Notes under the pieces: generated by a model
Seen by the model: the letters and a program-made list of their open reading frames with translations, nothing else
What the model was told of the DNA's origin: nothing
Database searches by the model: none
Position numbers and translations under genes: made by a program
Assembly: GCA_021814005.1 (NCBI GenBank)
Contig: JAKAJC010000001.1
Location: 99,824-163,823, forward strand
Source: Microcaldota archaeon
Lineage (GTDB): Archaea > Micrarchaeota > Micrarchaeia > Anstonellales > Anstonellaceae
DNA length: 64,000 nt
Direction: 5' to 3'
Shown here: positions 1 through 64,000 of the stretch, piece by piece
Position numbering within the stretch: the first letter of the stretch is position 1
How the letters are laid out: the number at the start of each line of letters is the position of its first letter

Positions 1-903
1 CGCTCGGACGTGTCGCTTGTGTTCCAGAATCCGGACGACCAGATATTTTCCGCCACTGTTGAGGAGGACGTGGCATTCGGCCCGCTCAACTCTGGAGTGG
101 AGAGGGCGGAAATAGAAAAAAGGGTGGATGAGGCCCTGCACATGGTGGGCTTGGAGGAATTGGCAGAGCGGCCAACGCAGCAGCTTTCGTTTGGACAGCG
201 CAAGCGCGTGGCATTGGCCGGCGCGCTGGCCATGAAGCCCAAAGTGCTTGTAATGGACGAGCCCACCGCAGGGCTTGACCCGCAGATGGTGCACGAGCTT
301 CTGGAAATGGCTGATGAGCTCAACCATGCGGGAGCGACGGTGGTGATTTCCACCCACGATGTTGAAACCGCATATGAATGGGCTGACGAAGTGCGGGCAA
401 TTCATGAAGGCAAGATTGTGTTCAGCGGCGCGCCCGAAGAATTTTTCGAGCGCGAGGACATGCTGCTGCACGAAATGGGGCTCACGCCGCCTTTGGTGCT
501 CTCGCTCAATCATTCGCTGCACGGATTGGCCGGCACGCCGCTCAAGCCCTATCCGCGCACTCTGGCCGAAGCAACGCACAAGGCATTTCCCAAAGAGGGG
601 CGCAAGACAGGCAGGCTCATTGTGAGATGCGTTGACATTACAAAAGAGATGATTGCGCCGGCGGCGCACGAGCGCTCGGGAATTTATGGCGCAGCCGCGC
701 GGCGCATGGCGCAGGACGGCAAACTGAACGTGCATTACCGGTTCCACGCGCTGGAAAGCGGGCTGATGGAGGCTGCGTCTGGGCGGGATTTTGTTTTGTA
801 CACAGATTCTTCGCTCTGCAATCTGGCGGAAGAGAAGGCGAAAAGGCTGGAAAGAAATTCTGGTGTAAAGGTGCCGATTGAGCATACGCACGGGCAGAAT
901 TAA
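1..903 (+). CDS. ECF/CbiO-type ABC transporter ATPase, 3' part (5' end outside window)
   Basis: The frame is open from base 1, so the Walker A part lies upstream of the window. Visible are the Q-loop (LVFQNPDDQIF), the ABC signature LSFGQRKRVALAGAL, Walker B (VLVMDEPTAGLDP) and the H-loop (ISTHD). The Q-loop sequence and the D-loop context are typical of the ATPases of energy-coupling factor importers for cobalt, nickel or vitamins. After the ATPase core there is an extension of roughly 110 residues without a motif I know. Substrate and partner T/S subunits cannot be read here; they are probably encoded upstream. The class is clear, the substrate is not. Confidence 0.9.
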   Translation, partial: RSDVSLVFQNPDDQIFSATVEEDVAFGPLNSGVERAEIEKRVDEALHMVGLEELAERPTQQLSFGQRKRVALAGALAMKPKVLVMDEPTAGLDPQMVHELLEMADELNHAGATVVISTHDVETAYEWADEVRAIHEGKIVFSGAPEEFFEREDMLLHEMGLTPPLVLSLNHSLHGLAGTPLKPYPRTLAEATHKAFPKEGRKTGRLIVRCVDITKEMIAPAAHERSGIYGAAARRMAQDGKLNVHYRFHALESGLMEAASGRDFVLYTDSSLCNLAEEKAKRLERNSGVKVPIEHTHGQN

Positions 904-933
904 ACCGGATTTATAAACTTGAAGATGCCATAA

Positions 934-1605
934 ATGCCCACAGACAGAGTGTGGGTTATGCGTTTGCTTGGATTTGCAGCCAAAAAAGCTTGTTCAGACA
1001 CCCCGAAATCCGAGATTCCCCAGCCAAAGAAGCTTGGGTTCTATGAACGTGACAATATCAGACTCCTTGACTGTGACATGCGCTCATTTTATCGGCTGGC
1101 CAAAAAATTCGAAAAGATTCCAGAGCCAAAACGAAACCCTGAAGACACCAAATGGATTGTGGAGAGAGCTCAACAATTGCACTCCGACTACAAAAATGAC
1201 CAGCGGGACGGCGCGCATGAAGAGATTATCGGCAACCGCTCGGATTTGGCCGAACTTTATGACGAGAAGCGGGAGAAGATGGCCAAGAGCGTCGGGCACC
1301 ACATGATTTTTTATGAAAGCGTTGCGGCAGTCGTCACTGCGGCAACAAAAGGAAAGGCCTGGGCATGGGCATTCGGAACCGCCACGGCCGCCAGCGTTGT
1401 AGAATTTATCATCCGCAACAGCTTCATTGTGGACAGAAAGCAGGATATGGCTGAAAACGGCTGGAGAAAAGTTGTGGAATATGCCGCAAAAAATCCTGCG
1501 GCGGAAGCTGCACAAACGCCGGCTGCTGAACAAAAAGTCATTTCGCCCAAGCATGAGAAAGAAAAAAGAACAATCAAGTTCGGCAAAACCGAATACGCGG
1601 ATTAA
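934..1605 (+). CDS. Hypothetical protein, 223 aa, with hydrophobic central segment
   Basis: I do not recognise a family. A TATA-like GATTTATAAAC lies about 25 nt upstream, which supports transcription, and the start ATG at 934 would be nearly leaderless; ATG 958 is an alternative. The N-terminal 120 residues are charged and helical. A hydrophobic Ala/Val-rich stretch around residues 130-165 could be a membrane hairpin. The C-terminal 50 residues are Ala/Lys-rich and probably disordered. It is convergent with aspS, with 25 nt between the stops. Confidence 0.6.
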   Translation: MPTDRVWVMRLLGFAAKKACSDTPKSEIPQPKKLGFYERDNIRLLDCDMRSFYRLAKKFEKIPEPKRNPEDTKWIVERAQQLHSDYKNDQRDGAHEEIIGNRSDLAELYDEKREKMAKSVGHHMIFYESVAAVVTAATKGKAWAWAFGTATAASVVEFIIRNSFIVDRKQDMAENGWRKVVEYAAKNPAAEAAQTPAAEQKVISPKHEKEKRTIKFGKTEYAD

Positions 1606-1630
1606 ATTAAGGCGCCAGTCTTTTTCCGGC

Positions 1631-2923
1631 TTAAGGCGTTAGTCTCGTTCTGTCGCGCGGGAACATTGCCGCCTCGCGGATGTTGTGCAAGTTGCAAATC
1701 TTCATCACAAGGCGCTCGATTCCAATCGACCAGCCCGCGTGCGGCGGCGCGCCCACGCGGAAGGCGTTGATGTAGAATTCGAAGGCTGCCGGGTCAAGAC
1801 CGCGCGATTGCAGCTGCTTAATCAGAAGTTCGGGAATGTGGATACGCTGCGCACCCGAGGACAGTTCAAGACCGCGGTACATCAGGTCATATGCCTTGCA
1901 GATTTTGGGGTCTTTTTCGTCAGGCATGGAATAGAAGGCGCGGATTGCGGTCGGCCATTTGGTGATGAAATAGGCCTCTTCGCCCAAGAGAGAGTAGAGC
2001 TTGGCCTCTTTTTCGCGGTCGAAATCATCGCCCCATTCCATCGGCACGCCGGCCGCATTGAGCTTTTCCACCAGTTCGGTGTAGGTGTGGCGGGGGATTT
2101 TTTTCGGCACAACAAGCGGGGCCTTGAGAAGCGCGAGCTCATCCTTGCAATGCTCCGACACGCTGTGCAAAATGTCCAAAAACGTTTTCTCAAGCGCATC
2201 CATGGCGTCATTGTCGTCGCAGAAGCCCATCTCTGCATCCATCTGGAGCACTTCATTTAGATGGGAGAGAGTGTTGTGCTTTTCCGCGCGGAACACCGGC
2301 GTGGTCATGAACACCTTGTCCATGCCGCCCACCACTGCCAGCTGCTTGTACAGCTGCGGAGACTGGGCCAGCGTTGCCTCGCGCTCGAAATACTGGACTT
2401 TGAAAACGTCTGCGCCGCCCTCTGTTGCCGCGGCCACAAGGCAGGGAGGGTGGATTTCGGTGAAATGCTGGCTGAGGAGCGATTCACGGAAAGCGCGCGC
2501 TGCCTGAGATTTTATGCTGAATATTGCGGACGCGTTCGGGCTGCGCAAATCAACATAGCGGTTGTCGAGGCGCACGTCAAGCTCTGCCGGAACCTGCCCG
2601 GTGAGGTCGATGGGGATTTTGATTGAGGGGGTGGAGAGGACGTCGATGCGCGAGGGCGCGAGTTCGACTCCGCCGGTCGCGATTTTGGATGCAACAACCT
2701 TGCCTTCCACCACAAGAACGGTTTCGCGCGGATGCACCATTTTCTCGAAGAGCGCGTCGTCCACGCCGCCTTTTTTGGCAAACACCTGAATAATGCCGGT
2801 CTTGTCGCGCAGAAGAAGGAATCTTACCTTGCCCAAATCGCGCACCTCGTGCACCCAGCCCGCCAAAGTGACGGTCTGGCCTGCAAGGGATTTGGCGGCT
2901 GAAATATAGTGAGTGCGGAGCAT
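1631..2923 (-). CDS. aspS: Aspartyl-tRNA synthetase, archaeal type
   Basis: The 430-residue length is that of the short archaeal/eukaryotic AspRS, without the bacterial GAD insertion. An N-terminal OB-fold anticodon-binding domain (AGWVHEVRDLGKVRFLLLRD) is followed by the class II catalytic core with motif 2 (FRAEKHNTLSHLNE) and motif 3 (GWSIGIERLVMKI), and ends in the usual PRDRTRLTP tail. It charges tRNA-Asp; whether it also charges tRNA-Asn depends on residues I cannot assign with certainty. It is the first of a minus-strand group of information-processing genes only in map position: the next upstream gene (KH protein) ends 49 nt before its start. Confidence 0.97.
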   Translation of the reverse strand: MLRTHYISAAKSLAGQTVTLAGWVHEVRDLGKVRFLLLRDKTGIIQVFAKKGGVDDALFEKMVHPRETVLVVEGKVVASKIATGGVELAPSRIDVLSTPSIKIPIDLTGQVPAELDVRLDNRYVDLRSPNASAIFSIKSQAARAFRESLLSQHFTEIHPPCLVAAATEGGADVFKVQYFEREATLAQSPQLYKQLAVVGGMDKVFMTTPVFRAEKHNTLSHLNEVLQMDAEMGFCDDNDAMDALEKTFLDILHSVSEHCKDELALLKAPLVVPKKIPRHTYTELVEKLNAAGVPMEWGDDFDREKEAKLYSLLGEEAYFITKWPTAIRAFYSMPDEKDPKICKAYDLMYRGLELSSGAQRIHIPELLIKQLQSRGLDPAAFEFYINAFRVGAPPHAGWSIGIERLVMKICNLHNIREAAMFPRDRTRLTP

Positions 2924-2972
2924 AATATCACGATAAGGGAGTATTTGGCGCGATGGTTTATAGTGCTAATTA

Positions 2973-3470
2973 TCACTCGAACACGAAGACAACCGGCTTG
3001 CCCATCCACTTTGCAACCAGCGGCTCTAGTTTTCGAACGTCGATGCGCAGCAGCTTTTCATCCGATTTTGCCAGCCTGATTGAGAGGCGCGTGCTGCCGG
3101 CATGAAAAGATTCGTTTATTCCCAAGATTTTGGCAGGTGTGATGAGGTCTTCGAGAGATTTTCGGGCGTCGCCGCGCTCGGAAACAACGCGCACGCGCTT
3201 GCCCAGCGCGGCCGAGAGGGCCGACACCACCTTGCCGCCGCGGCCGATTAGAAGGCCGGCCTCGCCGGGGGTGAAAACCAGCACCGCGTCGCCCAAATCG
3301 ATTGCGTGCGAGAATTGCGCCGCCGTGATGTTGTGCAATTCGTTGATTTTGTGCAAAATGCGCGACACTTCGATGTCCAAGTCGGACATTTCGCCCGAAC
3401 CGCGCTTTGCGTCGCAGGATGGGCACAATGATTCGCTCCAGGCGCATTTTTGGCACAGCGGCGTCTGCAT
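2973..3470 (-). CDS. NusA-like KH-domain protein with N-terminal zinc ribbon
   Basis: The N terminus has paired CxxC motifs (CQKC and CPSC, residues 6-20), a small zinc-binding ribbon. A KH core follows with the signature LIGRGGKVVSALSAALGKRVRVV, and a C-terminal basic region ends in VAKWMGKPVVFVFE. Archaeal proteins of this layout are annotated as NusA-related or KH transcription/RNA-binding factors. Role: RNA binding, probably in transcription or rRNA maturation. It sits between aspS and the Alba gene on the same strand. Family is well supported, exact function is not. Confidence 0.85.
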   Translation of the reverse strand: MQTPLCQKCAWSESLCPSCDAKRGSGEMSDLDIEVSRILHKINELHNITAAQFSHAIDLGDAVLVFTPGEAGLLIGRGGKVVSALSAALGKRVRVVSERGDARKSLEDLITPAKILGINESFHAGSTRLSIRLAKSDEKLLRIDVRKLEPLVAKWMGKPVVFVFE

Positions 3471-3529
3471 GGCACAAGAAGGAATGGAAAAATCAAAAAG
3501 GGAGGGGGTTGAAAGAAGGAAAAATTGCT

Positions 3530-3976
3530 TTATTTGAGCAGCACAATCTCAATGCACGACACTTTGGATTTTGTGCCGTCCTCGTTTTCCACCTCCTGCG
3601 TTGAGATGGAAACTGGGCCGAGCTTTGTCTCGGTCAAGAATTTGTGGCGCACGATTTCGGCGACATCGACCGCTTTTGAGATAATCTGGCCTCTTGCCTT
3701 GATTCTCACCTGCGGCGCGCCGCCCTGAAACTGTGTGACAACGGCAAGCACATAGCCCATGGTGGGCTTCTTGCCGATGAAAATTGTGTTTTCTTCGCGC
3801 AATGCGGGGCGGGTGCGGGGGGCATGATGCTCGGAATGGGGCGCGGCGGCGGAGGCTGAAGAGGGCGCTGAATGCGGCGGGGTTCCCTCGTGCTGGCGCG
3901 GGGCTGGCTGGCTCGCGGCCGGGGCGGGCTGCACGCCGCTGTCTGGAGAGTTGGCGGGGTTGTCGTCAGAAAACAT
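3530..3976 (-). CDS. albA: DNA/RNA-binding protein Alba with long disordered N-terminal extension
   Basis: Residues from about 60 to the end match Alba: the opening IFIGKKPTMGYVLAVVTQF contains the nucleic-acid-contacting Lys pair, then IKARGQIISKAVDVAEIVRHKF. I start it at ATG 3976 (148 aa), which has a GAGGTG Shine-Dalgarno 8 nt upstream, and not at the in-frame GTG 3985. The extension of about 60 residues is rich in Pro, Ala, Ser and His; ordinary Alba proteins of about 90 residues lack it. Alba dimers coat DNA and RNA and shape chromatin. The extension could add a protein-contact tail; that is inference. Confidence 0.93.
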   Translation of the reverse strand: MFSDDNPANSPDSGVQPAPAASQPAPRQHEGTPPHSAPSSASAAAPHSEHHAPRTRPALREENTIFIGKKPTMGYVLAVVTQFQGGAPQVRIKARGQIISKAVDVAEIVRHKFLTETKLGPVSISTQEVENEDGTKSKVSCIEIVLLK

Positions 3977-3997
3977 TGTTGGCACCTCGGTGTTTTT

Positions 3998-4984
3998 TTA
4001 GCGTCCGGCCGCGTCCTCTTTTTGGCGGGAGCGCCGGTATTCCTCGATTACTTTCTCTATTTCGGATGGCTCGTTTATATCTTTTAAATCCTCGTCACGG
4101 GACGGGGAAGAAGATGATTTTGAAACTGACGCGGACGGCTTGGCTGATGCGGAGCGGGAGGAGGAAGGAGAGCGGGATGGATTTGTTTTTACCCACTCTT
4201 TCTGCTTGCGCTCATTCACGCGCTTGAGTGATGCGCGCAAGCGCATTATTTCTGCCGCCATTTTTCTTACGGTGCTGTCGCGGCGCTGGCGCTCTGCCAC
4301 GCCGTTTTCCAAAAGCCTGATGCGGTGCGAGAGCCGCTCGCGCTCGGCCTCGAGAAGCGAGATGGCCTTGCGCAGCTCGACAAGAGTGCGCTCCAGAGTT
4401 TGGAGGCGCAAAGAAGATTGAGGCTGAGAAGATTGGGAAGGGTGGGAAGATTTTTGCTGGCCTGAGGCGTTTTCTGCGACCGGCTGCTCTTCAATTTGTA
4501 TTTTCGGCCTTCTGATGCGCTCCAATGCAACGTCATGGCGGAAGCCCTGCAAAAGCAGATGGCGCAGAATTTCTATTTCTCCGCCGCTCAGGCCGGTTTT
4601 GGCAGGCAGGCGCAGAAGATTCTGGTAGTTGCGCCATGCCTGCACGGCCGCAGACAAGGCGTCGCGCTCATGCACGTTTTCAACTGGAAATGAAAAATGG
4701 CTGAAAACCTCGCGCACCACTTTTTTCTTGTCATCCTCGCGCCACGGCTGGGCGGGCACAAAAAGCGCGGCATTGAAGGCCGAGGCGAGTTTGAGCACAA
4801 GTTCTGGCGCGGGGCGCACGTCGGTGGCGATAAGGGACGGCGTGCCCCATGTTTCAAGAGTTGCAAGGGCAGCCTCAAAGCCGCCCTGCTGGATGTGCGC
4901 AACCCGGAGCGGGCGGCCCTCCAAATCAAGGGCTGCCAAACCGATGGTGTGGCCCGGATCCACACCAATGATAAGATAGGTCAT
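3998..4984 (-). CDS. DUF460 / RNase H-like (RuvC-type) domain protein, short form
   Basis: The N terminus (GVDPGHTIGLAALD) is the RNase H-fold start of archaeal DUF460 proteins, with the first catalytic-type Asp in VDPG. HERDALSAAVQAWRNY around residue 105 matches the last RuvC-like acidic motif. Residues about 185-260 form a coiled coil (LERTLVELRKAISLLEAERERLSHRI), and the tail is Ser/Lys-rich. At 328 residues it is about half the usual length of DUF460 proteins, because the region after the nuclease-like domain is reduced. It is thought to be a predicted nuclease of RNA or DNA metabolism; activity is unproven. Confidence 0.8.
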   Translation of the reverse strand: MTYLIIGVDPGHTIGLAALDLEGRPLRVAHIQQGGFEAALATLETWGTPSLIATDVRPAPELVLKLASAFNAALFVPAQPWREDDKKKVVREVFSHFSFPVENVHERDALSAAVQAWRNYQNLLRLPAKTGLSGGEIEILRHLLLQGFRHDVALERIRRPKIQIEEQPVAENASGQQKSSHPSQSSQPQSSLRLQTLERTLVELRKAISLLEAERERLSHRIRLLENGVAERQRRDSTVRKMAAEIMRLRASLKRVNERKQKEWVKTNPSRSPSSSRSASAKPSASVSKSSSSPSRDEDLKDINEPSEIEKVIEEYRRSRQKEDAAGR

Positions 4985-5002
4985 CGGGCTGTTATCTGCG
5001 GC

Positions 5003-6259
5003 TTAATTCTTAATTTTGCTTGATTTGAGTTTCTGCTCCAATTCAACAAGAGTGCGGCGCTCCACGTTCTCTTTCACCATGACGTTTGCGCCAATCCAGC
5101 AGTGGTCGCCAATCATCTTGCCCGGCATGACCGATGAGAGCACGCCCATCTTCACCTCATCTCCGATGATTGCACCGAGCTTCTTGCGCTTTGTGTCGAT
5201 GATGATGTCCTCGACTTTTGCTTTCACGCTGCCTGCGTCAAAGCGGTAGTTCGCGATTTGGGTTGCAGAGCCGAAGTTGCAGCCCGCCCCCACTATGGAA
5301 TCGCCGATGTAGGAAAGATGCTTGGCATTGACATGGTCGAAAATGATGGAATTTTTCACAGTGGTGGAATCGCCGATTGAGCAGTTCGCGCCGATTGACG
5401 ACGTGCCGCGGATGTAGGCGTGCGGGCCGATGATTGTGTTGGCGCCGACATAGAGCGGGCCCTCCACATATGAATCAAGGATTTTTGCGCCTGATTCCAA
5501 AATGACTTTTCCCTTTATTGTGGAATTCTCGATTTGACTCTTGTCTTTTTTCTCAGGCATTTTTTCCAGCAAAAACCTGTTTGCGTCAAAGAGCTGCCAC
5601 GGCAGGCCCATGTCAAGCCAGTATTCCGAGGTTATGACGGCTTTTACCTTCTCGCTCTTGAGTATGTCGGTCATTTCAAATTCGCCGCGCGTGGATTTTT
5701 TCACAGCTGCAAGAGCCTTGAAAATTTCCGGCTCCATCACATAGAGCGAGCAGTTGGCCAGAGCGCGCGCTGGCGCGTTTTTGGGCTTTTCCTCAAAGCC
5801 GGCCAGATAACCGTTCTGCACTTTTGCAATTCCGTACTGCTCTGATTTGTCGACTTCGGTCAGGAGAGCGGTTATTCTGCCCTCGTGCCCGCGCGCCAAT
5901 TCTTCCAGAGCGGCCGGCGTGGTAATCACGTCGCCTGCGGCTGCGAAAAAGGTGGAATTGATTTTGCCGGCCGCTTGTGCGAACGCGGCCGCGGTGCCGT
6001 ATTTCGAGCCCTGCGTTACGAACTCGAGGTCAAGGCCGAGTTCGGATTTGTGGGCCTCGAAATATTCGCGCACAACTTCCTCCATGTATTTGACCACGAC
6101 AACCGCTTTTCTCACGCCAACCGATTTCAGGTTGGCCAGCACGTGGTGCAGAATAGGCTTGCCCGCGAGAGGAATCATGCATTTGGGGCGGGTGTAGGTG
6201 AGCGGGCGGAGGCGCTTGCCCTCGCCTGCCGCGAGCACGACTGCTTGTGTGATGGCCAT
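5003..6259 (-). CDS. GlmU-like bifunctional sugar-1-phosphate nucleotidylyltransferase/acetyltransferase
   Basis: Residues 1-230 are a nucleotidyltransferase with the pyrophosphorylase signature VLAAGEGKRLRPLTYTRPKCMIPLAGKPI. The C-terminal half shows left-handed beta-helix hexapeptides (IIGPHAYIRGTSSIGANCSIGDST...). Archaeal homologues make UDP-GlcNAc or dTDP-sugars from sugar-1-phosphates and also acetylate the amino sugar. The product would feed glycosylation of surface proteins or lipids. The 418-residue length is normal. Specificity (glucose or GlcNAc) cannot be told from the sequence alone. Confidence 0.92.
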   Translation of the reverse strand: MAITQAVVLAAGEGKRLRPLTYTRPKCMIPLAGKPILHHVLANLKSVGVRKAVVVVKYMEEVVREYFEAHKSELGLDLEFVTQGSKYGTAAAFAQAAGKINSTFFAAAGDVITTPAALEELARGHEGRITALLTEVDKSEQYGIAKVQNGYLAGFEEKPKNAPARALANCSLYVMEPEIFKALAAVKKSTRGEFEMTDILKSEKVKAVITSEYWLDMGLPWQLFDANRFLLEKMPEKKDKSQIENSTIKGKVILESGAKILDSYVEGPLYVGANTIIGPHAYIRGTSSIGANCSIGDSTTVKNSIIFDHVNAKHLSYIGDSIVGAGCNFGSATQIANYRFDAGSVKAKVEDIIIDTKRKKLGAIIGDEVKMGVLSSVMPGKMIGDHCWIGANVMVKENVERRTLVELEQKLKSSKIKN

Positions 6260-6289
6260 AGTATCGTCTGTATATGGGTTTTTAGGCTT

Positions 6290-6571
6290 TTAATGCCGCC
6301 GCCGGCCGCCGCTTTTGCCGCCGGCCTTCGGGCGCGAGAGTATGACTACGGCGTTAAACATTGCCATGATGGCAGCAAGGCCGTTGAGCCAGGTGAAGAT
6401 TGCGTCGTTGATGAGATAGGCGTGGTACGCCAGAAACAGCGAGCCGAAGAGGTAGAGGCAGACGAACTTGAGGTTGAGATTTTTCCCCTTCTCGCGCCAG
6501 TTTTGGAGCGTTTCGGGAATCCACGCGATGATGAGCAGAGCCAGACCGGCAATGCCGATGTATTCGAGCAA
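6290..6571 (-). CDS. SemiSWEET/PQ-loop-like small membrane protein
   Basis: I start it at TTG 6571, because GAGGTG lies 5 nt upstream and the residues from there (LLEYIGIAGLALLIIAWIPETLQNW) begin a first membrane helix. Three transmembrane segments follow, with a PQ-loop-like WIPETLQNWREKG after helix 1. The size (about 93 aa) and layout fit SemiSWEET half-transporters, which move sugars or similar small molecules as dimers. The upstream in-frame ATG at 6649 would add 26 residues without a ribosome site. Family assignment is moderate. Confidence 0.65.
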   Translation of the reverse strand: MLEYIGIAGLALLIIAWIPETLQNWREKGKNLNLKFVCLYLFGSLFLAYHAYLINDAIFTWLNGLAAIMAMFNAVVILSRPKAGGKSGGRRRH

Positions 6572-6667
6572 GACAACACCTCGAGAGGTGCACGCACGGA
6601 TAGTTTTTAAATTCTCAGCCGACAAGAAAACAAAGATACAAAGCTTCAATCAATGCCTCGGTGAGCC

Positions 6668-6693
6668 CTTTTCTTTGCTGCGGCAAAGAAAAG
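6668..6693. repeat. Perfect 11-bp hairpin upstream of tRNA-Asn
   Basis: CTTTTCTTTGC and GCAAAGAAAAG flank the loop TGCG. It lies between the divergently read SemiSWEET-like gene and tRNA-Asn, so it is not an obvious terminator of either. A related palindrome occurs at 9620-9645 beside tRNA-Leu. Confidence 0.6.
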
Positions 6694-6722
6694 CCCTCGG
6701 GGAAAAGAAAGAGACAACAAAT

Positions 6723-6795
6723 GCCTCGGTAGCTCAGTCGGTAGAGCGATGGACTGTTAATCCATAGGTCAGCGGTTCGAGCCCGCTCCGAGGCG
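6723..6795 (+). tRNA. tRNA-Asn (GTT)
   Basis: The cloverleaf is complete: acceptor GCCTCGG/CCGAGGC, D arm GCTC..GAGC, anticodon arm ATGGA-CTGTTAA-TCCAT with anticodon GTT, T arm AGCGG-TTCGAGC-CCGCT, discriminator G. No intron and no encoded CCA. It is followed by GATAAAC and seven Ts, a likely archaeal oligo-T terminator, and then by a duplicated 3' half. Confidence 0.96.
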
Positions 6796-6808
6796 ATAAA
6801 CTTTTTTT

Positions 6809-6905
6809 GTCAGCGGTTCGACCCTCAAGCGAAGCTTGGGGGCATTCGGCACGAGGGCCGCAGCCCGAGCGCCGATGGCCCGCTCCGAGGCGATAAACTT
6901 TTTTT
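6809..6905 (+). repeat. Duplicated 3' part of tRNA-Asn split by a 56-bp structured insert
   Basis: The 41-bp unit at 6768-6808 (anticodon-side GTC, T arm, acceptor 3' strand, oligo-T) is repeated directly after itself. In the second copy the T loop is interrupted after GGTTCGA (6821) by 56 bp, and the tRNA sequence resumes at 6878 to the same oligo-T tail. The insert folds into two hairpins: a 9-bp stem with loop GAA (6822-6842) and a longer one closed by CATTCGGC/GCCGATG. No 5' half is present, so it is not a second complete tRNA. Confidence 0.85.
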
Positions 6906-6950
6906 GACGAAGGGGTTCGGATTTTAAATGAACCCCCCTTCATATACGAT

Positions 6951-7280
6951 ATGCGCGAATTACATTATGCCTGGTTTTTCGAAACCCTTGCAAACCCCCT
7001 GAGGATGCAAATCCTTCTTTATCTTCTTGAAAAACCACGCTCTGTGAACGAAATCGTTGCAAAAACAGGGGAGGAGCAGAGCAACGTTTCCCATGCGCTC
7101 TCGATTCTGCGCCTGTGCAACCTCGTGCTGCTCAAAGTCGAGGGCAGGCGGCATCTGTACCAGACAAACGAGACTCTTTTCAGGCCGCTCGTAAAGCTTG
7201 TGGACGAGCACGTGTGCTCCAACTGCGAAGGCATGTGCGCGCAGGAAAAGCGCAAGAAAAAGCTCAAGCACAAACAGTAG
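6951..7280 (+). CDS. ArsR-family winged-helix regulator
   Basis: A 109-residue winged helix: LANPLRMQILLYLLEKPRSVNEIVAKTGEEQSNVSHALSILRLCNLV contains the recognition helix, and GRRHLYQTN the wing. The C-terminal CSNCEGMC cluster (four-Cys-like, residues about 91-97) could bind a metal or be redox sensitive, followed by a Lys-rich tail. ATTTTAAATG about 25 nt upstream is a likely TATA box. Target unknown; it is not next to a metal-transport gene. Confidence 0.85.
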   Translation: MRELHYAWFFETLANPLRMQILLYLLEKPRSVNEIVAKTGEEQSNVSHALSILRLCNLVLLKVEGRRHLYQTNETLFRPLVKLVDEHVCSNCEGMCAQEKRKKKLKHKQ

Positions 7281-7319
7281 GGCGAATATGAAAACGCGGG
7301 AAAAATTATTTTTACTTCT

Positions 7320-7700
7320 TTATTTTGAGCGGGATTTGACGCGGGCCATCAGCATCGCCAGATGAGCCTGGCGCGTGATGCGGGCAGTTCTCTCCTCTAT
7401 TTCGGAAATGTCATCCCACATCATCTCCAGCGCGGCGCGCACCGCAAACGACACCGCCTGCTGTGGGGATGAGGGTATGGATTCGTTGAGGCGCAGGTCA
7501 AGGGACTGAACATGCGCCGTCTGGCGCGTGGAGGCCACCATTGTCATTTCAGACATCGGCTCGGCCTTGAGCGGCTCCTCGGCCAGCGGCTGCGGGGCGC
7601 GCAGGCGCGCGAGGCGCGCTGCCTCCTTTTTCTCCTCTTCTTGGGAGAAAGATGAAACTGCGCGGGACGATGGCGTTGACGCTTCGATGGCCGAACTCAT
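7320..7700 (-). CDS. Hypothetical protein, 126 aa
   Basis: No known family. The first 45 residues are Ser/Glu-rich and probably disordered; the last 50 (ALEMMWDDISEIEERTARITRQAHLAMLMARV) look helical. The start ATG 7700 has GGAGGGTAGGT upstream. It is convergent with the ArsR-like gene and divergent from nothing obvious. GC-rich codon use matches the chromosomal neighbours. Confidence 0.55.
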   Translation of the reverse strand: MSSAIEASTPSSRAVSSFSQEEEKKEAARLARLRAPQPLAEEPLKAEPMSEMTMVASTRQTAHVQSLDLRLNESIPSSPQQAVSFAVRAALEMMWDDISEIEERTARITRQAHLAMLMARVKSRSK

Positions 7701-7867
7701 GACCTACCCTCCGTACTTTTTTCCAAGGGTGTCGTCCCCGCCAAGGAACGAACCCCGCTGGTCGCTGGTTTTGCCCACGAGGAGAAGGTTTAAAAAAGGC
7801 CCTCTGGCTCCGGCGTGGAAAAATGAAAAATGAGGGAAAATAAAAAACAAAAAACTAAAGCATTTTT

Positions 7868-9043
7868 TTAGGACAGCTTTGCCTGGCACAACGCCTTGTA
7901 GCCGTCTTCGGTGATATTGTCACAGATTGTGATGTCGTGATGCTGCACCGCGAGGGCCGTGAAGCACCGTGACTGCCACACCTCGGTCTCGATTATTGCC
8001 GCGCAGGTGGCTGTGCCGCTCAGCGGCACGGTGCCGGTCAGCACGTTGTTGTAGCAGCTGATGCGGTCATTGTGAGACAGGGGGTTGCAGGCGGCCGGGT
8101 CGCCGTTGGCCTTGGCAGTGTAGACAATGCACTTGTTGCGGTTGAGCGAGTTGATTACCTTGTCGCAAATCGACACGTTGTCGAGCGCGGTAGAGTAGTT
8201 TATGTAGCACTGGTCGCGCGCGGTCTCGGGCGATGTCTGCTGGCAGATTGCCGGGTCTTTTGAACTGATGGCAAAGTGCGTGTAGCAGTCGTTGCGGTAC
8301 GGGCTGCCGAGCTGTCCGTTCGAGCACCAGCCCTGCGAGTTGAGGGCGATGGCGGCCAGCTCGTAGCACAAGTCGGCGCGTGAGGAGAGGTTGTCAGCAG
8401 TGCATGCTGCCGGGTCGCGCCGCACGATGGCGTGACAGGCCAGCAGCTGGGCCCTATCGCCGCTGATGAGGTCGCAGGCGTTCTCGTCGGAGTGGTTGAT
8501 GGCAAAGTCCATGAGGCATCCGTCCGAGCCGCAGTAGGCGAAATCATTGTGCTGCGCGGCCAGGCATCGCCCCTTTGCGTCGTTGCCAACTTCGAGGTCG
8601 CACGGCTGCGCGATGTCGATGAGGCACTGTTTCGAGCTTGCATTGTCTGTAAGCTTCGAGCAGTAGGCGCTGGAGTTGATTTGGCGGGCCACAGCCCCGT
8701 AGCAGGCCTGCTGTTTGGAGGCATTGAGCATCTTGTCGCACAGGCTGATGTTGGATGGCACGAACAGCATGAGGCAGTCGTCGCGCGCGTCAATCGAGAA
8801 TATGTGGCTGCACAGCGAGATGTTTTTCTGCGCCGAGGCGAGCGCCTTGAAGCACGCGTCGTTGGCCTCGAGGCTGGAAGTGCCGGCGCATGGCGCAGGC
8901 GGCGGAGCGGCAACTGAGGTGTTGTTTGCTGGCGCCGGCGGCGTGATAATAGGGCCGGACGGCTCTGCCGGGCCGGACTGGCCGAGGCAGCCGAAGATGA
9001 ATAGACTCGCTACGAGCAGGCTGAAGAGCAACCAAGACCGCAT
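7868..9043 (-). CDS. Secreted Cys-repeat lipoprotein, 391 aa
   Basis: I use ATG 9043 because a signal peptide begins there (MRSWLLFSLLVASLFIFGCLG), ending in a lipobox-like FIFGC; the longer reading frame from 9115 would put 24 residues before it. After a Pro/Ala linker the protein consists of about nine degenerate units of some 35 residues, each with a pattern like ISLCxxI...ARDDCLxxxA, giving two Cys per unit. Such Cys pairs probably form disulphides in an extracellular solenoid. No enzymatic motif is visible. It is divergent from the asparaginase-like gene and shares its promoter region. Confidence 0.75.
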   Translation of the reverse strand: MRSWLLFSLLVASLFIFGCLGQSGPAEPSGPIITPPAPANNTSVAAPPPAPCAGTSSLEANDACFKALASAQKNISLCSHIFSIDARDDCLMLFVPSNISLCDKMLNASKQQACYGAVARQINSSAYCSKLTDNASSKQCLIDIAQPCDLEVGNDAKGRCLAAQHNDFAYCGSDGCLMDFAINHSDENACDLISGDRAQLLACHAIVRRDPAACTADNLSSRADLCYELAAIALNSQGWCSNGQLGSPYRNDCYTHFAISSKDPAICQQTSPETARDQCYINYSTALDNVSICDKVINSLNRNKCIVYTAKANGDPAACNPLSHNDRISCYNNVLTGTVPLSGTATCAAIIETEVWQSRCFTALAVQHHDITICDNITEDGYKALCQAKLS

Positions 9044-9071
9044 GATATCGCCGTTGAGGGCAGGCGGCGGG

Positions 9072-9081
9072 AGTTTATAAG
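9072..9081 (+). promoter_or_regulatory. TATA box of the asparaginase-like gene
   Basis: AGTTTATAAG lies about 25-33 nt before the start ATG 9105, so the transcript would have almost no leader. The region is also upstream of the divergent lipoprotein gene. Confidence 0.6.
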
Positions 9082-9104
9082 TGTTGCCTCGGCTCACCAA
9101 AAGC

Positions 9105-9599
9105 ATGGCTGTCAAACTTCTGACAATGGGAGGGACGATTGACGGGCTCGAATATGCGTCGGAGAATGATGAGCCGAAAAACAGGAAGTCGCTGATTCCG
9201 GGCCTGCTGAAAACAGCAGGGATAACATCGGATTACAGCATCGAGGAGGTCTGCTTCAAAGACAGCAGGTTTATCGACGGCGATGATCTGGAATTACTGC
9301 TGGACAAGTGCAAAAAATGCCACGAGCAGAAAATTGTGATTACACACGGCACGATGACCATGACTGAGACGGCTAAATTTTTGGGTGAACGAAAACTCCC
9401 CAAAACGATTGTGCTGACCGGCTCGATGATTCTGGGGGATAAAAAAAATTCTGATGCGCCAGTCAATTTGAGTGCCGCATTCAAGGCGGTTCAAATGCTC
9501 CCCCCGAACGTCTACATCGCCATGAACGGAAAAATATTCTTATGGAACAACGTTCGGAAAAACACGCGGGCCGGACGATTTGAAACGCTTAAAGAATAA
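9105..9599 (+). CDS. Short L-asparaginase-like protein (N-terminal domain only)
   Basis: The N-terminal domain of class-I/II asparaginases is recognisable: LLTMGGTIDG with the nucleophile Thr, VITHGTMTMTETA for the second catalytic Thr region, and VLTGSM. The usual HGTDTM has TMT here, so the Asp of the catalytic triad motif is replaced by Met. At 164 residues it lacks the C-terminal domain of full-length enzymes (about 320-350). It may still bind an amide substrate or act as a dimeric hydrolase; the missing Asp argues for changed activity. Confidence 0.8.
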   Translation: MAVKLLTMGGTIDGLEYASENDEPKNRKSLIPGLLKTAGITSDYSIEEVCFKDSRFIDGDDLELLLDKCKKCHEQKIVITHGTMTMTETAKFLGERKLPKTIVLTGSMILGDKKNSDAPVNLSAAFKAVQMLPPNVYIAMNGKIFLWNNVRKNTRAGRFETLKE

Positions 9600-9619
9600 C
9601 TTCTTTTTCTTTTCCCAGG

Positions 9620-9645
9620 TTTTCTTTTCCTGCAGGAAAAGAAAA
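9620..9645. terminator. 26-bp perfect palindrome between convergent genes
   Basis: TTTTCTTTTCCTG is followed by its exact complement. It lies between the stop of the asparaginase-like gene (9599) and the 3' end of the minus-strand tRNA-Leu (9650), flanked by T-rich tracts, as expected of a two-way terminator. Confidence 0.55.
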
Positions 9646-9649
9646 GCTG

Positions 9650-9734
9650 TGCGGGGGATGGGATTTGAACCCATGAATCCCTAAGGAACGGGGTCCTAAG
9701 CCCCGCGCATTTGACCAGGCTTTGCTACCCCCGC
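9650..9734 (-). tRNA. tRNA-Leu (TAG)
   Basis: Read on the minus strand: acceptor GCGGGGG/CCCCCGC with discriminator A, a long variable arm as in class II tRNAs, anticodon loop CTTAGGA with anticodon TAG, T arm ATGGG-TTCAAAT-CCCAT. No intron, no encoded CCA. Confidence 0.95.
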
Positions 9735-9786
9735 AAAGAAGATTGGAACGGGGAACTATTATAATCCGTGTCCGCGTCGGCTCGTC

Positions 9787-10833
9787 GTGTCACCCGGACC
9801 GGTTCTTCTGAAGCCCAAGGAGCGCGAGAACGAGGAGGAGCGCGAGCTTGAAAAGCAGAGGGAGCGGCTCTACAAGCGCCAGAATCCGAATGCAACGCCT
9901 GCGGCGGCGCGGGAAAAAGTGAGGGAGGCGGCCGCGCAACCGCCGGCCAAAACTTCTGTCAAGTCAGTGGAGGAAGTGCCGGTTGTCGCCCCGCCCAAAA
10001 TGAGCACGCCTTCAGCCGGGCCGGCGCATGCATTTGTCGAGCAGAATGTGCGCCAAGAGGTGAAAAAAGTCGAGAAGTTTGCCTTTACAACGCGCAACGA
10101 GGAAACCGGCCAGCAGCAGGTGAGCGTCGGGCAGAGCGAGCTGATTTACGACGAGCACAAGAAAAGCGGGCATGACAGCTTCGAGCGGCAGGGCGGGGCG
10201 GAAATTGAGAAAGAGGGGGAAAGGGGGCAAATCGAGCAGAGGCGGGAGCAGATGCAGCGCTCCGGCCAGATTGTTGAGGCGCAGCCGATGGCGCGCGAGC
10301 AGCCGTTCGAGAGCCTTATGAAAGAAAAGGAAAAACAGGAAGCCGAATTGGTGCGCAGCAAGGAGATGCTCAAGCTTGACAAAGTCCTGCCTGCCGAAGT
10401 GGTCGGCGCGCAGGAAAAGAAGTTGGAGGAAGAGCGCAAAGTGCCCGCACAGCCTCTGAAAATCGAGGAGGCTGTGAAAGCCGCGCTTGACGAGGCGCTT
10501 GAGCATAACCGGCCCGCGCTGGTTGTCAGCGCGGTTCTGCAAAAAGAACAGAAGGAGCAGTTCGAGCTATCACTTCTTAGCGTGGACGAGAAAAGGCTGG
10601 AGGCGCTGCTGCGCGAAATCAACCTGCGGCTTCGGGACGGCCAGATTGAGCGCATGCGCCTTGCAGGCATGATGGTGAACGAGCAGGACGCGGCCAAAAA
10701 GAGGCAGCTCAAGCTCAAGATGAAAAAACTGCAGTTGAGCCTGGCGTTCTACACTAGGGTAAAAGGCATGCTCGGCCGCCTGCTTGGCGGATTCTTTGGA
10801 AAACTGGCAGGCTTAAGCAGGCTTTTCAAGTAG
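9787..10833 (+). CDS. Hypothetical highly charged coiled-coil protein, 348 aa
   Basis: The start is GTG 9787, placed about 25 nt after a TATA-like CTATTATAAT, so the mRNA would be leaderless. Residues 1-50 and 110-240 are Glu/Lys/Arg-rich and predicted coiled coil or disordered. The C-terminal 110 residues (LLSVDEKRLEALLREINLRLRDGQIERMRLAGMMV...) look like a compact helical domain ending in a Gly/Phe/Leu-rich amphipathic segment. No family recognised. Confidence 0.6.
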   Translation: MSPGPVLLKPKERENEEERELEKQRERLYKRQNPNATPAAAREKVREAAAQPPAKTSVKSVEEVPVVAPPKMSTPSAGPAHAFVEQNVRQEVKKVEKFAFTTRNEETGQQQVSVGQSELIYDEHKKSGHDSFERQGGAEIEKEGERGQIEQRREQMQRSGQIVEAQPMAREQPFESLMKEKEKQEAELVRSKEMLKLDKVLPAEVVGAQEKKLEEERKVPAQPLKIEEAVKAALDEALEHNRPALVVSAVLQKEQKEQFELSLLSVDEKRLEALLREINLRLRDGQIERMRLAGMMVNEQDAAKKRQLKLKMKKLQLSLAFYTRVKGMLGRLLGGFFGKLAGLSRLFK

Positions 10834-10918
10834 GGAAAGAATTGGAAAATAAAGAAGATTGAAGAACTAAAGAAGAAGATAATTTGAAAAAATAAAAACA
10901 AATTAACGCCTAAGAAAT

Positions 10919-11062
10919 TTACTTCTTGGTGCGTTTCTTGGGGCGCAGGTGCTTGTAACCGCACTTGCGGCAGTGCTCCACGCCCGCCTTGTTGCGGGTC
11001 TTGCACTTGCGGCAGATGACGATTTTGGCAAGGATTGCGTCGGCTTCAGCGAATTTACCCAT
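10919..11062 (-). CDS. rpl40e: Ribosomal protein eL40 (L40e)
   Basis: A 47-residue protein starting MGKFAEADAILAKIVICRKC. Two CxxC pairs (CRKC at 17-20 and CRKC at 31-34) form the zinc ribbon, followed by the basic tail YKHLRPKKRTKK. This is the typical archaeal stand-alone L40e of the large subunit, without the ubiquitin fused to it in eukaryotes. It is divergent from tRNA-Thr, with ATATATAAAAAGG between them. Confidence 0.95.
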   Translation of the reverse strand: MGKFAEADAILAKIVICRKCKTRNKAGVEHCRKCGYKHLRPKKRTKK

Positions 11063-11141
11063 GAAAATACCTCTAAGGATGATGAGTGATTGGATGGAGT
11101 TATGAATATATAAAAAGGTGTGCCCAAAGTTTTGATGCCAC

Positions 11142-11213
11142 GCCCTCGTAGCTCAGTGGTAGAGCGCCTGTCTTGTAAACAGGAGGTCCTGAGTTCAAAT
11201 CTCAGCGAGGGCT
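11142..11213 (+). tRNA. tRNA-Thr (TGT)
   Basis: Acceptor GCCCTCG/CGAGGGC, D arm GCTC..GAGC, anticodon arm CCTGT-CTTGTAA-ACAGG with anticodon TGT, T arm CTGAG-TTCAAAT-CTCAG, discriminator T. The T arm and acceptor 3' strand overlap, in antisense, the last codons of the 610-residue ORF that ends at 11195. Confidence 0.95.
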
Positions 11214-13027
11214 TCTAGCTCGTTCTTTGCTTTCAGGGCGTCACGCAGCACGCGGCCGAAGAGGCCGGCCTGCCACTCGGGCACCCAGTCGGCCTTTGGC
11301 TTGCCGCGGATGCTCTCTTTGATATAGCGGTCAAAGCCAGCATGGTTGCCGACGAAAAGAATGTAGGGGTCGGTCTCGTCGGGCAGGTATATCAGAAGCC
11401 GGTGGTTTTTGTCGGCGGTGACGGCCAGGCGCGCCAAATCCTTGTCGAGCGCGGACTCCCAGTGTATGGGATTGCTGGCCTCGAACGCAGTGTCAAGCGC
11501 GTGCGCGCTCAGGCGGCCGTTGTTCTGGATATAGAGGTCTGCAAGCGTTTCAATTTTGCTTTTGAATTCGTCGTACGCCACGTGCTTGTTCTCGGGTTTG
11601 CAGAACTTGAAGCGGTCCTTGCGCCAGAGAGCATCAACCAGCAGGGGTTTTGTCCGCTCGATGACGGCTTTGAGGCGGGCGGTTTCGTTGGCCAGCAACG
11701 CGGCGCGCTCGGCTTCGGCCTTGGCCTTCTCGCCCTCCATTTCCTTGGCGCGGCGCAGGGCGCGCTGCTGGCGGCGGGAGGCGTTTTCTTGTTTCTCCCT
11801 AAACGAGTCGCCCATGCGCTCGAGGGCGGCCTGCGCGTCTAAGAGGTCGGTTTTGAGCGATGAAATGCTTTTCTCAAGCTGCGCTTTGCGGGCGTGCAGC
11901 GAGTCAAGTTCATTCTTGCGGCATGATGCGGCGGAATCGGCATCGGGCGGAGCCGCCTCCAGAGCCGCCAGCGACTGTTTAAGCTGCAGCAGACGCGTCA
12001 TTTGCTCGTTGAATTTGATGACCGCTTCAGAAATTATTTTGAGCTGCTTTGCAAACTCGAGCTGCGATTTCGCGAAGATGACAGACTGCTCCACCCAGGG
12101 GCCGTCCTTCTCGAGCTTGTTGCGGTCATTTATCACTTTCATGACGCGGTAATTCGAGACAATGTCTGTGGCCGGCCCGAAGCCTGCAGACGCCCGCTTG
12201 ATTATTGAAGTATATTCACTGTGCGAATCCAGCACCTGCCTGCTGGTTTTCTCAAAGTCAATGATGCAGTCGTTGACGAGTTTAAGCTGTGACTCGGTTT
12301 TGACCATGTATTTGGAAGCCTCTGCAGACCACTGGTCCAAAGAGATGTCAGGAATTGCGGGGTTGAGGGGGCTTCCGTTCGGCTGGGCCGGAAGCGATTC
12401 CACAAAAGAGCTGAGGTCGACTCCCGCCAGGCTCAGGTTCTGGATAAATTCCACGATTCCGCCGTGATGCTGCGCAGCCCAGTCCATAAGGCCGATAGAA
12501 TCATGGAGAATGCCGGATTTGAAGGCCTTTTTTCTGACCGATAAGTTCCGCATATACACGTTGGTCGGCACCAGCATGCTGATGGCGCCGTCGGCCTCAT
12601 GCAAACTGGCTGCGGCCTCGCCGGCCCTTTGGCAGGCGTTCTGCTCCCTGGCAACAAGAAGAATCAGCGATTTGACGGTCTCGTCAATCTGCGCGCAGAG
12701 CTGCGCCCTCTCATTGCCGTGGTTCTGGTAAACTGAGCGCGCCTGAATTATCTCCTTGTTAAATGAGTGGATTTTGCGGTTGCACTCCGCGAGCGAATCC
12801 TCCTGCTCGGCAATCCGTGTTTTGAGATATTCGGCTGCGGCGGCAAGCATAACCTGCTGCTGGTGCATGCCCGGCTCCACCATGCCGCTGCGCGCGAAGA
12901 AGGAGAGCTGCTCTGCCGGAAGCAGAATGCTTTTGTCCTGCCGCGTGGTGCGGAAAGGATTGTAGTTTTTGTCCTTGTGCGAGCCGTGCCCGGGAATGCG
13001 GACTGTGATGACTTTGTCAGGTGCCAT
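11195..13027 (-). CDS. Hypothetical coiled-coil protein, 610 aa, 3' end antisense to tRNA-Thr
   Basis: No known family over most of the length. Residues about 55-130 and 330-440 are long coiled coils (LDSLHARKAQLEKSISSLKT; KEMEGEKAKAEAERAALL). Residues about 500-570 form a compact domain with HRLLIYLPDETDPYILFVGNH, a pattern that recalls RelE/ParE-type folds, but this is only a resemblance. The last six codons (EALAEI) and the stop lie in the tRNA-Thr gene on the other strand. It is 9 nt downstream of the membrane-anchored gene 13037-14014, so the two form an operon. Confidence 0.65.
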   Translation of the reverse strand: MAPDKVITVRIPGHGSHKDKNYNPFRTTRQDKSILLPAEQLSFFARSGMVEPGMHQQQVMLAAAAEYLKTRIAEQEDSLAECNRKIHSFNKEIIQARSVYQNHGNERAQLCAQIDETVKSLILLVAREQNACQRAGEAAASLHEADGAISMLVPTNVYMRNLSVRKKAFKSGILHDSIGLMDWAAQHHGGIVEFIQNLSLAGVDLSSFVESLPAQPNGSPLNPAIPDISLDQWSAEASKYMVKTESQLKLVNDCIIDFEKTSRQVLDSHSEYTSIIKRASAGFGPATDIVSNYRVMKVINDRNKLEKDGPWVEQSVIFAKSQLEFAKQLKIISEAVIKFNEQMTRLLQLKQSLAALEAAPPDADSAASCRKNELDSLHARKAQLEKSISSLKTDLLDAQAALERMGDSFREKQENASRRQQRALRRAKEMEGEKAKAEAERAALLANETARLKAVIERTKPLLVDALWRKDRFKFCKPENKHVAYDEFKSKIETLADLYIQNNGRLSAHALDTAFEASNPIHWESALDKDLARLAVTADKNHRLLIYLPDETDPYILFVGNHAGFDRYIKESIRGKPKADWVPEWQAGLFGRVLRDALKAKNELEALAEI

Positions 13028-13036
13028 GATATCAGC

Positions 13037-14014
13037 TCATTGCATCGGCTTTTCGAGCGCGGGTGATTTTCTGGTAAGTTCGTTCAGCGAATCGAGGCTT
13101 TTGCTGAAAGACTCAAGCTCCGAAATTCTGAGATTGAATTCGGCCTTAGACAGGGTGAAAGAATTTTTGCTGCCGCCGAGAAGATAGTTGGAGATTGCAT
13201 TCTCGCGTATGACAAAGATTTGACGGAAGGCCGCTTTGGACTCTTCTATTTTCTCGTTAGTCTGGTACGAGTTCGGCCCCTCCTTGAAAAGCAGGCCATA
13301 CAGATTATCCAGATTGCTGTCAAACCACTCCAAGAGCCGGGTTTTCATCTGCCTGGTTTTGACGCTGAGGGCATAGGCCGAATCATCCAGAGCCAATGCA
13401 TGTTGGGTTGAAGTAAATCTCATTTCAAACAAAGTCCGCCCGTCTGCCCACCTGCCGAGTTCTGAAGCCTGAAACAGCTTGATAAGTCCGGCAACCGTGT
13501 CTGGCTCGCTGAAATAACGCATATACAAATCAAAATTTTCCTTGCTGATGTGGCCAGCATTCCATTTGCCGCCCACCAGATACTGCATGAGAATTTTCTC
13601 GGCAAGGGGGAAAGTCAACTTTGTCTGTTTGCCGGTGGCGGAGATTGTGAGGGTATAGAAAACTACAGGTTCGCCCCGCGCAGACATTGTGGAGTCACTC
13701 TTCCGTTTGAGCGTGGTCAGATATTCCCTCACTGTTGCATCCAGACGCAGTGAATGCTCGTTGGCCATAGAGAGAAATTGGGTTCGCATAGGGAGCCGGG
13801 TTTCGAGCGCTAAAGCCGAATACGGCTCGCGGGCAATCTGCTCCATCTTGTCTTTGTGGCTTGTCCAATAGCTTATGCCGGTAATCGAGCCGGCGGCCAG
13901 CGAGGCGGCGATAAGACCGGTGACGATTGCACGGCGGAAATGGCGCTTTTTGGCCATGCGGTGGGAAGCCGACGGGGCCTGCGGCAGCACTTCTTTTAGG
14001 GACACCAATTTCAT
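13037..14014 (-). CDS. Hypothetical membrane-anchored protein, 325 aa
   Basis: One transmembrane helix at residues about 28-50 (AIVTGLIAASLAAGSITGISYW) after a basic cytoplasmic N terminus; the rest is predicted helical and outside. CTATATAAATAT lies 20-30 nt upstream of ATG 14014, giving a leaderless transcript. First gene of a two-gene operon with the 610-residue coiled-coil protein. No family recognised; the pairing of a membrane anchor with a long coiled coil suggests a complex at the membrane. Confidence 0.65.
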   Translation of the reverse strand: MKLVSLKEVLPQAPSASHRMAKKRHFRRAIVTGLIAASLAAGSITGISYWTSHKDKMEQIAREPYSALALETRLPMRTQFLSMANEHSLRLDATVREYLTTLKRKSDSTMSARGEPVVFYTLTISATGKQTKLTFPLAEKILMQYLVGGKWNAGHISKENFDLYMRYFSEPDTVAGLIKLFQASELGRWADGRTLFEMRFTSTQHALALDDSAYALSVKTRQMKTRLLEWFDSNLDNLYGLLFKEGPNSYQTNEKIEESKAAFRQIFVIRENAISNYLLGGSKNSFTLSKAEFNLRISELESFSKSLDSLNELTRKSPALEKPMQ

Positions 14015-14138
14015 GCATTATATATTGAAATACATATTTATATAGCTTTTGAAACAGCGAAGAGACGGAGATTTGAGGTAAAAATCAAAAATTGGAAAAC
14101 AAAAGAAAACAAAAAAAGAGAAATTGAAAAACAAAAAA

Positions 14139-15404
14139 TCATTTCTTTTTCTTCATCGCGCCCGCGGCCTTGCGCAGCACGACAAGCACGACCACCAGAA
14201 CCACGAGGTAGAGGTAAGGCATGTAGGGCTCAACGCTCTCCTGGAAGCTGGCAAGGCGCACCGGCATGGCAAAGTCTGCCGAGTCGGAGAATGTCTTGCC
14301 CTGCGGGTCCTCGAAGTCCATCAGAAGGCCGACAAGCTGCGAGCCGGAAGTGGCGTCCTTGTCCACCGTGATGACATAGGTCAGATTGACTGACTGGCCC
14401 GGCTTGAGAGAGTCGATGTAGCGCACCGTGCCGTCTGTGGAGAATGGGAAGAGCGGGCGGATGCGCACTTTGAGCTTGCGCGCCTCCTGCGTGCCGGTGT
14501 TGGTGAGGAGGATGTCGGCGTTCTGCGGAGCGCCTGCGCGCAATGTGGAGCCGACGGGGTAGGCGGCCACGAATTCGGCCTTCGGCTTGATTGGCACCTC
14601 GAAGTGGAAGAGGGCGGTTCCGTTCTGGCGGTCCTCGCCGGCGTAGTCAAGGCGCACGTCAAGAGGATAGGCGCCGGGCGCAAGGTTTTTTGGGGCCGAG
14701 ATGTGGAAAGTGGCCGATGCGCTGCCGCGGGCCACAATGGAGCCGACGGCCTGCTCCTCGCCAGCCCATTTCACCTCGATGCCGCGGGCGGTGGCGGTCG
14801 CGAGCGAGCTCTGCACCATGCTGGCTCCCGTATTTTGGAATGTGACTGTTACCGACGCATCGTCGCCGGGGTAGATGTCCACGGGGCTTGAGGAGGCAAC
14901 CGAGGCGGTGAATGCCGGAGCGCCGCCCACGCGCACGTTGAGCGTGTTGGCTTCGCTGAACTTGGTGAAGAGTTTCTCATAGGTGGTGGAAACCGAGACA
15001 GGGTAGGTGCCGGTGGTGGCGAGGTTGTCGACCGGCAGGAGGAAGGTGAATGTGCCGGCAGAGTCGGCGTCCGTGTAGCACAGGCTTTCAACATATTGCG
15101 TGTCGGAGCCGCTGATGGAGAGAGGATAGGACACGGCCAGCTGAACGGCAACGCGCGAGGCGCAGTTGTCTGGCTCGAGGCTCTTGATGCGCAGAGTCAG
15201 AACGAGCGTGTGGCCCGGCTGCACCGGCGACTCGGAGAGCGAGTAGTTCAGGAGTTCGAGTTTCGGATTGACCGAAGCGAATGAAATGGAGGAGAGTAGC
15301 AGCAAGAAGGCAAATAGCGCCGGCATCACTGAACCGAAACGCCCCGCGGCCGGGTTTGTCCTGTGTTTTTGCATTGTTTTTGTTTGCATGGTTGTGGTTT
15401 TCAT
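14139..15404 (-). CDS. COG1361-like extracellular beta-sandwich protein with C-terminal anchor
   Basis: I start at ATG 15404, preceded by AGGTGAT. A hydrophobic signal segment (VMPALFAFLLLLSSISFA) is followed by three or four CARDB/NEW3-like beta-sandwich repeats (for example LNYSLSESPVQPGHTLVLTL, VDIYPGDDASVTVTFQNTG). A C-terminal membrane helix (YLYLVVLVVVLVVL) and a Lys tail anchor it. Such COG1361 proteins are often encoded next to ABC-2 exporters in archaea, as here, and probably serve as their extracellular partner. Confidence 0.85.
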   Translation of the reverse strand: MKTTTMQTKTMQKHRTNPAAGRFGSVMPALFAFLLLLSSISFASVNPKLELLNYSLSESPVQPGHTLVLTLRIKSLEPDNCASRVAVQLAVSYPLSISGSDTQYVESLCYTDADSAGTFTFLLPVDNLATTGTYPVSVSTTYEKLFTKFSEANTLNVRVGGAPAFTASVASSSPVDIYPGDDASVTVTFQNTGASMVQSSLATATARGIEVKWAGEEQAVGSIVARGSASATFHISAPKNLAPGAYPLDVRLDYAGEDRQNGTALFHFEVPIKPKAEFVAAYPVGSTLRAGAPQNADILLTNTGTQEARKLKVRIRPLFPFSTDGTVRYIDSLKPGQSVNLTYVITVDKDATSGSQLVGLLMDFEDPQGKTFSDSADFAMPVRLASFQESVEPYMPYLYLVVLVVVLVVLRKAAGAMKKKK

Positions 15405-15451
15405 CGATATCACCTATAAGTGTTTCTCATATTTTGCATTCATTTCTCATC

Positions 15452-17125
15452 TCATACGAGTTCGCGCTTGAAGAGCAGCAGACTGAGCGTGATTGTGAAA
15501 ATGCCAAAGACTGTGAGGGCGAGGATGTCGGGCAGCAGCTGGCCCAAGGAAAAGCCCTTCACCATCACTCCGCGCATAGCGTCGGCCGCATAGGTCACGG
15601 GAAGGAATTGGGCCATGGATTGCAGCACCGGCGGCATGGTCTGGACTGGGAAGAACGCCCCCGAGAGAAACATCATCGGCATGGACACCATCATGCCCAG
15701 AGCCATGTACTGTTCCTGAGTTTTGGTCATGACCGAGAGCACCATTCCCACGCCGGTCGCGCCGAGCGCGAAGAGGGCAATGATGAATATGATGTCAGGA
15801 ATGCTGCCCGAGATGCTGACTCCGAAGAGCAGAATGGCCACGAAGATGATGAATGTGGAGCGTATTGTTTCGAGCAGCAGGTAGAATATCTGCGTGCCGA
15901 CGATGATGGTGACGTTGGAGGTGGGCGTGAGGAACACGCGGGTGAGCGAGCCGTCCTTGCGCTCGCCGGCAATGGCCCGTCCCAGCCCCATCACCGCGCC
16001 CTGGAAGATGATGAGCGCCAGAATGGCAGGCAGGAGAAAGTCAATGCCGCGCCTGTCATATCCGTAGGGCTGCAGGATGTGGATGGAAACTCCGTTGGCG
16101 GCCAGAGGAACTCCGGCCGAGATGAGCTCGAGCTGGTTGCCTGCCGCATCCTGGAACGAGATGGCTGAGGTGGCGGCTGCTGCCTGCGCGTTTGTCTGGG
16201 CGGCCAGGCTTTTCACGCTTGCAGAAAGCCGCTGCGCATCGGCAGCGATGCGTGCCTGCGAGCCCTGCACAGCCTGATAGAGGGAGATTTGCTGCAGCGT
16301 CGCGGCCTGCGAATCGCCTGTCGCCAGCTGCGCCAGCGCCGCCTGGCCCAATGAGCCGGGGCCGTAGCCTGACAGCACCTGATTCTGGTCGATTAGAAAG
16401 CCCAGAGAATTTTGCAGAGTGGTGATGCTTTTTGACAGACGGGCATCTGATTTGGAATAGATTGTTGACGCGTCAAGCGCGAGGGCGGAAGCTGCCGCAA
16501 GCGACGGGCTGGCATCGAACGAGGAGACGATTGCCATCATCTGCCGCGAACGGGCGAGCTGGAGTGAGACTGATTTTGATTGAATCGAAAGAGCCGCCAG
16601 CCGCTCCCTTGTGACTGAAGCGGACAGCGTCTGGGAAAAGCTTAGGGCGGCAGATTTGCCGGCCTGCGCCACAGATGAGTCTGACTCATCCACCATCAGA
16701 GATATTTCCGCCGGCTGGCCCCGCGCCGCCGAATCGCCAAAGCCCGGAGGTATGATGAATATCACTTTGACCTCGCCCGAATCCAGCAGTTTTTTGGCCT
16801 CGTCCTGCGTGCCGACCTGATAACTGATGGAGAAGAAGTCGACGCCCGAGAGCTGCTCCACCACAGAGTGCGAGAAGACGGACTGGTCATAGTCCACCAC
16901 CGCGGTCGGCAGGTGCTTGGGCAGGTTGCCGGTTGCATAGCCGAAAATGACAATCATGATGATAGGCATGAAGACGAGCGGGAAGAGCCGCACCTTGTCC
17001 CCTTTGAGCACCATCCAGTTCTTTTTGACAATGGCCCATGTCTTGGAAACGTCGATGACGCGCTCCACGCCTCCGTTGTGGGCGGCGGCAGTGAGATGAA
17101 TCTTTTCGTGCTTTTCTTTTGCCAT
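15452..17125 (-). CDS. ABC-2 type exporter permease with large extracellular loop
   Basis: One N-terminal membrane helix (LFPLVFMPIIMIVIFGYATG) is followed by about 330 extracellular residues rich in Ala/Ser/Gln helices, then five C-terminal membrane helices with the ABC-2 conserved FLSGAFFPVQTMPPVLQSMAQFLPVTYAADAMRG. The ATPase gene is 37 nt upstream and the COG1361-like gene 47 nt downstream. The complex probably exports a lipid, drug or peptide; the substrate is unknown. Confidence 0.92.
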   Translation of the reverse strand: MAKEKHEKIHLTAAAHNGGVERVIDVSKTWAIVKKNWMVLKGDKVRLFPLVFMPIIMIVIFGYATGNLPKHLPTAVVDYDQSVFSHSVVEQLSGVDFFSISYQVGTQDEAKKLLDSGEVKVIFIIPPGFGDSAARGQPAEISLMVDESDSSVAQAGKSAALSFSQTLSASVTRERLAALSIQSKSVSLQLARSRQMMAIVSSFDASPSLAAASALALDASTIYSKSDARLSKSITTLQNSLGFLIDQNQVLSGYGPGSLGQAALAQLATGDSQAATLQQISLYQAVQGSQARIAADAQRLSASVKSLAAQTNAQAAAATSAISFQDAAGNQLELISAGVPLAANGVSIHILQPYGYDRRGIDFLLPAILALIIFQGAVMGLGRAIAGERKDGSLTRVFLTPTSNVTIIVGTQIFYLLLETIRSTFIIFVAILLFGVSISGSIPDIIFIIALFALGATGVGMVLSVMTKTQEQYMALGMMVSMPMMFLSGAFFPVQTMPPVLQSMAQFLPVTYAADAMRGVMVKGFSLGQLLPDILALTVFGIFTITLSLLLFKRELV

Positions 17126-17162
17126 GAATATCAGTCTCTCAGTTCCATCAGTCTCTCAGCCA

Positions 17163-18119
17163 TTAGTCTCGCAGCTCCTTCTTTGTGAGGTCTATGAAAA
17201 CGTCCTCGAGCGTCGGCTCCTGGAATTTGATTTCCTTCAAATCAACGCCCTCGCGCGTGAGCAGGTCTGATATTTTGTGCACCAGGCCCGACCGCAAAGA
17301 AGGCACAGACAGTTCCACAATTGGGCCGTCGTTGCGCATCGATGTCGCGCCCGAGAGCGCTTTCAATTTCGACACAAGAGTTGCCGATGCGTGGCGGTCG
17401 AGTTCGAGGCGGATGGTGTGCCGCGCGCCCTGCAGAGACTTGAGCTCCTCGGAGGTGCCCAGCGCGATGAGCTTGCCGTGGTCCATGATTGCGATGCGCT
17501 CGCACAGCTTGTCGGCCTCTTCCATGTCGTGGGTGGTGTAGATGATTGTCATGCCGGAGTGGTGCAGTTCTTCTGTCAATTCGCGCAGGGCTATGCGGCT
17601 CTGGGGGTCAAGCCCGGTTGTCGGCTCGTCCATGAAAAGAATTTGCGGCGAGTGGAGAAGGCCGGCGGCCACCGACATGCGCTGCTTCATGCCGCCAGAG
17701 AATGTGCCAGTCGGCACGTTGCGCTTGTCATAAAGAGTGACGATTTTGAGCAACTCCTCGCTGCGTTTTCGCACCGTGCTGTTGTCCATTGAATAGAGCT
17801 CGCCGATGTACCAGAGGTTTTCCAATGGCGTGAGCTCTTCGAAAAGCGAGAAAGACTGCGGCACCACGCCGATGCGGCTGCGCACAAGTGAATCCTCGTT
17901 CACTAGGTCATAGCCGGCCACTATGGCATTGCCGTCGGTCGGTTTTAGGAGCGTGGTGAGCATGTTGATTGTGGTGGTTTTGCCCGCGCCATTGGGGCCC
18001 AAAAAGCCGAACAGCTCGCCCTTCTTTACCTGCAAGGAGAGAGTATTTACTGCCGTGAAAGAGCCGAAGCGGCGGGTGAGCCCTTTGAGCTCTATAGCAT
18101 ATCCGTTTGCGCGTTCCAT
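17163..18119 (-). CDS. ABC exporter ATPase (ABC-2 / DrrA-like)
   Basis: Walker A GPNGAGKTT, signature TFSGGMKQRMSVA, Walker B ILFMDEPTTGLDP and H-loop YTTHDMEEAD are all intact. The C-terminal about 90 residues form the regulatory extension typical of DrrA/NatA-type exporters. ATG 18119 (MERANG) has GAGGG 7 nt upstream and is preferred over ATG 18131. It pairs with the ABC-2 permease and is probably controlled by the PadR protein encoded just upstream. Confidence 0.95.
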   Translation of the reverse strand: MERANGYAIELKGLTRRFGSFTAVNTLSLQVKKGELFGFLGPNGAGKTTTINMLTTLLKPTDGNAIVAGYDLVNEDSLVRSRIGVVPQSFSLFEELTPLENLWYIGELYSMDNSTVRKRSEELLKIVTLYDKRNVPTGTFSGGMKQRMSVAAGLLHSPQILFMDEPTTGLDPQSRIALRELTEELHHSGMTIIYTTHDMEEADKLCERIAIMDHGKLIALGTSEELKSLQGARHTIRLELDRHASATLVSKLKALSGATSMRNDGPIVELSVPSLRSGLVHKISDLLTREGVDLKEIKFQEPTLEDVFIDLTKKELRD

Positions 18120-18147
18120 TTGGTCCCTCATTCGATGATTTTTCGGT

Positions 18148-18516
18148 TCATGATTCGCCGATTTTTGAGCGCCCGTGTCTGTCTTGGGCTGAACCTTTGA
18201 GCATGTCTATTACGAATTCACGAATAAGCCCCCTGAACAGACGTCTGCGCTCCTCCAGCATCTGCCGGCCCTTGGCCGTGATAACATATACCTTGCGCAC
18301 CCGTCTGCCGGTTTTTTTCTCCTTTTGAGATATAAGCCCCTGCTTTAGCATGTCGGCCAGAAACGGATAGAGGCGCCCCGGCCCCAGTCCGTGCATGCCC
18401 CCCTCGCGCAGGGCCTTGAGAATGCCGTATCCGTGGATTTCCCGCTTCTGGATAAACCAGAGCAGGAAGAGGGTGGCCCTCGGAGTCATGCAGGATGGAA
18501 TGGAGCCCAGCGTCAT
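18148..18516 (-). CDS. PadR-family transcriptional regulator
   Basis: A PadR winged helix: TPRATLFLLWFIQKREIHGYGILKALRE and then GRLYPFLADMLKQGLISQKEK with the wing GRRVRKVYVITAKGRQMLEERR. The start is uncertain: ATG 18516, GTG 18525 and ATG 18489 are all in frame and none has a clear ribosome site. PadR proteins commonly repress multidrug exporters, and this one heads the ABC exporter operon. Tandem repeats in its own leader are its likely operator. Confidence 0.9.
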   Translation of the reverse strand: MTLGSIPSCMTPRATLFLLWFIQKREIHGYGILKALREGGMHGLGPGRLYPFLADMLKQGLISQKEKKTGRRVRKVYVITAKGRQMLEERRRLFRGLIREFVIDMLKGSAQDRHGRSKIGES

Positions 18517-18527
18517 CGAAACCACGC

Positions 18528-18573
18528 ATGCCGTTTCTTGTGCATATCCTATGCCGTTTCGCGTACATATCCT
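18528..18573. promoter_or_regulatory. Tandem 23-bp repeats in the padR promoter, candidate operator
   Basis: ATGCCGTTTC-6 nt-ATATCCT occurs twice head to tail (18528-18550 and 18551-18573), with a third partial ATATATCCT at 18581-18589. A minus-strand TATA-like CTATTTAAGG lies at about 18590-18600, so the repeats cover the expected transcription start. Confidence 0.65.
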
Positions 18574-18698
18574 ATTTGGAATATATCCTTAAATAGCTAT
18601 TGCCGCCCGCGCCGCGCGCGGGTTCGGCGGCACCAAATAAAGCTATAAACCCCCAAAGCGCAAGCCAGACCAACTCACGCTTGATATGAGGTTGTACC

Positions 18699-19154
18699 AT
18701 GGATGGATTTGTTGATGAAGTCGCGTTCGCCGCCAGGCACAAGGACTGGATGGTTGTCAAGAAACTGTTGATTGAGGCAAATACTCTGCCCGAGGAGATT
18801 GCACTCACTCTTGCCTCCATTGACAAGACAATGGTGCGCAAATCGTACGAATACACCGGCATCAAGACAGATATTGTCGAGGCATATGTTGCCAAGGTGG
18901 CCAAGAAGGGGCGCACATTTGCCAATTTGTCTGCCGTTTTCGGCTCACTCAAACCCGGCGAGGTGAAGGCCGCGCTTTTGGAGGCCTGCCCCACGCCGGC
19001 GCACTATCCGATTGCTGAAAGCTATTTTGTGAAAAAACTTCTTGAGGAAATCGGCTTTGACCCCTGCCTTGAGCCTGAAACTCTTGGCAAGGTGTTCCCG
19101 CACATAAAAGTTGCAAAACCCCGCGGGAATTTCGGCGGCAAGAAAAAGAAATAA
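18699..19154 (+). CDS. Hypothetical protein, 151 aa
   Basis: No family recognised. Soluble and mostly helical, ending in a Gly/Lys tail (GNFGGKKKK). A TATA-like CTATAAACC lies about 55 nt before ATG 18699 and GAGGTTG precedes the start. The DNA between it and padR is a divergent promoter region. Codon use matches the surrounding chromosome and the protein looks like a real, expressed gene of unknown role. Confidence 0.7.
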   Translation: MDGFVDEVAFAARHKDWMVVKKLLIEANTLPEEIALTLASIDKTMVRKSYEYTGIKTDIVEAYVAKVAKKGRTFANLSAVFGSLKPGEVKAALLEACPTPAHYPIAESYFVKKLLEEIGFDPCLEPETLGKVFPHIKVAKPRGNFGGKKKK

Positions 19155-19205
19155 GCCCGCCCGAAAAAGAAGTAGTCTTTTATTTTGTACCATTTTTACC
19201 TCATT

Positions 19206-19880
19206 ATGGCAAATCCTGTTTCCAATAAAACATCGCGCCAGTCAGCTAACCTCGTGCGCCTGTGGCTGAAGCAAAAGCCGTTCATGCACTGGCTGGTGCG
19301 CGAAGGGCTTGTGAATTACACCGCACTTGCCAAACGGCTGGACGAGGAGGGATTTGCTTCGGGCAAGAGGCCGGTTGCCGCGCTGAGGGCCGCCCTTTTG
19401 CGCTCCCGCCATCTTGATTTGGGCGAGTTCAATCCGTTCGGACACAACAGGGTGCTGAAAGATTCCACCTTCGAAATACGCTCGGGCATTACGGTAGTGC
19501 AGTCGGCCAAGGCGCTCAACATCCCCATCATTTCCGTTTCATCGTCGAAAAACGGCGTGATAAGCCTTGTCGACCCCGACGAGGAGGCGCACATTCCAAA
19601 GAGCGCGAAAGTGATTGGCGAGGATTTGGTTCTCATAACCATCTACTCGGACGAGCGCATGGAAACAGAATCAGGCGTGCTGGCAACGCTGATGCTGCAT
19701 CTGGCTTTGCAAAATGTCAACGTCGTGGAAATGACATCTTCCGGGCCTGACACGTTATTGGTCATTTCGCCGAAAGATTTGGCTGTGGCGCTTGGAGTGC
19801 TGCAAGGTTTGATGGGCGGCGGCAAGAGAAGCAAGGGAGAGCAGGCGCTCTTTTCATACGACAAACCGGTGAAGACGTAG
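19206..19880 (+). CDS. ACT-like domain protein, 224 aa
   Basis: I start at ATG 19206 (MANPVSNKTSRQ), 7 codons into the frame, because a TATA-like TTTTATTTTG lies about 25 nt upstream. The N-terminal 75 residues are a helical/winged-helix-like region (MHWLVREGLVNYTALAKRLDEE). The C-terminal half shows two beta-alpha-beta units (VLITIYSDERMETESGVLATLMLHLALQNVNVVEMTSSGPDTLLVIS) as in ACT regulatory domains. Probably an amino-acid-responsive regulator. Confidence 0.7.
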   Translation: MANPVSNKTSRQSANLVRLWLKQKPFMHWLVREGLVNYTALAKRLDEEGFASGKRPVAALRAALLRSRHLDLGEFNPFGHNRVLKDSTFEIRSGITVVQSAKALNIPIISVSSSKNGVISLVDPDEEAHIPKSAKVIGEDLVLITIYSDERMETESGVLATLMLHLALQNVNVVEMTSSGPDTLLVISPKDLAVALGVLQGLMGGGKRSKGEQALFSYDKPVKT

Positions 19881-19974
19881 GGAAAAGGAAAGGCATTAGG
19901 GGGAATCAGGAAAGAACCTCAAAACTGAAGGGGGACTTTGGTCGTTCTGGTGTTCCCCCTGCGGTTGCGGAAAC

Positions 19975-19984
19975 CTTTATAAAA
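19975..19984 (+). promoter_or_regulatory. TATA box of the EF-1A/S10 operon
   Basis: CTTTATAAAA lies about 85-94 nt before the EF-1A start, implying a leader of about 65 nt. The leader contains a small CAGAC/GTCTG hairpin (about 20037-20053) just before the GAGGTG ribosome site. Confidence 0.7.
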
Positions 19985-20068
19985 TCAAAAGGGCATAGCC
20001 AAACCAACAACGGCTTACCGAGTATGCTGGCTAATGCAGACGAAGGGAGTCTGAATCGAGGTGTCTAA

Positions 20069-21340
20069 ATGGCAAACAAAGAACACATGAACCTAATCTT
20101 CATCGGTCACGTCGACCACGGCAAGTCGACGACAGTGGGCCGCGTGCTTTACGAGACCGGCGCCATGACAGACCAGCAGTTGCGCAAACTCAAAGAGGAG
20201 GCCGAGAAAGTCGGCAAAGCGACATTCGAGTTCGCCTTCTCCATGGACACCCTCAAAGAAGAGCGCGAGAGAGGAGTGACCATTGAGCTCTCGCACAAGG
20301 AGTTCGAGACAGCCAAGTTCTACTTTACAATCATCGACGCCCCGGGACACAAGGACTTCGTCAAGAACATGATTACGGGCGCCTCGCAGGCCGACGCCGG
20401 CGTGCTTGTGTGCTCTGCCAAAGAAGGAATTCAGCCCCAGACAAAGGAGCACGCCTTTTTGGCCAAAGTGCTGGGCATCAACCAGCTCATCGTCGGCATC
20501 AACAAGATGGACGCCGTCAACTGGGACCACGTCAAATACGACGAAACAAAGATGGCCCTCACAACGCTGTTGAAAAACATCGGCTACAAGACCGACACAC
20601 TCCCGTTCATTCCCTACTCGGGATTCATGGGAGACAACATCAAGACAAAGAGCGCCAACATGCCCTGGTATTCCGGCCCGACGCTCCTTGAGTGCTTCGA
20701 CAAGCTGGTTGCTCCGCCCAAACCTACGGACAAGCCGCTGCGCCTCCCCATTCAGGACGCCTTCACAATCACGGGCCACGGCACAGTGCCGGTCGGCCGT
20801 GTTGAGACAGGCATCCTCAAGCCCAACATGAACGTTATCTTCATGCCCTCGGGCGCCAAGGGTGAGTGCAAGCGCATTGAAATGCACCACCAGGAGCTGG
20901 CCCAGGCAGTCCCCGGCGACAACGTCGGATTCAACGTGAAAAACGTTGACAAGAAGGACATCAAGCGCGGCGAGGTGGTCGGCCCGGTCGATAACCCGCC
21001 CACAGTGGCCGCAGACTTCACGGCGCAAATCGTGGTGCTCGAGCACCCGACCGCCATCGGCAAGGGATACACGCCCGTCTTCCACATCCACACGGCGCAG
21101 GTTGCCTGCACCATCGTGGAAATCCTCGAGAAGAAGGACCCCAAGACAGGCGCGACAATGCAGAAGAACCCCGACTTCATCAAGACCGGCGACGTGGCCA
21201 TCATCAAGGTCAAGCCGCTCAAGGCCGTGGTGGTCGAGAAGTTCTCGGCATTCCCGCCCCTGGGCCGCTTCGCCATCCGCGACATGGGCCAGACAGTGGC
21301 CGCAGGCGTGGTGCTTGAAGTGACGCCCAAGACGGCGTAA
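20069..21340 (+). CDS. tuf: Translation elongation factor 1-alpha (aEF-1A)
   Basis: GTPase motifs G1 [10 protein letters not shown]3 DAPGHKDF and G4 NKMD are intact, followed by the two beta-barrel domains ([49 protein letters not shown]). 423 residues is a usual archaeal length. It brings aminoacyl-tRNA to the ribosome. GAGGTG lies about 6 nt before the ATG. Codon use is strongly biased towards C-ending codons, as expected of a highly expressed gene. S10 follows 45 nt downstream. Confidence 0.99.
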
Positions 21341-21385
21341 GGTTTTTTTATTTTTTAATTTCATTTATTTTGGATTGGTGAACAA

Positions 21386-21691
21386 ATGAGCAAAGCACGA
21401 ATCAAACTTATCGGCAAAAACCCAAAAGAGCTGGACGACGTCTGCCATCAGATTGAGGAGATAGCCAAGACCACGGGAGTGGATTTGGCCGGCCCCATCT
21501 ACATGCCTACAAGACGCCTCAAGATTTCGACCAGGCGCACGCCCTGCGGCGACGGCTCTGACACATACGAGCACTGGGAAATGCGCATCCACAAGCGCAT
21601 GATTGACGTGGCCGGAGATGAGAGAACTCTTCGCCAGATTATGCGCGTCAAGGTGCCCGACACGGTGCACGTGAAGATTTCGATTGAGTAA
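21386..21691 (+). CDS. rps10: 30S ribosomal protein S10 (uS10)
   Basis: 101 residues with the archaeal S10 pattern: ARIKLIGKNPKELDDVCHQIEEIAKTTGVDLAGPIYMPTRR at the N terminus and HWEMRIHKRMIDVAGDERTLRQIMRVKVPDTVHVKI at the C terminus. EF-1A then S10 is the common archaeal arrangement. GGTGAAC lies upstream of ATG 21386. The left end of the integrated element begins about 105 nt after its stop. Confidence 0.98.
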   Translation: MSKARIKLIGKNPKELDDVCHQIEEIAKTTGVDLAGPIYMPTRRLKISTRRTPCGDGSDTYEHWEMRIHKRMIDVAGDERTLRQIMRVKVPDTVHVKISIE

Positions 21692-21796
21692 GGCCGGATT
21701 TTTTGGCCCATAATCCATTTTTTATATTCCCCAGTGCAAACTAGAATCGAATGATGAGTCTACGACTACTGATGGCCTCAAAACCAGATGAAGACG

Positions 21797-21815
21797 TGAC
21801 TTGACTCTGACCCAA
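21797..21815 (+). repeat. Left attachment-like direct repeat
   Basis: TGACTTGACTCTGACCCAA; identical to the right copy (60491-60509) except for one base at position 16. It lies 67 nt before the integrase start. Confidence 0.7.
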
Positions 21816-21881
21816 CATTTATGCCAATAATGAGGAAGTAAGAGACATAGTATTTTAAACATCAAATGTCTCAAATACCTC

Positions 21882-23114
21882 GTGAAACCGGCATCTCCGC
21901 ACGCTGTCGTCGAGGCGGACATTGAAAAGCAGATCGCGGGACATCTCTCCCACGCCCAGCTTACGCCGGGCCAGAGGGCGGCCCTCAAGTCCTTCCGCCT
22001 TGAATTTTGCGTCAACCGCAACCAGAAGTTGGCCACCCAGGAATCCTATTTGCGCTACATCTGCTTTCTAGGCCGCCACGTGAAAAAGGAATTCCAGGAC
22101 ATGACGAAGGACGACATAATCGACTATATTTCCAGCCTGCAGGGCAAGAGCGAGAGCCTAAAGGACTGGGCCAAGCTCGCGATTAAGATGTTCTTCCGCT
22201 GGCAGCGCACGGGGGCCATAACCCGCGGCAACCCCTACCCCGACATCGTGTCGTGGATCCGCGTGACGCAGCCCAAGACCAAGAAAGTGCGCGTCGAGGA
22301 CTGCATTTCCGCCGACGAATACCGGCTCATGCTCAACGCCTGCAAGAACCAGCGCGATAGGGCGCTTGTCGCCCTTCTCTACGACAGCGGCGCAAGGATT
22401 AGCGAGATATGCAACATCCAGCTCAAGGACGTGCACATGGAGGGCGAGATGCCCTTCGTGACGTTCGCCCAGAGCAAGACCACCGAGGGCACGGGCCGGC
22501 CCTGCTACCTCATCAGCTCGATTGCCGAGATTGCGGCCTGGTACAAGATGCACCCCGACAAGGACAACTCCAACGCCTTCCTCTTCTGCAACATCAAGCT
22601 GCGCACCAAGCTGCCATTCATCACGCCCAAGATGGCGAACCAGACCCTCCAGCGCATCGGCATCAACGCCGGCATAAGAAAACACATCCACCCCCACCTT
22701 TTCCGCCATTCCTCGGCCACGAACGACCGGCGCAGCGGCATGAACGACCAGTTTATGCAAATCAAGTATGGATGGACCGAGAATTCCCGCATGGCGCAGC
22801 GCTACGCCCACATCACCGCCGAGGACGTGGCGCGCTTCCAGATGAAGCAGCGCGGGCAGGCTGTCAAGAAGGACGAAACACCGGAATTCAAGGAATGCCC
22901 CCGCTGCCACGCCCAGATTCCCTTTGCCGCCAAGGAGTGCGAAAACTGCCTCATGCCCCTCGATGCGAAGCTTCGGATGGAAAAGGCACTTGAACCGACG
23001 AAGATAAACCAGCTTATGGAGCAGATGGCGATGATGCAGGCAGAGCTTGTGAAATTGCAGAAGGCAGCCGCCCGAGGGACGATTGCGAAGGCGAAAAGCA
23101 GGGCGGGAGTATGA
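21882..23114 (+). CDS. int: Tyrosine recombinase/integrase with C-terminal zinc ribbon
   Basis: A SAM-like N-terminal core-binding domain (residues about 30-125) is followed by the catalytic domain with Arg in SGARISEI, the HPHLFRH box (HxxRH) and the nucleophile Tyr in MAQRYAHIT. A CPRC...CENC zinc ribbon (about 337-354) and a coiled tail follow. The start is GTG 21882, after a TATA-like TATTTTAAAC. The gene is not split, so it is not of the SSV type that is divided by integration. It should catalyse integration and excision at the flanking repeats. Confidence 0.95.
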   Translation: MKPASPHAVVEADIEKQIAGHLSHAQLTPGQRAALKSFRLEFCVNRNQKLATQESYLRYICFLGRHVKKEFQDMTKDDIIDYISSLQGKSESLKDWAKLAIKMFFRWQRTGAITRGNPYPDIVSWIRVTQPKTKKVRVEDCISADEYRLMLNACKNQRDRALVALLYDSGARISEICNIQLKDVHMEGEMPFVTFAQSKTTEGTGRPCYLISSIAEIAAWYKMHPDKDNSNAFLFCNIKLRTKLPFITPKMANQTLQRIGINAGIRKHIHPHLFRHSSATNDRRSGMNDQFMQIKYGWTENSRMAQRYAHITAEDVARFQMKQRGQAVKKDETPEFKECPRCHAQIPFAAKECENCLMPLDAKLRMEKALEPTKINQLMEQMAMMQAELVKLQKAAARGTIAKAKSRAGV

Positions 23115-23153
23115 TGCCGATACAAACAAAAACATCGTATGCTTGGGTGTAAT

Positions 23154-24476
23154 ATGGACGAGAGCGAAATCAAGGGGCTTGTCGAAACCGGCGAGGGCTA
23201 CACGCTTGACTTCAAGGAGTCCCTTCCCAACGACTTAGGACGGCACCTCTGCGCCTTCACCAACGCCTCCGGCGGCAAAATCATCATCGGTGTGCGCGAC
23301 AACGGCACGCCTTCCGGTTATTCTCCGAACAATGCCGACGAGGCGCGCATCAACTCCTATGCCCGCAACCTCGACCCTCCCACTCGCGTCCGCGTGGAGC
23401 GAGTCGGCCCGTTCGCCGTCATCCACATTCCCGAGGGACCCGACAAGCCCTATTCCAGCGGCGGGAATTTCTACCTGCGCATCGGTTCTATGTCCCAGCA
23501 GCTTCGGCGCGACGAGATACGCGAGTTCTTCCAAAAGGAGAGGCTGCTGCGCTTCGATGAGAAGCCCAACACCTCGTTTGATTTCCGCTCCGATTTCGAC
23601 CAGTCCCTCTTCAAGCAATACCTCTCCAGAGCCGGTATCACACCCCTGCCTGACCAGAAGGACACCTTGCGCAACCTCGATCTCCTAGACGGGCCATATC
23701 TGCGCAATGCCGGAGTGCTGCTCTTCACCCCAAGCGTTACCCGTTTCTTCACCAGCGCCACCCTCCTGTGCGTCCTCTACCAAGGCAACGATAAGGTCAC
23801 CATCCTGGACCGCAAGGAGTTCCGCGGCGACCTCCTCTCCAACCACGAGAACGCGCTCACCTATATCCGCTCGAAACTCAACACCAACCTCATTATCAAG
23901 GCCGAGCGCACCAACAAGCTTGAACTGCCCGAAGAGGCCCTGCGAGAGGCATTGGTGAACGCCCTTGCCCACCGCGACTATTTCTCCCCCGGCCATGTGC
24001 AGGTGGATATCTATCTCGACCGAGTGGACATCTCCAACCCCGGCGGCCTGGTCTCGGGCTTGCCGCGCAAGGAGCTGGGTAAGCGCAGTATGCCCCGCAA
24101 CCCGCTTCTCATGGACCTTTTGCAGCGCATCGACAAGGTGGAGCGGGCCGGCTCGGGCATCAAGCGCATCCGCGACGCCATGAAGAAGATCGGGCTCAAG
24201 CCCCGCTTTGACATCAACGAGGGCTTCTTCTCGGTGGTGTTCCCAAGAAGTACCCAGACCGCACCCGAAAGTTCCCAGAAAGGTTCCCAGAAGAGTTCCC
24301 AGAAGATCCTCGACCTGATCCAAAACAACCCAGGCATAACCATCGAAGAGCTGGCTTCTAAGATTGGCATCAGCGACCGGGCGGTGAAAAAGCAACTCTC
24401 GATTCTGAAGGCACGCGGGAGCCTGAAACGCATCGGGCCGGACAGGGGCGGGCATTGGGAGATAGTGCAGGAGTGA
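23154..24476 (+). CDS. AlbA_2/Schlafen-type regulator (COG2865) with C-terminal winged helix
   Basis: I start at ATG 23154 (MDESEIKG), preceded by GGGTGT. Residues 1-115 are the AlbA_2 domain (GEGYTLDFKESLPNDLGRHLCAFTNASGGKIIIGV). The central part has the COG2865 hallmark LREALVNALAHRDYF...DRVDISNPGG, related to ATPase-like folds. A Gln/Ser/Lys repeat (SSQKGSQKSSQK) links to a winged helix (ITIEELASKIGISDRAVKKQLSILKARGSLKRIG). These proteins are common in mobile elements and defence regions; their exact task is unsettled. Confidence 0.9.
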   Translation: MDESEIKGLVETGEGYTLDFKESLPNDLGRHLCAFTNASGGKIIIGVRDNGTPSGYSPNNADEARINSYARNLDPPTRVRVERVGPFAVIHIPEGPDKPYSSGGNFYLRIGSMSQQLRRDEIREFFQKERLLRFDEKPNTSFDFRSDFDQSLFKQYLSRAGITPLPDQKDTLRNLDLLDGPYLRNAGVLLFTPSVTRFFTSATLLCVLYQGNDKVTILDRKEFRGDLLSNHENALTYIRSKLNTNLIIKAERTNKLELPEEALREALVNALAHRDYFSPGHVQVDIYLDRVDISNPGGLVSGLPRKELGKRSMPRNPLLMDLLQRIDKVERAGSGIKRIRDAMKKIGLKPRFDINEGFFSVVFPRSTQTAPESSQKGSQKSSQKILDLIQNNPGITIEELASKIGISDRAVKKQLSILKARGSLKRIGPDRGGHWEIVQE

Positions 24477-24484
24477 ACAAACAG

Positions 24485-24685
24485 ATGTGCCTAAAAGTAT
24501 CCAGAAAAGTATCTGAAAAAGTATCTGAAAGCACCGACGAGAAAGAGCCGAAAAGTATGACGAAAGTACAAGAAAAGTATAAGGAAATTCTAGATGCCAT
24601 TCTCGCAGAATCGACTATCGCCCAGCACGAGCAGGCAGAGGAACTCCATCAAACCCCACGGCCCATGGTCGGGCAGGGCGTTTAA
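24485..24685 (+). CDS. Small ORF of doubtful status, 66 aa
   Basis: It opens with KVSRKVSEKVSE, a repeat like the SQK linker of the preceding COG2865 gene but in another frame, and continues as a charged helix. It may be a remnant of a second COG2865-type tail or a small real gene. No ribosome site or TATA box decides it. Confidence 0.3.
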   Translation: MCLKVSRKVSEKVSESTDEKEPKSMTKVQEKYKEILDAILAESTIAQHEQAEELHQTPRPMVGQGV

Positions 24686-24736
24686 CCGGAAATCTAGTGA
24701 GGGTAAAGTTATAAGGTAAAAAATCGAAGTAACTTC

Positions 24737-27202
24737 ATGCCTAAAACAGGAAATATCAGGCTTTTCGCACCTTCTGAAAAAAAGAGATGGCAAAAATACC
24801 TGATAAACATCCAAAAAATATGCAAGGGGCCAGATTGGGAGAAAAAATACTGCAAGGAATTGAAAAAACACCTCACGGGTTTGTCTCAAACTCAGTTGCA
24901 ATCATTCAAACAAAAACTCGGTTATCCTAATACAGCTCAATTTGACGATATCCTTAGGGACAAGAAAAAAGCCATAACTGCTTATTGCTATTGGGTATTC
25001 TCTAGAAATTATCGTTCCAGCATAAGCAGATTCCTCAATCTGACGGGGCAAACCGGGAAAGCTCTTCAAAAAACAGCATTCTTGGGGATTCTAGGATTAT
25101 CTGACGCCGAACTGGAAGGAATCGTTCTCTTCCAGATATGGAGGAAAACGGCAATCTTCGAACGGGACTATTCGTTGCGTGAAGTTACGAATGAACAGAT
25201 TACGCAAGTGGATAAGAAAGTAAAGTGGCTAGCAGGAACTTTATCGAAGGGAGCGCATAGGCCTTCCGAAACCGATGATAAAGTTTATCACTTCAAGCAA
25301 AAGGGAGTCTATCGGGATTATCGGATCTACTGGTTTCTCAGACAAAAAAGCGATGAAGAAGAGCCGTCGTGGCCAAACAATCAACGGCAAAAACGGTTTT
25401 CGAGCAAAATATTAGCCATCAACCAAACAGGGAAGAAAATACATCTCGTTGTGCATAATTCTAAAGAGAGGAAAATTTTTCTTAGATTCCTTCAACGCAC
25501 GATTAAGCTTGAATTGATGTCAACCCAGAGCGAAACGCCTGTGAATAAAGCACAACTACAGAAGCTTTTCGTTCCAGATGAAGCTGACGACACTCTGCCC
25601 GTAATCAGCGTGTCCTACAAATATACTAATTTACCTGGAAATCCAAAGCTTATCATCCAAGATCGCGCTGGAAAAAACCCTGTAAAGGGCGCGGTCAAAA
25701 GACTTACTGAAAACAAAGACATAACCCCAGAAGAAATATCCAACATATCTGCATTTACTCTTCTTTTCTCAGGTCAGCCAGTCAAAGTCAGAGTTTTCGA
25801 GGGTAGATTTGGATACTACAAAATGCAAATCCCTGACAGAAGTCTGGCCTATCAGGATCGCGAAGGATTAATCTCACAATTTAAACAAAAAACAAACATT
25901 CCGATCAACCAATACTTTGAATTTGAAGGTAAACCCATCGAAGTCAAGGAAGCGATAAATTCGCTTCTAAACACCCAACTCGTTTCAATAAGCGATGATC
26001 CGCCCATATACCGGAAGGTCCTTGAAGTCTTATACCAGATGGGCCTCCTCCATGCGCCCGAAGAGGAAAACAAGCGATACTGCGTATACAATGGATGCGT
26101 GAAGCAATATGCCAATACTTGGCAGAAAGGCACGTGTTCGGAATGCGGGGGGCAATTGCACCTATTCGGAGAATACTTCGCAGTGAAGACAGATAAGGCA
26201 AAGATTCGAGAACTTATTTCAGACTCACTTATTTTAGAAGGATATTCGGTTGTGCACGGAACACGGAAATTCAATAAGAGGAAAACAGACGTTATCGAAG
26301 TATATACGCCAAAAGGCAGCGTTGTTGTAGTGCCAGTCAATTCACAAAAAATCGACTCAAACCTACTAGAATACTTGAAATTCAACGACGCAGCCGTAGT
26401 ATTCGCACCATATCCTTACACGAGCGAAACTGACCAAATTCGAGGATATGGGCATGGCGTTGTTACTGTGTCTGACCTTATCTACAATAAATTAACCAAT
26501 TCTAATCAAAAGTTGTTTACGGCTGAAATTGATTCTTGCTTAAATGCAACGCAAACCCGTATCGAAAACAACTATCGAAACGCATTGGCCCGGCTTGAAC
26601 GCACAGGGGATTACGACTTCCATAAATTCGAGGAAGACACATTCTCGCTAGTCCACTTCCTTCTGCCGACTTCTCAACGCCTAGGGGATCAGTTCATCGG
26701 CAAGCGTGTCCCGGATGGAATAGCGGCAATACCTCTTTCTTCATCCGAGAGATTCTGCGTCTCATGGGATAGCAAATACTCCACAGCGCAATACGCATTC
26801 AGCGAAAAACCTGCGAAATCCGCATACTACATAAAACGGCTGCAACCACTACCAGTAGTAAAGAATCTAGGTGGACTTGGATCCTTTATCTACATATCCA
26901 ACAATCTGCCAGAAAAAAGATTCAAGAAATTCGCTAAACGAGTGAAGAGACGGGCTAGATGGCCAGGTAGAATCATCCTGTTATCTTCTGCACAATTAAT
27001 GGAATTATGCAAGCACAAAGCATCCGTACAGCAAGTGCTTGCCGCATCTCCCGAGATGAATGAAAGTTACTACAAAAAGATAGCTGGATTATTCTCTAAA
27101 CGCTACCGAAAAATATACGCTATCTCCCCGGCCGAGATTCAGGCAATCACATCTAGCCAATATACGACACCTGCACTGAGTATAAGCCGCGCAGAAGTCT
27201 GA
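24737..27202 (+). CDS. Large putative restriction/defence protein with C-terminal FokI-like nuclease domain
   Basis: 821 residues. The N-terminal 450 residues are of unknown fold. A zinc ribbon lies at about 449-470 (CVYNGC...CSECGG), then a beta-rich region. The last 180 residues match the FokI cleavage domain in order: GKRVPDGIAAI then FCVSWDSKYS (the PD-D/E-x-K motif PDG...DSK), a Tyr-rich helix, FIYISNNLPEKRFKKFAKRV and GRIILLSSAQLMEL. AGTTATAAGG about 25-30 nt upstream gives a leaderless start. It precedes the type I operon. AT-richer than its neighbours. Likely DNA-cleaving defence effector; the recognition part is new to me. Confidence 0.7.
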   Translation: MPKTGNIRLFAPSEKKRWQKYLINIQKICKGPDWEKKYCKELKKHLTGLSQTQLQSFKQKLGYPNTAQFDDILRDKKKAITAYCYWVFSRNYRSSISRFLNLTGQTGKALQKTAFLGILGLSDAELEGIVLFQIWRKTAIFERDYSLREVTNEQITQVDKKVKWLAGTLSKGAHRPSETDDKVYHFKQKGVYRDYRIYWFLRQKSDEEEPSWPNNQRQKRFSSKILAINQTGKKIHLVVHNSKERKIFLRFLQRTIKLELMSTQSETPVNKAQLQKLFVPDEADDTLPVISVSYKYTNLPGNPKLIIQDRAGKNPVKGAVKRLTENKDITPEEISNISAFTLLFSGQPVKVRVFEGRFGYYKMQIPDRSLAYQDREGLISQFKQKTNIPINQYFEFEGKPIEVKEAINSLLNTQLVSISDDPPIYRKVLEVLYQMGLLHAPEEENKRYCVYNGCVKQYANTWQKGTCSECGGQLHLFGEYFAVKTDKAKIRELISDSLILEGYSVVHGTRKFNKRKTDVIEVYTPKGSVVVVPVNSQKIDSNLLEYLKFNDAAVVFAPYPYTSETDQIRGYGHGVVTVSDLIYNKLTNSNQKLFTAEIDSCLNATQTRIENNYRNALARLERTGDYDFHKFEEDTFSLVHFLLPTSQRLGDQFIGKRVPDGIAAIPLSSSERFCVSWDSKYSTAQYAFSEKPAKSAYYIKRLQPLPVVKNLGGLGSFIYISNNLPEKRFKKFAKRVKRRARWPGRIILLSSAQLMELCKHKASVQQVLAASPEMNESYYKKIAGLFSKRYRKIYAISPAEIQAITSSQYTTPALSISRAEV

Positions 27203-27232
27203 TTTATTAACCTCTTATTCCTCGTATATTCA

Positions 27233-29986
27233 ATGGAACCAGAGCAGAAAGCCCGCCGTAAAATTGATAAGATGCTTGAAGCGGCAGGCTGGGTCATCCA
27301 AGATTACAAGGATATGGATTTGGGCGCCAGTCTCGGCGTCGTTGTCCGTGAGTATCCGCTGAAAGAAGGCCGTGCGGATTATCTCCTCTTTGTGGATCGA
27401 AACGTGGTCGGTGTCCTCGAAGCTAAACCTGAAGGCACCACGCTAAGCGTTGTGGAAGAGCAATCCGAAGGCTATCTCAATAATACACCCGAGAACTTGC
27501 CAAACGTCCATTGGCCTCCTCCTTTCGCCTATGAGTCAACAGGGGTAGAAACCCGCTTTAGGGACAACCGCGATCCAAAACCTCGCTCCCGAAACCTTTT
27601 TGCGTTCCACAAGCCTGAAACGCTCTTGGAATGGGTGGAGCAAACTGAAACCCTCCGCTCTCGCTTGAAGAAATTCCCTCCTCTTCCAAAAGGCAACCTC
27701 CGCCAATGCCAGTTCGAGGCCATCAACAAGCTGGAGGAATCTTTAGGGAAGGACAGGCCAAAAGCCCTAATCCAAATGGCCACGGGAAGCGGCAAGACTT
27801 ATACTGCCGTAAGTTCCATTTATCGCCTAATCAAATTCGGCAAGGCCAAGCGCGTTCTCTTCCTCGTGGACCGCAACAATCTGGCCCGCCAAACCCTGCG
27901 GGAATTCCAGCAATACGTTCCTCCCGACTCAAACAAGCACTTTACGGACATCTATAATGTCCAACACCTCAAATCCAACAAAATCGACCCCGTGGCTAAA
28001 GTTTGCATCACTACCATCCAGCGTCTTTATGCCATCCTAAGCGGAAAAGAGATTGACGAAGAGATAGAAGAGCATTCGATGTTCGAAAGCGGCGCTTCCG
28101 CCAGGACGACCCCCATAACGGTGGATTACAACCCAGCCGTTCCCATCGAAACCTTTGACTTCATCATCAGCGACGAATGCCACCGCTCCATCTACAATCT
28201 CTGGCGGCAGGTTCTGGAATACTACGATTCCTACCTCATCGGCCTTACTGCCACCCCGTCCTTGCAGACATTGGGCTTCTTCAACAACAATCTGGTGATG
28301 GAATACAACCATGAGAAAGCCGTGGCCGATCAAGTCAATGTGCAGCTTGCCGGAGTCTATCGAATCGAAACCAAGATTTCCAAGCATGGGGATAAGGTAA
28401 AGGCTGGGTTCTATGTGGATGTGCGTGACAAATTCACCCGCGAGCGACGCATGGAGCTTCTGGACAAGGATTTCTCCTATGAGGCCGCCAAGCTCGATCG
28501 CTCCGTAGTTTCCCCAAGCCAGCTTCGGACAGTTATCCGAGAATTCAAGAACAAGCTGAAAACCGAGATATTCCCCGGCCGCGAGCACGTTCCCAAGACA
28601 CTCGTTTTCACCAAGAACGATGCCCATGCCGAAGACGTGGTGAATATCATCCGCGAGGAATTCGGAGAGGGCAACGACTTCTGTAAGAAGATTACCTACC
28701 GCTCCAACGAGAAGCCCGAGGACATACTTCAAGAGTTCCGAAACTCCTACAACCCCCGTATCGCCGTCACGGTGGACATGGTGGCCACAGGCACCGACAT
28801 TAAGCCCCTCGAATGCCTTCTCTTCCTTCGAGATGTCAATTCCAGGCTCTATTTTGAGCAAATGAAGGGACGTGGCACGCGCACCATCTCCAAAGACGAT
28901 ATGGCTTCGGTAACTCCCGACGCGGGCGACAAGACCTCATTCATTATCGTGGATGCAGTCGGCGTATGTGAGAAGGATAAAACTGACACCAAGCCACTGG
29001 ACCGCAAGCCAACCGTTGCCTTCGAGAAATTGGTTTTGGATGTCGCCAAGGGCATCCGAGACGAGGACACCATAAGCTCCATAGCCGGCCGTTTGGTCAA
29101 GCTGGACCGCAAGATGGAAGGGCCGGAGAAGCAGGAGTTCGTTCGGTTAAGTGGCGGCAAAGGCGTTTCTGAAGTGGCCGCCCAGCTCCTCGCCGCCAAT
29201 AGCATCGACAATCAGATGGTAGCCGCCAAAGCCATGTTCAAAACAGATAAGCCGGACGAGGCGCAGCTCGCCAAAGCTCGAAAGGAGCTGATAACCAAAG
29301 CCTGCCTGCCGCTCGACAAACCTGCACTTCGCAATTACCTCATCGATGTTAAGCGTGAGAAATACCAGATTATCGACACAGTAAGCCAGGACGTGGTGCT
29401 CCGCGCCTCCTTTGATGCTTCGGCTAAGGACAAGGCGCAGGCTATTGTGGGCAAATTCAAGGAATTCATCGAAAAGAACAAGAACGAAGTCTCGGCCCTT
29501 CAAATCATCTATGGCCGCCCCTATGCTCAGCGGCATTTGACTTACAAACAGATCAAGGAGCTTGCCGAAGCCATCGCTCGGCCCCCATATTACCTTAATT
29601 CAGAAGTCGTCTGGAATGCCTACAAGCAACTCGACAAAAGCCGCGTCCATGATGCGGGCCCCAAGAGGCTTCTTACAGACATTATCTCGCTCGTTCGTTA
29701 CACTGTAGGGGAGAGCAATTCGCTCGTGCCCTATACTCAACTGGTGGATTCCCGCTTCAAAGAGTGGCTTGCAGAGCAGAAAAAAGCAGGCCAGACATAC
29801 AATGCCGCCCAGATGGAATGGCTTGAGATGATAAAGGCGCACATCGCCGCCTCAGCCAGCATCGAGATAGACGATTTCGAATATGCCCCATTCGTTGGAA
29901 AAGGCGGGGCAGTAAAAGCCAGCAAAGTATTCGGCTCACGCCTCGATTCCATCCTGAGCGAGCTTAACGAGGCGTTGCCGATATGA
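27233..29986 (+). CDS. hsdR: Type I restriction enzyme R subunit
   Basis: 917 residues. N-terminal nuclease with GRADYLLFVDRNVVGVLEAKPEG (D...ExK). Helicase motor: Walker A MATGSGKT, motif II DECH, motif III TATPS, and late motifs VDMVATGTDIKPLE and QMKGRGTRT. A C-terminal helical region binds HsdM. TTTATTAAC lies about 25-30 nt upstream of ATG 27233. It translocates and cuts unmodified foreign DNA together with HsdM and HsdS. It overlaps the next ORF by 4 nt (ATGA). Confidence 0.97.
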   Translation: MEPEQKARRKIDKMLEAAGWVIQDYKDMDLGASLGVVVREYPLKEGRADYLLFVDRNVVGVLEAKPEGTTLSVVEEQSEGYLNNTPENLPNVHWPPPFAYESTGVETRFRDNRDPKPRSRNLFAFHKPETLLEWVEQTETLRSRLKKFPPLPKGNLRQCQFEAINKLEESLGKDRPKALIQMATGSGKTYTAVSSIYRLIKFGKAKRVLFLVDRNNLARQTLREFQQYVPPDSNKHFTDIYNVQHLKSNKIDPVAKVCITTIQRLYAILSGKEIDEEIEEHSMFESGASARTTPITVDYNPAVPIETFDFIISDECHRSIYNLWRQVLEYYDSYLIGLTATPSLQTLGFFNNNLVMEYNHEKAVADQVNVQLAGVYRIETKISKHGDKVKAGFYVDVRDKFTRERRMELLDKDFSYEAAKLDRSVVSPSQLRTVIREFKNKLKTEIFPGREHVPKTLVFTKNDAHAEDVVNIIREEFGEGNDFCKKITYRSNEKPEDILQEFRNSYNPRIAVTVDMVATGTDIKPLECLLFLRDVNSRLYFEQMKGRGTRTISKDDMASVTPDAGDKTSFIIVDAVGVCEKDKTDTKPLDRKPTVAFEKLVLDVAKGIRDEDTISSIAGRLVKLDRKMEGPEKQEFVRLSGGKGVSEVAAQLLAANSIDNQMVAAKAMFKTDKPDEAQLAKARKELITKACLPLDKPALRNYLIDVKREKYQIIDTVSQDVVLRASFDASAKDKAQAIVGKFKEFIEKNKNEVSALQIIYGRPYAQRHLTYKQIKELAEAIARPPYYLNSEVVWNAYKQLDKSRVHDAGPKRLLTDIISLVRYTVGESNSLVPYTQLVDSRFKEWLAEQKKAGQTYNAAQMEWLEMIKAHIAASASIEIDDFEYAPFVGKGGAVKASKVFGSRLDSILSELNEALPI

Positions 29987-30690
29987 TCACTTTTCTTAAT
30001 GGTCTAATTGGACGCTTTCACAAGTACTGGAAGATTCTTTCCAGCAATGCGCTTGAGTTCATTGCATATTTTGTCTTAGGATTAATTTTCCCATTAGTGG
30101 TGTTTTACTTCCTAAGAGATTGGACTCTACCCACTGTCCTCTTTTCGGTCTTCACTGGCTTTGGCCTTGGCCGGTTCTTCCAAGAGAAAGAGAAATTGGA
30201 GAGATGGCTAGAAGATTTGCGTGTTTTGAAATCCCAAATTGAAGTCTGGACAAAAGGCTTCAAGACATTGCGCTCTTTTCAAACGATGGAGAACTTTCAA
30301 TGGGGTCCGCAACTTAGTTGGCTTGATGGGCAATTGAATGGGTATTGGCTAGGAGACAAAAAGACATCTGTTTCAAAGACAAGTTTGGAGCCTCATTATT
30401 TCGAGAGAGTTGAAATCAGCCGCATAATGGGCGGAATTCAATATATCCCGATGAAAAACGCCAAATTCCTGCTCGGTTCTTTGAGGTCCATCAATCACAA
30501 GATAGACCACCTCAATTTAATCATCCAAATCCTGTATTTACGCAATGATTTAACGAACGACGAAATGAAGAAAATCGGCTCTGATCTCTGCGGCAGCCCG
30601 CTGGCAGTTTGCGAAACGCTGAAAGATGAACTTCCACTAGCGGAAAAGAAGCTTGCCGAGATTTTAGAAGGTTATGGATACATTGAATAG
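29983..30690 (+). CDS. Membrane protein of unknown function inside the hsd operon
   Basis: 235 residues. Two membrane helices near the N terminus (FIAYFVLGLIFPLVVFYFL and LPTVLFSVFTGFGLGRFF), then a coiled helical cytoplasmic part. It starts in the ATGA overlap with hsdR and ends 12 nt before hsdS, so it is translated with the restriction genes. I know no usual hsd partner of this kind. It could tether the complex to the membrane or be an added effector. Confidence 0.7.
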   Translation: MITFLNGLIGRFHKYWKILSSNALEFIAYFVLGLIFPLVVFYFLRDWTLPTVLFSVFTGFGLGRFFQEKEKLERWLEDLRVLKSQIEVWTKGFKTLRSFQTMENFQWGPQLSWLDGQLNGYWLGDKKTSVSKTSLEPHYFERVEISRIMGGIQYIPMKNAKFLLGSLRSINHKIDHLNLIIQILYLRNDLTNDEMKKIGSDLCGSPLAVCETLKDELPLAEKKLAEILEGYGYIE

Positions 30691-30702
30691 TGATGGGAGA
30701 AC

Positions 30703-32118
30703 ATGACTGATAACGAAAAATTGCCGAAAGGGTGGGTTCTTGCCCCTCTCGGAGAACTTGCGGAGTATATCAATGGGCGCGCATTCAAACCTACCGAATG
30801 GGAGAGAGAAGGAAAACCGATTCTTCGCATTCAAAATCTAACAGGTTCAACCGATGAAATCAATCGCTACTCTAAACCTATCGAAGATAAATATCTCATT
30901 AAAGACGGACAACTGCTTATCTCTTGGTCTGCAACCCTTGGGGCATTCATATATCGTGGGGAAGATGCTGTTCTCAACCAGCATATCTTCAAAGTAATTC
31001 CATATGTCGATAAGAAGTATTTGTATCATTTAACCAACGCGTATATTGGTTCTCTAAAATCAAAGGTTCACGGATCGGGGATGCAGCATATTACTAAAGG
31101 TTTATTTGATACCTCTCAAGTCCCCCTTGCGCCATCGAACGAACAACTCCGCATAGTCTCAAAAATTGAAGAACTTGTCTCAGAACTGGACGCAGGTGTT
31201 TCATCTCTCCATAAAGCTAAATGCCAAATTAAGATCTATCGCCAATCAGTGCTCAAATCTGCATTTGATGGAAAGCTTACTGCAAAATGGCGGGAGAAAA
31301 ACAAAAACAAAATTGAATCAGTAGAAAAAATACTGGCGCGAATAAAGGAAGAACGGAAGTTACGACTTGGGAAGAGACACAAAGACGTGTTGCCGTTTGA
31401 TGCTTCAGAGCTACCCAAATTACCGAAGGAGTGGGTTTGGTGTTCGATGAGTGAGGCATGCGGCGTAATTTCTAACGGAAACACTCCTGAACCATCAAAA
31501 ATGACTAGGGATTCTGGGGATATTCCGTTCATAAAAGTATACAATCTTACAAAAGATGGCCGATTGGATTTCACTGTTAAGCCTACATTTATTGACCGAG
31601 AAACGCATAGAAAAGAATTAGCGAAATCGATCACTTACCCTGGCGATATCCTCATCAATATCGTCGGACCCCCCTTGGGGAAAGTATCGCTAGTCCCAGA
31701 TACGTATCCAGAATGGAATACTAATCAGGCAGTTGTCTTGTATCGAGCATCAAAGAACTTAGAAACACGATTCTTGCTGTTCTATCTATTGTCTAATGAT
31801 TTGATTCGTTTTCTCACTAAAAAATCAAAAGCCACTGCGGGGCAGTATAATGTTCAGTTAAGTACTTGTAGAAGCGCACCGCTTCCGTTTGTACCTATCC
31901 TCGAACAAAAAGAGATTGTAAGACAGATAGATATCAAGATGAGTGCAATTGAAAGGACGGAGCAACTTATTGACAAGAATCTCACTATGGCTGAGAATAT
32001 GCGCCAAAGCATTCTCAAAACCGCATTTGAAGGCAAGCTCGCCCCCCAAGATCCAAAAGATGAACCAGCGGAAAAACTGCTCGAACGAATTCGAGCTGAA
32101 AAATCCAAGAAGAGGTAA
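30703..32118 (+). CDS. hsdS: Type I restriction specificity subunit
   Basis: 471 residues with two target-recognition domains, each opened by a similar motif: LPKGWVLAPLGELAEYINGRAF and LPKEWVWCSMSEACGVISNGNT. Each ends in a conserved helical spacer (LPLAPSNEQLRIVSKIEELVSELD; LPFVPILEQKEIVRQIDIKMSAIE). It decides the bipartite DNA target. GGGAG precedes the start. Full length, both halves intact. Confidence 0.95.
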   Translation: MTDNEKLPKGWVLAPLGELAEYINGRAFKPTEWEREGKPILRIQNLTGSTDEINRYSKPIEDKYLIKDGQLLISWSATLGAFIYRGEDAVLNQHIFKVIPYVDKKYLYHLTNAYIGSLKSKVHGSGMQHITKGLFDTSQVPLAPSNEQLRIVSKIEELVSELDAGVSSLHKAKCQIKIYRQSVLKSAFDGKLTAKWREKNKNKIESVEKILARIKEERKLRLGKRHKDVLPFDASELPKLPKEWVWCSMSEACGVISNGNTPEPSKMTRDSGDIPFIKVYNLTKDGRLDFTVKPTFIDRETHRKELAKSITYPGDILINIVGPPLGKVSLVPDTYPEWNTNQAVVLYRASKNLETRFLLFYLLSNDLIRFLTKKSKATAGQYNVQLSTCRSAPLPFVPILEQKEIVRQIDIKMSAIERTEQLIDKNLTMAENMRQSILKTAFEGKLAPQDPKDEPAEKLLERIRAEKSKKR

Positions 32119-32122
32119 TTTT

Positions 32123-33580
32123 ATGCCTGAATCAAGCTCCATTGTTCAAAAAGTCTGGAATTACTGCACGGTTCTTCGGGACGATGGTGTTGGTTATGGG
32201 GATTATGTCGAGCAACTAACATATCTCATCTTCCTCAAAATGGCACACGAGCAGACAAAACCTCCATACAATAAGCCGTCCACGATACCCAAGGGATACG
32301 ATTGGCTCTCTTTAACCTCAAAAGATGGCGAAGCGTTGGAAGGCCATTATTTGGCTACCCTAACCGCTTTAGGAAAGGAAAAGGGGATGCTAGGTATCAT
32401 TTTTGCCAAAGCTCAATCCAAAATCCAAGACCCAGCCAAACTCAAACGCTTAATCAGCCTGATTGATGATGAGGTCTGGCTCGGATTAGATGTTGATGTA
32501 AAGGGGGAAATCTACGAGGGATTGCTCCAAAAGAACGCGGAGGACACCAAGAGCGGCGCAGGCCAATATTTCACGCCAAGACCATTAATCAAAACTATGG
32601 TCGAAGTCATGCAGCCAAAGCCAAATATGAAAATCTGCGACCCGGCCAGCGGAACTGGCGGATTCCTTACCTTGACTTACGATTACATAGTCAAGCACAA
32701 CAATTTAGACAAAGACCAGAAGAAATTCCTCAAGAACGATGCGTTGAGAGGCTACGATATTGTCCCTCAAGTCGCTAGGCTCTGCGCCATGAACCTTTTT
32801 CTCCACGGTATCGGCTCCGAGCAGTCGCCCATTCAGGTTAGGGATTCTTTGGCCTCTGACGATGGCGAACGGTTTGATATGGTCTTGACCAATCCGCCTT
32901 TTGGGAAGAAGAGCAGTATCACAATCGTAAATGAAGAAGGGAAATCGGACAAGGATTCGGTATCATATGAACGCCCTGACTTCTGGACCACCACTTCCAA
33001 CAAGCAACTGAACTTTGTCCAGCACATCAAGACCATCCTAAAAGTCGGGGGAAGTGCGGCAGTCGTAGTCCCGGACAACGTATTATTCGAAGGGGGCGCA
33101 GGAGAAACCATCCGCAAGAACCTGCTAAAGGACTTCGAGGTTCATACGCTGCTGAGGCTGCCAACTGGTCTATTCTATGCTCAGGGAGTCAAAGCCAACG
33201 TAATCTTCTTTGATAAGAAACAAGCCTCTGAGAGCGCGTGGACGAAAGACCTCTGGATCTACGATTTGAGGACAAACAAGCATTTCACGCTCAAGGAAAG
33301 CTCGATGGGCATGAAGGACTTGGAAGACTTCGTTAAGTGCTACAACCCACAGAACCGGCACCAAAGGAAGGAAACCGAGCGTTTCAAGCGCTTCAAATAC
33401 GAAGATTTGATTAAGCGGGATAAGACCAGCTTGGATATTTTCTGGCTCAAGGATGACAGCCTGACGGATTCGGATAACCTGCCGGAGCCGAGCTTAATCG
33501 CCGAAGAGATAGTCGAGAACTTGGAAGAGGCATTGGAAAGCTTTAGAGAGATCGAGAATGGTCTGGAACGGAAGAAGTGA
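32123..33580 (+). CDS. hsdM: Type I DNA methyltransferase subunit
   Basis: I start at ATG 32123 (MPESSSIVQK), after AGAGGTAATTTT; longer frames run into hsdS. 485 residues: N-terminal HsdM helical domain (VEQLTYLIFLKMAHEQ), AdoMet motif I DPASGTGGFL and catalytic motif IV NPPFG, an N6-adenine methyltransferase. It protects host sites and forms the core of the complex with HsdS and HsdR. Confidence 0.97.
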   Translation: MPESSSIVQKVWNYCTVLRDDGVGYGDYVEQLTYLIFLKMAHEQTKPPYNKPSTIPKGYDWLSLTSKDGEALEGHYLATLTALGKEKGMLGIIFAKAQSKIQDPAKLKRLISLIDDEVWLGLDVDVKGEIYEGLLQKNAEDTKSGAGQYFTPRPLIKTMVEVMQPKPNMKICDPASGTGGFLTLTYDYIVKHNNLDKDQKKFLKNDALRGYDIVPQVARLCAMNLFLHGIGSEQSPIQVRDSLASDDGERFDMVLTNPPFGKKSSITIVNEEGKSDKDSVSYERPDFWTTTSNKQLNFVQHIKTILKVGGSAAVVVPDNVLFEGGAGETIRKNLLKDFEVHTLLRLPTGLFYAQGVKANVIFFDKKQASESAWTKDLWIYDLRTNKHFTLKESSMGMKDLEDFVKCYNPQNRHQRKETERFKRFKYEDLIKRDKTSLDIFWLKDDSLTDSDNLPEPSLIAEEIVENLEEALESFREIENGLERKK

Positions 33581-33586
33581 TGCTCA

Positions 33587-34225
33587 ATGACAGCAATCGT
33601 TCTATTCTATCTGGACAGAGGAAAAACACTAGTTGTTGCATCAGATAAGAAAATCTCGTATGGAAATCAGTTCAAAAGCGCTTCATCTTGTGAAGGAGAA
33701 AAATTTCATAATTTTGGGAATTACTATATTTTTTATGCGGGTGACGCTGCTCTCTTCAAATCAGTTATTAACGGATTAGAAAAAAAAGGCAGCCTGACAC
33801 TTCACACCATCAGAGATTATATCCTCCAAAGAAGCCCGCGAAAATCTCCTTGCAACTGGATCATACTAGATAGTAAGAATATCGACAAGGTAATCTTCAT
33901 TCGAGATGGAAATGAGCAAAGTATGATGGACGATATTGAATGTATTGGACAGGGAGAATATTTTGGCCATCTACCAAAACAAATCATAATCGGAGAATTT
34001 ACTCCGAAATGGATTCCATGCAAACAATTGCCTTGGTCCCCCTTATTTGTTGACAAACTTCTAAGATTGTACAAAGAATATTCTTTTCTAGACGATGCGA
34101 TAGGACATCCGGGAGTATATGGACTTGATTTGTTCGTGTTCTCTTCATCAAAAAAGCAACAGCTTAAACGAATTTTATGCAAACACGACCTAACGAATCA
34201 CAATAGCTATAATGGATGGGATTAG
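33587..34225 (+). CDS. Proteasome-subunit-like Ntn-hydrolase fold protein
   Basis: 212 residues. After removal of Met the chain starts TAIVLFYLDRGKTLVVASDKKISYG, laid out like proteasome beta subunits (N-terminal Thr, then the VVxASD/E motif, then Lys in EGEKFHNF, then FYAGDAALFKSVINGLEKK, compare the GD-x-A helix of beta subunits). The final 60 residues are less similar. Six nt after hsdM; the next gene overlaps it. The match is by eye; an active protease is possible since Thr, Asp and a Lys are present. Confidence 0.6.
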   Translation: MTAIVLFYLDRGKTLVVASDKKISYGNQFKSASSCEGEKFHNFGNYYIFYAGDAALFKSVINGLEKKGSLTLHTIRDYILQRSPRKSPCNWIILDSKNIDKVIFIRDGNEQSMMDDIECIGQGEYFGHLPKQIIIGEFTPKWIPCKQLPWSPLFVDKLLRLYKEYSFLDDAIGHPGVYGLDLFVFSSSKKQQLKRILCKHDLTNHNSYNGWD

Positions 34226-36452
34226 GATGGAACTTTCTCAATTCGAAAAATATAACAAAGAAGAACAGATTGCAAAATGGGCCCAGGTACGCGAAGGTCT
34301 ATCTCCAGAAGAAAAGAAAAAACTAATCGAGCAAGCCATCAGCGATGAGTATGGCATGTGGTCCTATCTAGAATTGATTTCTGCTATTCTATACGAAATT
34401 GCATCCGATTCAGATCAATATATTCAACTTCTCGATAAGATTACAACCCGAACTAGTCGAGATTTAGCACAAGGGCCGATTTTGGAGTCCCTCATCCGGA
34501 TTGGAGAGCAAAAAAGTGAACTTGGGCTACATATTCGAGATAAGATAATCAAGACAGGAAATAAACCTCTGATAGTTTTATCTGGATTAATTCTTGGTGG
34601 TTTTGGAAAGAAAAATGAAAAAGAAGTCATGAAGATACTGAACAATGAGAAAAACAGTGAGGATTCAAGTCGACTCAGTTCTCATATAAAAGCAATTCTT
34701 GTTATCAATGAAAAAAAAGACGTAATTGATAAAGCGCACAAAGAATATATCGATTATCTCCTCACAAAAAATCGTCAAGAGATTGACCTTGAGTTACTAA
34801 ATCTAAGTATTGCAGACTATAAGAAAGATAGAGACTATTTCTATCCAATCATTCTGAGACTTGTAAAGAAAGACGAGCTATGCCGCCGCTTGGCGTTTAG
34901 AAGACTTTCTCCAAAGGATCAGATGGAAGAAACCAGAGTATTTGAACTGATTGGTCATTCAAAAGATTCTGAACTGGAAACAATTAATGAGATATTGATG
35001 CTACTCGTAAGATACCCTCATCGATTCCACGACACATTGGACTTGTGCTATTACTGGATTAACAAAGGCTACTATAATGATTTGAAGCATATTGATTGGG
35101 TTCTGGAAGAACTCGCAAAAAAGAATAATGGTTTTGTCGGAGAATTCTTCGATACCTGCTTTAATAAAATCGAAGAGAAAAATTACATATTCATTACCTT
35201 CATTATCAAGGATATTGGGCAGTATGACCTAGACACGACTATAGACCGCACAATGAAGATTCAGACGGATTCTGTTATCAAAGAAATTATTTGGCACCAG
35301 CTTCTTGGTGCAATACTTGGTTTTTGTTATAATGATTCAACGAAACTCGGTCAGGTTCAGAAGTTCTCGAAGTTGCTCATCGAACGTGCAAAAGGAAAGA
35401 AATACATCAAAACGGGAATTCCCGCTAACCTGTTAGACGCGAGCAAATTAAATGACGATGAATATCGGGTTCTTATAGATAAAGTCGCTAAACTAATTGA
35501 AGGAATTAGGATTGGCCAAGAAGAGTACGATTTCGTAGCCATTGAAAAGAACCTGAGCAAATACCCTACTATCGAACCACTTTTCAAGGATATCTTAATT
35601 GAGTGTAAAAATGGAAAATACTCGCCATTACTATGGATGCTTGAGAAGGAAGAACCTTCCAGTGACGATGTTCAATTTAAGGAGAATGAATCGGAATTAT
35701 CAAAGGCGCTCAAATTTGAAGCACTACGGAGCACATTCTGGCCAAGAGCGTATCTAACCGAACTAAATCAAGGTTTATCTGTCTTTATGAGTGTTGAAAA
35801 TGACCGGAGAAATTCAAAGGAAAAAGAAAAAGAGATAAAAGACAAATTCATGGATGATGACGGCTTCTGGCGCTTTTTCTCAGAATTAATGATTATGAAG
35901 CGGCTTGGGGCTAAAAATATAATCACAAAAGATAAGGTCATCGGAACCAAAGATATCGACATCGAGGCAAAACTTGGAGAAAAAACTGTCCTATTCGAGA
36001 TTACAACCCCTGATCAAGACAGAGATTTGAAACTTTCTAATCGTTCGGTTGGATTAGGGAATAAATCTGAGTCAGTCCTGTCGAAGAAAAATACCCAGCT
36101 TCTTGTAGGGCTTGCTAAGAGTTCTCGTGAAAACAGTACCCCATATTATGTCGTCATGAATGTTAGTGGATCAACCATCGACGAATACGATTTATTCAAT
36201 ACGCTATTTGGTCAGTTAAAGATTCCGATTCACAGCGGAGAGCCATTCCGAGATGGGCGAACTTCTATCCAAATGAAGAAAAAAGATAAGCTGCTAATCA
36301 GCGGCGTGGTGTACTTCAAACAGAAACTTGTAATTGATGGAGATAGAACCCCAAGAATCCAGCTAATTGGGGACGTAATTAATACGCCAAATGCCAGAAA
36401 TGCTTTGAACGAGGGCGAGGTCGCTAAGCTCAAAGGATTACTCTTCGCATAG
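34212..36452 (+). CDS. Helical-repeat protein with C-terminal nuclease-like domain
   Basis: About 746 residues. Residues about 1-480 are helical pairs reminiscent of HEAT/ARM repeats. The C-terminal 200 residues include LGAKNIITKDKVIGTKDIDIEAKLGEKTVLFEITTPDQ, with an acidic D-I-D then ExT after ten residues, which resembles the PD-(D/E)xK core with Thr for Lys. The start is either ATG 34212, overlapping the previous gene by 14 nt, or ATG 34227. The overlap couples it to the proteasome-like gene. AT-rich. Function unknown. Confidence 0.6.
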   Translation: MDGIRMELSQFEKYNKEEQIAKWAQVREGLSPEEKKKLIEQAISDEYGMWSYLELISAILYEIASDSDQYIQLLDKITTRTSRDLAQGPILESLIRIGEQKSELGLHIRDKIIKTGNKPLIVLSGLILGGFGKKNEKEVMKILNNEKNSEDSSRLSSHIKAILVINEKKDVIDKAHKEYIDYLLTKNRQEIDLELLNLSIADYKKDRDYFYPIILRLVKKDELCRRLAFRRLSPKDQMEETRVFELIGHSKDSELETINEILMLLVRYPHRFHDTLDLCYYWINKGYYNDLKHIDWVLEELAKKNNGFVGEFFDTCFNKIEEKNYIFITFIIKDIGQYDLDTTIDRTMKIQTDSVIKEIIWHQLLGAILGFCYNDSTKLGQVQKFSKLLIERAKGKKYIKTGIPANLLDASKLNDDEYRVLIDKVAKLIEGIRIGQEEYDFVAIEKNLSKYPTIEPLFKDILIECKNGKYSPLLWMLEKEEPSSDDVQFKENESELSKALKFEALRSTFWPRAYLTELNQGLSVFMSVENDRRNSKEKEKEIKDKFMDDDGFWRFFSELMIMKRLGAKNIITKDKVIGTKDIDIEAKLGEKTVLFEITTPDQDRDLKLSNRSVGLGNKSESVLSKKNTQLLVGLAKSSRENSTPYYVVMNVSGSTIDEYDLFNTLFGQLKIPIHSGEPFRDGRTSIQMKKKDKLLISGVVYFKQKLVIDGDRTPRIQLIGDVINTPNARNALNEGEVAKLKGLLFA

Positions 36453-36507
36453 TGTTGGGGTAGATGTTAATCTATCTTATCTTTTTCGTGCTGCGATAGC
36501 AGCGGCC

Positions 36508-36537
36508 CGGTTGGGCGAGCTGGCGCAGCCCAAACCG
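36508..36537. terminator. Hairpin between convergent genes
   Basis: CGGTTGGGC pairs with GCCCAAACCG around a short loop (9 bp with one bulge). It lies between the stops of the genes ending at 36452 (plus) and 36564 (minus). Confidence 0.6.
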
Positions 36538-36563
36538 AGGCCTTAATCCTTTTACAACGTGGT

Positions 36564-37238
36564 CTATACTTGGATATTTTCGATTTTGATATATTCGATT
36601 GAATCATCATACTCGTTAAACCTTTTTTGTATCAACTTAAGATGCTCGCTCCCAATCAGTAATGCCGAAACACGGATTTGGTTAGAGTTAATCGAATCGA
36701 CCACGTTCTTCACTATCACATTTTCTCGCTTAGATGGAGTCAGGTGAACTGCAATCGCATAGAAATAGAGCAAATTGAATAAGAATATACCCGGCAAAAC
36801 TGAAAAATCCAAAATGAGTATACGTGAGATTCCGACGACAAACAACATGAGCATGAAATAATCTAAGATGGTGAGTTTGAAATCAAATAGATCGAAAATA
36901 CTCAGTTCGATAAACTCATTGTATGCGATTTTCTTTCTTGCTGCAATGACCTTCATCGATTCTTTATCCCCGCCGCCATGGAACAATGCAAAGAACCTCA
37001 GCGAGAGTTTATATGGGACATTAAGAATTACGAAAAGCGGGCAACGGAAGAAAGAAAGGATGGAGTTGCTCTTCTTGCTCACTCCCTCGAAGTATAGCAT
37101 TTCAATATCGCTTATCGTGCTCCCGTGTTGTCCTAATGCTGCATCAAGCTTCTTCTCATCGATTCCTCGATAATGCCCCCCACTAGATAGAATGAAGCAA
37201 CGGGGTTTATTGGAGTTTGAAGAATCCGTTCGATTCAT
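36564..37238 (-). CDS. Membrane protein, weakly TraB/PrgY-like
   Basis: I start at ATG 37238 (MNRTDSSNSNK), preceded by GAGGAG; the longer frame reads through the upstream HNH gene. 224 residues: an N-terminal CFILSSGGHYRGIDEKKL...IEMLYFEGV, two hydrophobic segments (LDYFMLMLFVVGISRILIL, GIFLFNLLYFYAIAVHL), then VSALLIGSEHLKLI. The paired G-x-H-like motifs recall TraB/PrgY proteins, but similarity is slight. It follows the HNH gene by 14 nt. Confidence 0.5.
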   Translation of the reverse strand: MNRTDSSNSNKPRCFILSSGGHYRGIDEKKLDAALGQHGSTISDIEMLYFEGVSKKSNSILSFFRCPLFVILNVPYKLSLRFFALFHGGGDKESMKVIAARKKIAYNEFIELSIFDLFDFKLTILDYFMLMLFVVGISRILILDFSVLPGIFLFNLLYFYAIAVHLTPSKRENVIVKNVVDSINSNQIRVSALLIGSEHLKLIQKRFNEYDDSIEYIKIENIQV

Positions 37239-37252
37239 TTCATCTCCTCGAA

Positions 37253-37600
37253 TTAAATCTTGCTTAGAAACGTAGATACCAACCCGTAAACCAATAACAA
37301 GAACCCAAGCCCGATGGACAAACTCAGAATAAGAAATAGTATGAATGCCAGTACAGAGTTTATTTTCGGCTGGGAATAGGTGCCGTGATGCAATCGCTCG
37401 TGCTCGTCCTGGCTCTCGCACACGATCAGATTCGACGGGTCGTTGTTCTTCTTGTCCATGTCTTTGTGGTGGACAACCTCCTTCTGGGATAGGGAATGCC
37501 CTACCATGAGCTGGGCGATCGCCCGGTGTACGAGCTGATTGGTATCCTGGAAACGCAGGTAGCCGTTATCGTCCACGAATGTCGGACGTTCGGGTATCAT
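37253..37600 (-). CDS. HNH endonuclease with C-terminal membrane segment
   Basis: 115 residues. HNH core: VVHHKDMDKKNNDPSNLIVCESQDEHERLHHG, with the metal-binding His pair and Asn in place. A hydrophobic tail (NSVLAFILFLILSLSIGLGFLLLVYGLV) follows, which is unusual for a free HNH nuclease and would anchor it to the membrane. Divergent from the HNH-like gene at 37790. Possibly a nicking or defence nuclease. Confidence 0.75.
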   Translation of the reverse strand: MIPERPTFVDDNGYLRFQDTNQLVHRAIAQLMVGHSLSQKEVVHHKDMDKKNNDPSNLIVCESQDEHERLHHGTYSQPKINSVLAFILFLILSLSIGLGFLLLVYGLVSTFLSKI

Positions 37601-37789
37601 GCTAAAACTCCGGTTGAACCTTCAATATAATGATTCGCAAGGCGGGTTTCCACTGGTTTTTGGTTATCGCTATAGCCCAAATTCGGCGCAAAACTTGTCT
37701 CGATATTGTATTTCCACAACTTCGAAGTGGCTGCGCTCTGAACGGATGAGGCCTGTGGTATTTATACATGGTTGACCCATCCATATATC

Positions 37790-38680
37790 ATGCGCGGAAT
37801 CTGTCGGCTATGTGGTGCAAATGCAGATCTCGTTAGGAGCCACATTATCCCAAAGTTTGTATTCTCTTGGATAAAAGAAACATCTGCCACAGGAAAACTT
37901 AGACCTGGCGATAACCCGAACAAACGAATACAAGATGGCCCGTCATTTCCGCTATATTGCAGAAAATGCGAAGAGTCCTTTTCGACGTATGAAAATTACT
38001 TTGCCCGTAACATATTCTACCCACACATGGAGGGGAAATTCAAAGAAATTGTGTGCTCCGATGAACTTGAGCGCTTTATGGTAGGATTATTTTGGCGCAT
38101 ACTTGATTATTGCTCAAGTGATTTCGTTAAATTAAAGCCCGGCTGCAGCATTCCGCATAGCAACGCCCATCGGGAATGGCGCGATTATCTACTTGGGAAA
38201 ACCTCCACGCATAAATCCGAACTCCACCTGAGCCTGCTCACGGATGGCACTTTCACCTCGATTGATGAATCGAAGCTTCTTTGGTATTTTCACCGCGGAA
38301 CCGACGCAGAGATTTACAGTTCCGGTCCTGGCGAGATAATCATCTATTGCAAGATGCCGAAGATGATACTGTTCTCATCTATATTTCCTAGCCGTCCGGG
38401 GGACTTTTTGGGCACCCGCGTTTCGAAAGGTAGCGTCATCGAGAAAGAATCTGCGATATTCAACTCCGGCTTTGTAAGGTTTATTCGTTCTCGTGTCGAT
38501 ATAATAAATCAAGGTGAAGCGTCAGCGGAACGCAAGAAGGTAGTCCTGAAGTCCATTCGCGCAGATCCAAAAAGATTCAGAAAATCCGAAACTATGAAGT
38601 ATCTCTCTAAAGAATTTGAACGCCATGCAAGAGGCGACAAAACGCATCGACCGCGTAGAAAACAATCGAAGCAAGAATAA
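37790..38680 (+). CDS. HNH-like zinc-binding protein, 296 aa
   Basis: I start at ATG 37790, about 25 nt after GTATTTATAC, giving a leaderless mRNA. The N terminus has CRLCG, then SHIIPKF, then CRKCEESFSTYE: a treble-clef, HNH-like zinc site. The rest is of unknown fold, with a basic C terminus (HRPRRKQSKQE). Families with this start occur in defence regions and prophages. Function not known. Confidence 0.65.
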   Translation: MRGICRLCGANADLVRSHIIPKFVFSWIKETSATGKLRPGDNPNKRIQDGPSFPLYCRKCEESFSTYENYFARNIFYPHMEGKFKEIVCSDELERFMVGLFWRILDYCSSDFVKLKPGCSIPHSNAHREWRDYLLGKTSTHKSELHLSLLTDGTFTSIDESKLLWYFHRGTDAEIYSSGPGEIIIYCKMPKMILFSSIFPSRPGDFLGTRVSKGSVIEKESAIFNSGFVRFIRSRVDIINQGEASAERKKVVLKSIRADPKRFRKSETMKYLSKEFERHARGDKTHRPRRKQSKQE

Positions 38681-38758
38681 CCTATGAACGAGATTCTTAT
38701 CAGTGTGTAGAAATCTCAGGAAATCGGCCCAATTAATCGATATTTCTCTTTCCATTTA

Positions 38759-39340
38759 TCATCTCCACAATCCCAGCTCAGCGCACATCTGCCCGATCTT
38801 CTCCTCGAACACGGAATAAGCCATTCGCACCAAGGGGGCATCGTTTAGCAGAACGTATGGCTGGTGGGTTTTTCGATGAATAGAGCCCGGCAAGGATACA
38901 AGCCAATTCGACAAGACTTCGAGCGCCAGTTGCCCGTTTCGAAAGTATTGCCGCCGCTCGATTGGCGCATCTACCAATAAGTGGATATGCCCGCCCTTCG
39001 AGCCGAATGTCTTTCGCGTGGAAGGGAATAGGCGGGAGGCATAGCTGAACGTATCCGAGTCCTCGCAATCCAATACGACATAGCCTCGAACCCCAGTTAA
39101 AACAGCCCAGCCGTCCGGCTCGCAATTATATGCTTTCCTGAAGTCTTCAAGCAGGTTCCCGGGCGCATCACACTCAACAGCCGCCTGCCGGTGCCCCTTC
39201 ACTATCACCAAGCCAGATCCATTATTCTTGTATGGCAAGACAGCCGCGCCCTCATCATAGAGCTTGCCGGCATAGTAATAGGCGGAGGGCCCATGCTTGG
39301 GTGAGGGGTTGTTTTCCGTACGGTGTTGTTCTATATTCAT
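38759..39340 (-). CDS. Primase-polymerase (PrimPol) domain protein
   Basis: The core reads GWAVLTGVRGYVVLDCEDSDTF, then TFGSKGGHIHLLV, then SLPGSIHRKTHQPYVLL: the D-x-D-type, SxGGxH and final basic motifs of the small bifunctional primase-polymerase domain found in plasmids and viruses. I use ATG 39340; ATG 39367 is also possible. About 193 residues, PrimPol only, no helicase fused. It probably primes replication of the element. Confidence 0.8.
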   Translation of the reverse strand: MNIEQHRTENNPSPKHGPSAYYYAGKLYDEGAAVLPYKNNGSGLVIVKGHRQAAVECDAPGNLLEDFRKAYNCEPDGWAVLTGVRGYVVLDCEDSDTFSYASRLFPSTRKTFGSKGGHIHLLVDAPIERRQYFRNGQLALEVLSNWLVSLPGSIHRKTHQPYVLLNDAPLVRMAYSVFEEKIGQMCAELGLWR

Positions 39341-39507
39341 AGGGAATTCACGACCCGTTTTCTTCATTTCCAGCCCGTAATTCTGCAAAAACCAGTTGAT
39401 TTGACTGGTCAGAAAAGGGAGGCAAAAAGGCGTAAAACGCCCCCAAATCCAAAATACCCGTCCAAACACCGGTAATTACTGGTTTTAAGCCAAGGAATAC
39501 CTCCGTT
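39341..39507. promoter_or_regulatory. Repeat-rich gap between virB4 and primPol
   Basis: It holds CCAGT-7 nt-ACTGG, a GGCG-TAAAA-CGCC hairpin and a near-palindrome ACCGGTAATTACTGGT. This is the promoter region of the PrimPol gene and may include an operator or replication signal; the sequence alone does not decide which. Confidence 0.35.
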
Positions 39508-42030
39508 TCATGCGAATATTGATGCCAGCGAATCCTTGATTTTGGGTTTGGTAATCACGGTGGCATAGCGCTGATAGTCGGCCTCATAGGCCCAATGCGT
39601 CACGATGATGTAGTAGCCGTCCGGGTATTTGTCGCGCAATTTCCTGAACCGCTCCTCCAAGTCCTTGTTGCGCTTCTCCACCCACGATCCAGTCTCGATT
39701 TCGAAGGCTATCCGCTTGCCCTTGGAGGAAACCACTATGTCCGGCTCCACGGAATCGTTCAAGATGACGGTTTCGCAATAGGGTTTTACCGCATCGCGCA
39801 CCATGAGCACCATCAGAGCATGGGTCGGCCCCTGGTTGCCGTGCGGTTTTACCATCCATTTGGGGCCGCGACCGCCCCCGAACGGCTCCAAGCTCACTTC
39901 TTGATAGCCCATGCTCTTGAGCACCCGGAGCTGGTTTTCGTCCATTTCCGAGTATTTGTAGTAATCCGCGTCGGTGTCAAGCCCGACCTCATACTTTTGC
40001 TTGCCCCGTAAGCCCTCTTCTGGGCTTAAGGGAGCCCTGAAAGTCTGCTTGCTCTCAGCCACGGCCCCCAAATGCTGTTTCTGCGACAAATGGATCACTT
40101 CGTTGGGGTCGGTGGTAATCATGTCGTGGATGGTCTTGGAGGGCTTGGTGAAGAAGCGGGTTCTATCCTCGCCAGAAATAAGAAGCCCGTGCCCCTTGCC
40201 GCATTTTATCAAAAAGTCCTTCTCGGAAGCGTTCAATTTGAGAGAATCCGAAATCAGATCTATATTCGTCGTATTCTGGTGCATCAGGATTTTGGTGGCC
40301 GTCTGATTAAGGATAGACCGCCCGCCATCAGTAGAAAGCAAATCCTCAAGCTCCTGCGTGATGAAGCCCAATGACGTGCCGAACTTGCGCGAGGTCTTGA
40401 TGAAGTCGAGCAAATACCCCTCGGCTTCCTTCGAGCGCAATAATGCCCAGCCCTCATCGATGAGCAAAACCTTGGGCTTGTTGTCCATCTTTATCTCCCT
40501 GAACAGGAAGTCCAGCACGGCGAACATCATCAAAGTCCGGACAGAAGAGGGCAGCTTCGACAAATCAAAGTTGATGAAGCGCTGCTGCAAATCGATTTTG
40601 GTTTTCCTGTCCAAAAAGCCGAAGAAGCCGTCCCGCGTATACATCGCAGTCCTGTTTGACAATACTTCCAACGAGCGGGTTTCCTGCTTGCTCAAAGACT
40701 TGTCTGACTTTGACAAATCCTTGCGGTTCTTCTGCACGATGGTATAGAAATCCGAAAAGGTGGGCGGCTCCTTGTTCCAGGTGGAGGGGTCGCTCTGGAA
40801 AATGCCCTTCAACTCATAGGTTTGCAGGAGCATTTGGTTCAAAACTCCCTTCTGGCTCTCGCTCATGCCTCCGATGATGATATCGAAGATGGAAATGAGA
40901 GAAAGCATTTTCGAGCCGAAGTCCTCATTAGCCAAATCGAAGATGTTGATGATGCTATCCGAATAGCGGGACAGTTCGATGGTTTGCCCGCCAAATCGGT
41001 TGCACAGCTCCTTGTATTCGGAATTCGGATCCAGCACATAGATGCGCGCATCCATGGCAATAAACAACTGAATCAGGAGATACTTCGCCGTGTAGCTCTT
41101 CCCGCTCCCCGACGTGCCCAGAATGAAGAAGTGCTTGTTTGGCAGGGCGTCAAAATCTACATAAACAGGCGTTTTGGTTTCCTCCTCTTTGCCCAATAGC
41201 ACGCCTTTCCTAATCGCACAGGAGGACGAGATGAATGGAATGGTAGCAGCAAGTGAATTCGTAGAAAACTCCTGCTGGACTTTCAAATCATCCTCTCCAA
41301 GAGGCAGGCAGGACCGCACTGCCGGAGCCATGCGGTAATTGCAGCTTTTCGGGATGATGAGCATGGAGTTCAAATTAGACTTGCATTTCTCAGTCAGGAA
41401 ATTCAATTTCTCCTCGGTATCCGCTTTGTTGTCAAGATACAACGACACGCGGAAAATCTTCTCCTCTCCCTTATACAATGCCTCGTAAAGCCTTTTCGTA
41501 TCTGCCAATTTGGTTTCCAGCGCCTGATTGGGGATGCCCTTGGTCTGGCTCATGTACAAGTCGGTGGTTTGGTGGAGAATCTGGTTGTGCAAATAAGCCA
41601 AAGTGTCATTTATCGACAATGGCTCGATGTGCTTCGAGATATCATAATCCTCGTTTTTGGACAAGAAAGTGCGCAGCCATCCGTCTTCGACATGACGGGG
41701 ATAGCCGCCGGCCTGGATCACCCTGTGCCTCATCTCGTTGAAGCGGGCGCTGTCGGGAGTAATCACAACGCGGGAGGGGGCCAACAGATAGGGGAACAGC
41801 TCCTGCAACTGTGGCTTGGCCTCTTTCGGGGCCAGAAACGGGATATTCTTCTGCCACCACGGGATTTCGAATACCTTCAACTGCTGCCGCTCAAGGACCG
41901 CCTTGACGCGCTCGGTTACCTTGCGCTCAATCTCGTCCTCGTTTATGGCGATGGGCGGGGTTTTTTCTTCCGGTTTTCCAATGGGATATTGTTTCGGTTT
42001 GGGTTTGGAGTTCCTTGTCTTCTTGGCCAT
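39508..42030 (-). CDS. virB4: VirB4-family transfer ATPase with nuclease-like C terminus
   Basis: About 840 residues. Walker A ILGTSGSGKSYTAKYLL around residue 305 and Walker B VLLIDEGWALL around 550, with the VirB4/HerA pattern FGTSLGFITQELEDLL. The C-terminal about 120 residues contain EPDIVVSSKGKRIAFEIETGS, a D...ExE pattern like a PD-(D/E)xK nuclease core. ATG 42030 (MAKKTRN) is preferred to 42039. It overlaps the preceding gene by about 104 nt in another frame. It powers DNA or protein transport across the membrane. Confidence 0.9.
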   Translation of the reverse strand: MAKKTRNSKPKPKQYPIGKPEEKTPPIAINEDEIERKVTERVKAVLERQQLKVFEIPWWQKNIPFLAPKEAKPQLQELFPYLLAPSRVVITPDSARFNEMRHRVIQAGGYPRHVEDGWLRTFLSKNEDYDISKHIEPLSINDTLAYLHNQILHQTTDLYMSQTKGIPNQALETKLADTKRLYEALYKGEEKIFRVSLYLDNKADTEEKLNFLTEKCKSNLNSMLIIPKSCNYRMAPAVRSCLPLGEDDLKVQQEFSTNSLAATIPFISSSCAIRKGVLLGKEEETKTPVYVDFDALPNKHFFILGTSGSGKSYTAKYLLIQLFIAMDARIYVLDPNSEYKELCNRFGGQTIELSRYSDSIINIFDLANEDFGSKMLSLISIFDIIIGGMSESQKGVLNQMLLQTYELKGIFQSDPSTWNKEPPTFSDFYTIVQKNRKDLSKSDKSLSKQETRSLEVLSNRTAMYTRDGFFGFLDRKTKIDLQQRFINFDLSKLPSSVRTLMMFAVLDFLFREIKMDNKPKVLLIDEGWALLRSKEAEGYLLDFIKTSRKFGTSLGFITQELEDLLSTDGGRSILNQTATKILMHQNTTNIDLISDSLKLNASEKDFLIKCGKGHGLLISGEDRTRFFTKPSKTIHDMITTDPNEVIHLSQKQHLGAVAESKQTFRAPLSPEEGLRGKQKYEVGLDTDADYYKYSEMDENQLRVLKSMGYQEVSLEPFGGGRGPKWMVKPHGNQGPTHALMVLMVRDAVKPYCETVILNDSVEPDIVVSSKGKRIAFEIETGSWVEKRNKDLEERFRKLRDKYPDGYYIIVTHWAYEADYQRYATVITKPKIKDSLASIFA

Positions 42031-42976
42031 CGGCTTCACCTCCCTTCTTTTCGAAGAATGACTTGGCGACGACCACCCGCGAGAGGTAGTCCTCGTCCAC
42101 CTCGACGTAGCCGTCGAAATACGACATGTAGAGCGAAATCAGCTCGTTGGTGGAAAGCCGCCTGGAAACCAGGCTGCAATTGGCGAGCTTCTGTTGCATG
42201 ATGGAAGTCCGGTCGGCCAGCTCCTTGCGGTCGGACTCGTCCCGCTCGGCCTCCAGCTTGTCCAGCTTCCGGCTTAACGCCGCCTGAACCTTCTCTTTGA
42301 GGATTTCGAGCCTGTCCTGGTAGCGCTTTGCCAGCGAGTCGGACGGGTCGTAGGGCACGATGAGATAGTAGAGCCGCTCCTTGACCCGGTTCTCGTTGAC
42401 GTATTTCTGCTCGAACAGCTTGAAATCCTTGTAAAGGGCGATCAGTTGGGGATTGTTGGTCTTCTCCACCCGGCTATCGTGGCCTGAGAAATAGTCGGCC
42501 AAATCCACGTTGACGGTTCGGACAAGTATCTGGACGGGGTGGGTGAGCTGGTTGAGGAAGTCGCGGTAGTTGAGGATGACGCTCTCCCGCCGCCCCTCGT
42601 CCATGTTCTCGAAATTGATGGGCGTGATGGTGAGGATGGCTCGCATCTGCCCGTTGGAGAGATAGACGGTGTTGTGCTCGATTTTGCGGACTCCTATGAA
42701 CTCCTGCACCCTCGGATCAAGCGCCCCGCCCTCTCGGATGCCCGCGTAGTACGCCCAGCGGTTGAGCAGCGACTTCTCCCATCCCAGTTGGATGAAGCCG
42801 AAACCGCAGATGATGAAGCAGGCCGGCAGGACGAACTTTCCGGGGCCCGCGAAGGGCAGGCCGTAGGAAAAGAACGCCAGAAGGGCGAACACAACGGCAT
42901 AGAGCAACTGCCCCAAGGTGAGGTTGAAGACTATTTTCTCCTTGTACTGGATTTTGTCGGGGATATCATAAGCCAT
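41927..42976 (-). CDS. PrgI/VirB3-like membrane protein fused to a VirB4 N-terminal domain
   Basis: 349 residues. Residues 1-95 are PrgI-like with two membrane helices (LLYAVVFALLAFFSYGL; FVLPACFIICGFGFIQL). Then YLSNGQMRAILTITPINFENMDEGRRESVILNYRDFLNQLTHPVQILVR matches the N-terminal domain of VirB4/TraC proteins. So the VirB4 N domain is on this gene and the motor on the next. The charged C-terminal 35 residues are coded in the overlap with virB4. Part of the transport channel. Confidence 0.85.
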   Translation of the reverse strand: MAYDIPDKIQYKEKIVFNLTLGQLLYAVVFALLAFFSYGLPFAGPGKFVLPACFIICGFGFIQLGWEKSLLNRWAYYAGIREGGALDPRVQEFIGVRKIEHNTVYLSNGQMRAILTITPINFENMDEGRRESVILNYRDFLNQLTHPVQILVRTVNVDLADYFSGHDSRVEKTNNPQLIALYKDFKLFEQKYVNENRVKERLYYLIVPYDPSDSLAKRYQDRLEILKEKVQAALSRKLDKLEAERDESDRKELADRTSIMQQKLANCSLVSRRLSTNELISLYMSYFDGYVEVDEDYLSRVVVAKSFFEKKGGEADGQEDKELQTQTETISHWKTGRKNPAHRHKRGRD

Positions 42977-43912
42977 TCATACCAACCCCTTGAGCAGCAT
43001 AAGCCCGCCGATTCCGGCGAGATGGATAGTTTGGCTGGCGACGCCCAGGACGGCCAGCAGGATGAGGGCGAGATTGACCAGCCCGAACGACATCAGGGCG
43101 AACATCAGGCCCACCGAGCGCACGAAGGTATCGGCCAGGTTGGGGTCGTTGGTGCCAAAGAGGGCAGAGAAGCCCAGCAGAACGAGCGCGTCGGCGGTGG
43201 TCATGAAGATAAAGACCAGCACCAGCTTGAGGAAGACGCTGCCCCATTTCTGGGTGGGCGGGATGAAGTAGAGGAATACGGCAATTGGGAAAAGCATCAT
43301 CATGATCGGGATGAACAGGTAGCGCAGAAGGAGGGTGAGGTAGGTCAGGAAACCCAATGTTACTCCGCCCAGAAGCATGACAAATGTCAGGATGGAAGCA
43401 TCGCCCGTGGTCTGGAACTTGAAGATGGAGGTCATGGACTTGCTGGCGATGGAAGAAGAGAGGTAGGCGTTGAAATCGAGCATCATGGTGAAGATTTGGA
43501 AGGAGAAGGAGAGCACCAAAACCATGATGAACATGTTTTCCATCCACTTGCGGGTTTCAAGCCTGCCTTCCACGTCGCCGGAGCGCAGGATGGAGAAGAG
43601 AGCCAGCGCCATGAGAACGAGGACGAAAAGGCCCTCCAATACGCCCATCACCGCCCCGTAGGGAACACAGAACCAGTTGGGGTCGGGGTTTGAGAACATG
43701 AACTTGAAGGCATTGTCGCTGATGGTCTGCTCTGCTTCCCCAAGCCCCTTGTTGGTGTAGGTGAAGAACGCCGTGACGATTTGGCCCGGTAAGCTTCCGA
43801 TTGCTCCAAGGAGGGGGCCCAAGTCGATGGCGGGCGGCGGGTCGTTTCCCGAGCCGTCACCTTCTGCGAAGGCGAACCCGACCAGCAAGAGGAGCAGAAG
43901 GAGGCGTTTCAT
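42977..43912 (-). CDS. VirB6/TrbL-like polytopic membrane protein
   Basis: 311 residues with a signal peptide (MKRLLLLLLLVGFAFA) and six or seven membrane helices, including FLTYLTLLLRYLFIPIMMMLFPIAVFLYFI, the VirB6/TrbL-type central region. It abuts the PrgI-like gene (start one base after this stop) and follows the pilin genes. It would form the inner-membrane channel of the transport machine. Family by topology and context. Confidence 0.75.
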   Translation of the reverse strand: MKRLLLLLLLVGFAFAEGDGSGNDPPPAIDLGPLLGAIGSLPGQIVTAFFTYTNKGLGEAEQTISDNAFKFMFSNPDPNWFCVPYGAVMGVLEGLFVLVLMALALFSILRSGDVEGRLETRKWMENMFIMVLVLSFSFQIFTMMLDFNAYLSSSIASKSMTSIFKFQTTGDASILTFVMLLGGVTLGFLTYLTLLLRYLFIPIMMMLFPIAVFLYFIPPTQKWGSVFLKLVLVFIFMTTADALVLLGFSALFGTNDPNLADTFVRSVGLMFALMSFGLVNLALILLAVLGVASQTIHLAGIGGLMLLKGLV

Positions 43913-43913
43913 A

Positions 43914-44141
43914 TCACACCTTGCAGTAGGTCCCTCCCATGAATTGGGCTGCCAGTAGGGGAGCCAGGAAGAGCAGTATCAGACCCACGAATACGCCTGC
44001 CAAAGCCTCCTTCCATTCGCCCCGCTCGCGGATTTCCGGCGTGGTGGCCAGTTTGAGGCCCACGAAGGCAGCCATGACGACGGACAAACCCACGGAGAAT
44101 TCCTTGAGGGTGAGGGCTGCGGCAGTGAAATCGAAAGCCAT
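43914..44141 (-). CDS. VirB2/TrbC-like pilin, second copy
   Basis: 75 residues from ATG 44141 (MAFDFTAAALTLKEF), one base after the stop of the first pilin gene. Two membrane helices (FSVGLSVVMAAFVGLKLA; GVFVGLILLFLAPLLAAQF) with a short charged loop (TTPEIRERGEWKEA). Layout as in VirB2 or CedA1-type pilins, here without a clear signal peptide. Confidence 0.7.
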   Translation of the reverse strand: MAFDFTAAALTLKEFSVGLSVVMAAFVGLKLATTPEIRERGEWKEALAGVFVGLILLFLAPLLAAQFMGGTYCKV

Positions 44142-44142
44142 A

Positions 44143-44451
44143 TCACCAGCCGCAGAGGTCGGACGATCCGGCCAGGTATTTGACCACAAGCGGAGCCAGC
44201 CAGATGATGATGACTCCCAAGATTGCGCCCTGGATCATCATTTTGGCGTTGTTGCGCTCGGTTTGCTCGTGCGAGGTGGCCAGATGGAAGCCCGCATAGG
44301 CGGCCAGCAGCACGCCGCCCGCCGTGCCGAACAGCTGGATGATGGAATAGAGCCGGCAGAGCGGCTGGTCCGGCGGAATTACGAGGCCGGTGGATGCGGC
44401 CATGGCAAGCCCCGAAAGTAGCATCAGGGCTACGGTGTCTTTGAGTTTCAT
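44143..44451 (-). CDS. VirB2/TrbC-like pilin, first copy
   Basis: 102 residues with a signal peptide (MKLKDTVALMLLSGLAMA) and two membrane helices (LFGTAGGVLLAAYAGFHLA; MIQGAILGVIIIWLAPLVV) around a charged loop (TSHEQTERNNAK), the pilin layout of type IV secretion. Two Cys (PLCRLY and DLCGW) could form a disulphide. It overlaps the methyltransferase stop by 4 nt (ATGA). Confidence 0.75.
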   Translation of the reverse strand: MKLKDTVALMLLSGLAMAASTGLVIPPDQPLCRLYSIIQLFGTAGGVLLAAYAGFHLATSHEQTERNNAKMMIQGAILGVIIIWLAPLVVKYLAGSSDLCGW

Positions 44452-45257
44452 GTCAATCGTCCCTCCCCCTGAAAGATGATTTTGAGATGGCCGTCAGGGA
44501 TACCGGCCTTCTGGCGTATGATGCGCATGTTGTAGGGATTGCTCTCGTAGCCTGCCGAACGGCGGTTCAGGTGAGATGCCACTTTGGGGAGCATCCCGTC
44601 TCCTAAGAATGGATCAAGGATGATGTCGCCCTCGTCGCTGAAGTGGAGGATGAGGGATTCCACCATCTCCTCGGGGAAAATGTCGGGGTTGGGCATCGGC
44701 GAGCGGGCATCCAGGTCTTGCAGGTATCGGACGGGGCCGTTTCGGCAGAATACGGCCGCGCCATGCGAATCCATGCCGCATTCCCCCTTCAACCGGCGTG
44801 ATTTGCGGGGCAGGCCCTTGGAGAAGATGAGGGTGCGCTGGATTTGGAAATCGTCCGAAAGATGGGCTTTATTGTCAAAAAGGGTGGTCTGGCGGCCGGA
44901 AATAGCCGTATTCTTGGCTGTCCGGCTCCAGAACACGTCCTCGCAGAAGCGGAAACCCGAGCGGCGCACGGCAAAGATGATGTGGGCGGGGATGGGCATC
45001 TTCTCGATGTTGCTGGCACTGTCGCTGAGGTTGATGCACAAGAAGCGTCCCGGCTCAAGCACGCGCTTGCATTCCGAAAACACGCCCATAAGGCCCTTGA
45101 GATAGGATTCGAAGTCGTTGAGATATCCGTTCCCTTCCGGGCCGGCGAGGCGGAAATTGAGGTTCGGGGGGCTTGTCACGATGAGCTGCACCGATGAGGC
45201 GGGCAGCTCCCTCATGTTCCGGGCGTCGCCGATTACTACGAGGTGTTCCGCATCCAT
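44448..45257 (-). CDS. Orphan DNA methyltransferase (N4-cytosine/N6-adenine, permuted)
   Basis: 269 residues. Catalytic motif IV TSPPN (residues about 29-33) precedes the AdoMet motif I region DPFLGDG (about 213-219), the beta-class order as in N4-cytosine enzymes such as PvuII. No matching restriction gene is next to it. First gene of the transfer operon, with the ACCTGC palindrome 44 nt upstream of its start. It may protect the element from host restriction during transfer. Confidence 0.9.
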   Translation of the reverse strand: MDAEHLVVIGDARNMRELPASSVQLIVTSPPNLNFRLAGPEGNGYLNDFESYLKGLMGVFSECKRVLEPGRFLCINLSDSASNIEKMPIPAHIIFAVRRSGFRFCEDVFWSRTAKNTAISGRQTTLFDNKAHLSDDFQIQRTLIFSKGLPRKSRRLKGECGMDSHGAAVFCRNGPVRYLQDLDARSPMPNPDIFPEEMVESLILHFSDEGDIILDPFLGDGMLPKVASHLNRRSAGYESNPYNMRIIRQKAGIPDGHLKIIFQGEGRLT

Positions 45258-45300
45258 GAGAATGGATGGCGCTTAAGTGGAGATATTGATTCATGTCGAT

Positions 45301-45320
45301 ACCTGCAAAATTTTGCAGGT
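45301..45320. promoter_or_regulatory. Palindrome ACCTGCAAAATTTTGCAGGT, candidate operator, copy 1
   Basis: A perfect 20-bp palindrome between the HTH gene (stop 45323) and the methyltransferase start (45257). The same sequence occurs at 60104-60123, with matching flanks (GAT before, TTT after, in opposite orientation). Confidence 0.75.
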
Positions 45321-45322
45321 TT

Positions 45323-45550
45323 TCAGTGCAAGGAGGATGAAATGATCTGTTTGGTTCCCTTTCTAACGACAATGCGCAGACCGATTCTCTCGCGGATCAC
45401 CCTGCGCGATTCCTGTATCTCGGCGATAATGTCGAGGTATTTCTTGACGGTGCGATAATCGATTCCGGAGCGGCGGGCCATCTGGGTGATGGTAACGGAC
45501 TTGTCTTCAGGCACCATTTCCATCACTTTCATGAGAAAGGTTTCGACCAT
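45323..45550 (-). CDS. Small helix-turn-helix regulator of the element
   Basis: 75 residues from ATG 45550 (MVETFLMKVMEM), preceded by GGTGATA. A helix-turn-helix is visible: VTITQMARRSGIDYRTVKKYLDIIAEI, then a wing-like RRVIRERIGLRIVVRKG. It lies directly upstream of the methyltransferase/transfer operon. A good candidate for the protein that reads one of the two element palindromes or the inverted repeat at its own start. Confidence 0.8.
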   Translation of the reverse strand: MVETFLMKVMEMVPEDKSVTITQMARRSGIDYRTVKKYLDIIAEIQESRRVIRERIGLRIVVRKGTKQIISSSLH

Positions 45551-45587
45551 TATTATCACCGTATATTATGCATCTTGGCGATAATAA
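45550..45587. promoter_or_regulatory. Inverted repeat over the HTH gene promoter
   Basis: TTATTATCACC (45550-45560) and GGCGATAATAA (45577-45587) face each other, 10 of 11 bases complementary, around a GCATAATATAC that could be the TATA box. Probably an autoregulatory operator. Confidence 0.6.
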
Positions 45588-45638
45588 GCCCTTTGCGATG
45601 GACACCCCATTTCCGCAGCAATTGGAATTCTTCGGGGT

Positions 45639-45675
45639 ATTTCCGCGGAAGAAGTGATGGAATTTCCGCGGAAAT
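45639..45675. promoter_or_regulatory. ATTTCCGCGGAAAT palindromes, copies 1 and 2
   Basis: A full 14-bp palindrome at 45662-45675 and a 12-base copy at 45639-45650, with a half site CATTTCCGCAG at about 45608-45618. The full palindrome recurs at 60043-60056 before orc1. Confidence 0.7.
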
Positions 45676-45771
45676 GGCCGGCGAAACGGGAAAAACCAGG
45701 GTGCATTGCGGATAAAGAGATGGGTTTATCTCTGATAAGTTGCAAGAACACATATTGCATGGTCATATAAA

Positions 45772-45785
45772 TATATTCGAATATA
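45772..45785. promoter_or_regulatory. ArsR-type operator TATATTCGAATATA
   Basis: A perfect 14-bp palindrome just before ATG 45786 and overlapping the TATA region CATATAAATATA. Nearly the same sequence (13 of 14) occurs in the arsR promoter near 58509-58522. Confidence 0.7.
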
Positions 45786-46121
45786 ATGAAATATATGGAA
45801 GATGACATTTACAGCCTGCACGCCGAGACGTGCAAGGTGTTCTCGAACCCTGTGCGCATAAGGCTGCTCGAACTTATGCGGGACGGCAAATGGCATCCGG
45901 TGGGGGAGATGCAGAAAGTGGGCGGTTACGGGCAGGCCAACCTCTCGCAGCACCTATCCGTGATGAGGGGCAGGGGCGCCATTTATTCGAAAAAGGAGGG
46001 AAGGCAGGTTTTCTACCGCATCTCCGACATGCGCATAATCCGGGCATTCGACTTGATCCGGGCGGTCATATCCAGCGGCGCGAAGGCACGCGGGCGCCTG
46101 CTGGAAAAAGGGGGTTATTGA
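45786..46121 (+). CDS. ArsR-family winged-helix regulator
   Basis: 111 residues: LHAETCKVFSNPVRIRLLELMRDGKWHPVGEMQKVGGYGQANLSQHLSVMRGRGAI with wing KEGRQVFYRI. One Cys (CKVF). A TATA box centred near 45768 makes ATG 45795 (MEDDIYS) possible as a leaderless start in place of 45786. It heads the SHOCT-SHOCT-DsrE operon and probably represses it through the palindrome at its start. Confidence 0.88.
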   Translation: MKYMEDDIYSLHAETCKVFSNPVRIRLLELMRDGKWHPVGEMQKVGGYGQANLSQHLSVMRGRGAIYSKKEGRQVFYRISDMRIIRAFDLIRAVISSGAKARGRLLEKGGY

Positions 46122-46122
46122 C

Positions 46123-46740
46123 ATGAGGTTTGCATTTATAATCGCGATTTTGGCGTTGTTTGGGTTCGTAATGGCAACCATGAACGCCAGCGAAATAGCC
46201 GGGGCGAAGCAGATCATCGGCTCCAATGTTTCCTGTTCAAGCCTTTCCCAGGCCCAGTTGGAGCTTCTCGGCGAGTATTACATGGAGCAAATGCACCCGG
46301 GCGATGCGCACGAGGCGATGGACAGGATGATGGGCGGCGAGGGCTCGGACAGCCTTCGCAGCGCGCACATCCAGATGGCAGAGGTCCTATACTGCGGCAG
46401 GGCCGACACCCCTGCAACATACGGGGGGATGATGGGGATGATGCCCATGATGGGCAGGTTCGCCTACCGCAACCCGCCGGTCTCAAGCGACTACCGCGGC
46501 TACGGTATGATGGGAGGGTATGGTGGCATGATGGGCTACGGAACCGGGGGCGGGCCCGATTATTCCCTCTGGCTCCCTATCCTTGCAGTGATTGCGCTTG
46601 CCGCGCTGGCAGCGATATGGATTTACCGCAGCGCGAAAGAAAGCCGGTCCTCCGCCTCAGATATATTGAAGAGGCGCTACGCCGGCGGGGAGATAACGAA
46701 GAGGCAGTATGAAGAGATGAAAAAAGAAGTCGGGGACTGA
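46123..46740 (+). CDS. Met-rich membrane protein with SHOCT domain
   Basis: 205 residues. N-terminal signal or helix (FAFIIAILALFGFVMA), an extracellular region with YYMEQMHPGDAHEAMDRMMGG and Gly/Met/Tyr tracts (GGMMGMMPMMG, GYGMMGGYGGMMGYG), one membrane helix (LWLPILAVIALAALAAIWIY), and a C-terminal SHOCT motif (DILKRRYAGGEITKRQYEEMKK). Met clusters suggest binding of Cu(I) or a similar soft metal. Next gene overlaps at TGATG. Confidence 0.85.
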   Translation: MRFAFIIAILALFGFVMATMNASEIAGAKQIIGSNVSCSSLSQAQLELLGEYYMEQMHPGDAHEAMDRMMGGEGSDSLRSAHIQMAEVLYCGRADTPATYGGMMGMMPMMGRFAYRNPPVSSDYRGYGMMGGYGGMMGYGTGGGPDYSLWLPILAVIALAALAAIWIYRSAKESRSSASDILKRRYAGGEITKRQYEEMKKEVGD

Positions 46741-47036
46741 TGCCCATGGAAGAAAGCAAGAATGCGTGGATTTGGGTTATTGGCGGAATCGCATTGCTTT
46801 TGCTGCTCGGCGGCTTTGGGATGGGGGGCTATGGCATGATGGGGTTCGAGCCGGGCTTCGGTTTCATATTCATGGCGCTGTTCTGGGGGGCGCTGATTTG
46901 GCTGGCCGCCACGCAAATCAACCCGTCCCGGGCAGGCAAGGAAAAAGACGACCCGATGGCCATATTGAAAAAGAGGTATGCGTCGGGAGAGATAACGAAG
47001 AAGCAGTACGAAGAGATGAAAAAAGACCTGGATTAG
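46740..47036 (+). CDS. Small SHOCT-domain membrane protein
   Basis: 98 residues. Two membrane helices (WIWVIGGIALLLLLGGFGM and FGFIFMALFWGALIWLAA) and the SHOCT tail AILKKRYASGEITKKQYEEMKKDL, very like the tail of the gene before it, so the pair probably arose by duplication. It starts inside the previous stop (TGATG). Confidence 0.85.
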   Translation: MPMEESKNAWIWVIGGIALLLLLGGFGMGGYGMMGFEPGFGFIFMALFWGALIWLAATQINPSRAGKEKDDPMAILKKRYASGEITKKQYEEMKKDLD

Positions 47037-47051
47037 CAATGGGGTGGAACA

Positions 47052-47366
47052 ATGAATAGCATCAGCGTGGTAATCTCATCCAACGAACCCGAGAAGGCCT
47101 GGAATGCCTTCCGCTTCTCCAACCTCGCGTTGGGTAAGAAGGATGAAGTAAAGGTCTTTCTCATGAACAGCGGGGTTGAATACCTGAAGGATGTCGGCAA
47201 GTTCGAGGTCAAGAAGCTCTCGGAGCAGTTCGAGGAAAAAGGAGGCAAAATCCTCGCCTGCGGCACATGCATCAAGAACAGGCAGATGGGCGACGTTTGT
47301 GAAATATCGAACCTGGAGACATTCTACAAGCTCGTGATGGAGAGCGACAAGACGGTATACTTCTGA
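47052..47366 (+). CDS. DsrE/DsrF-like protein
   Basis: 104 residues with the DsrE fold pattern ISVVISSNEPEKAWNAFRFSNLALGKKDEVKVFLMNSGVEYL and the conserved Cys region ILACGTCIKNRQM. DsrE-like proteins carry sulphur or act in redox tasks. Third member of the ArsR-SHOCT operon, 15 nt after the second SHOCT gene. CxxC here could bind metal or sulphur. Confidence 0.88.
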   Translation: MNSISVVISSNEPEKAWNAFRFSNLALGKKDEVKVFLMNSGVEYLKDVGKFEVKKLSEQFEEKGGKILACGTCIKNRQMGDVCEISNLETFYKLVMESDKTVYF

Positions 47367-47519
47367 TAATCCCGCATCCCGCCTTGATTATCGCCCAAAG
47401 ACGGGTGGAACGTTTTAATACTCCAAGCCATTTAACCTAGCAGGTGATGAAGCCCGCCCTGCTGATTTTAGCAAAACCGCCGCCAAGGCCAGATGGCTTC
47501 TATTCCCGGAGGCAATTTT

Positions 47520-48716
47520 ATGGCGAGAAAGCGTGCCCAATGGCTCAATTCCACGGTAATCGGCGCCACAATCACCAGCTTCCTCTCGGACACCAGCCAC
47601 GAGGTAGTGACAGTTTTCCTTCCGTCGTTCTTGCTTATGCTTGGCGCGCCCGTCTATGCGCTCGGATTGATAGAGGGCGTGAGCGATGCCATCTCCAGTT
47701 TCGCCAAGCTGGGCGGCGGCTGGCTTGCGGACAAAACGGGGAAGCACAAGGAGATTTCAACGTTGGGTTATTGCATGACTGCCGTCTTCCCTGCTATGTT
47801 GGCGGTTGCCGCCAGCTGGCCGATGGTTCTCTTCGGGCGCGTGTTCGGCTGGTTCGGGCGGGGCCTGCGCGGGCCTCCCCGCGATGCCATACTCTCCGAT
47901 TCTGTGGATAAGAGGGATTTGGGGAAGGCATTCGGGCTTCACCGCGCAGGGGATACGCTGGGCGCTATCTCCGGCCCGATGATCGCGATGCTGCTAATAA
48001 CTTCAATCAGCCTTCGCGAGGTGTTCTGGCTTTCGCTTATTCCGGGAGTGATGGCGGCGCTGGCGTTCTGGTTCCTTGTCAGGCAAAAGAAGGGAAAGTT
48101 GTCGCCGGCAAAAAAATCGTTTTCGCTCTCGCTTGACGGGCAGCCCGGCACATTCAAGTCTTTCCTGGTGGCGATACTGGCATTTGGAATAGCCGATTTC
48201 TCGCATACGCTGCTCATTTTCTTTGCGGTTGCCACCCTCTCGCCTTCTATGGGTGCGGTCGGGGCGGCCGCAGCCGGCGCCGGCCTTTATCTCGTGCGCA
48301 ATATAGCATATGCCCTCCTATGCTATCCGTTCGGGTGGATGGGCGACCGCTTCGGGAGGCGCAATGTGCTGGCGGCCGGTTATGCCCTCGCGGTGCTGAC
48401 ATTCATTGGCTTCATCCTCTCGCCCCCAAGCCTTATTCCGTATGCGGTGCTCTTTGCCATGGCAGGCGCGTTCATCGCGGCAGAGGATACCCTTGAAGGG
48501 GCGATCGCCGGTGAGCTTGCGGACAAGTCCAGGCGCGCGCTTGGCTTCGGGATGCTTGCCACGGCTAACGGAATTGGCGATTTCATATCAAGCGCGGTCG
48601 TGAGCGGCATATGGGCTATTGCCGGATTCCGGGCAGGCTTCGCCTTCTCCGCCATCGTGGGCGCAATCGGCACAGTTATCCTAATAGGGGGAAGCACCCT
48701 GAAGGAGAACAAGTAA
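47520..48716 (+). CDS. MFS transporter
   Basis: I start at ATG 47520 (MARKRAQW), preceded by GGAGG; 398 residues. About 12 membrane helices, an MFS loop motif GGWLADKTGKHKE after helix 2 and GWMGDRFGRRNVLAAGYAL at the start of the second half. The early STVIGATITSFLSDTSHEVVTVFLPSFL resembles MFS permeases of metal-resistance regions, but the substrate is unknown. GTTTTAATACT upstream is a possible TATA box. Confidence 0.88.
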   Translation: MARKRAQWLNSTVIGATITSFLSDTSHEVVTVFLPSFLLMLGAPVYALGLIEGVSDAISSFAKLGGGWLADKTGKHKEISTLGYCMTAVFPAMLAVAASWPMVLFGRVFGWFGRGLRGPPRDAILSDSVDKRDLGKAFGLHRAGDTLGAISGPMIAMLLITSISLREVFWLSLIPGVMAALAFWFLVRQKKGKLSPAKKSFSLSLDGQPGTFKSFLVAILAFGIADFSHTLLIFFAVATLSPSMGAVGAAAAGAGLYLVRNIAYALLCYPFGWMGDRFGRRNVLAAGYALAVLTFIGFILSPPSLIPYAVLFAMAGAFIAAEDTLEGAIAGELADKSRRALGFGMLATANGIGDFISSAVVSGIWAIAGFRAGFAFSAIVGAIGTVILIGGSTLKENK

Positions 48717-48999
48717 TGGATTAGGGGAAGAACATAGCTTCGGCGTGAACAGCAATAAACTCTGCGGCAGGCTGCCATATATTCGGCTCAAGGAACAATC
48801 CGACGTGGCCTGCAGGCGCGTTTCCGGTGACTGGAAGCGGGCAGTGTTCAAGATCCCGTCCGGTGCATCGTACAGGCCAAGCGCCAGTGTTATTAATTTT
48901 CCCGTCATTCTCTTTATGGCGATGAGGCTCGCCTAGCAATCCGCTAAACCGCCTTGAAACAGGCTGACAGCTTCTACTTAAATTAGAAGGTGAGCTTCA
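48717..48999. other. Gap without a convincing gene
   Basis: A 63-codon frame at 48745 has no ribosome site and no family. The right end holds ACTTAAATTA, a possible TATA box for the antiporter gene, and AGAAGGTGAGC before its ATG. Otherwise nothing seen. Confidence 0.5.
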
Positions 49000-50145
49000 A
49001 TGGAACCAAGCGCAGTACCGCTGATAGCCGGAACAATGGTATTTCTTGCCAGCCTTATTTCCCTTCGGCTGGGAGTATCAGTCGCCATCATTGAGTTGAT
49101 GCTCGGCGTGATTGTCGGAAACTATCTCGGTTTCCAAGCCGAACCCTGGATGACTTATCTGGCTAGTTTAGGCGGCATCGTCCTGACCTTCCTTGCCGGA
49201 GCAGAGGTTGATCTGCCCCTCCTGCGTTCCAAATTCAAGGAGAGTATGCTGATTGGTGGCGCGTCCTTCCTCGTCCCATTCGTTGGCGCTTTCATCTACA
49301 CTTATTTCGTGGCTGGCTGGGCGCTCAACGCCGCCCTGATAGCCGCCGCCGCGCTCTCGACAACCTCCTTGGCCGTCGTTTATTCGGTCCTCGTGGAAAC
49401 CGGGCTTAATCACACCAAATTGGGGAAGCTTCTCATGGCTGCCACTTTCGTCACTGACATCGGAACCGCACTGGCGCTCAGCATCCTCTTCATCAAACCG
49501 AACGAACTCACACTCGAATTCGTCATAGTCTCCGCAGTCGTCATATTCCTCGCCGTGAAATACTCGCGCATTCTCTTCGGCAATCCGCTCTACAAGAACA
49601 AGGTCATCGAGCCCGAGATAAAGTACCTTCTCCTGCTGCTCCTAATCTTCATGTACTTCGCGGCAGCCGGTGCGAGCCATGCTGTCCTGCCCGCTTTCCT
49701 GCTGGGGCTGTTCATGTCGCCCTATTTCACCGAGCTATCGGACACAAAAGAGGTTCGCAACCGCCTTCGCGCCGTAGCCTATGCCATCATCACGCCCTTC
49801 TTCTTCATCGTGGGCGGGATGAATGTCTCCCTGCCATTGGTGATGGGCGCGCTGGGGCTTTTTATTTCCCTCTTCGCTGTCAAACAGGCATCAAAGTTCA
49901 TTGGGGTGTTTTTCCTCGCCCGCAGATACATGCCGAAAAACGAGATGTATGCCACGCTGCTTATGAGCACGGGCCTGACGTTCGGGACCATCGCGAGCGT
50001 ATTCGGCTACCAGGCTGGATATATCGACAAGACGCAGTTCTCCGTGCTAATCGCCGTCGTGGTGGCCAGCGCCGTCATCCCGACGCTGATCGCGCAGAAG
50101 TGGTTCAAGCCCGTGCACATGGAAGACGTGCTCAACGGGAAGTAG
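49000..50145 (+). CDS. CPA2-family cation/proton antiporter (KefB/NapA-like)
   Basis: 381 residues, about 12-13 membrane helices. LGVSVAIIELMLGVIVGNYLG at the N terminus, the ALSTTSLAVVYSVLVETGL segment and the ATFVTDIGTALALS region with TD as in CPA2 ion-binding sites. No C-terminal TrkA-N domain, so a short form. It moves Na+ or K+ against protons. GAAGGTGAGC lies before ATG 49000. Codons resemble the metal-gene cluster around it. Confidence 0.9.
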   Translation: MEPSAVPLIAGTMVFLASLISLRLGVSVAIIELMLGVIVGNYLGFQAEPWMTYLASLGGIVLTFLAGAEVDLPLLRSKFKESMLIGGASFLVPFVGAFIYTYFVAGWALNAALIAAAALSTTSLAVVYSVLVETGLNHTKLGKLLMAATFVTDIGTALALSILFIKPNELTLEFVIVSAVVIFLAVKYSRILFGNPLYKNKVIEPEIKYLLLLLLIFMYFAAAGASHAVLPAFLLGLFMSPYFTELSDTKEVRNRLRAVAYAIITPFFFIVGGMNVSLPLVMGALGLFISLFAVKQASKFIGVFFLARRYMPKNEMYATLLMSTGLTFGTIASVFGYQAGYIDKTQFSVLIAVVVASAVIPTLIAQKWFKPVHMEDVLNGK

Positions 50146-50197
50146 GGTGCTGGGACTCTTCAGGATGGGGAAACGCACTCTCCAGATATTTCTTGAA

Positions 50198-50232
50198 TCA
50201 AATATCCTGCTCCATCACAGTCTGCCGCTTGT
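50198..50232. repeat. Left copy of 35-bp direct repeat, histone gene 3' fragment
   Basis: 35 bases identical to 58673-58707. On the minus strand it encodes the last residues KRQTVMEQDI and the stop of the histone-fold gene, with no gene body attached. It ends exactly at the stop codon on one side. Confidence 0.9.
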
Positions 50233-50266
50233 CCGATGCCGACCGAAAAGCATCATAAATTGATAT

Positions 50267-50286
50267 CATCATATAATTATATGATG
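50267..50286. promoter_or_regulatory. Perfect 20-bp palindrome over the cmtR-like start
   Basis: CATCATATAATTATATGATG covers the two ATGs at 50281 and 50284. Probably the operator through which the encoded repressor controls itself and the P-type ATPase operon. Confidence 0.75.
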
Positions 50287-50598
50287 AATTTACAAAAGCT
50301 GGCCGCCAAGGCCAAGTTCTTCTCCGGCTTCTCCGACCAGACGAGGCTCTCCATCGTGGAAACGCTGGCTGACGGGCCGAAGAACGTGGGGGAAATCGCG
50401 AAGGCCACGGGCCAGCCCCAGCCCAACGTCTCCAACCATCTGGCCTGCTTGTTGGAGTGCGGGCTGGTCAGGCGCGAGCGCAAAGGCAAGTGCAACCTCT
50501 ATTCCCTGAGCGAGAAGGATGTCGAGCATCTGTTGGCCGTTTCGGAGAAAATCGTGGCGAAGCACTATGGCAGGCTGGCGGCCTGCACGAAGCCGTAG
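50281..50598 (+). CDS. ArsR/CmtR-like metal-sensing repressor
   Basis: 105 residues: FFSGFSDQTRLSIVETLADGPKNVGEIAKATGQPQPNVSNHLACLLECGLVRRERKGKCNLYSL. HLACLLECGLV carries two Cys in the recognition helix, the arrangement seen in CmtR-type Cd/Pb sensors, and a third Cys is near the C terminus (AACTKP). Heads the operon with the secreted protein and the P1B ATPase. Start at 50281 or 50284. Confidence 0.88.
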   Translation: MMNLQKLAAKAKFFSGFSDQTRLSIVETLADGPKNVGEIAKATGQPQPNVSNHLACLLECGLVRRERKGKCNLYSLSEKDVEHLLAVSEKIVAKHYGRLAACTKP

Positions 50599-50632
50599 AG
50601 CGATGCAAAATGCATAGAAAACAGGTGATGAA

Positions 50633-51154
50633 ATGATAGACAAGCCCAAATTATTCATAATCGCAATGGTAGCCATGACAGTGCTGGCGCTGGCGTTCTT
50701 TGCTTCCCAGGCGGGTCCGGCCAGGAGCAATATTCCTATTGCTTCGAACGCGTGCAATGGCGCCGGATGCAATGCCAGCCCCTTTGCGGCAACCCCTTCA
50801 ACTGCCGCCGCGGCAAGCGCTGCCGTGCAAACCCAGCCGGCCGTGCAATCCAATCCATCCGCGAAAGTCAATTCGCCGTCCGAACCCCTGCAGCAGGTTT
50901 CCGCCGACCAGCTGGTGGTCAATCCCGCCTCGTTCCTGGGAAAGAGGATTTCACTCGTGGCGCCCGTGGGCGCTTTGCTGCCCGAGAAGAGCATGTTCAC
51001 AGTGACATGCAGCTGCGGCCAGACGCAGATTCCGGTTTCCTACAAGGGCGCGTTCCCGGCGCAGGGCCGGCGAGTTGCCGTGCAAGGCACGCTCAGGCAG
51101 GACGCGGCCGGACAATACTACTTTGATGCGCAGAGCTGGGCTTATGCGAACTGA
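50633..51154 (+). CDS. Secreted/anchored protein with OB-like C-terminal domain
   Basis: 173 residues. An N-terminal membrane helix (LFIIAMVAMTVLALAFFA), a Pro/Ala/Ser linker with CNGAGCNAS, then a domain ISADQLVV-like (DQLVVNPASFLGKRISLVAPVGAL...FTVTCSCGQTQIPVSY...RRVAVQGTLRQD) resembling small OB-folds such as CcmE or NirD-like proteins. TCSCG may bind metal. It overlaps the ATPase start by 11 nt, so they are coupled; perhaps a metal chaperone outside the cell. Confidence 0.65.
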   Translation: MIDKPKLFIIAMVAMTVLALAFFASQAGPARSNIPIASNACNGAGCNASPFAATPSTAAAASAAVQTQPAVQSNPSAKVNSPSEPLQQVSADQLVVNPASFLGKRISLVAPVGALLPEKSMFTVTCSCGQTQIPVSYKGAFPAQGRRVAVQGTLRQDAAGQYYFDAQSWAYAN

Positions 51155-53651
51155 GCCGCTCGCGAGGGTTGTCCTCCCATTGCTGGTATTCGTCCTTGCC
51201 GTCGCGATCCACTTCTGGCTTTTCGCCTCCGCGCAGGCGCAGACGGCCGGACAGTGGGCGGTGCAGCAGCACTATGACCCGGTCGCGGGCTATATTGCAA
51301 CACAGGAGATACTGCTGGGCATCTCCTACGCGCTCATGGCCGCTTTCACCTCTTATGTGGCGCTTCTCTTCTTCGCGCACCGGGCAAAACTGTCCCAGCT
51401 GGGAGCATCCGCCGGCTTCACCGCCGCCCTATATGCGTTCGGCTGTTTCCTCATCGGCTGCTGCGGCTCGCCGATGCTGGCAATATATATCGGCTTCTTG
51501 GGGCCCAGTTTTGTCGGAGTATCAAAGCAGATCGTCTTGGGCGTAACCATGATTTCCGTCGCCTATGGCTACATGAGCATGGCGAAATTCAGGAAGCCGG
51601 CCAAAGATGGCGGCAAGGATGAAAACAAGACGGACTGCGTGGATGATTCGTGCGCCTGCGCTCCCACCGATAAGAAGGCCGCCGCAAGCGCCAGCCCGCC
51701 CGCCGACAAGAAGGAGTCCGCCTGCATAGAGGACGCATGTGCCTGCGCCCCTGCAAGTGAAACGAAGGCAGAAGATGCAGAAAAAAACGCCGGTTTCGCC
51801 GGCATGATAGCGTTCGCTTTCGTTGGCGTGGTCGCTATCCTAATTCTCGCAGAACTGCTGGTGGAGCGCGCGGGCCTGCTGGAAAAGCCGCTGGAGCTGC
51901 TTCCTTGGCCGCTTGTCGTTGCCGCGACGCTGGCGGGCGGATATCCGATTTTCAAGAATGCGTTGATGGGGCTGAAATCGGGCAAGATAAACGCCGACCT
52001 GCTCATGAGCATCGGAATTGCAGCCGCCATGGCCATCGGCGAGTTCAGCGCCTCCACCCTCATCGTGTTCTTCATGGGCATCGCGCACTTCCTGGAACGC
52101 TTCACTTTCGAGCGCTCAAGGAAGGCCATTAGGGACATCGTGGCATTCGCCCCCAAAAGCGCGCGGGTGGAGCGAAATGGCCGGGAGGCTCTCGTTCCGA
52201 TAGAGGAGATACGGGTCGGGGACACCCTGACCGTCAAGCCCGGCGAGCGCATCGGCGCGGATGGCACCGTCGTATCCGGCTCAAGCAGCGTGGACGAATC
52301 GCCCATCACCGGCGAATCCATGCCGAAAGAGAAGCGGGCCGGAGACGGCGTTTTCGCCGGGACTTTGAACCAGCACGGGCAGCTGGAAATCAGGGTGAAA
52401 CGGGCCGGCGCGGACACCATGCTGGGCAAGATAATCCACCTGGTCGAGGAGGCGGAGGCCTCACGCGCCCCGGTCCAGAAATTCGCGGATAAATTCAGCT
52501 CATACTATTTACCCGTCGTGTCCCTCTCCGCGCTGGCCACATACCTGATAACAGGCAGCATCACGCACGCCATCGCGGTGGTGGTGGTCGCATGCCCCTG
52601 TGCGATAGCGCTGGCAACCCCCATGTCGGTCGTCGCGGCAGTAGGCAACGCGGCCAAGAATGGGATCGTGGTCAAGGGAGGCGTCCATCTGGAGAACCTC
52701 TCCAAGGTGGACACGCTGGTGGTGGACAAGACCGGCACGCTCACCCACGGAAGGCCGGAAGTTACGGACATCTACGCCGCAGGAGGAGAAAGCGAGGGTA
52801 AAATCGTGGCCATCGCAGCGGCGCTTGAAATCCATTCCGAGCACCCGTTGGCGCGGGCGGTGCTGGAAAGGGCGGAAAAAGACAAGGTGAAATTTGACAA
52901 AGCAGGAAAGTTCCATTACAAAGTCGGCATGGGCGTTTCGGGGACAATAGATGGGAAGGCGGCTGCGGCGGGAAATGAAAAGCTCATGTCTGCCAATGAC
53001 ATTGACGTGTCCGTGCTCATCAAGAAGAAGGAGCAGTTTGAGAGCGAGGGAAAAACCGTCCTGCTGGTCGCCAGCGGGTCCAAAGCCATCGGGCTGATTG
53101 CGGTATCGGACACCCTCCGAAATGACGTGGCCGGGGCGTTGGGAGAGCTTCGGGCTCTTGGAATAGGCAGGATAGTGATGCTCACAGGAGACAACGTGCG
53201 GGTGGCGGCGGCTGTGGCGAAAGGCGTCGGCATAAGCGAATTCCGCGCCAACCAGCTTCCGCACGACAAGGTGGAGTGCGTGAAGGCGCTCCAGAAAGAG
53301 GGGAAGCGCGTGCTCATGATAGGGGACGGGGTGAACGACGCCCCGGCCCTCGCGCAGGCGGACGTGGGAATCGCCATGGGCTCGGGGACTGACGTGTCCA
53401 TAGAAACGTCGGACATCGCGCTGATGAGGGACGAGTGGGCGCAGGTGCCGGCCGCCGTGCGCATAAGCCGGAGGGCGTTCTCGACTATAAAGCAGAACAT
53501 CGCCTTTGGCGTGATTTTCAACGTTCTGGGCATTGCGCTCGCGTCCGTGGGCATACTCACGCCCATGTTCGCGGCTGCAGCGCAGTCGCTTCCGGACTTG
53601 GCGGTGTTCGTCAATTCGTCGAGGCTATTGTTTCTCAAGAACGGAAGATAA
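51144..53651 (+). CDS. P1B-type heavy-metal ATPase with extra membrane domain and Cys-rich linker
   Basis: I start at ATG 51144 (MRTEPLARV), inside the preceding gene; 835 residues. Residues 1-150: four membrane helices with FLIGCCGSPMLAIYIGFLG, not part of ordinary P1B ATPases. Linker: two copies of a Cx4CxC motif (CVDDSCACAP, CIEDACACAP). Then the ATPase: TGESMPKE, ACPCAIALATP (CPC ion site), DKTGTLTHG, HP motif SEHPLA, GDGVNDAPAL. Exports a soft metal ion, perhaps Cd, Pb, Zn or Cu; the CmtR-like regulator favours Cd/Pb. Confidence 0.93.
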   Translation: MRTEPLARVVLPLLVFVLAVAIHFWLFASAQAQTAGQWAVQQHYDPVAGYIATQEILLGISYALMAAFTSYVALLFFAHRAKLSQLGASAGFTAALYAFGCFLIGCCGSPMLAIYIGFLGPSFVGVSKQIVLGVTMISVAYGYMSMAKFRKPAKDGGKDENKTDCVDDSCACAPTDKKAAASASPPADKKESACIEDACACAPASETKAEDAEKNAGFAGMIAFAFVGVVAILILAELLVERAGLLEKPLELLPWPLVVAATLAGGYPIFKNALMGLKSGKINADLLMSIGIAAAMAIGEFSASTLIVFFMGIAHFLERFTFERSRKAIRDIVAFAPKSARVERNGREALVPIEEIRVGDTLTVKPGERIGADGTVVSGSSSVDESPITGESMPKEKRAGDGVFAGTLNQHGQLEIRVKRAGADTMLGKIIHLVEEAEASRAPVQKFADKFSSYYLPVVSLSALATYLITGSITHAIAVVVVACPCAIALATPMSVVAAVGNAAKNGIVVKGGVHLENLSKVDTLVVDKTGTLTHGRPEVTDIYAAGGESEGKIVAIAAALEIHSEHPLARAVLERAEKDKVKFDKAGKFHYKVGMGVSGTIDGKAAAAGNEKLMSANDIDVSVLIKKKEQFESEGKTVLLVASGSKAIGLIAVSDTLRNDVAGALGELRALGIGRIVMLTGDNVRVAAAVAKGVGISEFRANQLPHDKVECVKALQKEGKRVLMIGDGVNDAPALAQADVGIAMGSGTDVSIETSDIALMRDEWAQVPAAVRISRRAFSTIKQNIAFGVIFNVLGIALASVGILTPMFAAAAQSLPDLAVFVNSSRLLFLKNGR

Positions 53652-53658
53652 GCACGCC

Positions 53659-54408
53659 CTACTTCCGCGCCTCAATCTTGAGGCTTTCAAGCGGGATTCC
53701 GCCATACTGACGCCCGCCGATGTCCTTGTCTTCGCCTAGAATACTGACCTTGAAGCCCGCGTCTTCGAGTTTCTTGAGATAGACATCTCGCAATAGGGCG
53801 CCGCCCACGCAGCCGGAAATCAATTCGTCATCCTTCCTCTGCACAGCAGTCAATTCTTTCAACAAGACGATATCGGAGACATACATTCTCCCACCCTCTT
53901 TGAGCACCCGGAAAGCCTCGGAGAACACCTTGTCCTTGTCGGGAGCGAGGTTGATGACGCAGTTGCTGATCACCACGTCCACGGACGCATCTGCCAGCGG
54001 AAGCTCCTCGATGTCTCCCAGCTTGAACTCCACGTTCGAATAGCCGTGTTTCGCGGCGTTCGCCCGCGCCTTCTTCACCATGGCCGGCGTCATGTCCACG
54101 CCGATGACCTTGCCGCTCTTGCCGACTCTTCGGGCGGAAAGGAAAGCGTCGAAACCGGCTCCGCTCCCCAAATCCAATACCACATCGCCTTCTTTCATCT
54201 GCGAAAGGGCGGTCGGGTTGCCGCACCCAAGACCCAGATTCGCCTCCGGCACGTTGTTTATCTCCGCTTCCGAATATCCGATGCTTTTGGAAACTGCCGC
54301 TGCATTCGTACCGAGCGGGGAGCAGCAGGACGGGCCGCAGCCGCATCCCTCATTGCTGGCAATCTCGGAATACCTTTTCTTGACGATCTCTTTGGTTTTG
54401 CCCCCCAT
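53659..54408 (-). CDS. arsM: Arsenite methyltransferase
   Basis: 249 residues from ATG 54408 (MGGKTKEIV), with GAGGGGG upstream; the in-frame GTG 54420 is less likely. The N-terminal [12 protein letters not shown], AdoMet motif [16 protein letters not shown], the [14 protein letters not shown] segment and the late Cys in [10 protein letters not shown] are those of ArsM, which binds As(III) with several Cys and methylates it. Last gene of the ars operon; convergent with the P1B ATPase, with 7 nt between stops. Confidence 0.95.
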
Positions 54409-54416
54409 GGTCCCCC

Positions 54417-56384
54417 TCACTTGAACCTAATCAACAGTGCGGAGTTCAGCATCACCGAGAAGCATCCGGCCTCCTGGAATATCACCGCGAGCGCAGGCAC
54501 GAAAATGCCGACCGCCGAGAGCCCGAAACCCAGCACGTTGTAGGCCATTGAGAACATGATGTTGCCCTTTATCGTGCGCAAAGTCTGCCGGCTGAGCCGT
54601 ATGGTCTCGGCCACCTTCCCGATGTCGTTGGTCTTGAGCACGATATCCGCCGCCCCTATGGATACATCGGTGCCGGAGCCCATGGCGATGGAGACATTCG
54701 CGGCCGAGAGCGCGGGGGCGTCGTTGATGCCGTCCCCCACCATCGCCACTTTGTACTCTTTCTTCAGCTCCTCCACGATGCGCACCTTGTCCTGCGGAAG
54801 CAACTCCGAGCGAACGTCCTCGATGCCGAGCTGTTTGCCGACCGATTCCGAGACGGTGTGGTGATCCCCCGAGAGGAGCACGATTTTCTTAATCCCGAGC
54901 TTGCGCAAATTCTCCACGCCTACGCGCGAGTTCTCCTTCAGCACATCCGCCACCGCGATCACTCCGGCGACCTTGCCGTCTACAGACACGATCAGGAGCG
55001 TCTTTCCCTCCTGCCCGCGCTTGACGATCTCAGCCTGCGCTTTTGCGGATATCTTCACCTTGTTATCAGAAAGCAGCCTGCTGTTCCCGACCAGCACTTC
55101 CTTCCCCTTCACCTTGGCAAAAATGCCCTTGCCGGGGAAAACCTTGAAGGAGGACGGCTCACAAAGTGTTATCTTGTGCTTCTTTACCTCATTCAGGATG
55201 CTTGTTGAAAGCGGGTGTTCGGATAGCTTCTCAGCACTTGCCGCATAGAAGAGCAGCTTTTCCGCCCCTATCCCGTCGAACGTGGAAACATCTGTCACGG
55301 AAGGCTTGCCGAACGTGAGCGTGCCGGTTTTGTCGAAGACCACGCAGTCCACCTCAGAAGCCGCTTCCAGATGCGCGCCGCCCTTGATCATAATCCCTTT
55401 GCGTGCGCCATTGCCGATTCCCGCAATGACCGCCGCAGGTGTCGCCATAGATAGGGCGCAGGGGCAGGCCACGAGCAGCACGGCGGCTGTTTTGACGGGG
55501 TCGCCGGTCAGCAGATACACCAGCGTGGCGAAAACGAGGACGGCGGGAATGAATACGCTTGCTATCCTGTCGGCGTATTTCTGCACTTGGGGCTTGTTCA
55601 GCTGCGCATCCTGCACCATCTTCACCACGCGCGCCAGCGTGGTGTCCTCTCCTACCTTGGTCGCCTTCATCTCGAAAGCGCCAAGCTCGCAGATAGTGCC
55701 GCTCATCACCGATTCGCCAATGCTTTTTTCGAGGGGGATGCCCTCACCGGTAATCACGGATTCGTTGATGGAGCCGCTGCCTTTGGTTATGGTGCCGTCA
55801 ACAGGTATGCCTTCGCCGCTCTTGACGACCAATATGTCGCCGGGCTTCACGGTTTCGACCGCGACCTCTTCCTCGACAAATCCATGCTTGACTCGGGCTT
55901 TTTTGGGTGCGAGAGCCATCAGTTCATCCACCGCGCTCTTCATCTTCACCAGCGTGAATATCTCAAGTGTCTCGATGCCGAGCATGAGAACGATGATCGA
56001 GCCTGCCGGGAAGAACCGGCTTGAGAAGAGGCGGTTGAGGTCCGCGCCCAGCCACGATGCGTCCACCGAATGGGCGGCCGGGACGGCCAATGCGGCGATG
56101 ATGGCGATTCCGATGAGGACGTCGGTTGTGAGTTGCTTCTTCAACAGGGCGTCAAGCGCCCGGCCATATATCTGCGCCGAGCCAATGAAGATGGCAAGTA
56201 ATGCGGTGTCCACCCCGAATAATGAATCAAGGACATGGAACCAGCGCAAGGTGAAGAGGAGCAGGACTGTGCCGTAGATGGCATATTGCCGGTATTTGCG
56301 CATCCTCTGCTCCTCGCCCAGCTTGTCCGTTTTGACAGACGGTACACTGCACGATTCTCCGGGGCCGCATGTACTGCAACCCAT
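54417..56384 (-). CDS. P1B-type ATPase within the ars operon
   Basis: 655 residues. Short Cys-rich N terminus ([10 protein letters not shown]) but no HMA domain. Motifs: [34 protein letters not shown] motif [17 protein letters not shown]. Six to eight membrane helices. It abuts the ArsD-like gene (TGAATG). In an arsenic operon a P1B ATPase is uncommon; it may export As/Sb-thiol species or simply an accompanying metal. The family is certain, the ion is not. Confidence 0.93.
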
Positions 56385-56705
56385 TCAAGCCACCTTGAGG
56401 CGTTTTGCCACTTCTTTCTCCAGTTCGGCATAGGGCGGGATAGTGCCGGGCGCCAGCACCGTTTCTTGCACCGAGATGAACGGGAGCAGGATTTTCCCAG
56501 CCGAGCCTGCCGTTTCTCGGAGGTATGGGAATTGCTTGAGATTGAACCCTTGATAGGCCTCGAATTCCAGGCGCTCTTCCCCGAATTTATTCACCAGCTT
56601 TTTGGCGGCAAGCTCAAGAGCTGCCACGTCCTTGTTGGGGCCGCAGCCGCATCCTTCGCCGCATGTTTGGGAGAAGAACAGGCGCACAATCACTTTTTCA
56701 CTCAT
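56385..56705 (-). CDS. ArsD-like thioredoxin-fold metallochaperone
   Basis: I start at ATG 56705 (MSEKVIVRL), preceded by GGTGA; 106 residues. The N-terminal strand is followed by FFSQTCGEGCGCGPNKD, a cluster with CxxxCxC spacing, then a helix with VNKFGEERLEFEAY. Like ArsD it could carry As(III) to the pump, here perhaps to the ATPase encoded next. Cys pattern and place in the operon support a metal task; the ArsD name is approximate. Confidence 0.7.
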   Translation of the reverse strand: MSEKVIVRLFFSQTCGEGCGCGPNKDVAALELAAKKLVNKFGEERLEFEAYQGFNLKQFPYLRETAGSAGKILLPFISVQETVLAPGTIPPYAELEKEVAKRLKVA

Positions 56706-56710
56706 TAAAA

Positions 56711-57808
56711 TCACCTTGAAGCGTTATCTTTCGCATCTGTGGAAGCTGGACTCGACCGAAACAGTCTCCCCCGCAGCCATAGCGAGACATCCACCAGCCC
56801 AATCAAAACCGGCACCTCGACCAGCGGCCCGATCACGGCCACGAACGCCTGCCCCGAGCCGATGCCGAACACAGCTATCGCCACGGCAATAGCAAGCTCA
56901 AAATTGTTGCTAGCAGCCGTCAGGGCCAGGGTGGCCGTGCGTGGGTAGTCCTCGCCCGTCTTATATGCCATGAAGAAGCTGACGAGGAACATGATGACGA
57001 AATAGAGGAGGAGCGGAATCGCAATCATCGCCACGTCAAGGGGAATTTGCAGAATCAGGCTGCCCTTGAGGCTGAACATCACGATGATGGTGAAGAGCAG
57101 GGCGATGAGCGTTATGGGTGAGATGGCAGGCATGAATTTTTGGTGGTACCATTCCTCGCCCTTTTTGCGGATAAGGTATTGATGCGTCAGCAAACCTGCG
57201 AAGAAGGGGATTCCCAAGTAGATGAGCACGCTCTCGGCGATTTGCCAGATGCTGATATCCACAACCGTGGAGGCAAGCCCGAACATCGGCGGTAGTATGG
57301 TGAGAAAGAGCCACGCATATGCACTGTAAAATATAATCTGAAAGATGCTGTTCATGGCCACGAGGCCGGCGGCATAATCTGTGTGGCCTTTTGCAAGCTC
57401 GTTCCACACCAGCACCATGGCGATGCAGCGGGCAATCCCGATCATGATGAGGCCATACATGTATTCGGGCCGCTCGCGCAGGAAGACGATGGCAAGGATG
57501 AACATGAGGATGGGGCCGAATATCCAGTTTTGGAGAAGCGACAGGGCAACTGTTTTGGGGTGGTTCTTGAACACGTCGGCCAGCTTCTCGTAGCGCACCT
57601 TGGCCAGCGGCGGATACATCATGACGATGAGGCCGACTGCGATGGGGATGGACGTGGTGCCGATTTGGAGGCTGCTCACAAGCTGCCCGAACTGGGGGAG
57701 GAAAACGCCAAGTGCCAATCCTATTCCCATTGCGAGGAATATCCAGAGCGTGAGGTAGCGGTCAAGGAAGGATAATTTGTCAGAGGTCTTTTCGCCTGCC
57801 ATGCTCAT
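56711..57808 (-). CDS. acr3: Arsenite efflux permease ACR3
   Basis: 365 residues, ten membrane helices. The ACR3/BASS hallmarks are present: [52 protein letters not shown] with the conserved Cys of the transport site, and [23 protein letters not shown]. Exports As(OH)3 using the proton gradient. It overlaps arsC by 4 nt. ATG 57802 is a possible start as well. Confidence 0.97.
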
Positions 57809-58200
57809 ACACTCTCCGTTTTTTCCATCTCAACCATCAAACCTTTGATTTTGGCCCCAATCATATCCCTGACTTTGCGGTATTCCTCAATCGGTTTTCC
57901 TTTCGGGTCGGGTATCTGCCAGTCAATACGGTGCTTGGCCGCCACGAATGGACAGGCGTCGCCGCAGCCCATGGTGATGACATAATCGAACTTCTGGCCC
58001 CTGTAATATTCGGTGCTGTGCGGAACCTTTCCTGATAGGTCGATGCCGGCCTCTTTCATGACTTCGACCGTTTTGGGATCTATTTGAGCGGCAGGTTCGC
58101 TTCCGGCTGAGAAGGCCTGACCGTTGGCCATCCTGTTGAATAGAGCCTCCGACATCTGGCTACGGCAGGCATTGTGGATACAGACGAACAGCACGCGCAT
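57805..58200 (-). CDS. arsC: Arsenate reductase (low-molecular-weight phosphatase type)
   Basis: 131 residues. Active-site P-loop [14 protein letters not shown] (CxxxxxR), the Asp loop IPDP, and additional Cys (MGCGDACP) for the intramolecular disulphide relay, as in thioredoxin-coupled ArsC. Reduces arsenate to arsenite for export by ACR3. 10 nt after arsR. Confidence 0.96.
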
Positions 58201-58210
58201 GGATACACCT

Positions 58211-58498
58211 TTAGCAGCTTGCCTCTTTCCGCTTCGTTTTGGGTATCTTGAGGATATCCATTATCTGGGCCGCTTCGGGGCTCTTGAGCTTGTACCAGAT
58301 ATTCACCCCGACGCGGCGGGATTCGAGTATGCCGGATTGGAGCAGCACCTTGAGGTGTTGCGAAACTGTGGGCTGGGCTTTGCCGCTGGCGGGCACGAGG
58401 GTGCAGGCGCACATTTCACCGCCCAGCAGCGCCTGGACGATTTTGAGGCGGGTTTCGTCGCCGAGGGCTTTGAGGAGGAGGGCTTTTTGCTTGAGCAT
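58211..58498 (-). CDS. arsR: Arsenic repressor ArsR
   Basis: 95 residues from ATG 58498 (MLKQKALLL). Winged helix with LGDETRLKIVQALLGGEMCACTLVPASGKAQPTVSQHLKVLLQSGILESRR; the CxC (MCACTL) sits where As(III) binds in classical ArsR (ELCVCDL), with another Cys at the very C terminus. TATTTATATA lies 20-30 nt upstream, so the transcript is leaderless. First gene of the arsRC-acr3-arsD-like-ATPase-arsM operon. Confidence 0.95.
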   Translation of the reverse strand: MLKQKALLLKALGDETRLKIVQALLGGEMCACTLVPASGKAQPTVSQHLKVLLQSGILESRRVGVNIWYKLKSPEAAQIMDILKIPKTKRKEASC

Positions 58499-58499
58499 A

Positions 58500-58523
58500 A
58501 TATATCGGTATATGCGAATATAT
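58500..58523. promoter_or_regulatory. ars operator
   Basis: An imperfect inverted repeat ATATATCG-7 nt-CGAATATAT between the TATA box and the arsR start. TATATTCGCATATA on the minus strand differs in one base from the palindrome at 45772-45785. Confidence 0.7.
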
Positions 58524-58672
58524 AAATACTTAATGGATACCGCGTTCTTCGTCTCTATTCGCATTCTGATATGCTCAGGCGCAATCGTTTACTCCTAGGT
58601 GTTCTTATCACGACTCAGGCAATCGAATCTTTTCCAAGATGGCAGGCAGAAGAATATCCGAAATATCTGCGT

Positions 58673-58707
58673 TCAAATATCCTGCTCCATCACAGTCTGC
58701 CGCTTGT
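58673..58707. repeat. Right copy of 35-bp direct repeat
   Basis: Identical to 50198-50232; here it is the genuine 3' end of the histone-fold gene. Confidence 0.9.
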
Positions 58708-58843
58708 TCGCAGCCGCCCGCAAGCACGCCTTTTTCAGCAAATTCTCAATTGCCGCGTTCACTGCCGAATAAAGCCCGCTCGATGTCCTCATCTTGTTCT
58801 GCCGCAAATACTGCTTCAAGCTCGCCCGCTTCGCTATCTCCAT
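58673..58843 (-). CDS. Minimal histone-fold protein lacking helix 3
   Basis: 56 residues, MEIAKRASLKQYLRQNKMRT at the start, then SSGLYSAVNAAIENLLKKACLRAAANKR and TVMEQDI at the end. It lines up with archaeal histones: helix 1 region, central long helix, the loop KRQTVMEQDI corresponding to GRKTIKAEDI, and then a stop where helix 3 should begin. GGTGGTGG precedes the ATG and the orc1 stop is 10 nt upstream, so they form an operon. The last 35 bp are the right copy of the cassette repeat. Confidence 0.75.
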   Translation of the reverse strand: MEIAKRASLKQYLRQNKMRTSSGLYSAVNAAIENLLKKACLRAAANKRQTVMEQDI

Positions 58844-58853
58844 GTCCACCACC

Positions 58854-59972
58854 CTATCGCCTGCATAGCAATTGGATTATCTTGCCCTTGAGCAGACCTC
58901 CCTTGGAGGCCGATCTGACCGTGATTAATCCCTTGGCGTCCAGCAGCCCCAGATAGTTGCGTATCTGCCGCTTGCTTATCGTCTTGACGGCCATGAACTC
59001 GTTGTAGAAATCGGATGATGCCACCTCGCCCTTTTTGGCGATGATGCGCAAAGCCAGCTTCTCGTCCCCGGACAATGCCATGCCCTTCATGTTGAAGTCG
59101 GTAAAGCAGTCCTCGGCCAGAGTTCTGGCGTAATCTGTTTTGGAGGAAACTTCCTCCACGTCCTCAGGAGTAATCCTTTTGTGCCCGCGGTTCTGCGCCT
59201 TGCGGGCAGCCTTCCAGAGAATATCGAGAGCCAGTCGGGCGTTGCCGTTGTTGGCCTTGCCGATTTTGGCACAGGCTTCGAGCACGGGAGTGGGACAGGA
59301 GCCGGAAGAGAGGGCTTTCGAGGCACGGTCCTTCAGTATCTCCACGAGCTGCTCCAGGGAATATTCCTTGAATTCGAGGGTGGTGAAGTGAAGGAGCGTC
59401 CTCACCTGGTCGCTTAGGCGCTCCAAAACCTGAGAGTCTATGGAAATGCTCACCACGCCGAAGCGGGTGCGGCCGTTCTCGTTGGCGCGGGCGATAGTAT
59501 AGAAGATATCCTCCTCGCCACGAAGGATGAGGCTGTTCACCTTATCGAGCACAAGAAGGATGGAAAGGCCGTCCCGGTCCAGATGCTCGCGGATGCGGGC
59601 GAATACCTCGTCCGTGGCCAGTCCGCGGCGGGGGATCGGGATTTGGAGGGTTTCGATGATGCGGGAATAAACCCCCATCTTGGTTGGGTATTCCCAGCAA
59701 TTGACATAAACGGGGATGACTTTGGAGGTTTCCTTGCTCAACTGCCCCAGCACATAACGCATGGAGGTTTGCTTACCAGAGCCGGCTGGGCCGTGGATAA
59801 AGAGATATTCGCTTTGGTTATGGCTCAAAAGGGGTCGGAGGGTGTCCGCAATTTCTTTCAGTTCATTTTCTCGCAAAAGAGGGCCAAGCGCATCATGTTC
59901 GGGTTGAATCGCTTTTTCATTTTGGATGATTGCGCTTGCCTCATGATTGTCTGCTTGGAACAGATCCTCCAT
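58854..59972 (-). CDS. Orc1/Cdc6-like replication initiator
   Basis: I start at ATG 59972 (MEDLFQADNHEAS), preceded by GGTG and a TATA-like TTTATATT (60005-60012); 372 residues. AAA+ motifs: Walker A HGPAGSGKQTSMRY, a Walker B-like LLVLDKVNSL in which the second acidic residue is replaced by Lys, sensor VVSISIDSQVLERL, arginine region LALDILWKAAR, and a C-terminal winged helix (YNEFMAVKTISKRQIRNYLGLLDAKGLI). Likely initiator of the element. The Walker B change may reduce hydrolysis. Confidence 0.92.
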   Translation of the reverse strand: MEDLFQADNHEASAIIQNEKAIQPEHDALGPLLRENELKEIADTLRPLLSHNQSEYLFIHGPAGSGKQTSMRYVLGQLSKETSKVIPVYVNCWEYPTKMGVYSRIIETLQIPIPRRGLATDEVFARIREHLDRDGLSILLVLDKVNSLILRGEEDIFYTIARANENGRTRFGVVSISIDSQVLERLSDQVRTLLHFTTLEFKEYSLEQLVEILKDRASKALSSGSCPTPVLEACAKIGKANNGNARLALDILWKAARKAQNRGHKRITPEDVEEVSSKTDYARTLAEDCFTDFNMKGMALSGDEKLALRIIAKKGEVASSDFYNEFMAVKTISKRQIRNYLGLLDAKGLITVRSASKGGLLKGKIIQLLCRR

Positions 59973-60000
59973 TTTACACCAACATAATTTACCCCTTTTT

Positions 60001-60123
60001 ACCAATATAAACCTATCGGTTTTGTGGGGGCTGAAAAGTGCGATTTCCGCGGAAATGAACCCCGTGTAGGTGGAAAAAAGGGGCTTGGGGAGGATATTTG
60101 GAAACCTGCAAAATTTTGCAGGT
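60001..60123. promoter_or_regulatory. orc1 upstream region with both element palindromes
   Basis: TATA box at about 60005-60012 (minus strand), ATTTCCGCGGAAAT at 60043-60056 and ACCTGCAAAATTTTGCAGGT at 60104-60123. The stretch 59975-60015 also holds repeats of the kind TTGGT(G)TAAAA near the orc1 start, which could be initiator sites. Divergent promoter for the small gene at 60177. Confidence 0.6.
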
Positions 60124-60176
60124 ATCTGCATGAAAGATTAAACCCTCCCAAGCGCAGATAATCGCATGGTGATGAG

Positions 60177-60359
60177 ATGCTTGATCCGCGCCTGATATTC
60201 CTCAAGGAGGCGGTAATGGAAGACTGGGCCTCCCTGGAAGTGCTCGAAGACGGGGATTCCATCACCATTAGGGTCAGGAACGCCGTCAAATCGGCGGATT
60301 ACATCAATCACCCTCAGGCCAGGGAGAACGCAAGGAAGGGGCATCAGGCTGTTTTGTAG
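60177..60359 (+). CDS. Small protein of unknown function, 60 aa
   Basis: GGTGATGAG lies before the ATG, a good ribosome site. LDPRLIFLKEAVMEDWASLEVLEDGDSITIRVRNAVKSADY suggests a small alpha-beta protein. Last gene before the right end of the element; it shares the palindrome-bearing promoter region with orc1, so it may belong to the same control, for example as an excision or copy-control factor. Unknown family. Confidence 0.55.
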   Translation: MLDPRLIFLKEAVMEDWASLEVLEDGDSITIRVRNAVKSADYINHPQARENARKGHQAVL

Positions 60360-60490
60360 AGAGTTTGCCCCCGTTCTTGCACCAAAACCAGCGGAAGCAA
60401 GCGCAGCTATTTAAACTTCAACAGCGTTTTTCTTACGTCGGCGGAGTCAAAATTCAGATTACATGCACTACCATTTGCATTAACTCAACT

Positions 60491-60509
60491 TGACTTGACT
60501 CTGACACAA
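60491..60509 (+). repeat. Right attachment-like direct repeat
   Basis: TGACTTGACTCTGACACAA; one mismatch to the left copy at 21797-21815. It ends one base before the stop codon of the chromosomal gene 60511-61170. Confidence 0.7.
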
Positions 60510-60510
60510 A

Positions 60511-61170
60511 TTATTGTTCTATCATGCCCTTGTTCAGCTTTTTCCAAATCCCGACTGCAGGGTAGAAGACAAGAAGGTAAAAGACGGGAATCATGGCGAG
60601 GCCCTGCAAAAGCCCGTAATCCATTATTATGCGCGGATAGGCGTCTATGCTCTGCGACAATGTGAGATTTCCGTCCAGATAGGAATGGGCGTACGGGTCG
60701 TTAAGCGTTGCCACCCAGTTGTAGCGCACCGGCCGGCTCAAATCAACGTCGGTGCAGTTGATTGAATTCGATTCCACCACAAGCGAAATTCCGTTGTCAA
60801 GCGTCACCTTCCACACGACATCTGGCACCGCGTCGCTTGAGTTTTTCCACACAAAGCGGCTGCCGGTGTCTGCAAAGCATTCCTGCAGCCGGTCGTGCGA
60901 GACAAAGGGCGGGAAATCGACGTAATTTGCCAATGGAAAGAGGGCGTTCACCCTCTGCGGACTGACATCGTCGCGATGCACGAAACCAAAAAATGTGATG
61001 CTTGAATCCGTGCCGCTGCTGTTTTGAATCGGCGTGCCGAGCGACTGGCTGTCAATCGCCTGCGTGTGCGGCAGCACCCACATGCCCAAAAAGAACGGGA
61101 TGACTATGAGCAGCAGGGCGCGCCACGCGTAAAGCCCCCACGGTTTTGTTTGAGGATTTGCCGCGGCCAT
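60511..61170 (-). CDS. Membrane protein, 219 aa
   Basis: Two membrane helices, one at each end (WRALLLIVIPFFLGMWVL; LLQGLAMIPVFYLLVFYPAVGIW), with about 140 extracellular residues between, including two Cys (QECFAD, INCTDV) that may pair. No family recognised. Its 3' end borders the integrated element, which seems to have spared it. Divergent from the TM2-like gene. Confidence 0.65.
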   Translation of the reverse strand: MAAANPQTKPWGLYAWRALLLIVIPFFLGMWVLPHTQAIDSQSLGTPIQNSSGTDSSITFFGFVHRDDVSPQRVNALFPLANYVDFPPFVSHDRLQECFADTGSRFVWKNSSDAVPDVVWKVTLDNGISLVVESNSINCTDVDLSRPVRYNWVATLNDPYAHSYLDGNLTLSQSIDAYPRIIMDYGLLQGLAMIPVFYLLVFYPAVGIWKKLNKGMIEQ

Positions 61171-61223
61171 GGACTTTTGGGGGCGGCCAAGCTATTTTAA
61201 ATCATGCGTGCGAACCCACTTCT

Positions 61224-61553
61224 ATGGCAAGCAAAAACTCGCCGGCAACGGCACCCAAAGACCCCGGCATCGCCGCCCTCATCAGCGTGGTCGGCATGCT
61301 CTTGTTAGGAGCCCCGTCGCTTGGATATTTCTATCTTGGAAATGTCCGCAAGGGAATCGTCTACCTTGTCGGCGCGTGGATTGCGCTCGCAGTCGCGATG
61401 GCAGTGGCGATGGCTGTCGGAATAGCCACTCTGGGCTTGGGCTTCTGCCTCGTCATTCCCATTGTCCTCATCGCGCTGGCGTTCGACCTCGTCATCGTCT
61501 GGGACGTCTATCTCATAGCCCAGGGCGAGAAACCCAAACTGCCTGAATTCTAG
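61224..61553 (+). CDS. TM2-domain-like small membrane protein
   Basis: I start at ATG 61224 (MASKNSPA), about 25 nt after CTATTTTAAAT. 109 residues: IAALISVVGMLLLGAPSLGYFYLGNVRKGIVYLVGAWIALAVAMAV resembles the TM2 motif (G...FYLG...KGI), followed by a second hydrophobic stretch and FDLVIVWDVYLIAQGEKP. TM2-like proteins are membrane proteins without a settled role. Confidence 0.65.
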   Translation: MASKNSPATAPKDPGIAALISVVGMLLLGAPSLGYFYLGNVRKGIVYLVGAWIALAVAMAVAMAVGIATLGLGFCLVIPIVLIALAFDLVIVWDVYLIAQGEKPKLPEF

Positions 61554-61605
61554 GCGCCCTCCGCCTCCTTTTTATTCTTCTTTTCCCATATCCCTAGTGA
61601 TAAAC

Positions 61606-62157
61606 ATGGAACTAATCAGAATACCGTCCGAGCGGGTGGCAGCCCTGCGCGGGGATGCAGACGCAACACTGCAGCTTCTCGAGCGCAAGCTCAAATGCGC
61701 CATTGAGGTGTCGGCCGAGGGAGAGGTCGAAATCAGCGGCGAGCCGGTTGACGAATTCTTCGGCAAGCCCGTAATCAAGGCAATAGGCAGGGGGTTCGAG
61801 CCCCACAAGGCCCTCAAACTTCTCAATGACGAATACGGATTCAACCTTATCGATTTGCGAGACTATGCAAGCAAGCCCGAAGCGATGACGCGCATAAAGG
61901 GGCGCATCATCGGCGAAAAGGGCAAGGCGAAGAAAATCATTGAAGAGGAGGCGGAGTGCGATTTGGCGCTTTACGGCCACACTGTCGGCATCATTTCCAA
62001 GCTCGAAACCCTTGACATCGCCACCACGGCCATGTTCAAGCTCATCGAGGGCCAGCCGCACACCGCAGTGTACATGTATCTGGAGAAAAACCGCCGCAGG
62101 CGCGAAGCCGAGGAGAAAAAGGCGGGCCTGTGGATGAAAAAGCCCGAGAAAAAATAA
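61606..62157 (+). CDS. KH-domain ribosome assembly factor (Dim2/Pno1-like)
   Basis: 183 residues from ATG 61606. Two KH-type domains: RIPSERVAALRGDADATLQLLERKL first, then RIKGRIIGEKGKAKKIIEEEAECDLALYGHTVGIIS with the GxxG loop (GEKG), then the conserved IATTAMFKLIEGQPHTAVYMYLEKNRRRR. This is the archaeal Dim2p/Pno1 family, which binds the 3' end of 16S rRNA during small-subunit assembly. The upstream GTG 61597 is less likely. Confidence 0.92.
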   Translation: MELIRIPSERVAALRGDADATLQLLERKLKCAIEVSAEGEVEISGEPVDEFFGKPVIKAIGRGFEPHKALKLLNDEYGFNLIDLRDYASKPEAMTRIKGRIIGEKGKAKKIIEEEAECDLALYGHTVGIISKLETLDIATTAMFKLIEGQPHTAVYMYLEKNRRRREAEEKKAGLWMKKPEKK

Positions 62158-62174
62158 AAGAAATCGGTTTGCGC

Positions 62175-62723
62175 TCAATTCAGGAAAATGCCGGGCATCT
62201 CGGCCAGTTGGATTGAAACTTCGCATATGGTAAGAGGTAAATCCATAGGCTCGGACAAGCTATAGAGAAGTTCGAACCTGCCTTTGGCTTCTTGTCCGAT
62301 GGCGTCGGGAATAATTGGAGTCATGGCCGACAGCCTGTAGTAATTCATCATCGAAGTGGCATAATCTTTGGGGTTGAATCCGCCGCGGGCGGCGATATCA
62401 TCCTGCATCAGCTGCAGCAGCGAAATTTGGGAAATCCATTCAGTCATGTCAATGCGGTCGTTGATGGTGAGTTTTTTGGACGGCACGCCGGAGCGGCTTG
62501 CGAGACTGAAAGAGTAGACGGCAAGAGCGGTTTTGAAATTAATCAACGCCGGCTGGAACTGGCCCGAAAGATAGAGGGAAACATACTTCTCGTCAAGCAG
62601 GGCGCGCTTGCCAAAAAGGTCCTTGCTGAGCATTTTGACAAAGTCGGCCTGGCGGTTTTGCGGCAAGCCGGTTACTGCCTGATGAAATTTAAGGTTGGGC
62701 AAACTAAAAGGTGCGTCTGACAT
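62175..62723 (-). CDS. Hypothetical protein, 182 aa
   Basis: I start at ATG 62723 (MSDAPFSLPNLKFHQ); the longer frame lacks a start signal. GTTTATTAAAC lies about 27-37 nt upstream and is a likely TATA box. Helical and soluble, no known domain. Convergent with the Dim2-like gene and divergent from top6B. Confidence 0.65.
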   Translation of the reverse strand: MSDAPFSLPNLKFHQAVTGLPQNRQADFVKMLSKDLFGKRALLDEKYVSLYLSGQFQPALINFKTALAVYSFSLASRSGVPSKKLTINDRIDMTEWISQISLLQLMQDDIAARGGFNPKDYATSMMNYYRLSAMTPIIPDAIGQEAKGRFELLYSLSEPMDLPLTICEVSIQLAEMPGIFLN

Positions 62724-62880
62724 AGTGATACTAATTAGTGGTTCGTGTTTAATAAACCTTATGCAATTCGCAAATAACAGATTTTCACCTCGAACAATCC
62801 CCACCCTTCTTAAATTCTACTTTTCAATTGGCATCATCGCGTTGGAAATAGGCGCCAGCGCGTTAGCAGAGGGACATCTC

Positions 62881-64000
62881 ATGCCGTCAGACACCGACAG
62901 GATATTTTCCAACTTCAAGGAGCACTCGGTTGCCGAGTTCTTCAAGAAAAACAAGCAGATGCTGGGATTCAGCGGAAAAACCCGCTCGCTCACCATCATA
63001 GTGCACGAATATGTGACAAATGCCATTGACGCGGCCGAAGAGGCCGGCATTTTGCCCGAAATAACGGTCAAAGTGGATGAAATCGACAAGGAGAGCGAGC
63101 GCTACCGCGTGTCTGTGCAGGACAACGGGCCGGGCATTCCCAAAAAGCACATAGGAAAAGCGCTGGGCCAGATGCTGGCAGGCACAAAATTCCACCGCTA
63201 TGCGCAGCAGAGGGGGCAGCAGGGAATAGGAGCCACCGGCTGCACCATGTATGCGCAGGTGACAACCGGCAAGCCGGTCAAATTCGTGAGCGAGTGGGAC
63301 AGCAAGCGGCTCAAGGGCGAGATTTCTGTTGACATCAAGACAAACACTCCGAACATTGTCAATTTGGTGGAAGAGGAAAATCCTGAGAAAAAGCACGGCC
63401 TCTATGTTGAGGGCGAGTTCGGCGAAGTGAAATACGACCGCTCGCAGGGCAGCGTTTTCGAATACATCCGCCGCACCGCACTGGCCAATCCGCACGTGTC
63501 TCTCACGCTTGTCGAGCCGAGCGGGGAGAAAGTCGGCTACCCGCGCTCGATTGATGTTTGCCCGCCAAAGCCGAAAGAGACAGAACCCCATCCGCTTGGC
63601 TTGGCCGTGTCGGATTTGACTGATTTGGCCCACCGCGAGGGGCCCGGAGTATCGCTTTCACAATTTTTGCGCGAGCGCCTGCAGCGCGTGTCTGACGCCA
63701 AAGTTGCCGAGCTGGCGGGAATATTGAATGGCCAGACGGCAGGACTTCCTCTTGTCAATTTCAAAAAACCCTCGCGCGAACTGACATGGCCCGAAGCGGA
63801 AGGACTGGTGAAAGCGTTCACAATGGTGAAATGGATTGCGCCCGAGTCCAACTGCCTGCGCCCGATTGGCGCCGAGCACGTGCAAAAGAGCCTTGGCGCC
63901 ATCCTTGCTCCCGAATTTGCCGCAGTCACCGAGCGCCCGCCCAAAATATATCACGGCGGCGTGCCGTTTTTGGTGGAGGCGGCCATTGCGTGGGGCGGCC
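62881..64000 (+). CDS. top6B: DNA topoisomerase VI subunit B, 5' part
   Basis: Starts at ATG 62881 with GAGGG upstream and runs off the window (373 codons seen). GHKL ATPase motifs: IIVHEYVTNAIDAAEEAGI, VQDNGPGIP, GQQGIGATGCTMYAQ; then the H2TH-like region and the start of the transducer domain (GLAVSDLTDLAHREGPGVSLSQFL, GGVPFLVEAAIAWGG). With subunit A it relaxes supercoils and unlinks DNA by ATP-driven double-strand passage. Confidence 0.98.
   Translation, partial: MPSDTDRIFSNFKEHSVAEFFKKNKQMLGFSGKTRSLTIIVHEYVTNAIDAAEEAGILPEITVKVDEIDKESERYRVSVQDNGPGIPKKHIGKALGQMLAGTKFHRYAQQRGQQGIGATGCTMYAQVTTGKPVKFVSEWDSKRLKGEISVDIKTNTPNIVNLVEEENPEKKHGLYVEGEFGEVKYDRSQGSVFEYIRRTALANPHVSLTLVEPSGEKVGYPRSIDVCPPKPKETEPHPLGLAVSDLTDLAHREGPGVSLSQFLRERLQRVSDAKVAELAGILNGQTAGLPLVNFKKPSRELTWPEAEGLVKAFTMVKWIAPESNCLRPIGAEHVQKSLGAILAPEFAAVTERPPKIYHGGVPFLVEAAIAWGG

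Follow-up and report, generated by a model that had tools for sequence, protein, structure and literature searches.

The missing third helix is a defining trait of the α3 or face-to-face (FtF) histones, in which helix 3 is reduced to 3–4 residues (PMC11390915). Known members are HTkC of Thermococcus kodakarensis (PDB 9F2C), D4GZE0 of Haloferax volcanii, and HLp of Leptospira perolatii (PDB 9QT0/9QT1). FtF histones are described as torus-shaped homotetramers in which dimers pack face to face, and the most conserved FtF residues in D4GZE0 are R41, N45, R47, T49, and D54, of which R41 and N45 belong to the dimer–dimer interface (PMC11390915). The HLp tetramer wraps about 60 bp of DNA (PMC12701072). 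The α3 histones described are reported to be encoded by single-gene operons, and haloarchaeal plasmids have already provided examples of FtF histones on elements (PMC11390915).

The window analyzed here, a stretch of 64,000 nucleotides of Micrarchaeota DNA, encodes a 56-residue histone directly downstream of an orc1/cdc6 initiator gene. We give slightly better than even chances to the reading that this histone is an FtF member and the second gene of an orc1–histone replication module, carried by Micrarchaeota integrative elements with type IV secretion system (T4SS) genes. The features of the locus are collected in Table 1.

Table 1. Features of the integrative element and its integration target in the window
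Feature	Position	Strand	Evidence or remark
C/D-box sRNA-like gene, integration target	about 21751–21810	+	C ATGATGA, D' CTGA, C' ATGAAGA, D CTGA in order
attL, TGACTTGACTCTGAC, guide plus box D of the sRNA-like gene	21797–21811	+	15-bp repeat; empty site in L077
Tyrosine recombinase (integrase), left end	21882–23114	+	Phage_integrase, E 2e-25
Prim-Pol type primase	38759–39469	minus	PF09250, E 5.7e-6
VirB4-like T4SS ATPase	39508–42039	minus	Profile match
PrgI-like protein	41927–42976	minus	E 1.2e-4, below curated cut-off
Membrane protein, conserved beside PrgI in related elements	42977–43912	minus	TrbL-like by position; no Pfam match
T4SS pilin	44143–44451	minus	PF18895
N6/N4 DNA methylase of transfer block	44448–45257	minus	Profile match; conserved in related elements
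Second copy of palindrome ACCTGCAAAATTTTGCAGGT	45300–45320		Upstream of transfer block
Second exact dyad ATTTCCGCGGAAAT	45662–45675		Intergenic, upstream of methylase/T4SS gene block
Displaced fragment: perfect 35-bp copy of histone gene 3' end, with stop codon	50198–50232	minus	Matches 58673–58707
Arsenic/heavy-metal cargo: arsR, P-type ATPases, arsM, Acr3, arsC, arsR	50233–58672		Between two histone 3' ends
FtF-type α3-truncated histone gene, 56 aa	58673–58843	minus	Pfam/PDB sequence matches, AlphaFold2 model, Foldseek, homologue alignment, dN/dS
orc1/cdc6 initiator gene, 372 aa from ATG 59972	58854–59972	minus	TIGR02928, Cdc6_lid, alignment
Dyad ATTTCCGCGGAAAT, ORB-like candidate Orc1 site	60043–60056		84 bp upstream of orc1
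20-bp palindrome ACCTGCAAAATTTTGCAGGT	60103–60123		Upstream of orc1
attR, same 15 bp TGACTTGACTCTGAC, right element end	60491–60505	+	15-bp repeat

The histone gene starts at the ATG at 58843, with an in-frame GTG also present at 58852 on the minus strand. Its product, MEIAKRASLKQYLRQNKMRTSSGLYSAVNAAIENLLKKACLRAAANKRQTVMEQDI, ends in NKRQTVMEQDI. The first-pass annotation had placed the gene correctly, omitting its strand, and had described a histone fold that stops after the KRQTVMEQDI loop; it had also noted, rightly, that truncated histones of this kind are on record. The Pfam Histone profile matches the protein with an E value of 2.8e-5 and 24.8 bits, slightly under the cut-off of 26.4 bits. 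The best solved structure found by sequence search is HTkC (PDB 9f2c, E 0.0096), and Bdellovibrio HBb is a further sequence match. A single-chain AlphaFold2 model built from a 27-row alignment has a pLDDT of 89.8. It contains helices at residues 6–15 and 24–45 and a 3-residue helical turn at 53–55 (DSSP). Foldseek superimposes the model on HLp (9QT1) and HTkC (9F2C) with TM scores of 0.94–0.97, and on HBb with a TM score of about 0.9. As modeled, the protein adopts a histone fold and stops directly behind loop 2, and what had been reported as an absent helix 3 is a remnant of three residues, like that of published α3 histones. The full helix 3 of about ten residues found in nucleosomal archaeal histones is absent, the chain stopping at D55–I56. 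The host genome has, in addition, a gene for a canonical histone whose helix 3 is complete (locus L056), so the element-borne gene is an extra one.

A single-sequence search of the phylum found histone homologues in 28 of 295 genomes. An alignment-based search gave matches in 57 of 301, and histones of other types may account for the weaker ones, those with E values above 1e-8. All 26 phylum homologues aligned with the window histone share its end, one residue past the loop aspartate. Residues R19, R42, N46, T50, and D55 are invariant in the 27 aligned sequences, and R48 is conserved in at least 90% of them. The RxTxxxxD motif reads R48-Q-T50-V-M-E-Q-D55, and all five conserved residues of D4GZE0 map, with an offset of one, onto R42, N46, R48, T50, and D55. 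By sequence and predicted single-chain fold, the window protein is an ordinary FtF α3-truncated histone. Comparison with its counterpart at the sister locus L033 (dN 0.027, dS 0.357, dN/dS about 0.08) indicates strong purifying selection over the whole protein. A 96%-identical histone is present in the Micrarchaeota record JAKAME010000032.1. The supposition that such a gene is too short for usual length limits does not hold generally, as annotations elsewhere include genes of about 55 aa. Lone 3' fragments of FtF histone genes, next to which no intact gene was found, occur in L115 (3121–3195), L116 (205–285), and L117 (5759–5872 and 3925–4032). L118 is a second element copy in genome G215; its histone is split into two frames (123–289) beside a full-length orc1.

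The initiator gene lies directly upstream of the histone gene on the same strand, and 10 bp separate its end from the histone ATG. Its product scores 200.7 bits against TIGR02928, above the cut-off of 181.3 bits. The proposed operon with an initiator has turned out stronger than first claimed, the same arrangement being found in 21 loci of the phylum including the window (L034, L035, L036, L037, L039, L040, L043, L044, L045, L046, L048, L049, L052, L118, L121, L122, L123, L124, L125, and L126). It recurs across several families. The two genes overlap or lie within 28 bp of each other in 18 of the 20 pairs measured; in L035 one gene stands between them. Pairwise distances of Orc1 and histone are correlated (r 0.68, with none of 5000 permutations as high), a correlation that partly reflects the shared descent of two linked genes. 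Most of these loci also contain genes for VirB4, PrgI, a TrbL-like protein, pilins, a methylase, or an integrase. In several loci VirB4 is convergent to the histone 3' end at a distance of about 90–310 bp. Reverse-transcriptase-like ORFs were seen by eye between VirB4 and the histone gene in L045 (7391–8483) and L124 (7307–8402).

The pairing is not universal. Only the last 18–19 codons of orc1 are left at L033, where inspection by eye showed an ATPase gene in place of orc1 and a transposase-like ORF in the cargo (1–864 and 3174–4865). An integrase but no orc1 is present on the 3.8-kb contig of L047. Around ten homologues, the sequence stretch contains neither element genes nor orc1 (L023, L024, L026–L028, L038, L041, L042, L050, and L051). 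Six of these ten lie near the gene for glycyl-tRNA synthetase, and a chromosomal FtF lineage therefore exists.

By descent, the window Orc1 belongs to the Orc1 family according to profile and alignment. Its Walker A and Walker B motifs are degenerate in the alignment, with GKQ for GKT and DK for DE, whereas those of its relatives are intact with few exceptions. Because of these replacements, this copy may be unable to hydrolyze ATP and may be decaying, although the histone is under selection.

The location on a mobile element, asserted from the outset, is now delimited. The element spans 21797–60505 (38.7 kb) and is bounded by 15-bp repeats. After rps10 lies a C/D-box sRNA-like gene, the sole such pattern in the window, whose last guide and box D make up the left copy. 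The Rfam sR5 model matches this gene at 21748–21811 with 12 bits and an E value of 5.3, against a gathering score of 40. In genome G124 (L077) the site is uninterrupted: the same RNA gene runs continuously from rps10 towards a KH-domain gene, a homologue of which lies to the right of the window element. The integrase, the flanking att repeats, and this uninterrupted site identify the region as an integrative element. A search for the sRNA pattern across the order matched only G124, and conservation of the sRNA therefore rests on one relative. No tRNA lies near either element end, and a tRNA was rejected as the integration site. We know of no described case of an element that integrates into such an sRNA-like gene at its 3' end, as this one does, and a weak literature search returned no sRNA genes as archaeal integration sites. 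The T4SS core genes on the window element are those for VirB4, the PrgI-like protein, and the pilin. Among the genes covered by a general scan, neither a relaxase nor a coupling protein was identified, and conjugation is not established.

Candidate cis sites are found upstream of both the initiator gene and the transfer block, the latter also being preceded by a near copy of the ATTTCCGCGGAAAT dyad. Similar dyads lie upstream of orc1 in L034, L035, L036, L037, L043, L044, and L123. The loci scanned contain 13 dyads of the form TTTCC-NN-GGAAA, where base-composition shuffles predict 0.3, and these dyads are often located 60–90 bp upstream of orc1. They presumably resemble the dyad of archaeal origin recognition boxes. 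Five elements of the f5 family carry the palindrome TGATACAATTGTATCA or close variants in place of the dyad, which speaks against the reading as a replication module.

The 8.4 kb of cargo in the window is bracketed by two histone 3' ends in the same orientation. The 35-bp histone 3' end has two matches in the window and none in shuffles, and the local alignment extends over 51 bp. Two other arrangements of this kind were found. L121 contains one GNAT gene bracketed by a histone 3'-end repeat of about 44 bp (5200–5979), and L037/L114 contains a one-ORF insert bracketed by a repeat of about 80 bp at about 80% (L114 1310–2286). The local scores of the repeats in the three elements are 41–44, against at most 17 in controls, and in all three the similarity ends within 3 bp of the histone stop codon. 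The repeat lengths differ between elements, and local alignment gave nothing clearly above control in 24 of the 27 loci. The sister locus L033 is closely similar to the window up to the histone end and then continues with a different metal cargo. From these alignments, the 3' end of the histone gene looks like a cargo insertion point. The pattern fits cargo that enters at the end of the gene and brings a replacement end. The 35-bp repeat was rejected as the element's own att site, as it lies inside the element and the empty site supports the 15-bp repeats on the integrase side.

If the histone is the second gene of a replication module, Orc1 would bind the ORB-like dyad that precedes the orc1 gene, and would start or regulate replication of the element once it is excised or transferred. 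The histone made along with it would tetramerize face to face, and each tetramer, like that of HLp, might wrap about 60 bp of the element's DNA. The histone could thereby set access to the initiator and promoter region, and could package the element independently of the nucleosomal histone of the host. Its likeliest function would then be that of element chromatin at the initiator locus. Since the same orc1–histone pair recurs on related elements throughout the phylum, such elements seem to supply their replication module with a chromatin protein of their own. Coupling to orc1 is no requirement for FtF histones as such: no annotated orc1 lies within 3.5 kb of the histone in any of the eight haloarchaeal plasmid loci examined, where PadR/HTH regulators, XseA-like genes, ParA, or metal pumps are nearby. 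A broader proposal, that a self-contained module of orc1 and FtF histone shapes its own origin and that the histone 3' end also admits cargo cassettes with a replacement end, is held here only tentatively and is on balance doubtful.

A role in origin architecture or silencing, as first suggested, is no more than plausible. A pure silencing function would make the histone a stealth protein similar to the plasmid-borne H-NS homologues. It would coat the whole element and neighboring promoters and limit the cost in a new host, and adjacency to orc1 would only secure early expression on entry. The histone is an element-borne copy beside that of the host; basic and tail-less, it would be expected to bind nonspecifically; the cargo consists of costly metal pumps; and plasmid-borne H-NS proteins offer by analogy an established parallel. 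We nevertheless regard this reading as unlikely, since nearly all the pairings are with orc1 specifically, a linkage that a pure silencer would not need. Still less probable is an action mainly on host chromatin, in which mixed dimers with the host histone or competition for DNA would make the host accessible for the element to replicate or integrate. The host does possess a canonical nucleosomal histone, and the RxTxxxxD loop is common to both proteins, but FtF proteins are described as homotetramers (PMC11390915).

The bracketed cargo in three elements, lying between an intact gene and a displaced 3' end, could also mean that the histone is largely a passenger whose 3' end is kept as a docking site for cassettes. 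Purifying selection acts across the whole protein, however, chromosomal homologues exist without cargo, most loci lack the repeat, and the differing repeat lengths define no fixed recombination core. This makes the passenger reading improbable, to about the same degree as the action on host chromatin or slightly less so. The shortness of the gene, and the split copy in L118, might suggest a chance ORF or a full-length histone broken by a frameshift. We reject this as hardly credible: the intact homologues all end at the same residue, dN/dS is low, and the histone fold is predicted with confidence.

Histones tend to be regarded as chromatin of the host. Their conserved pairing with an initiator on transferable elements ties chromatin directly to the replication of archaeal mobile elements, and the two genes make up a small system that lends itself to testing. 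Entry of cargo at histone 3' ends, if it occurs, would also explain the accumulation of metal-resistance genes on these elements.

The window histone had no match in a plasmid collection. A 54-aa query derived from HTkC, mostly the HTkC match with gaps and last residues filled in by hand, matched 77 plasmid records, those listed being haloarchaeal. An approximate family consensus of the histone had no match in a phage collection, and the Orc1 alignment had none among viral contigs. The literature searched, with subscription papers mostly outside it, contains no description of Micrarchaeota elements with orc1 and histone.

Among nucleoid proteins of other kinds, the plasmid-borne H-NS family (e.g. 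Pmr of pCAR1) is likewise element-encoded. The analogy is functional only, as the fold is unrelated and linkage to an initiator is no part of their kind. The IHF- and RdgC-associated histones also belong to conserved multi-gene operons, but have other partners, C-terminal extensions, and other lineages (PMC11390915). HBb (Bd0055), the dimeric bacterial α3 histone of Bdellovibrio, shares the short α3 fold. It bends DNA as a dimer, whereas the window protein has the residues of an FtF tetramer. The haloarchaeal plasmid histones resemble the window case in placing an FtF-like histone on an extrachromosomal element, and its being element-borne is thus less unusual than first claimed. HTkC, D4GZE0, and HLp agree with the window histone in length, the three-residue helix 3, the RxTxxxxD motif, the interface arginine and asparagine, and the fold. 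Unlike them, the window histone shares a conserved operon with orc1, and that operon lies on an integrative element. The missing helix 3, the FtF fold, and plasmid-borne FtF histones are known; what sets the window case apart is the conserved orc1–histone operon on integrative elements.
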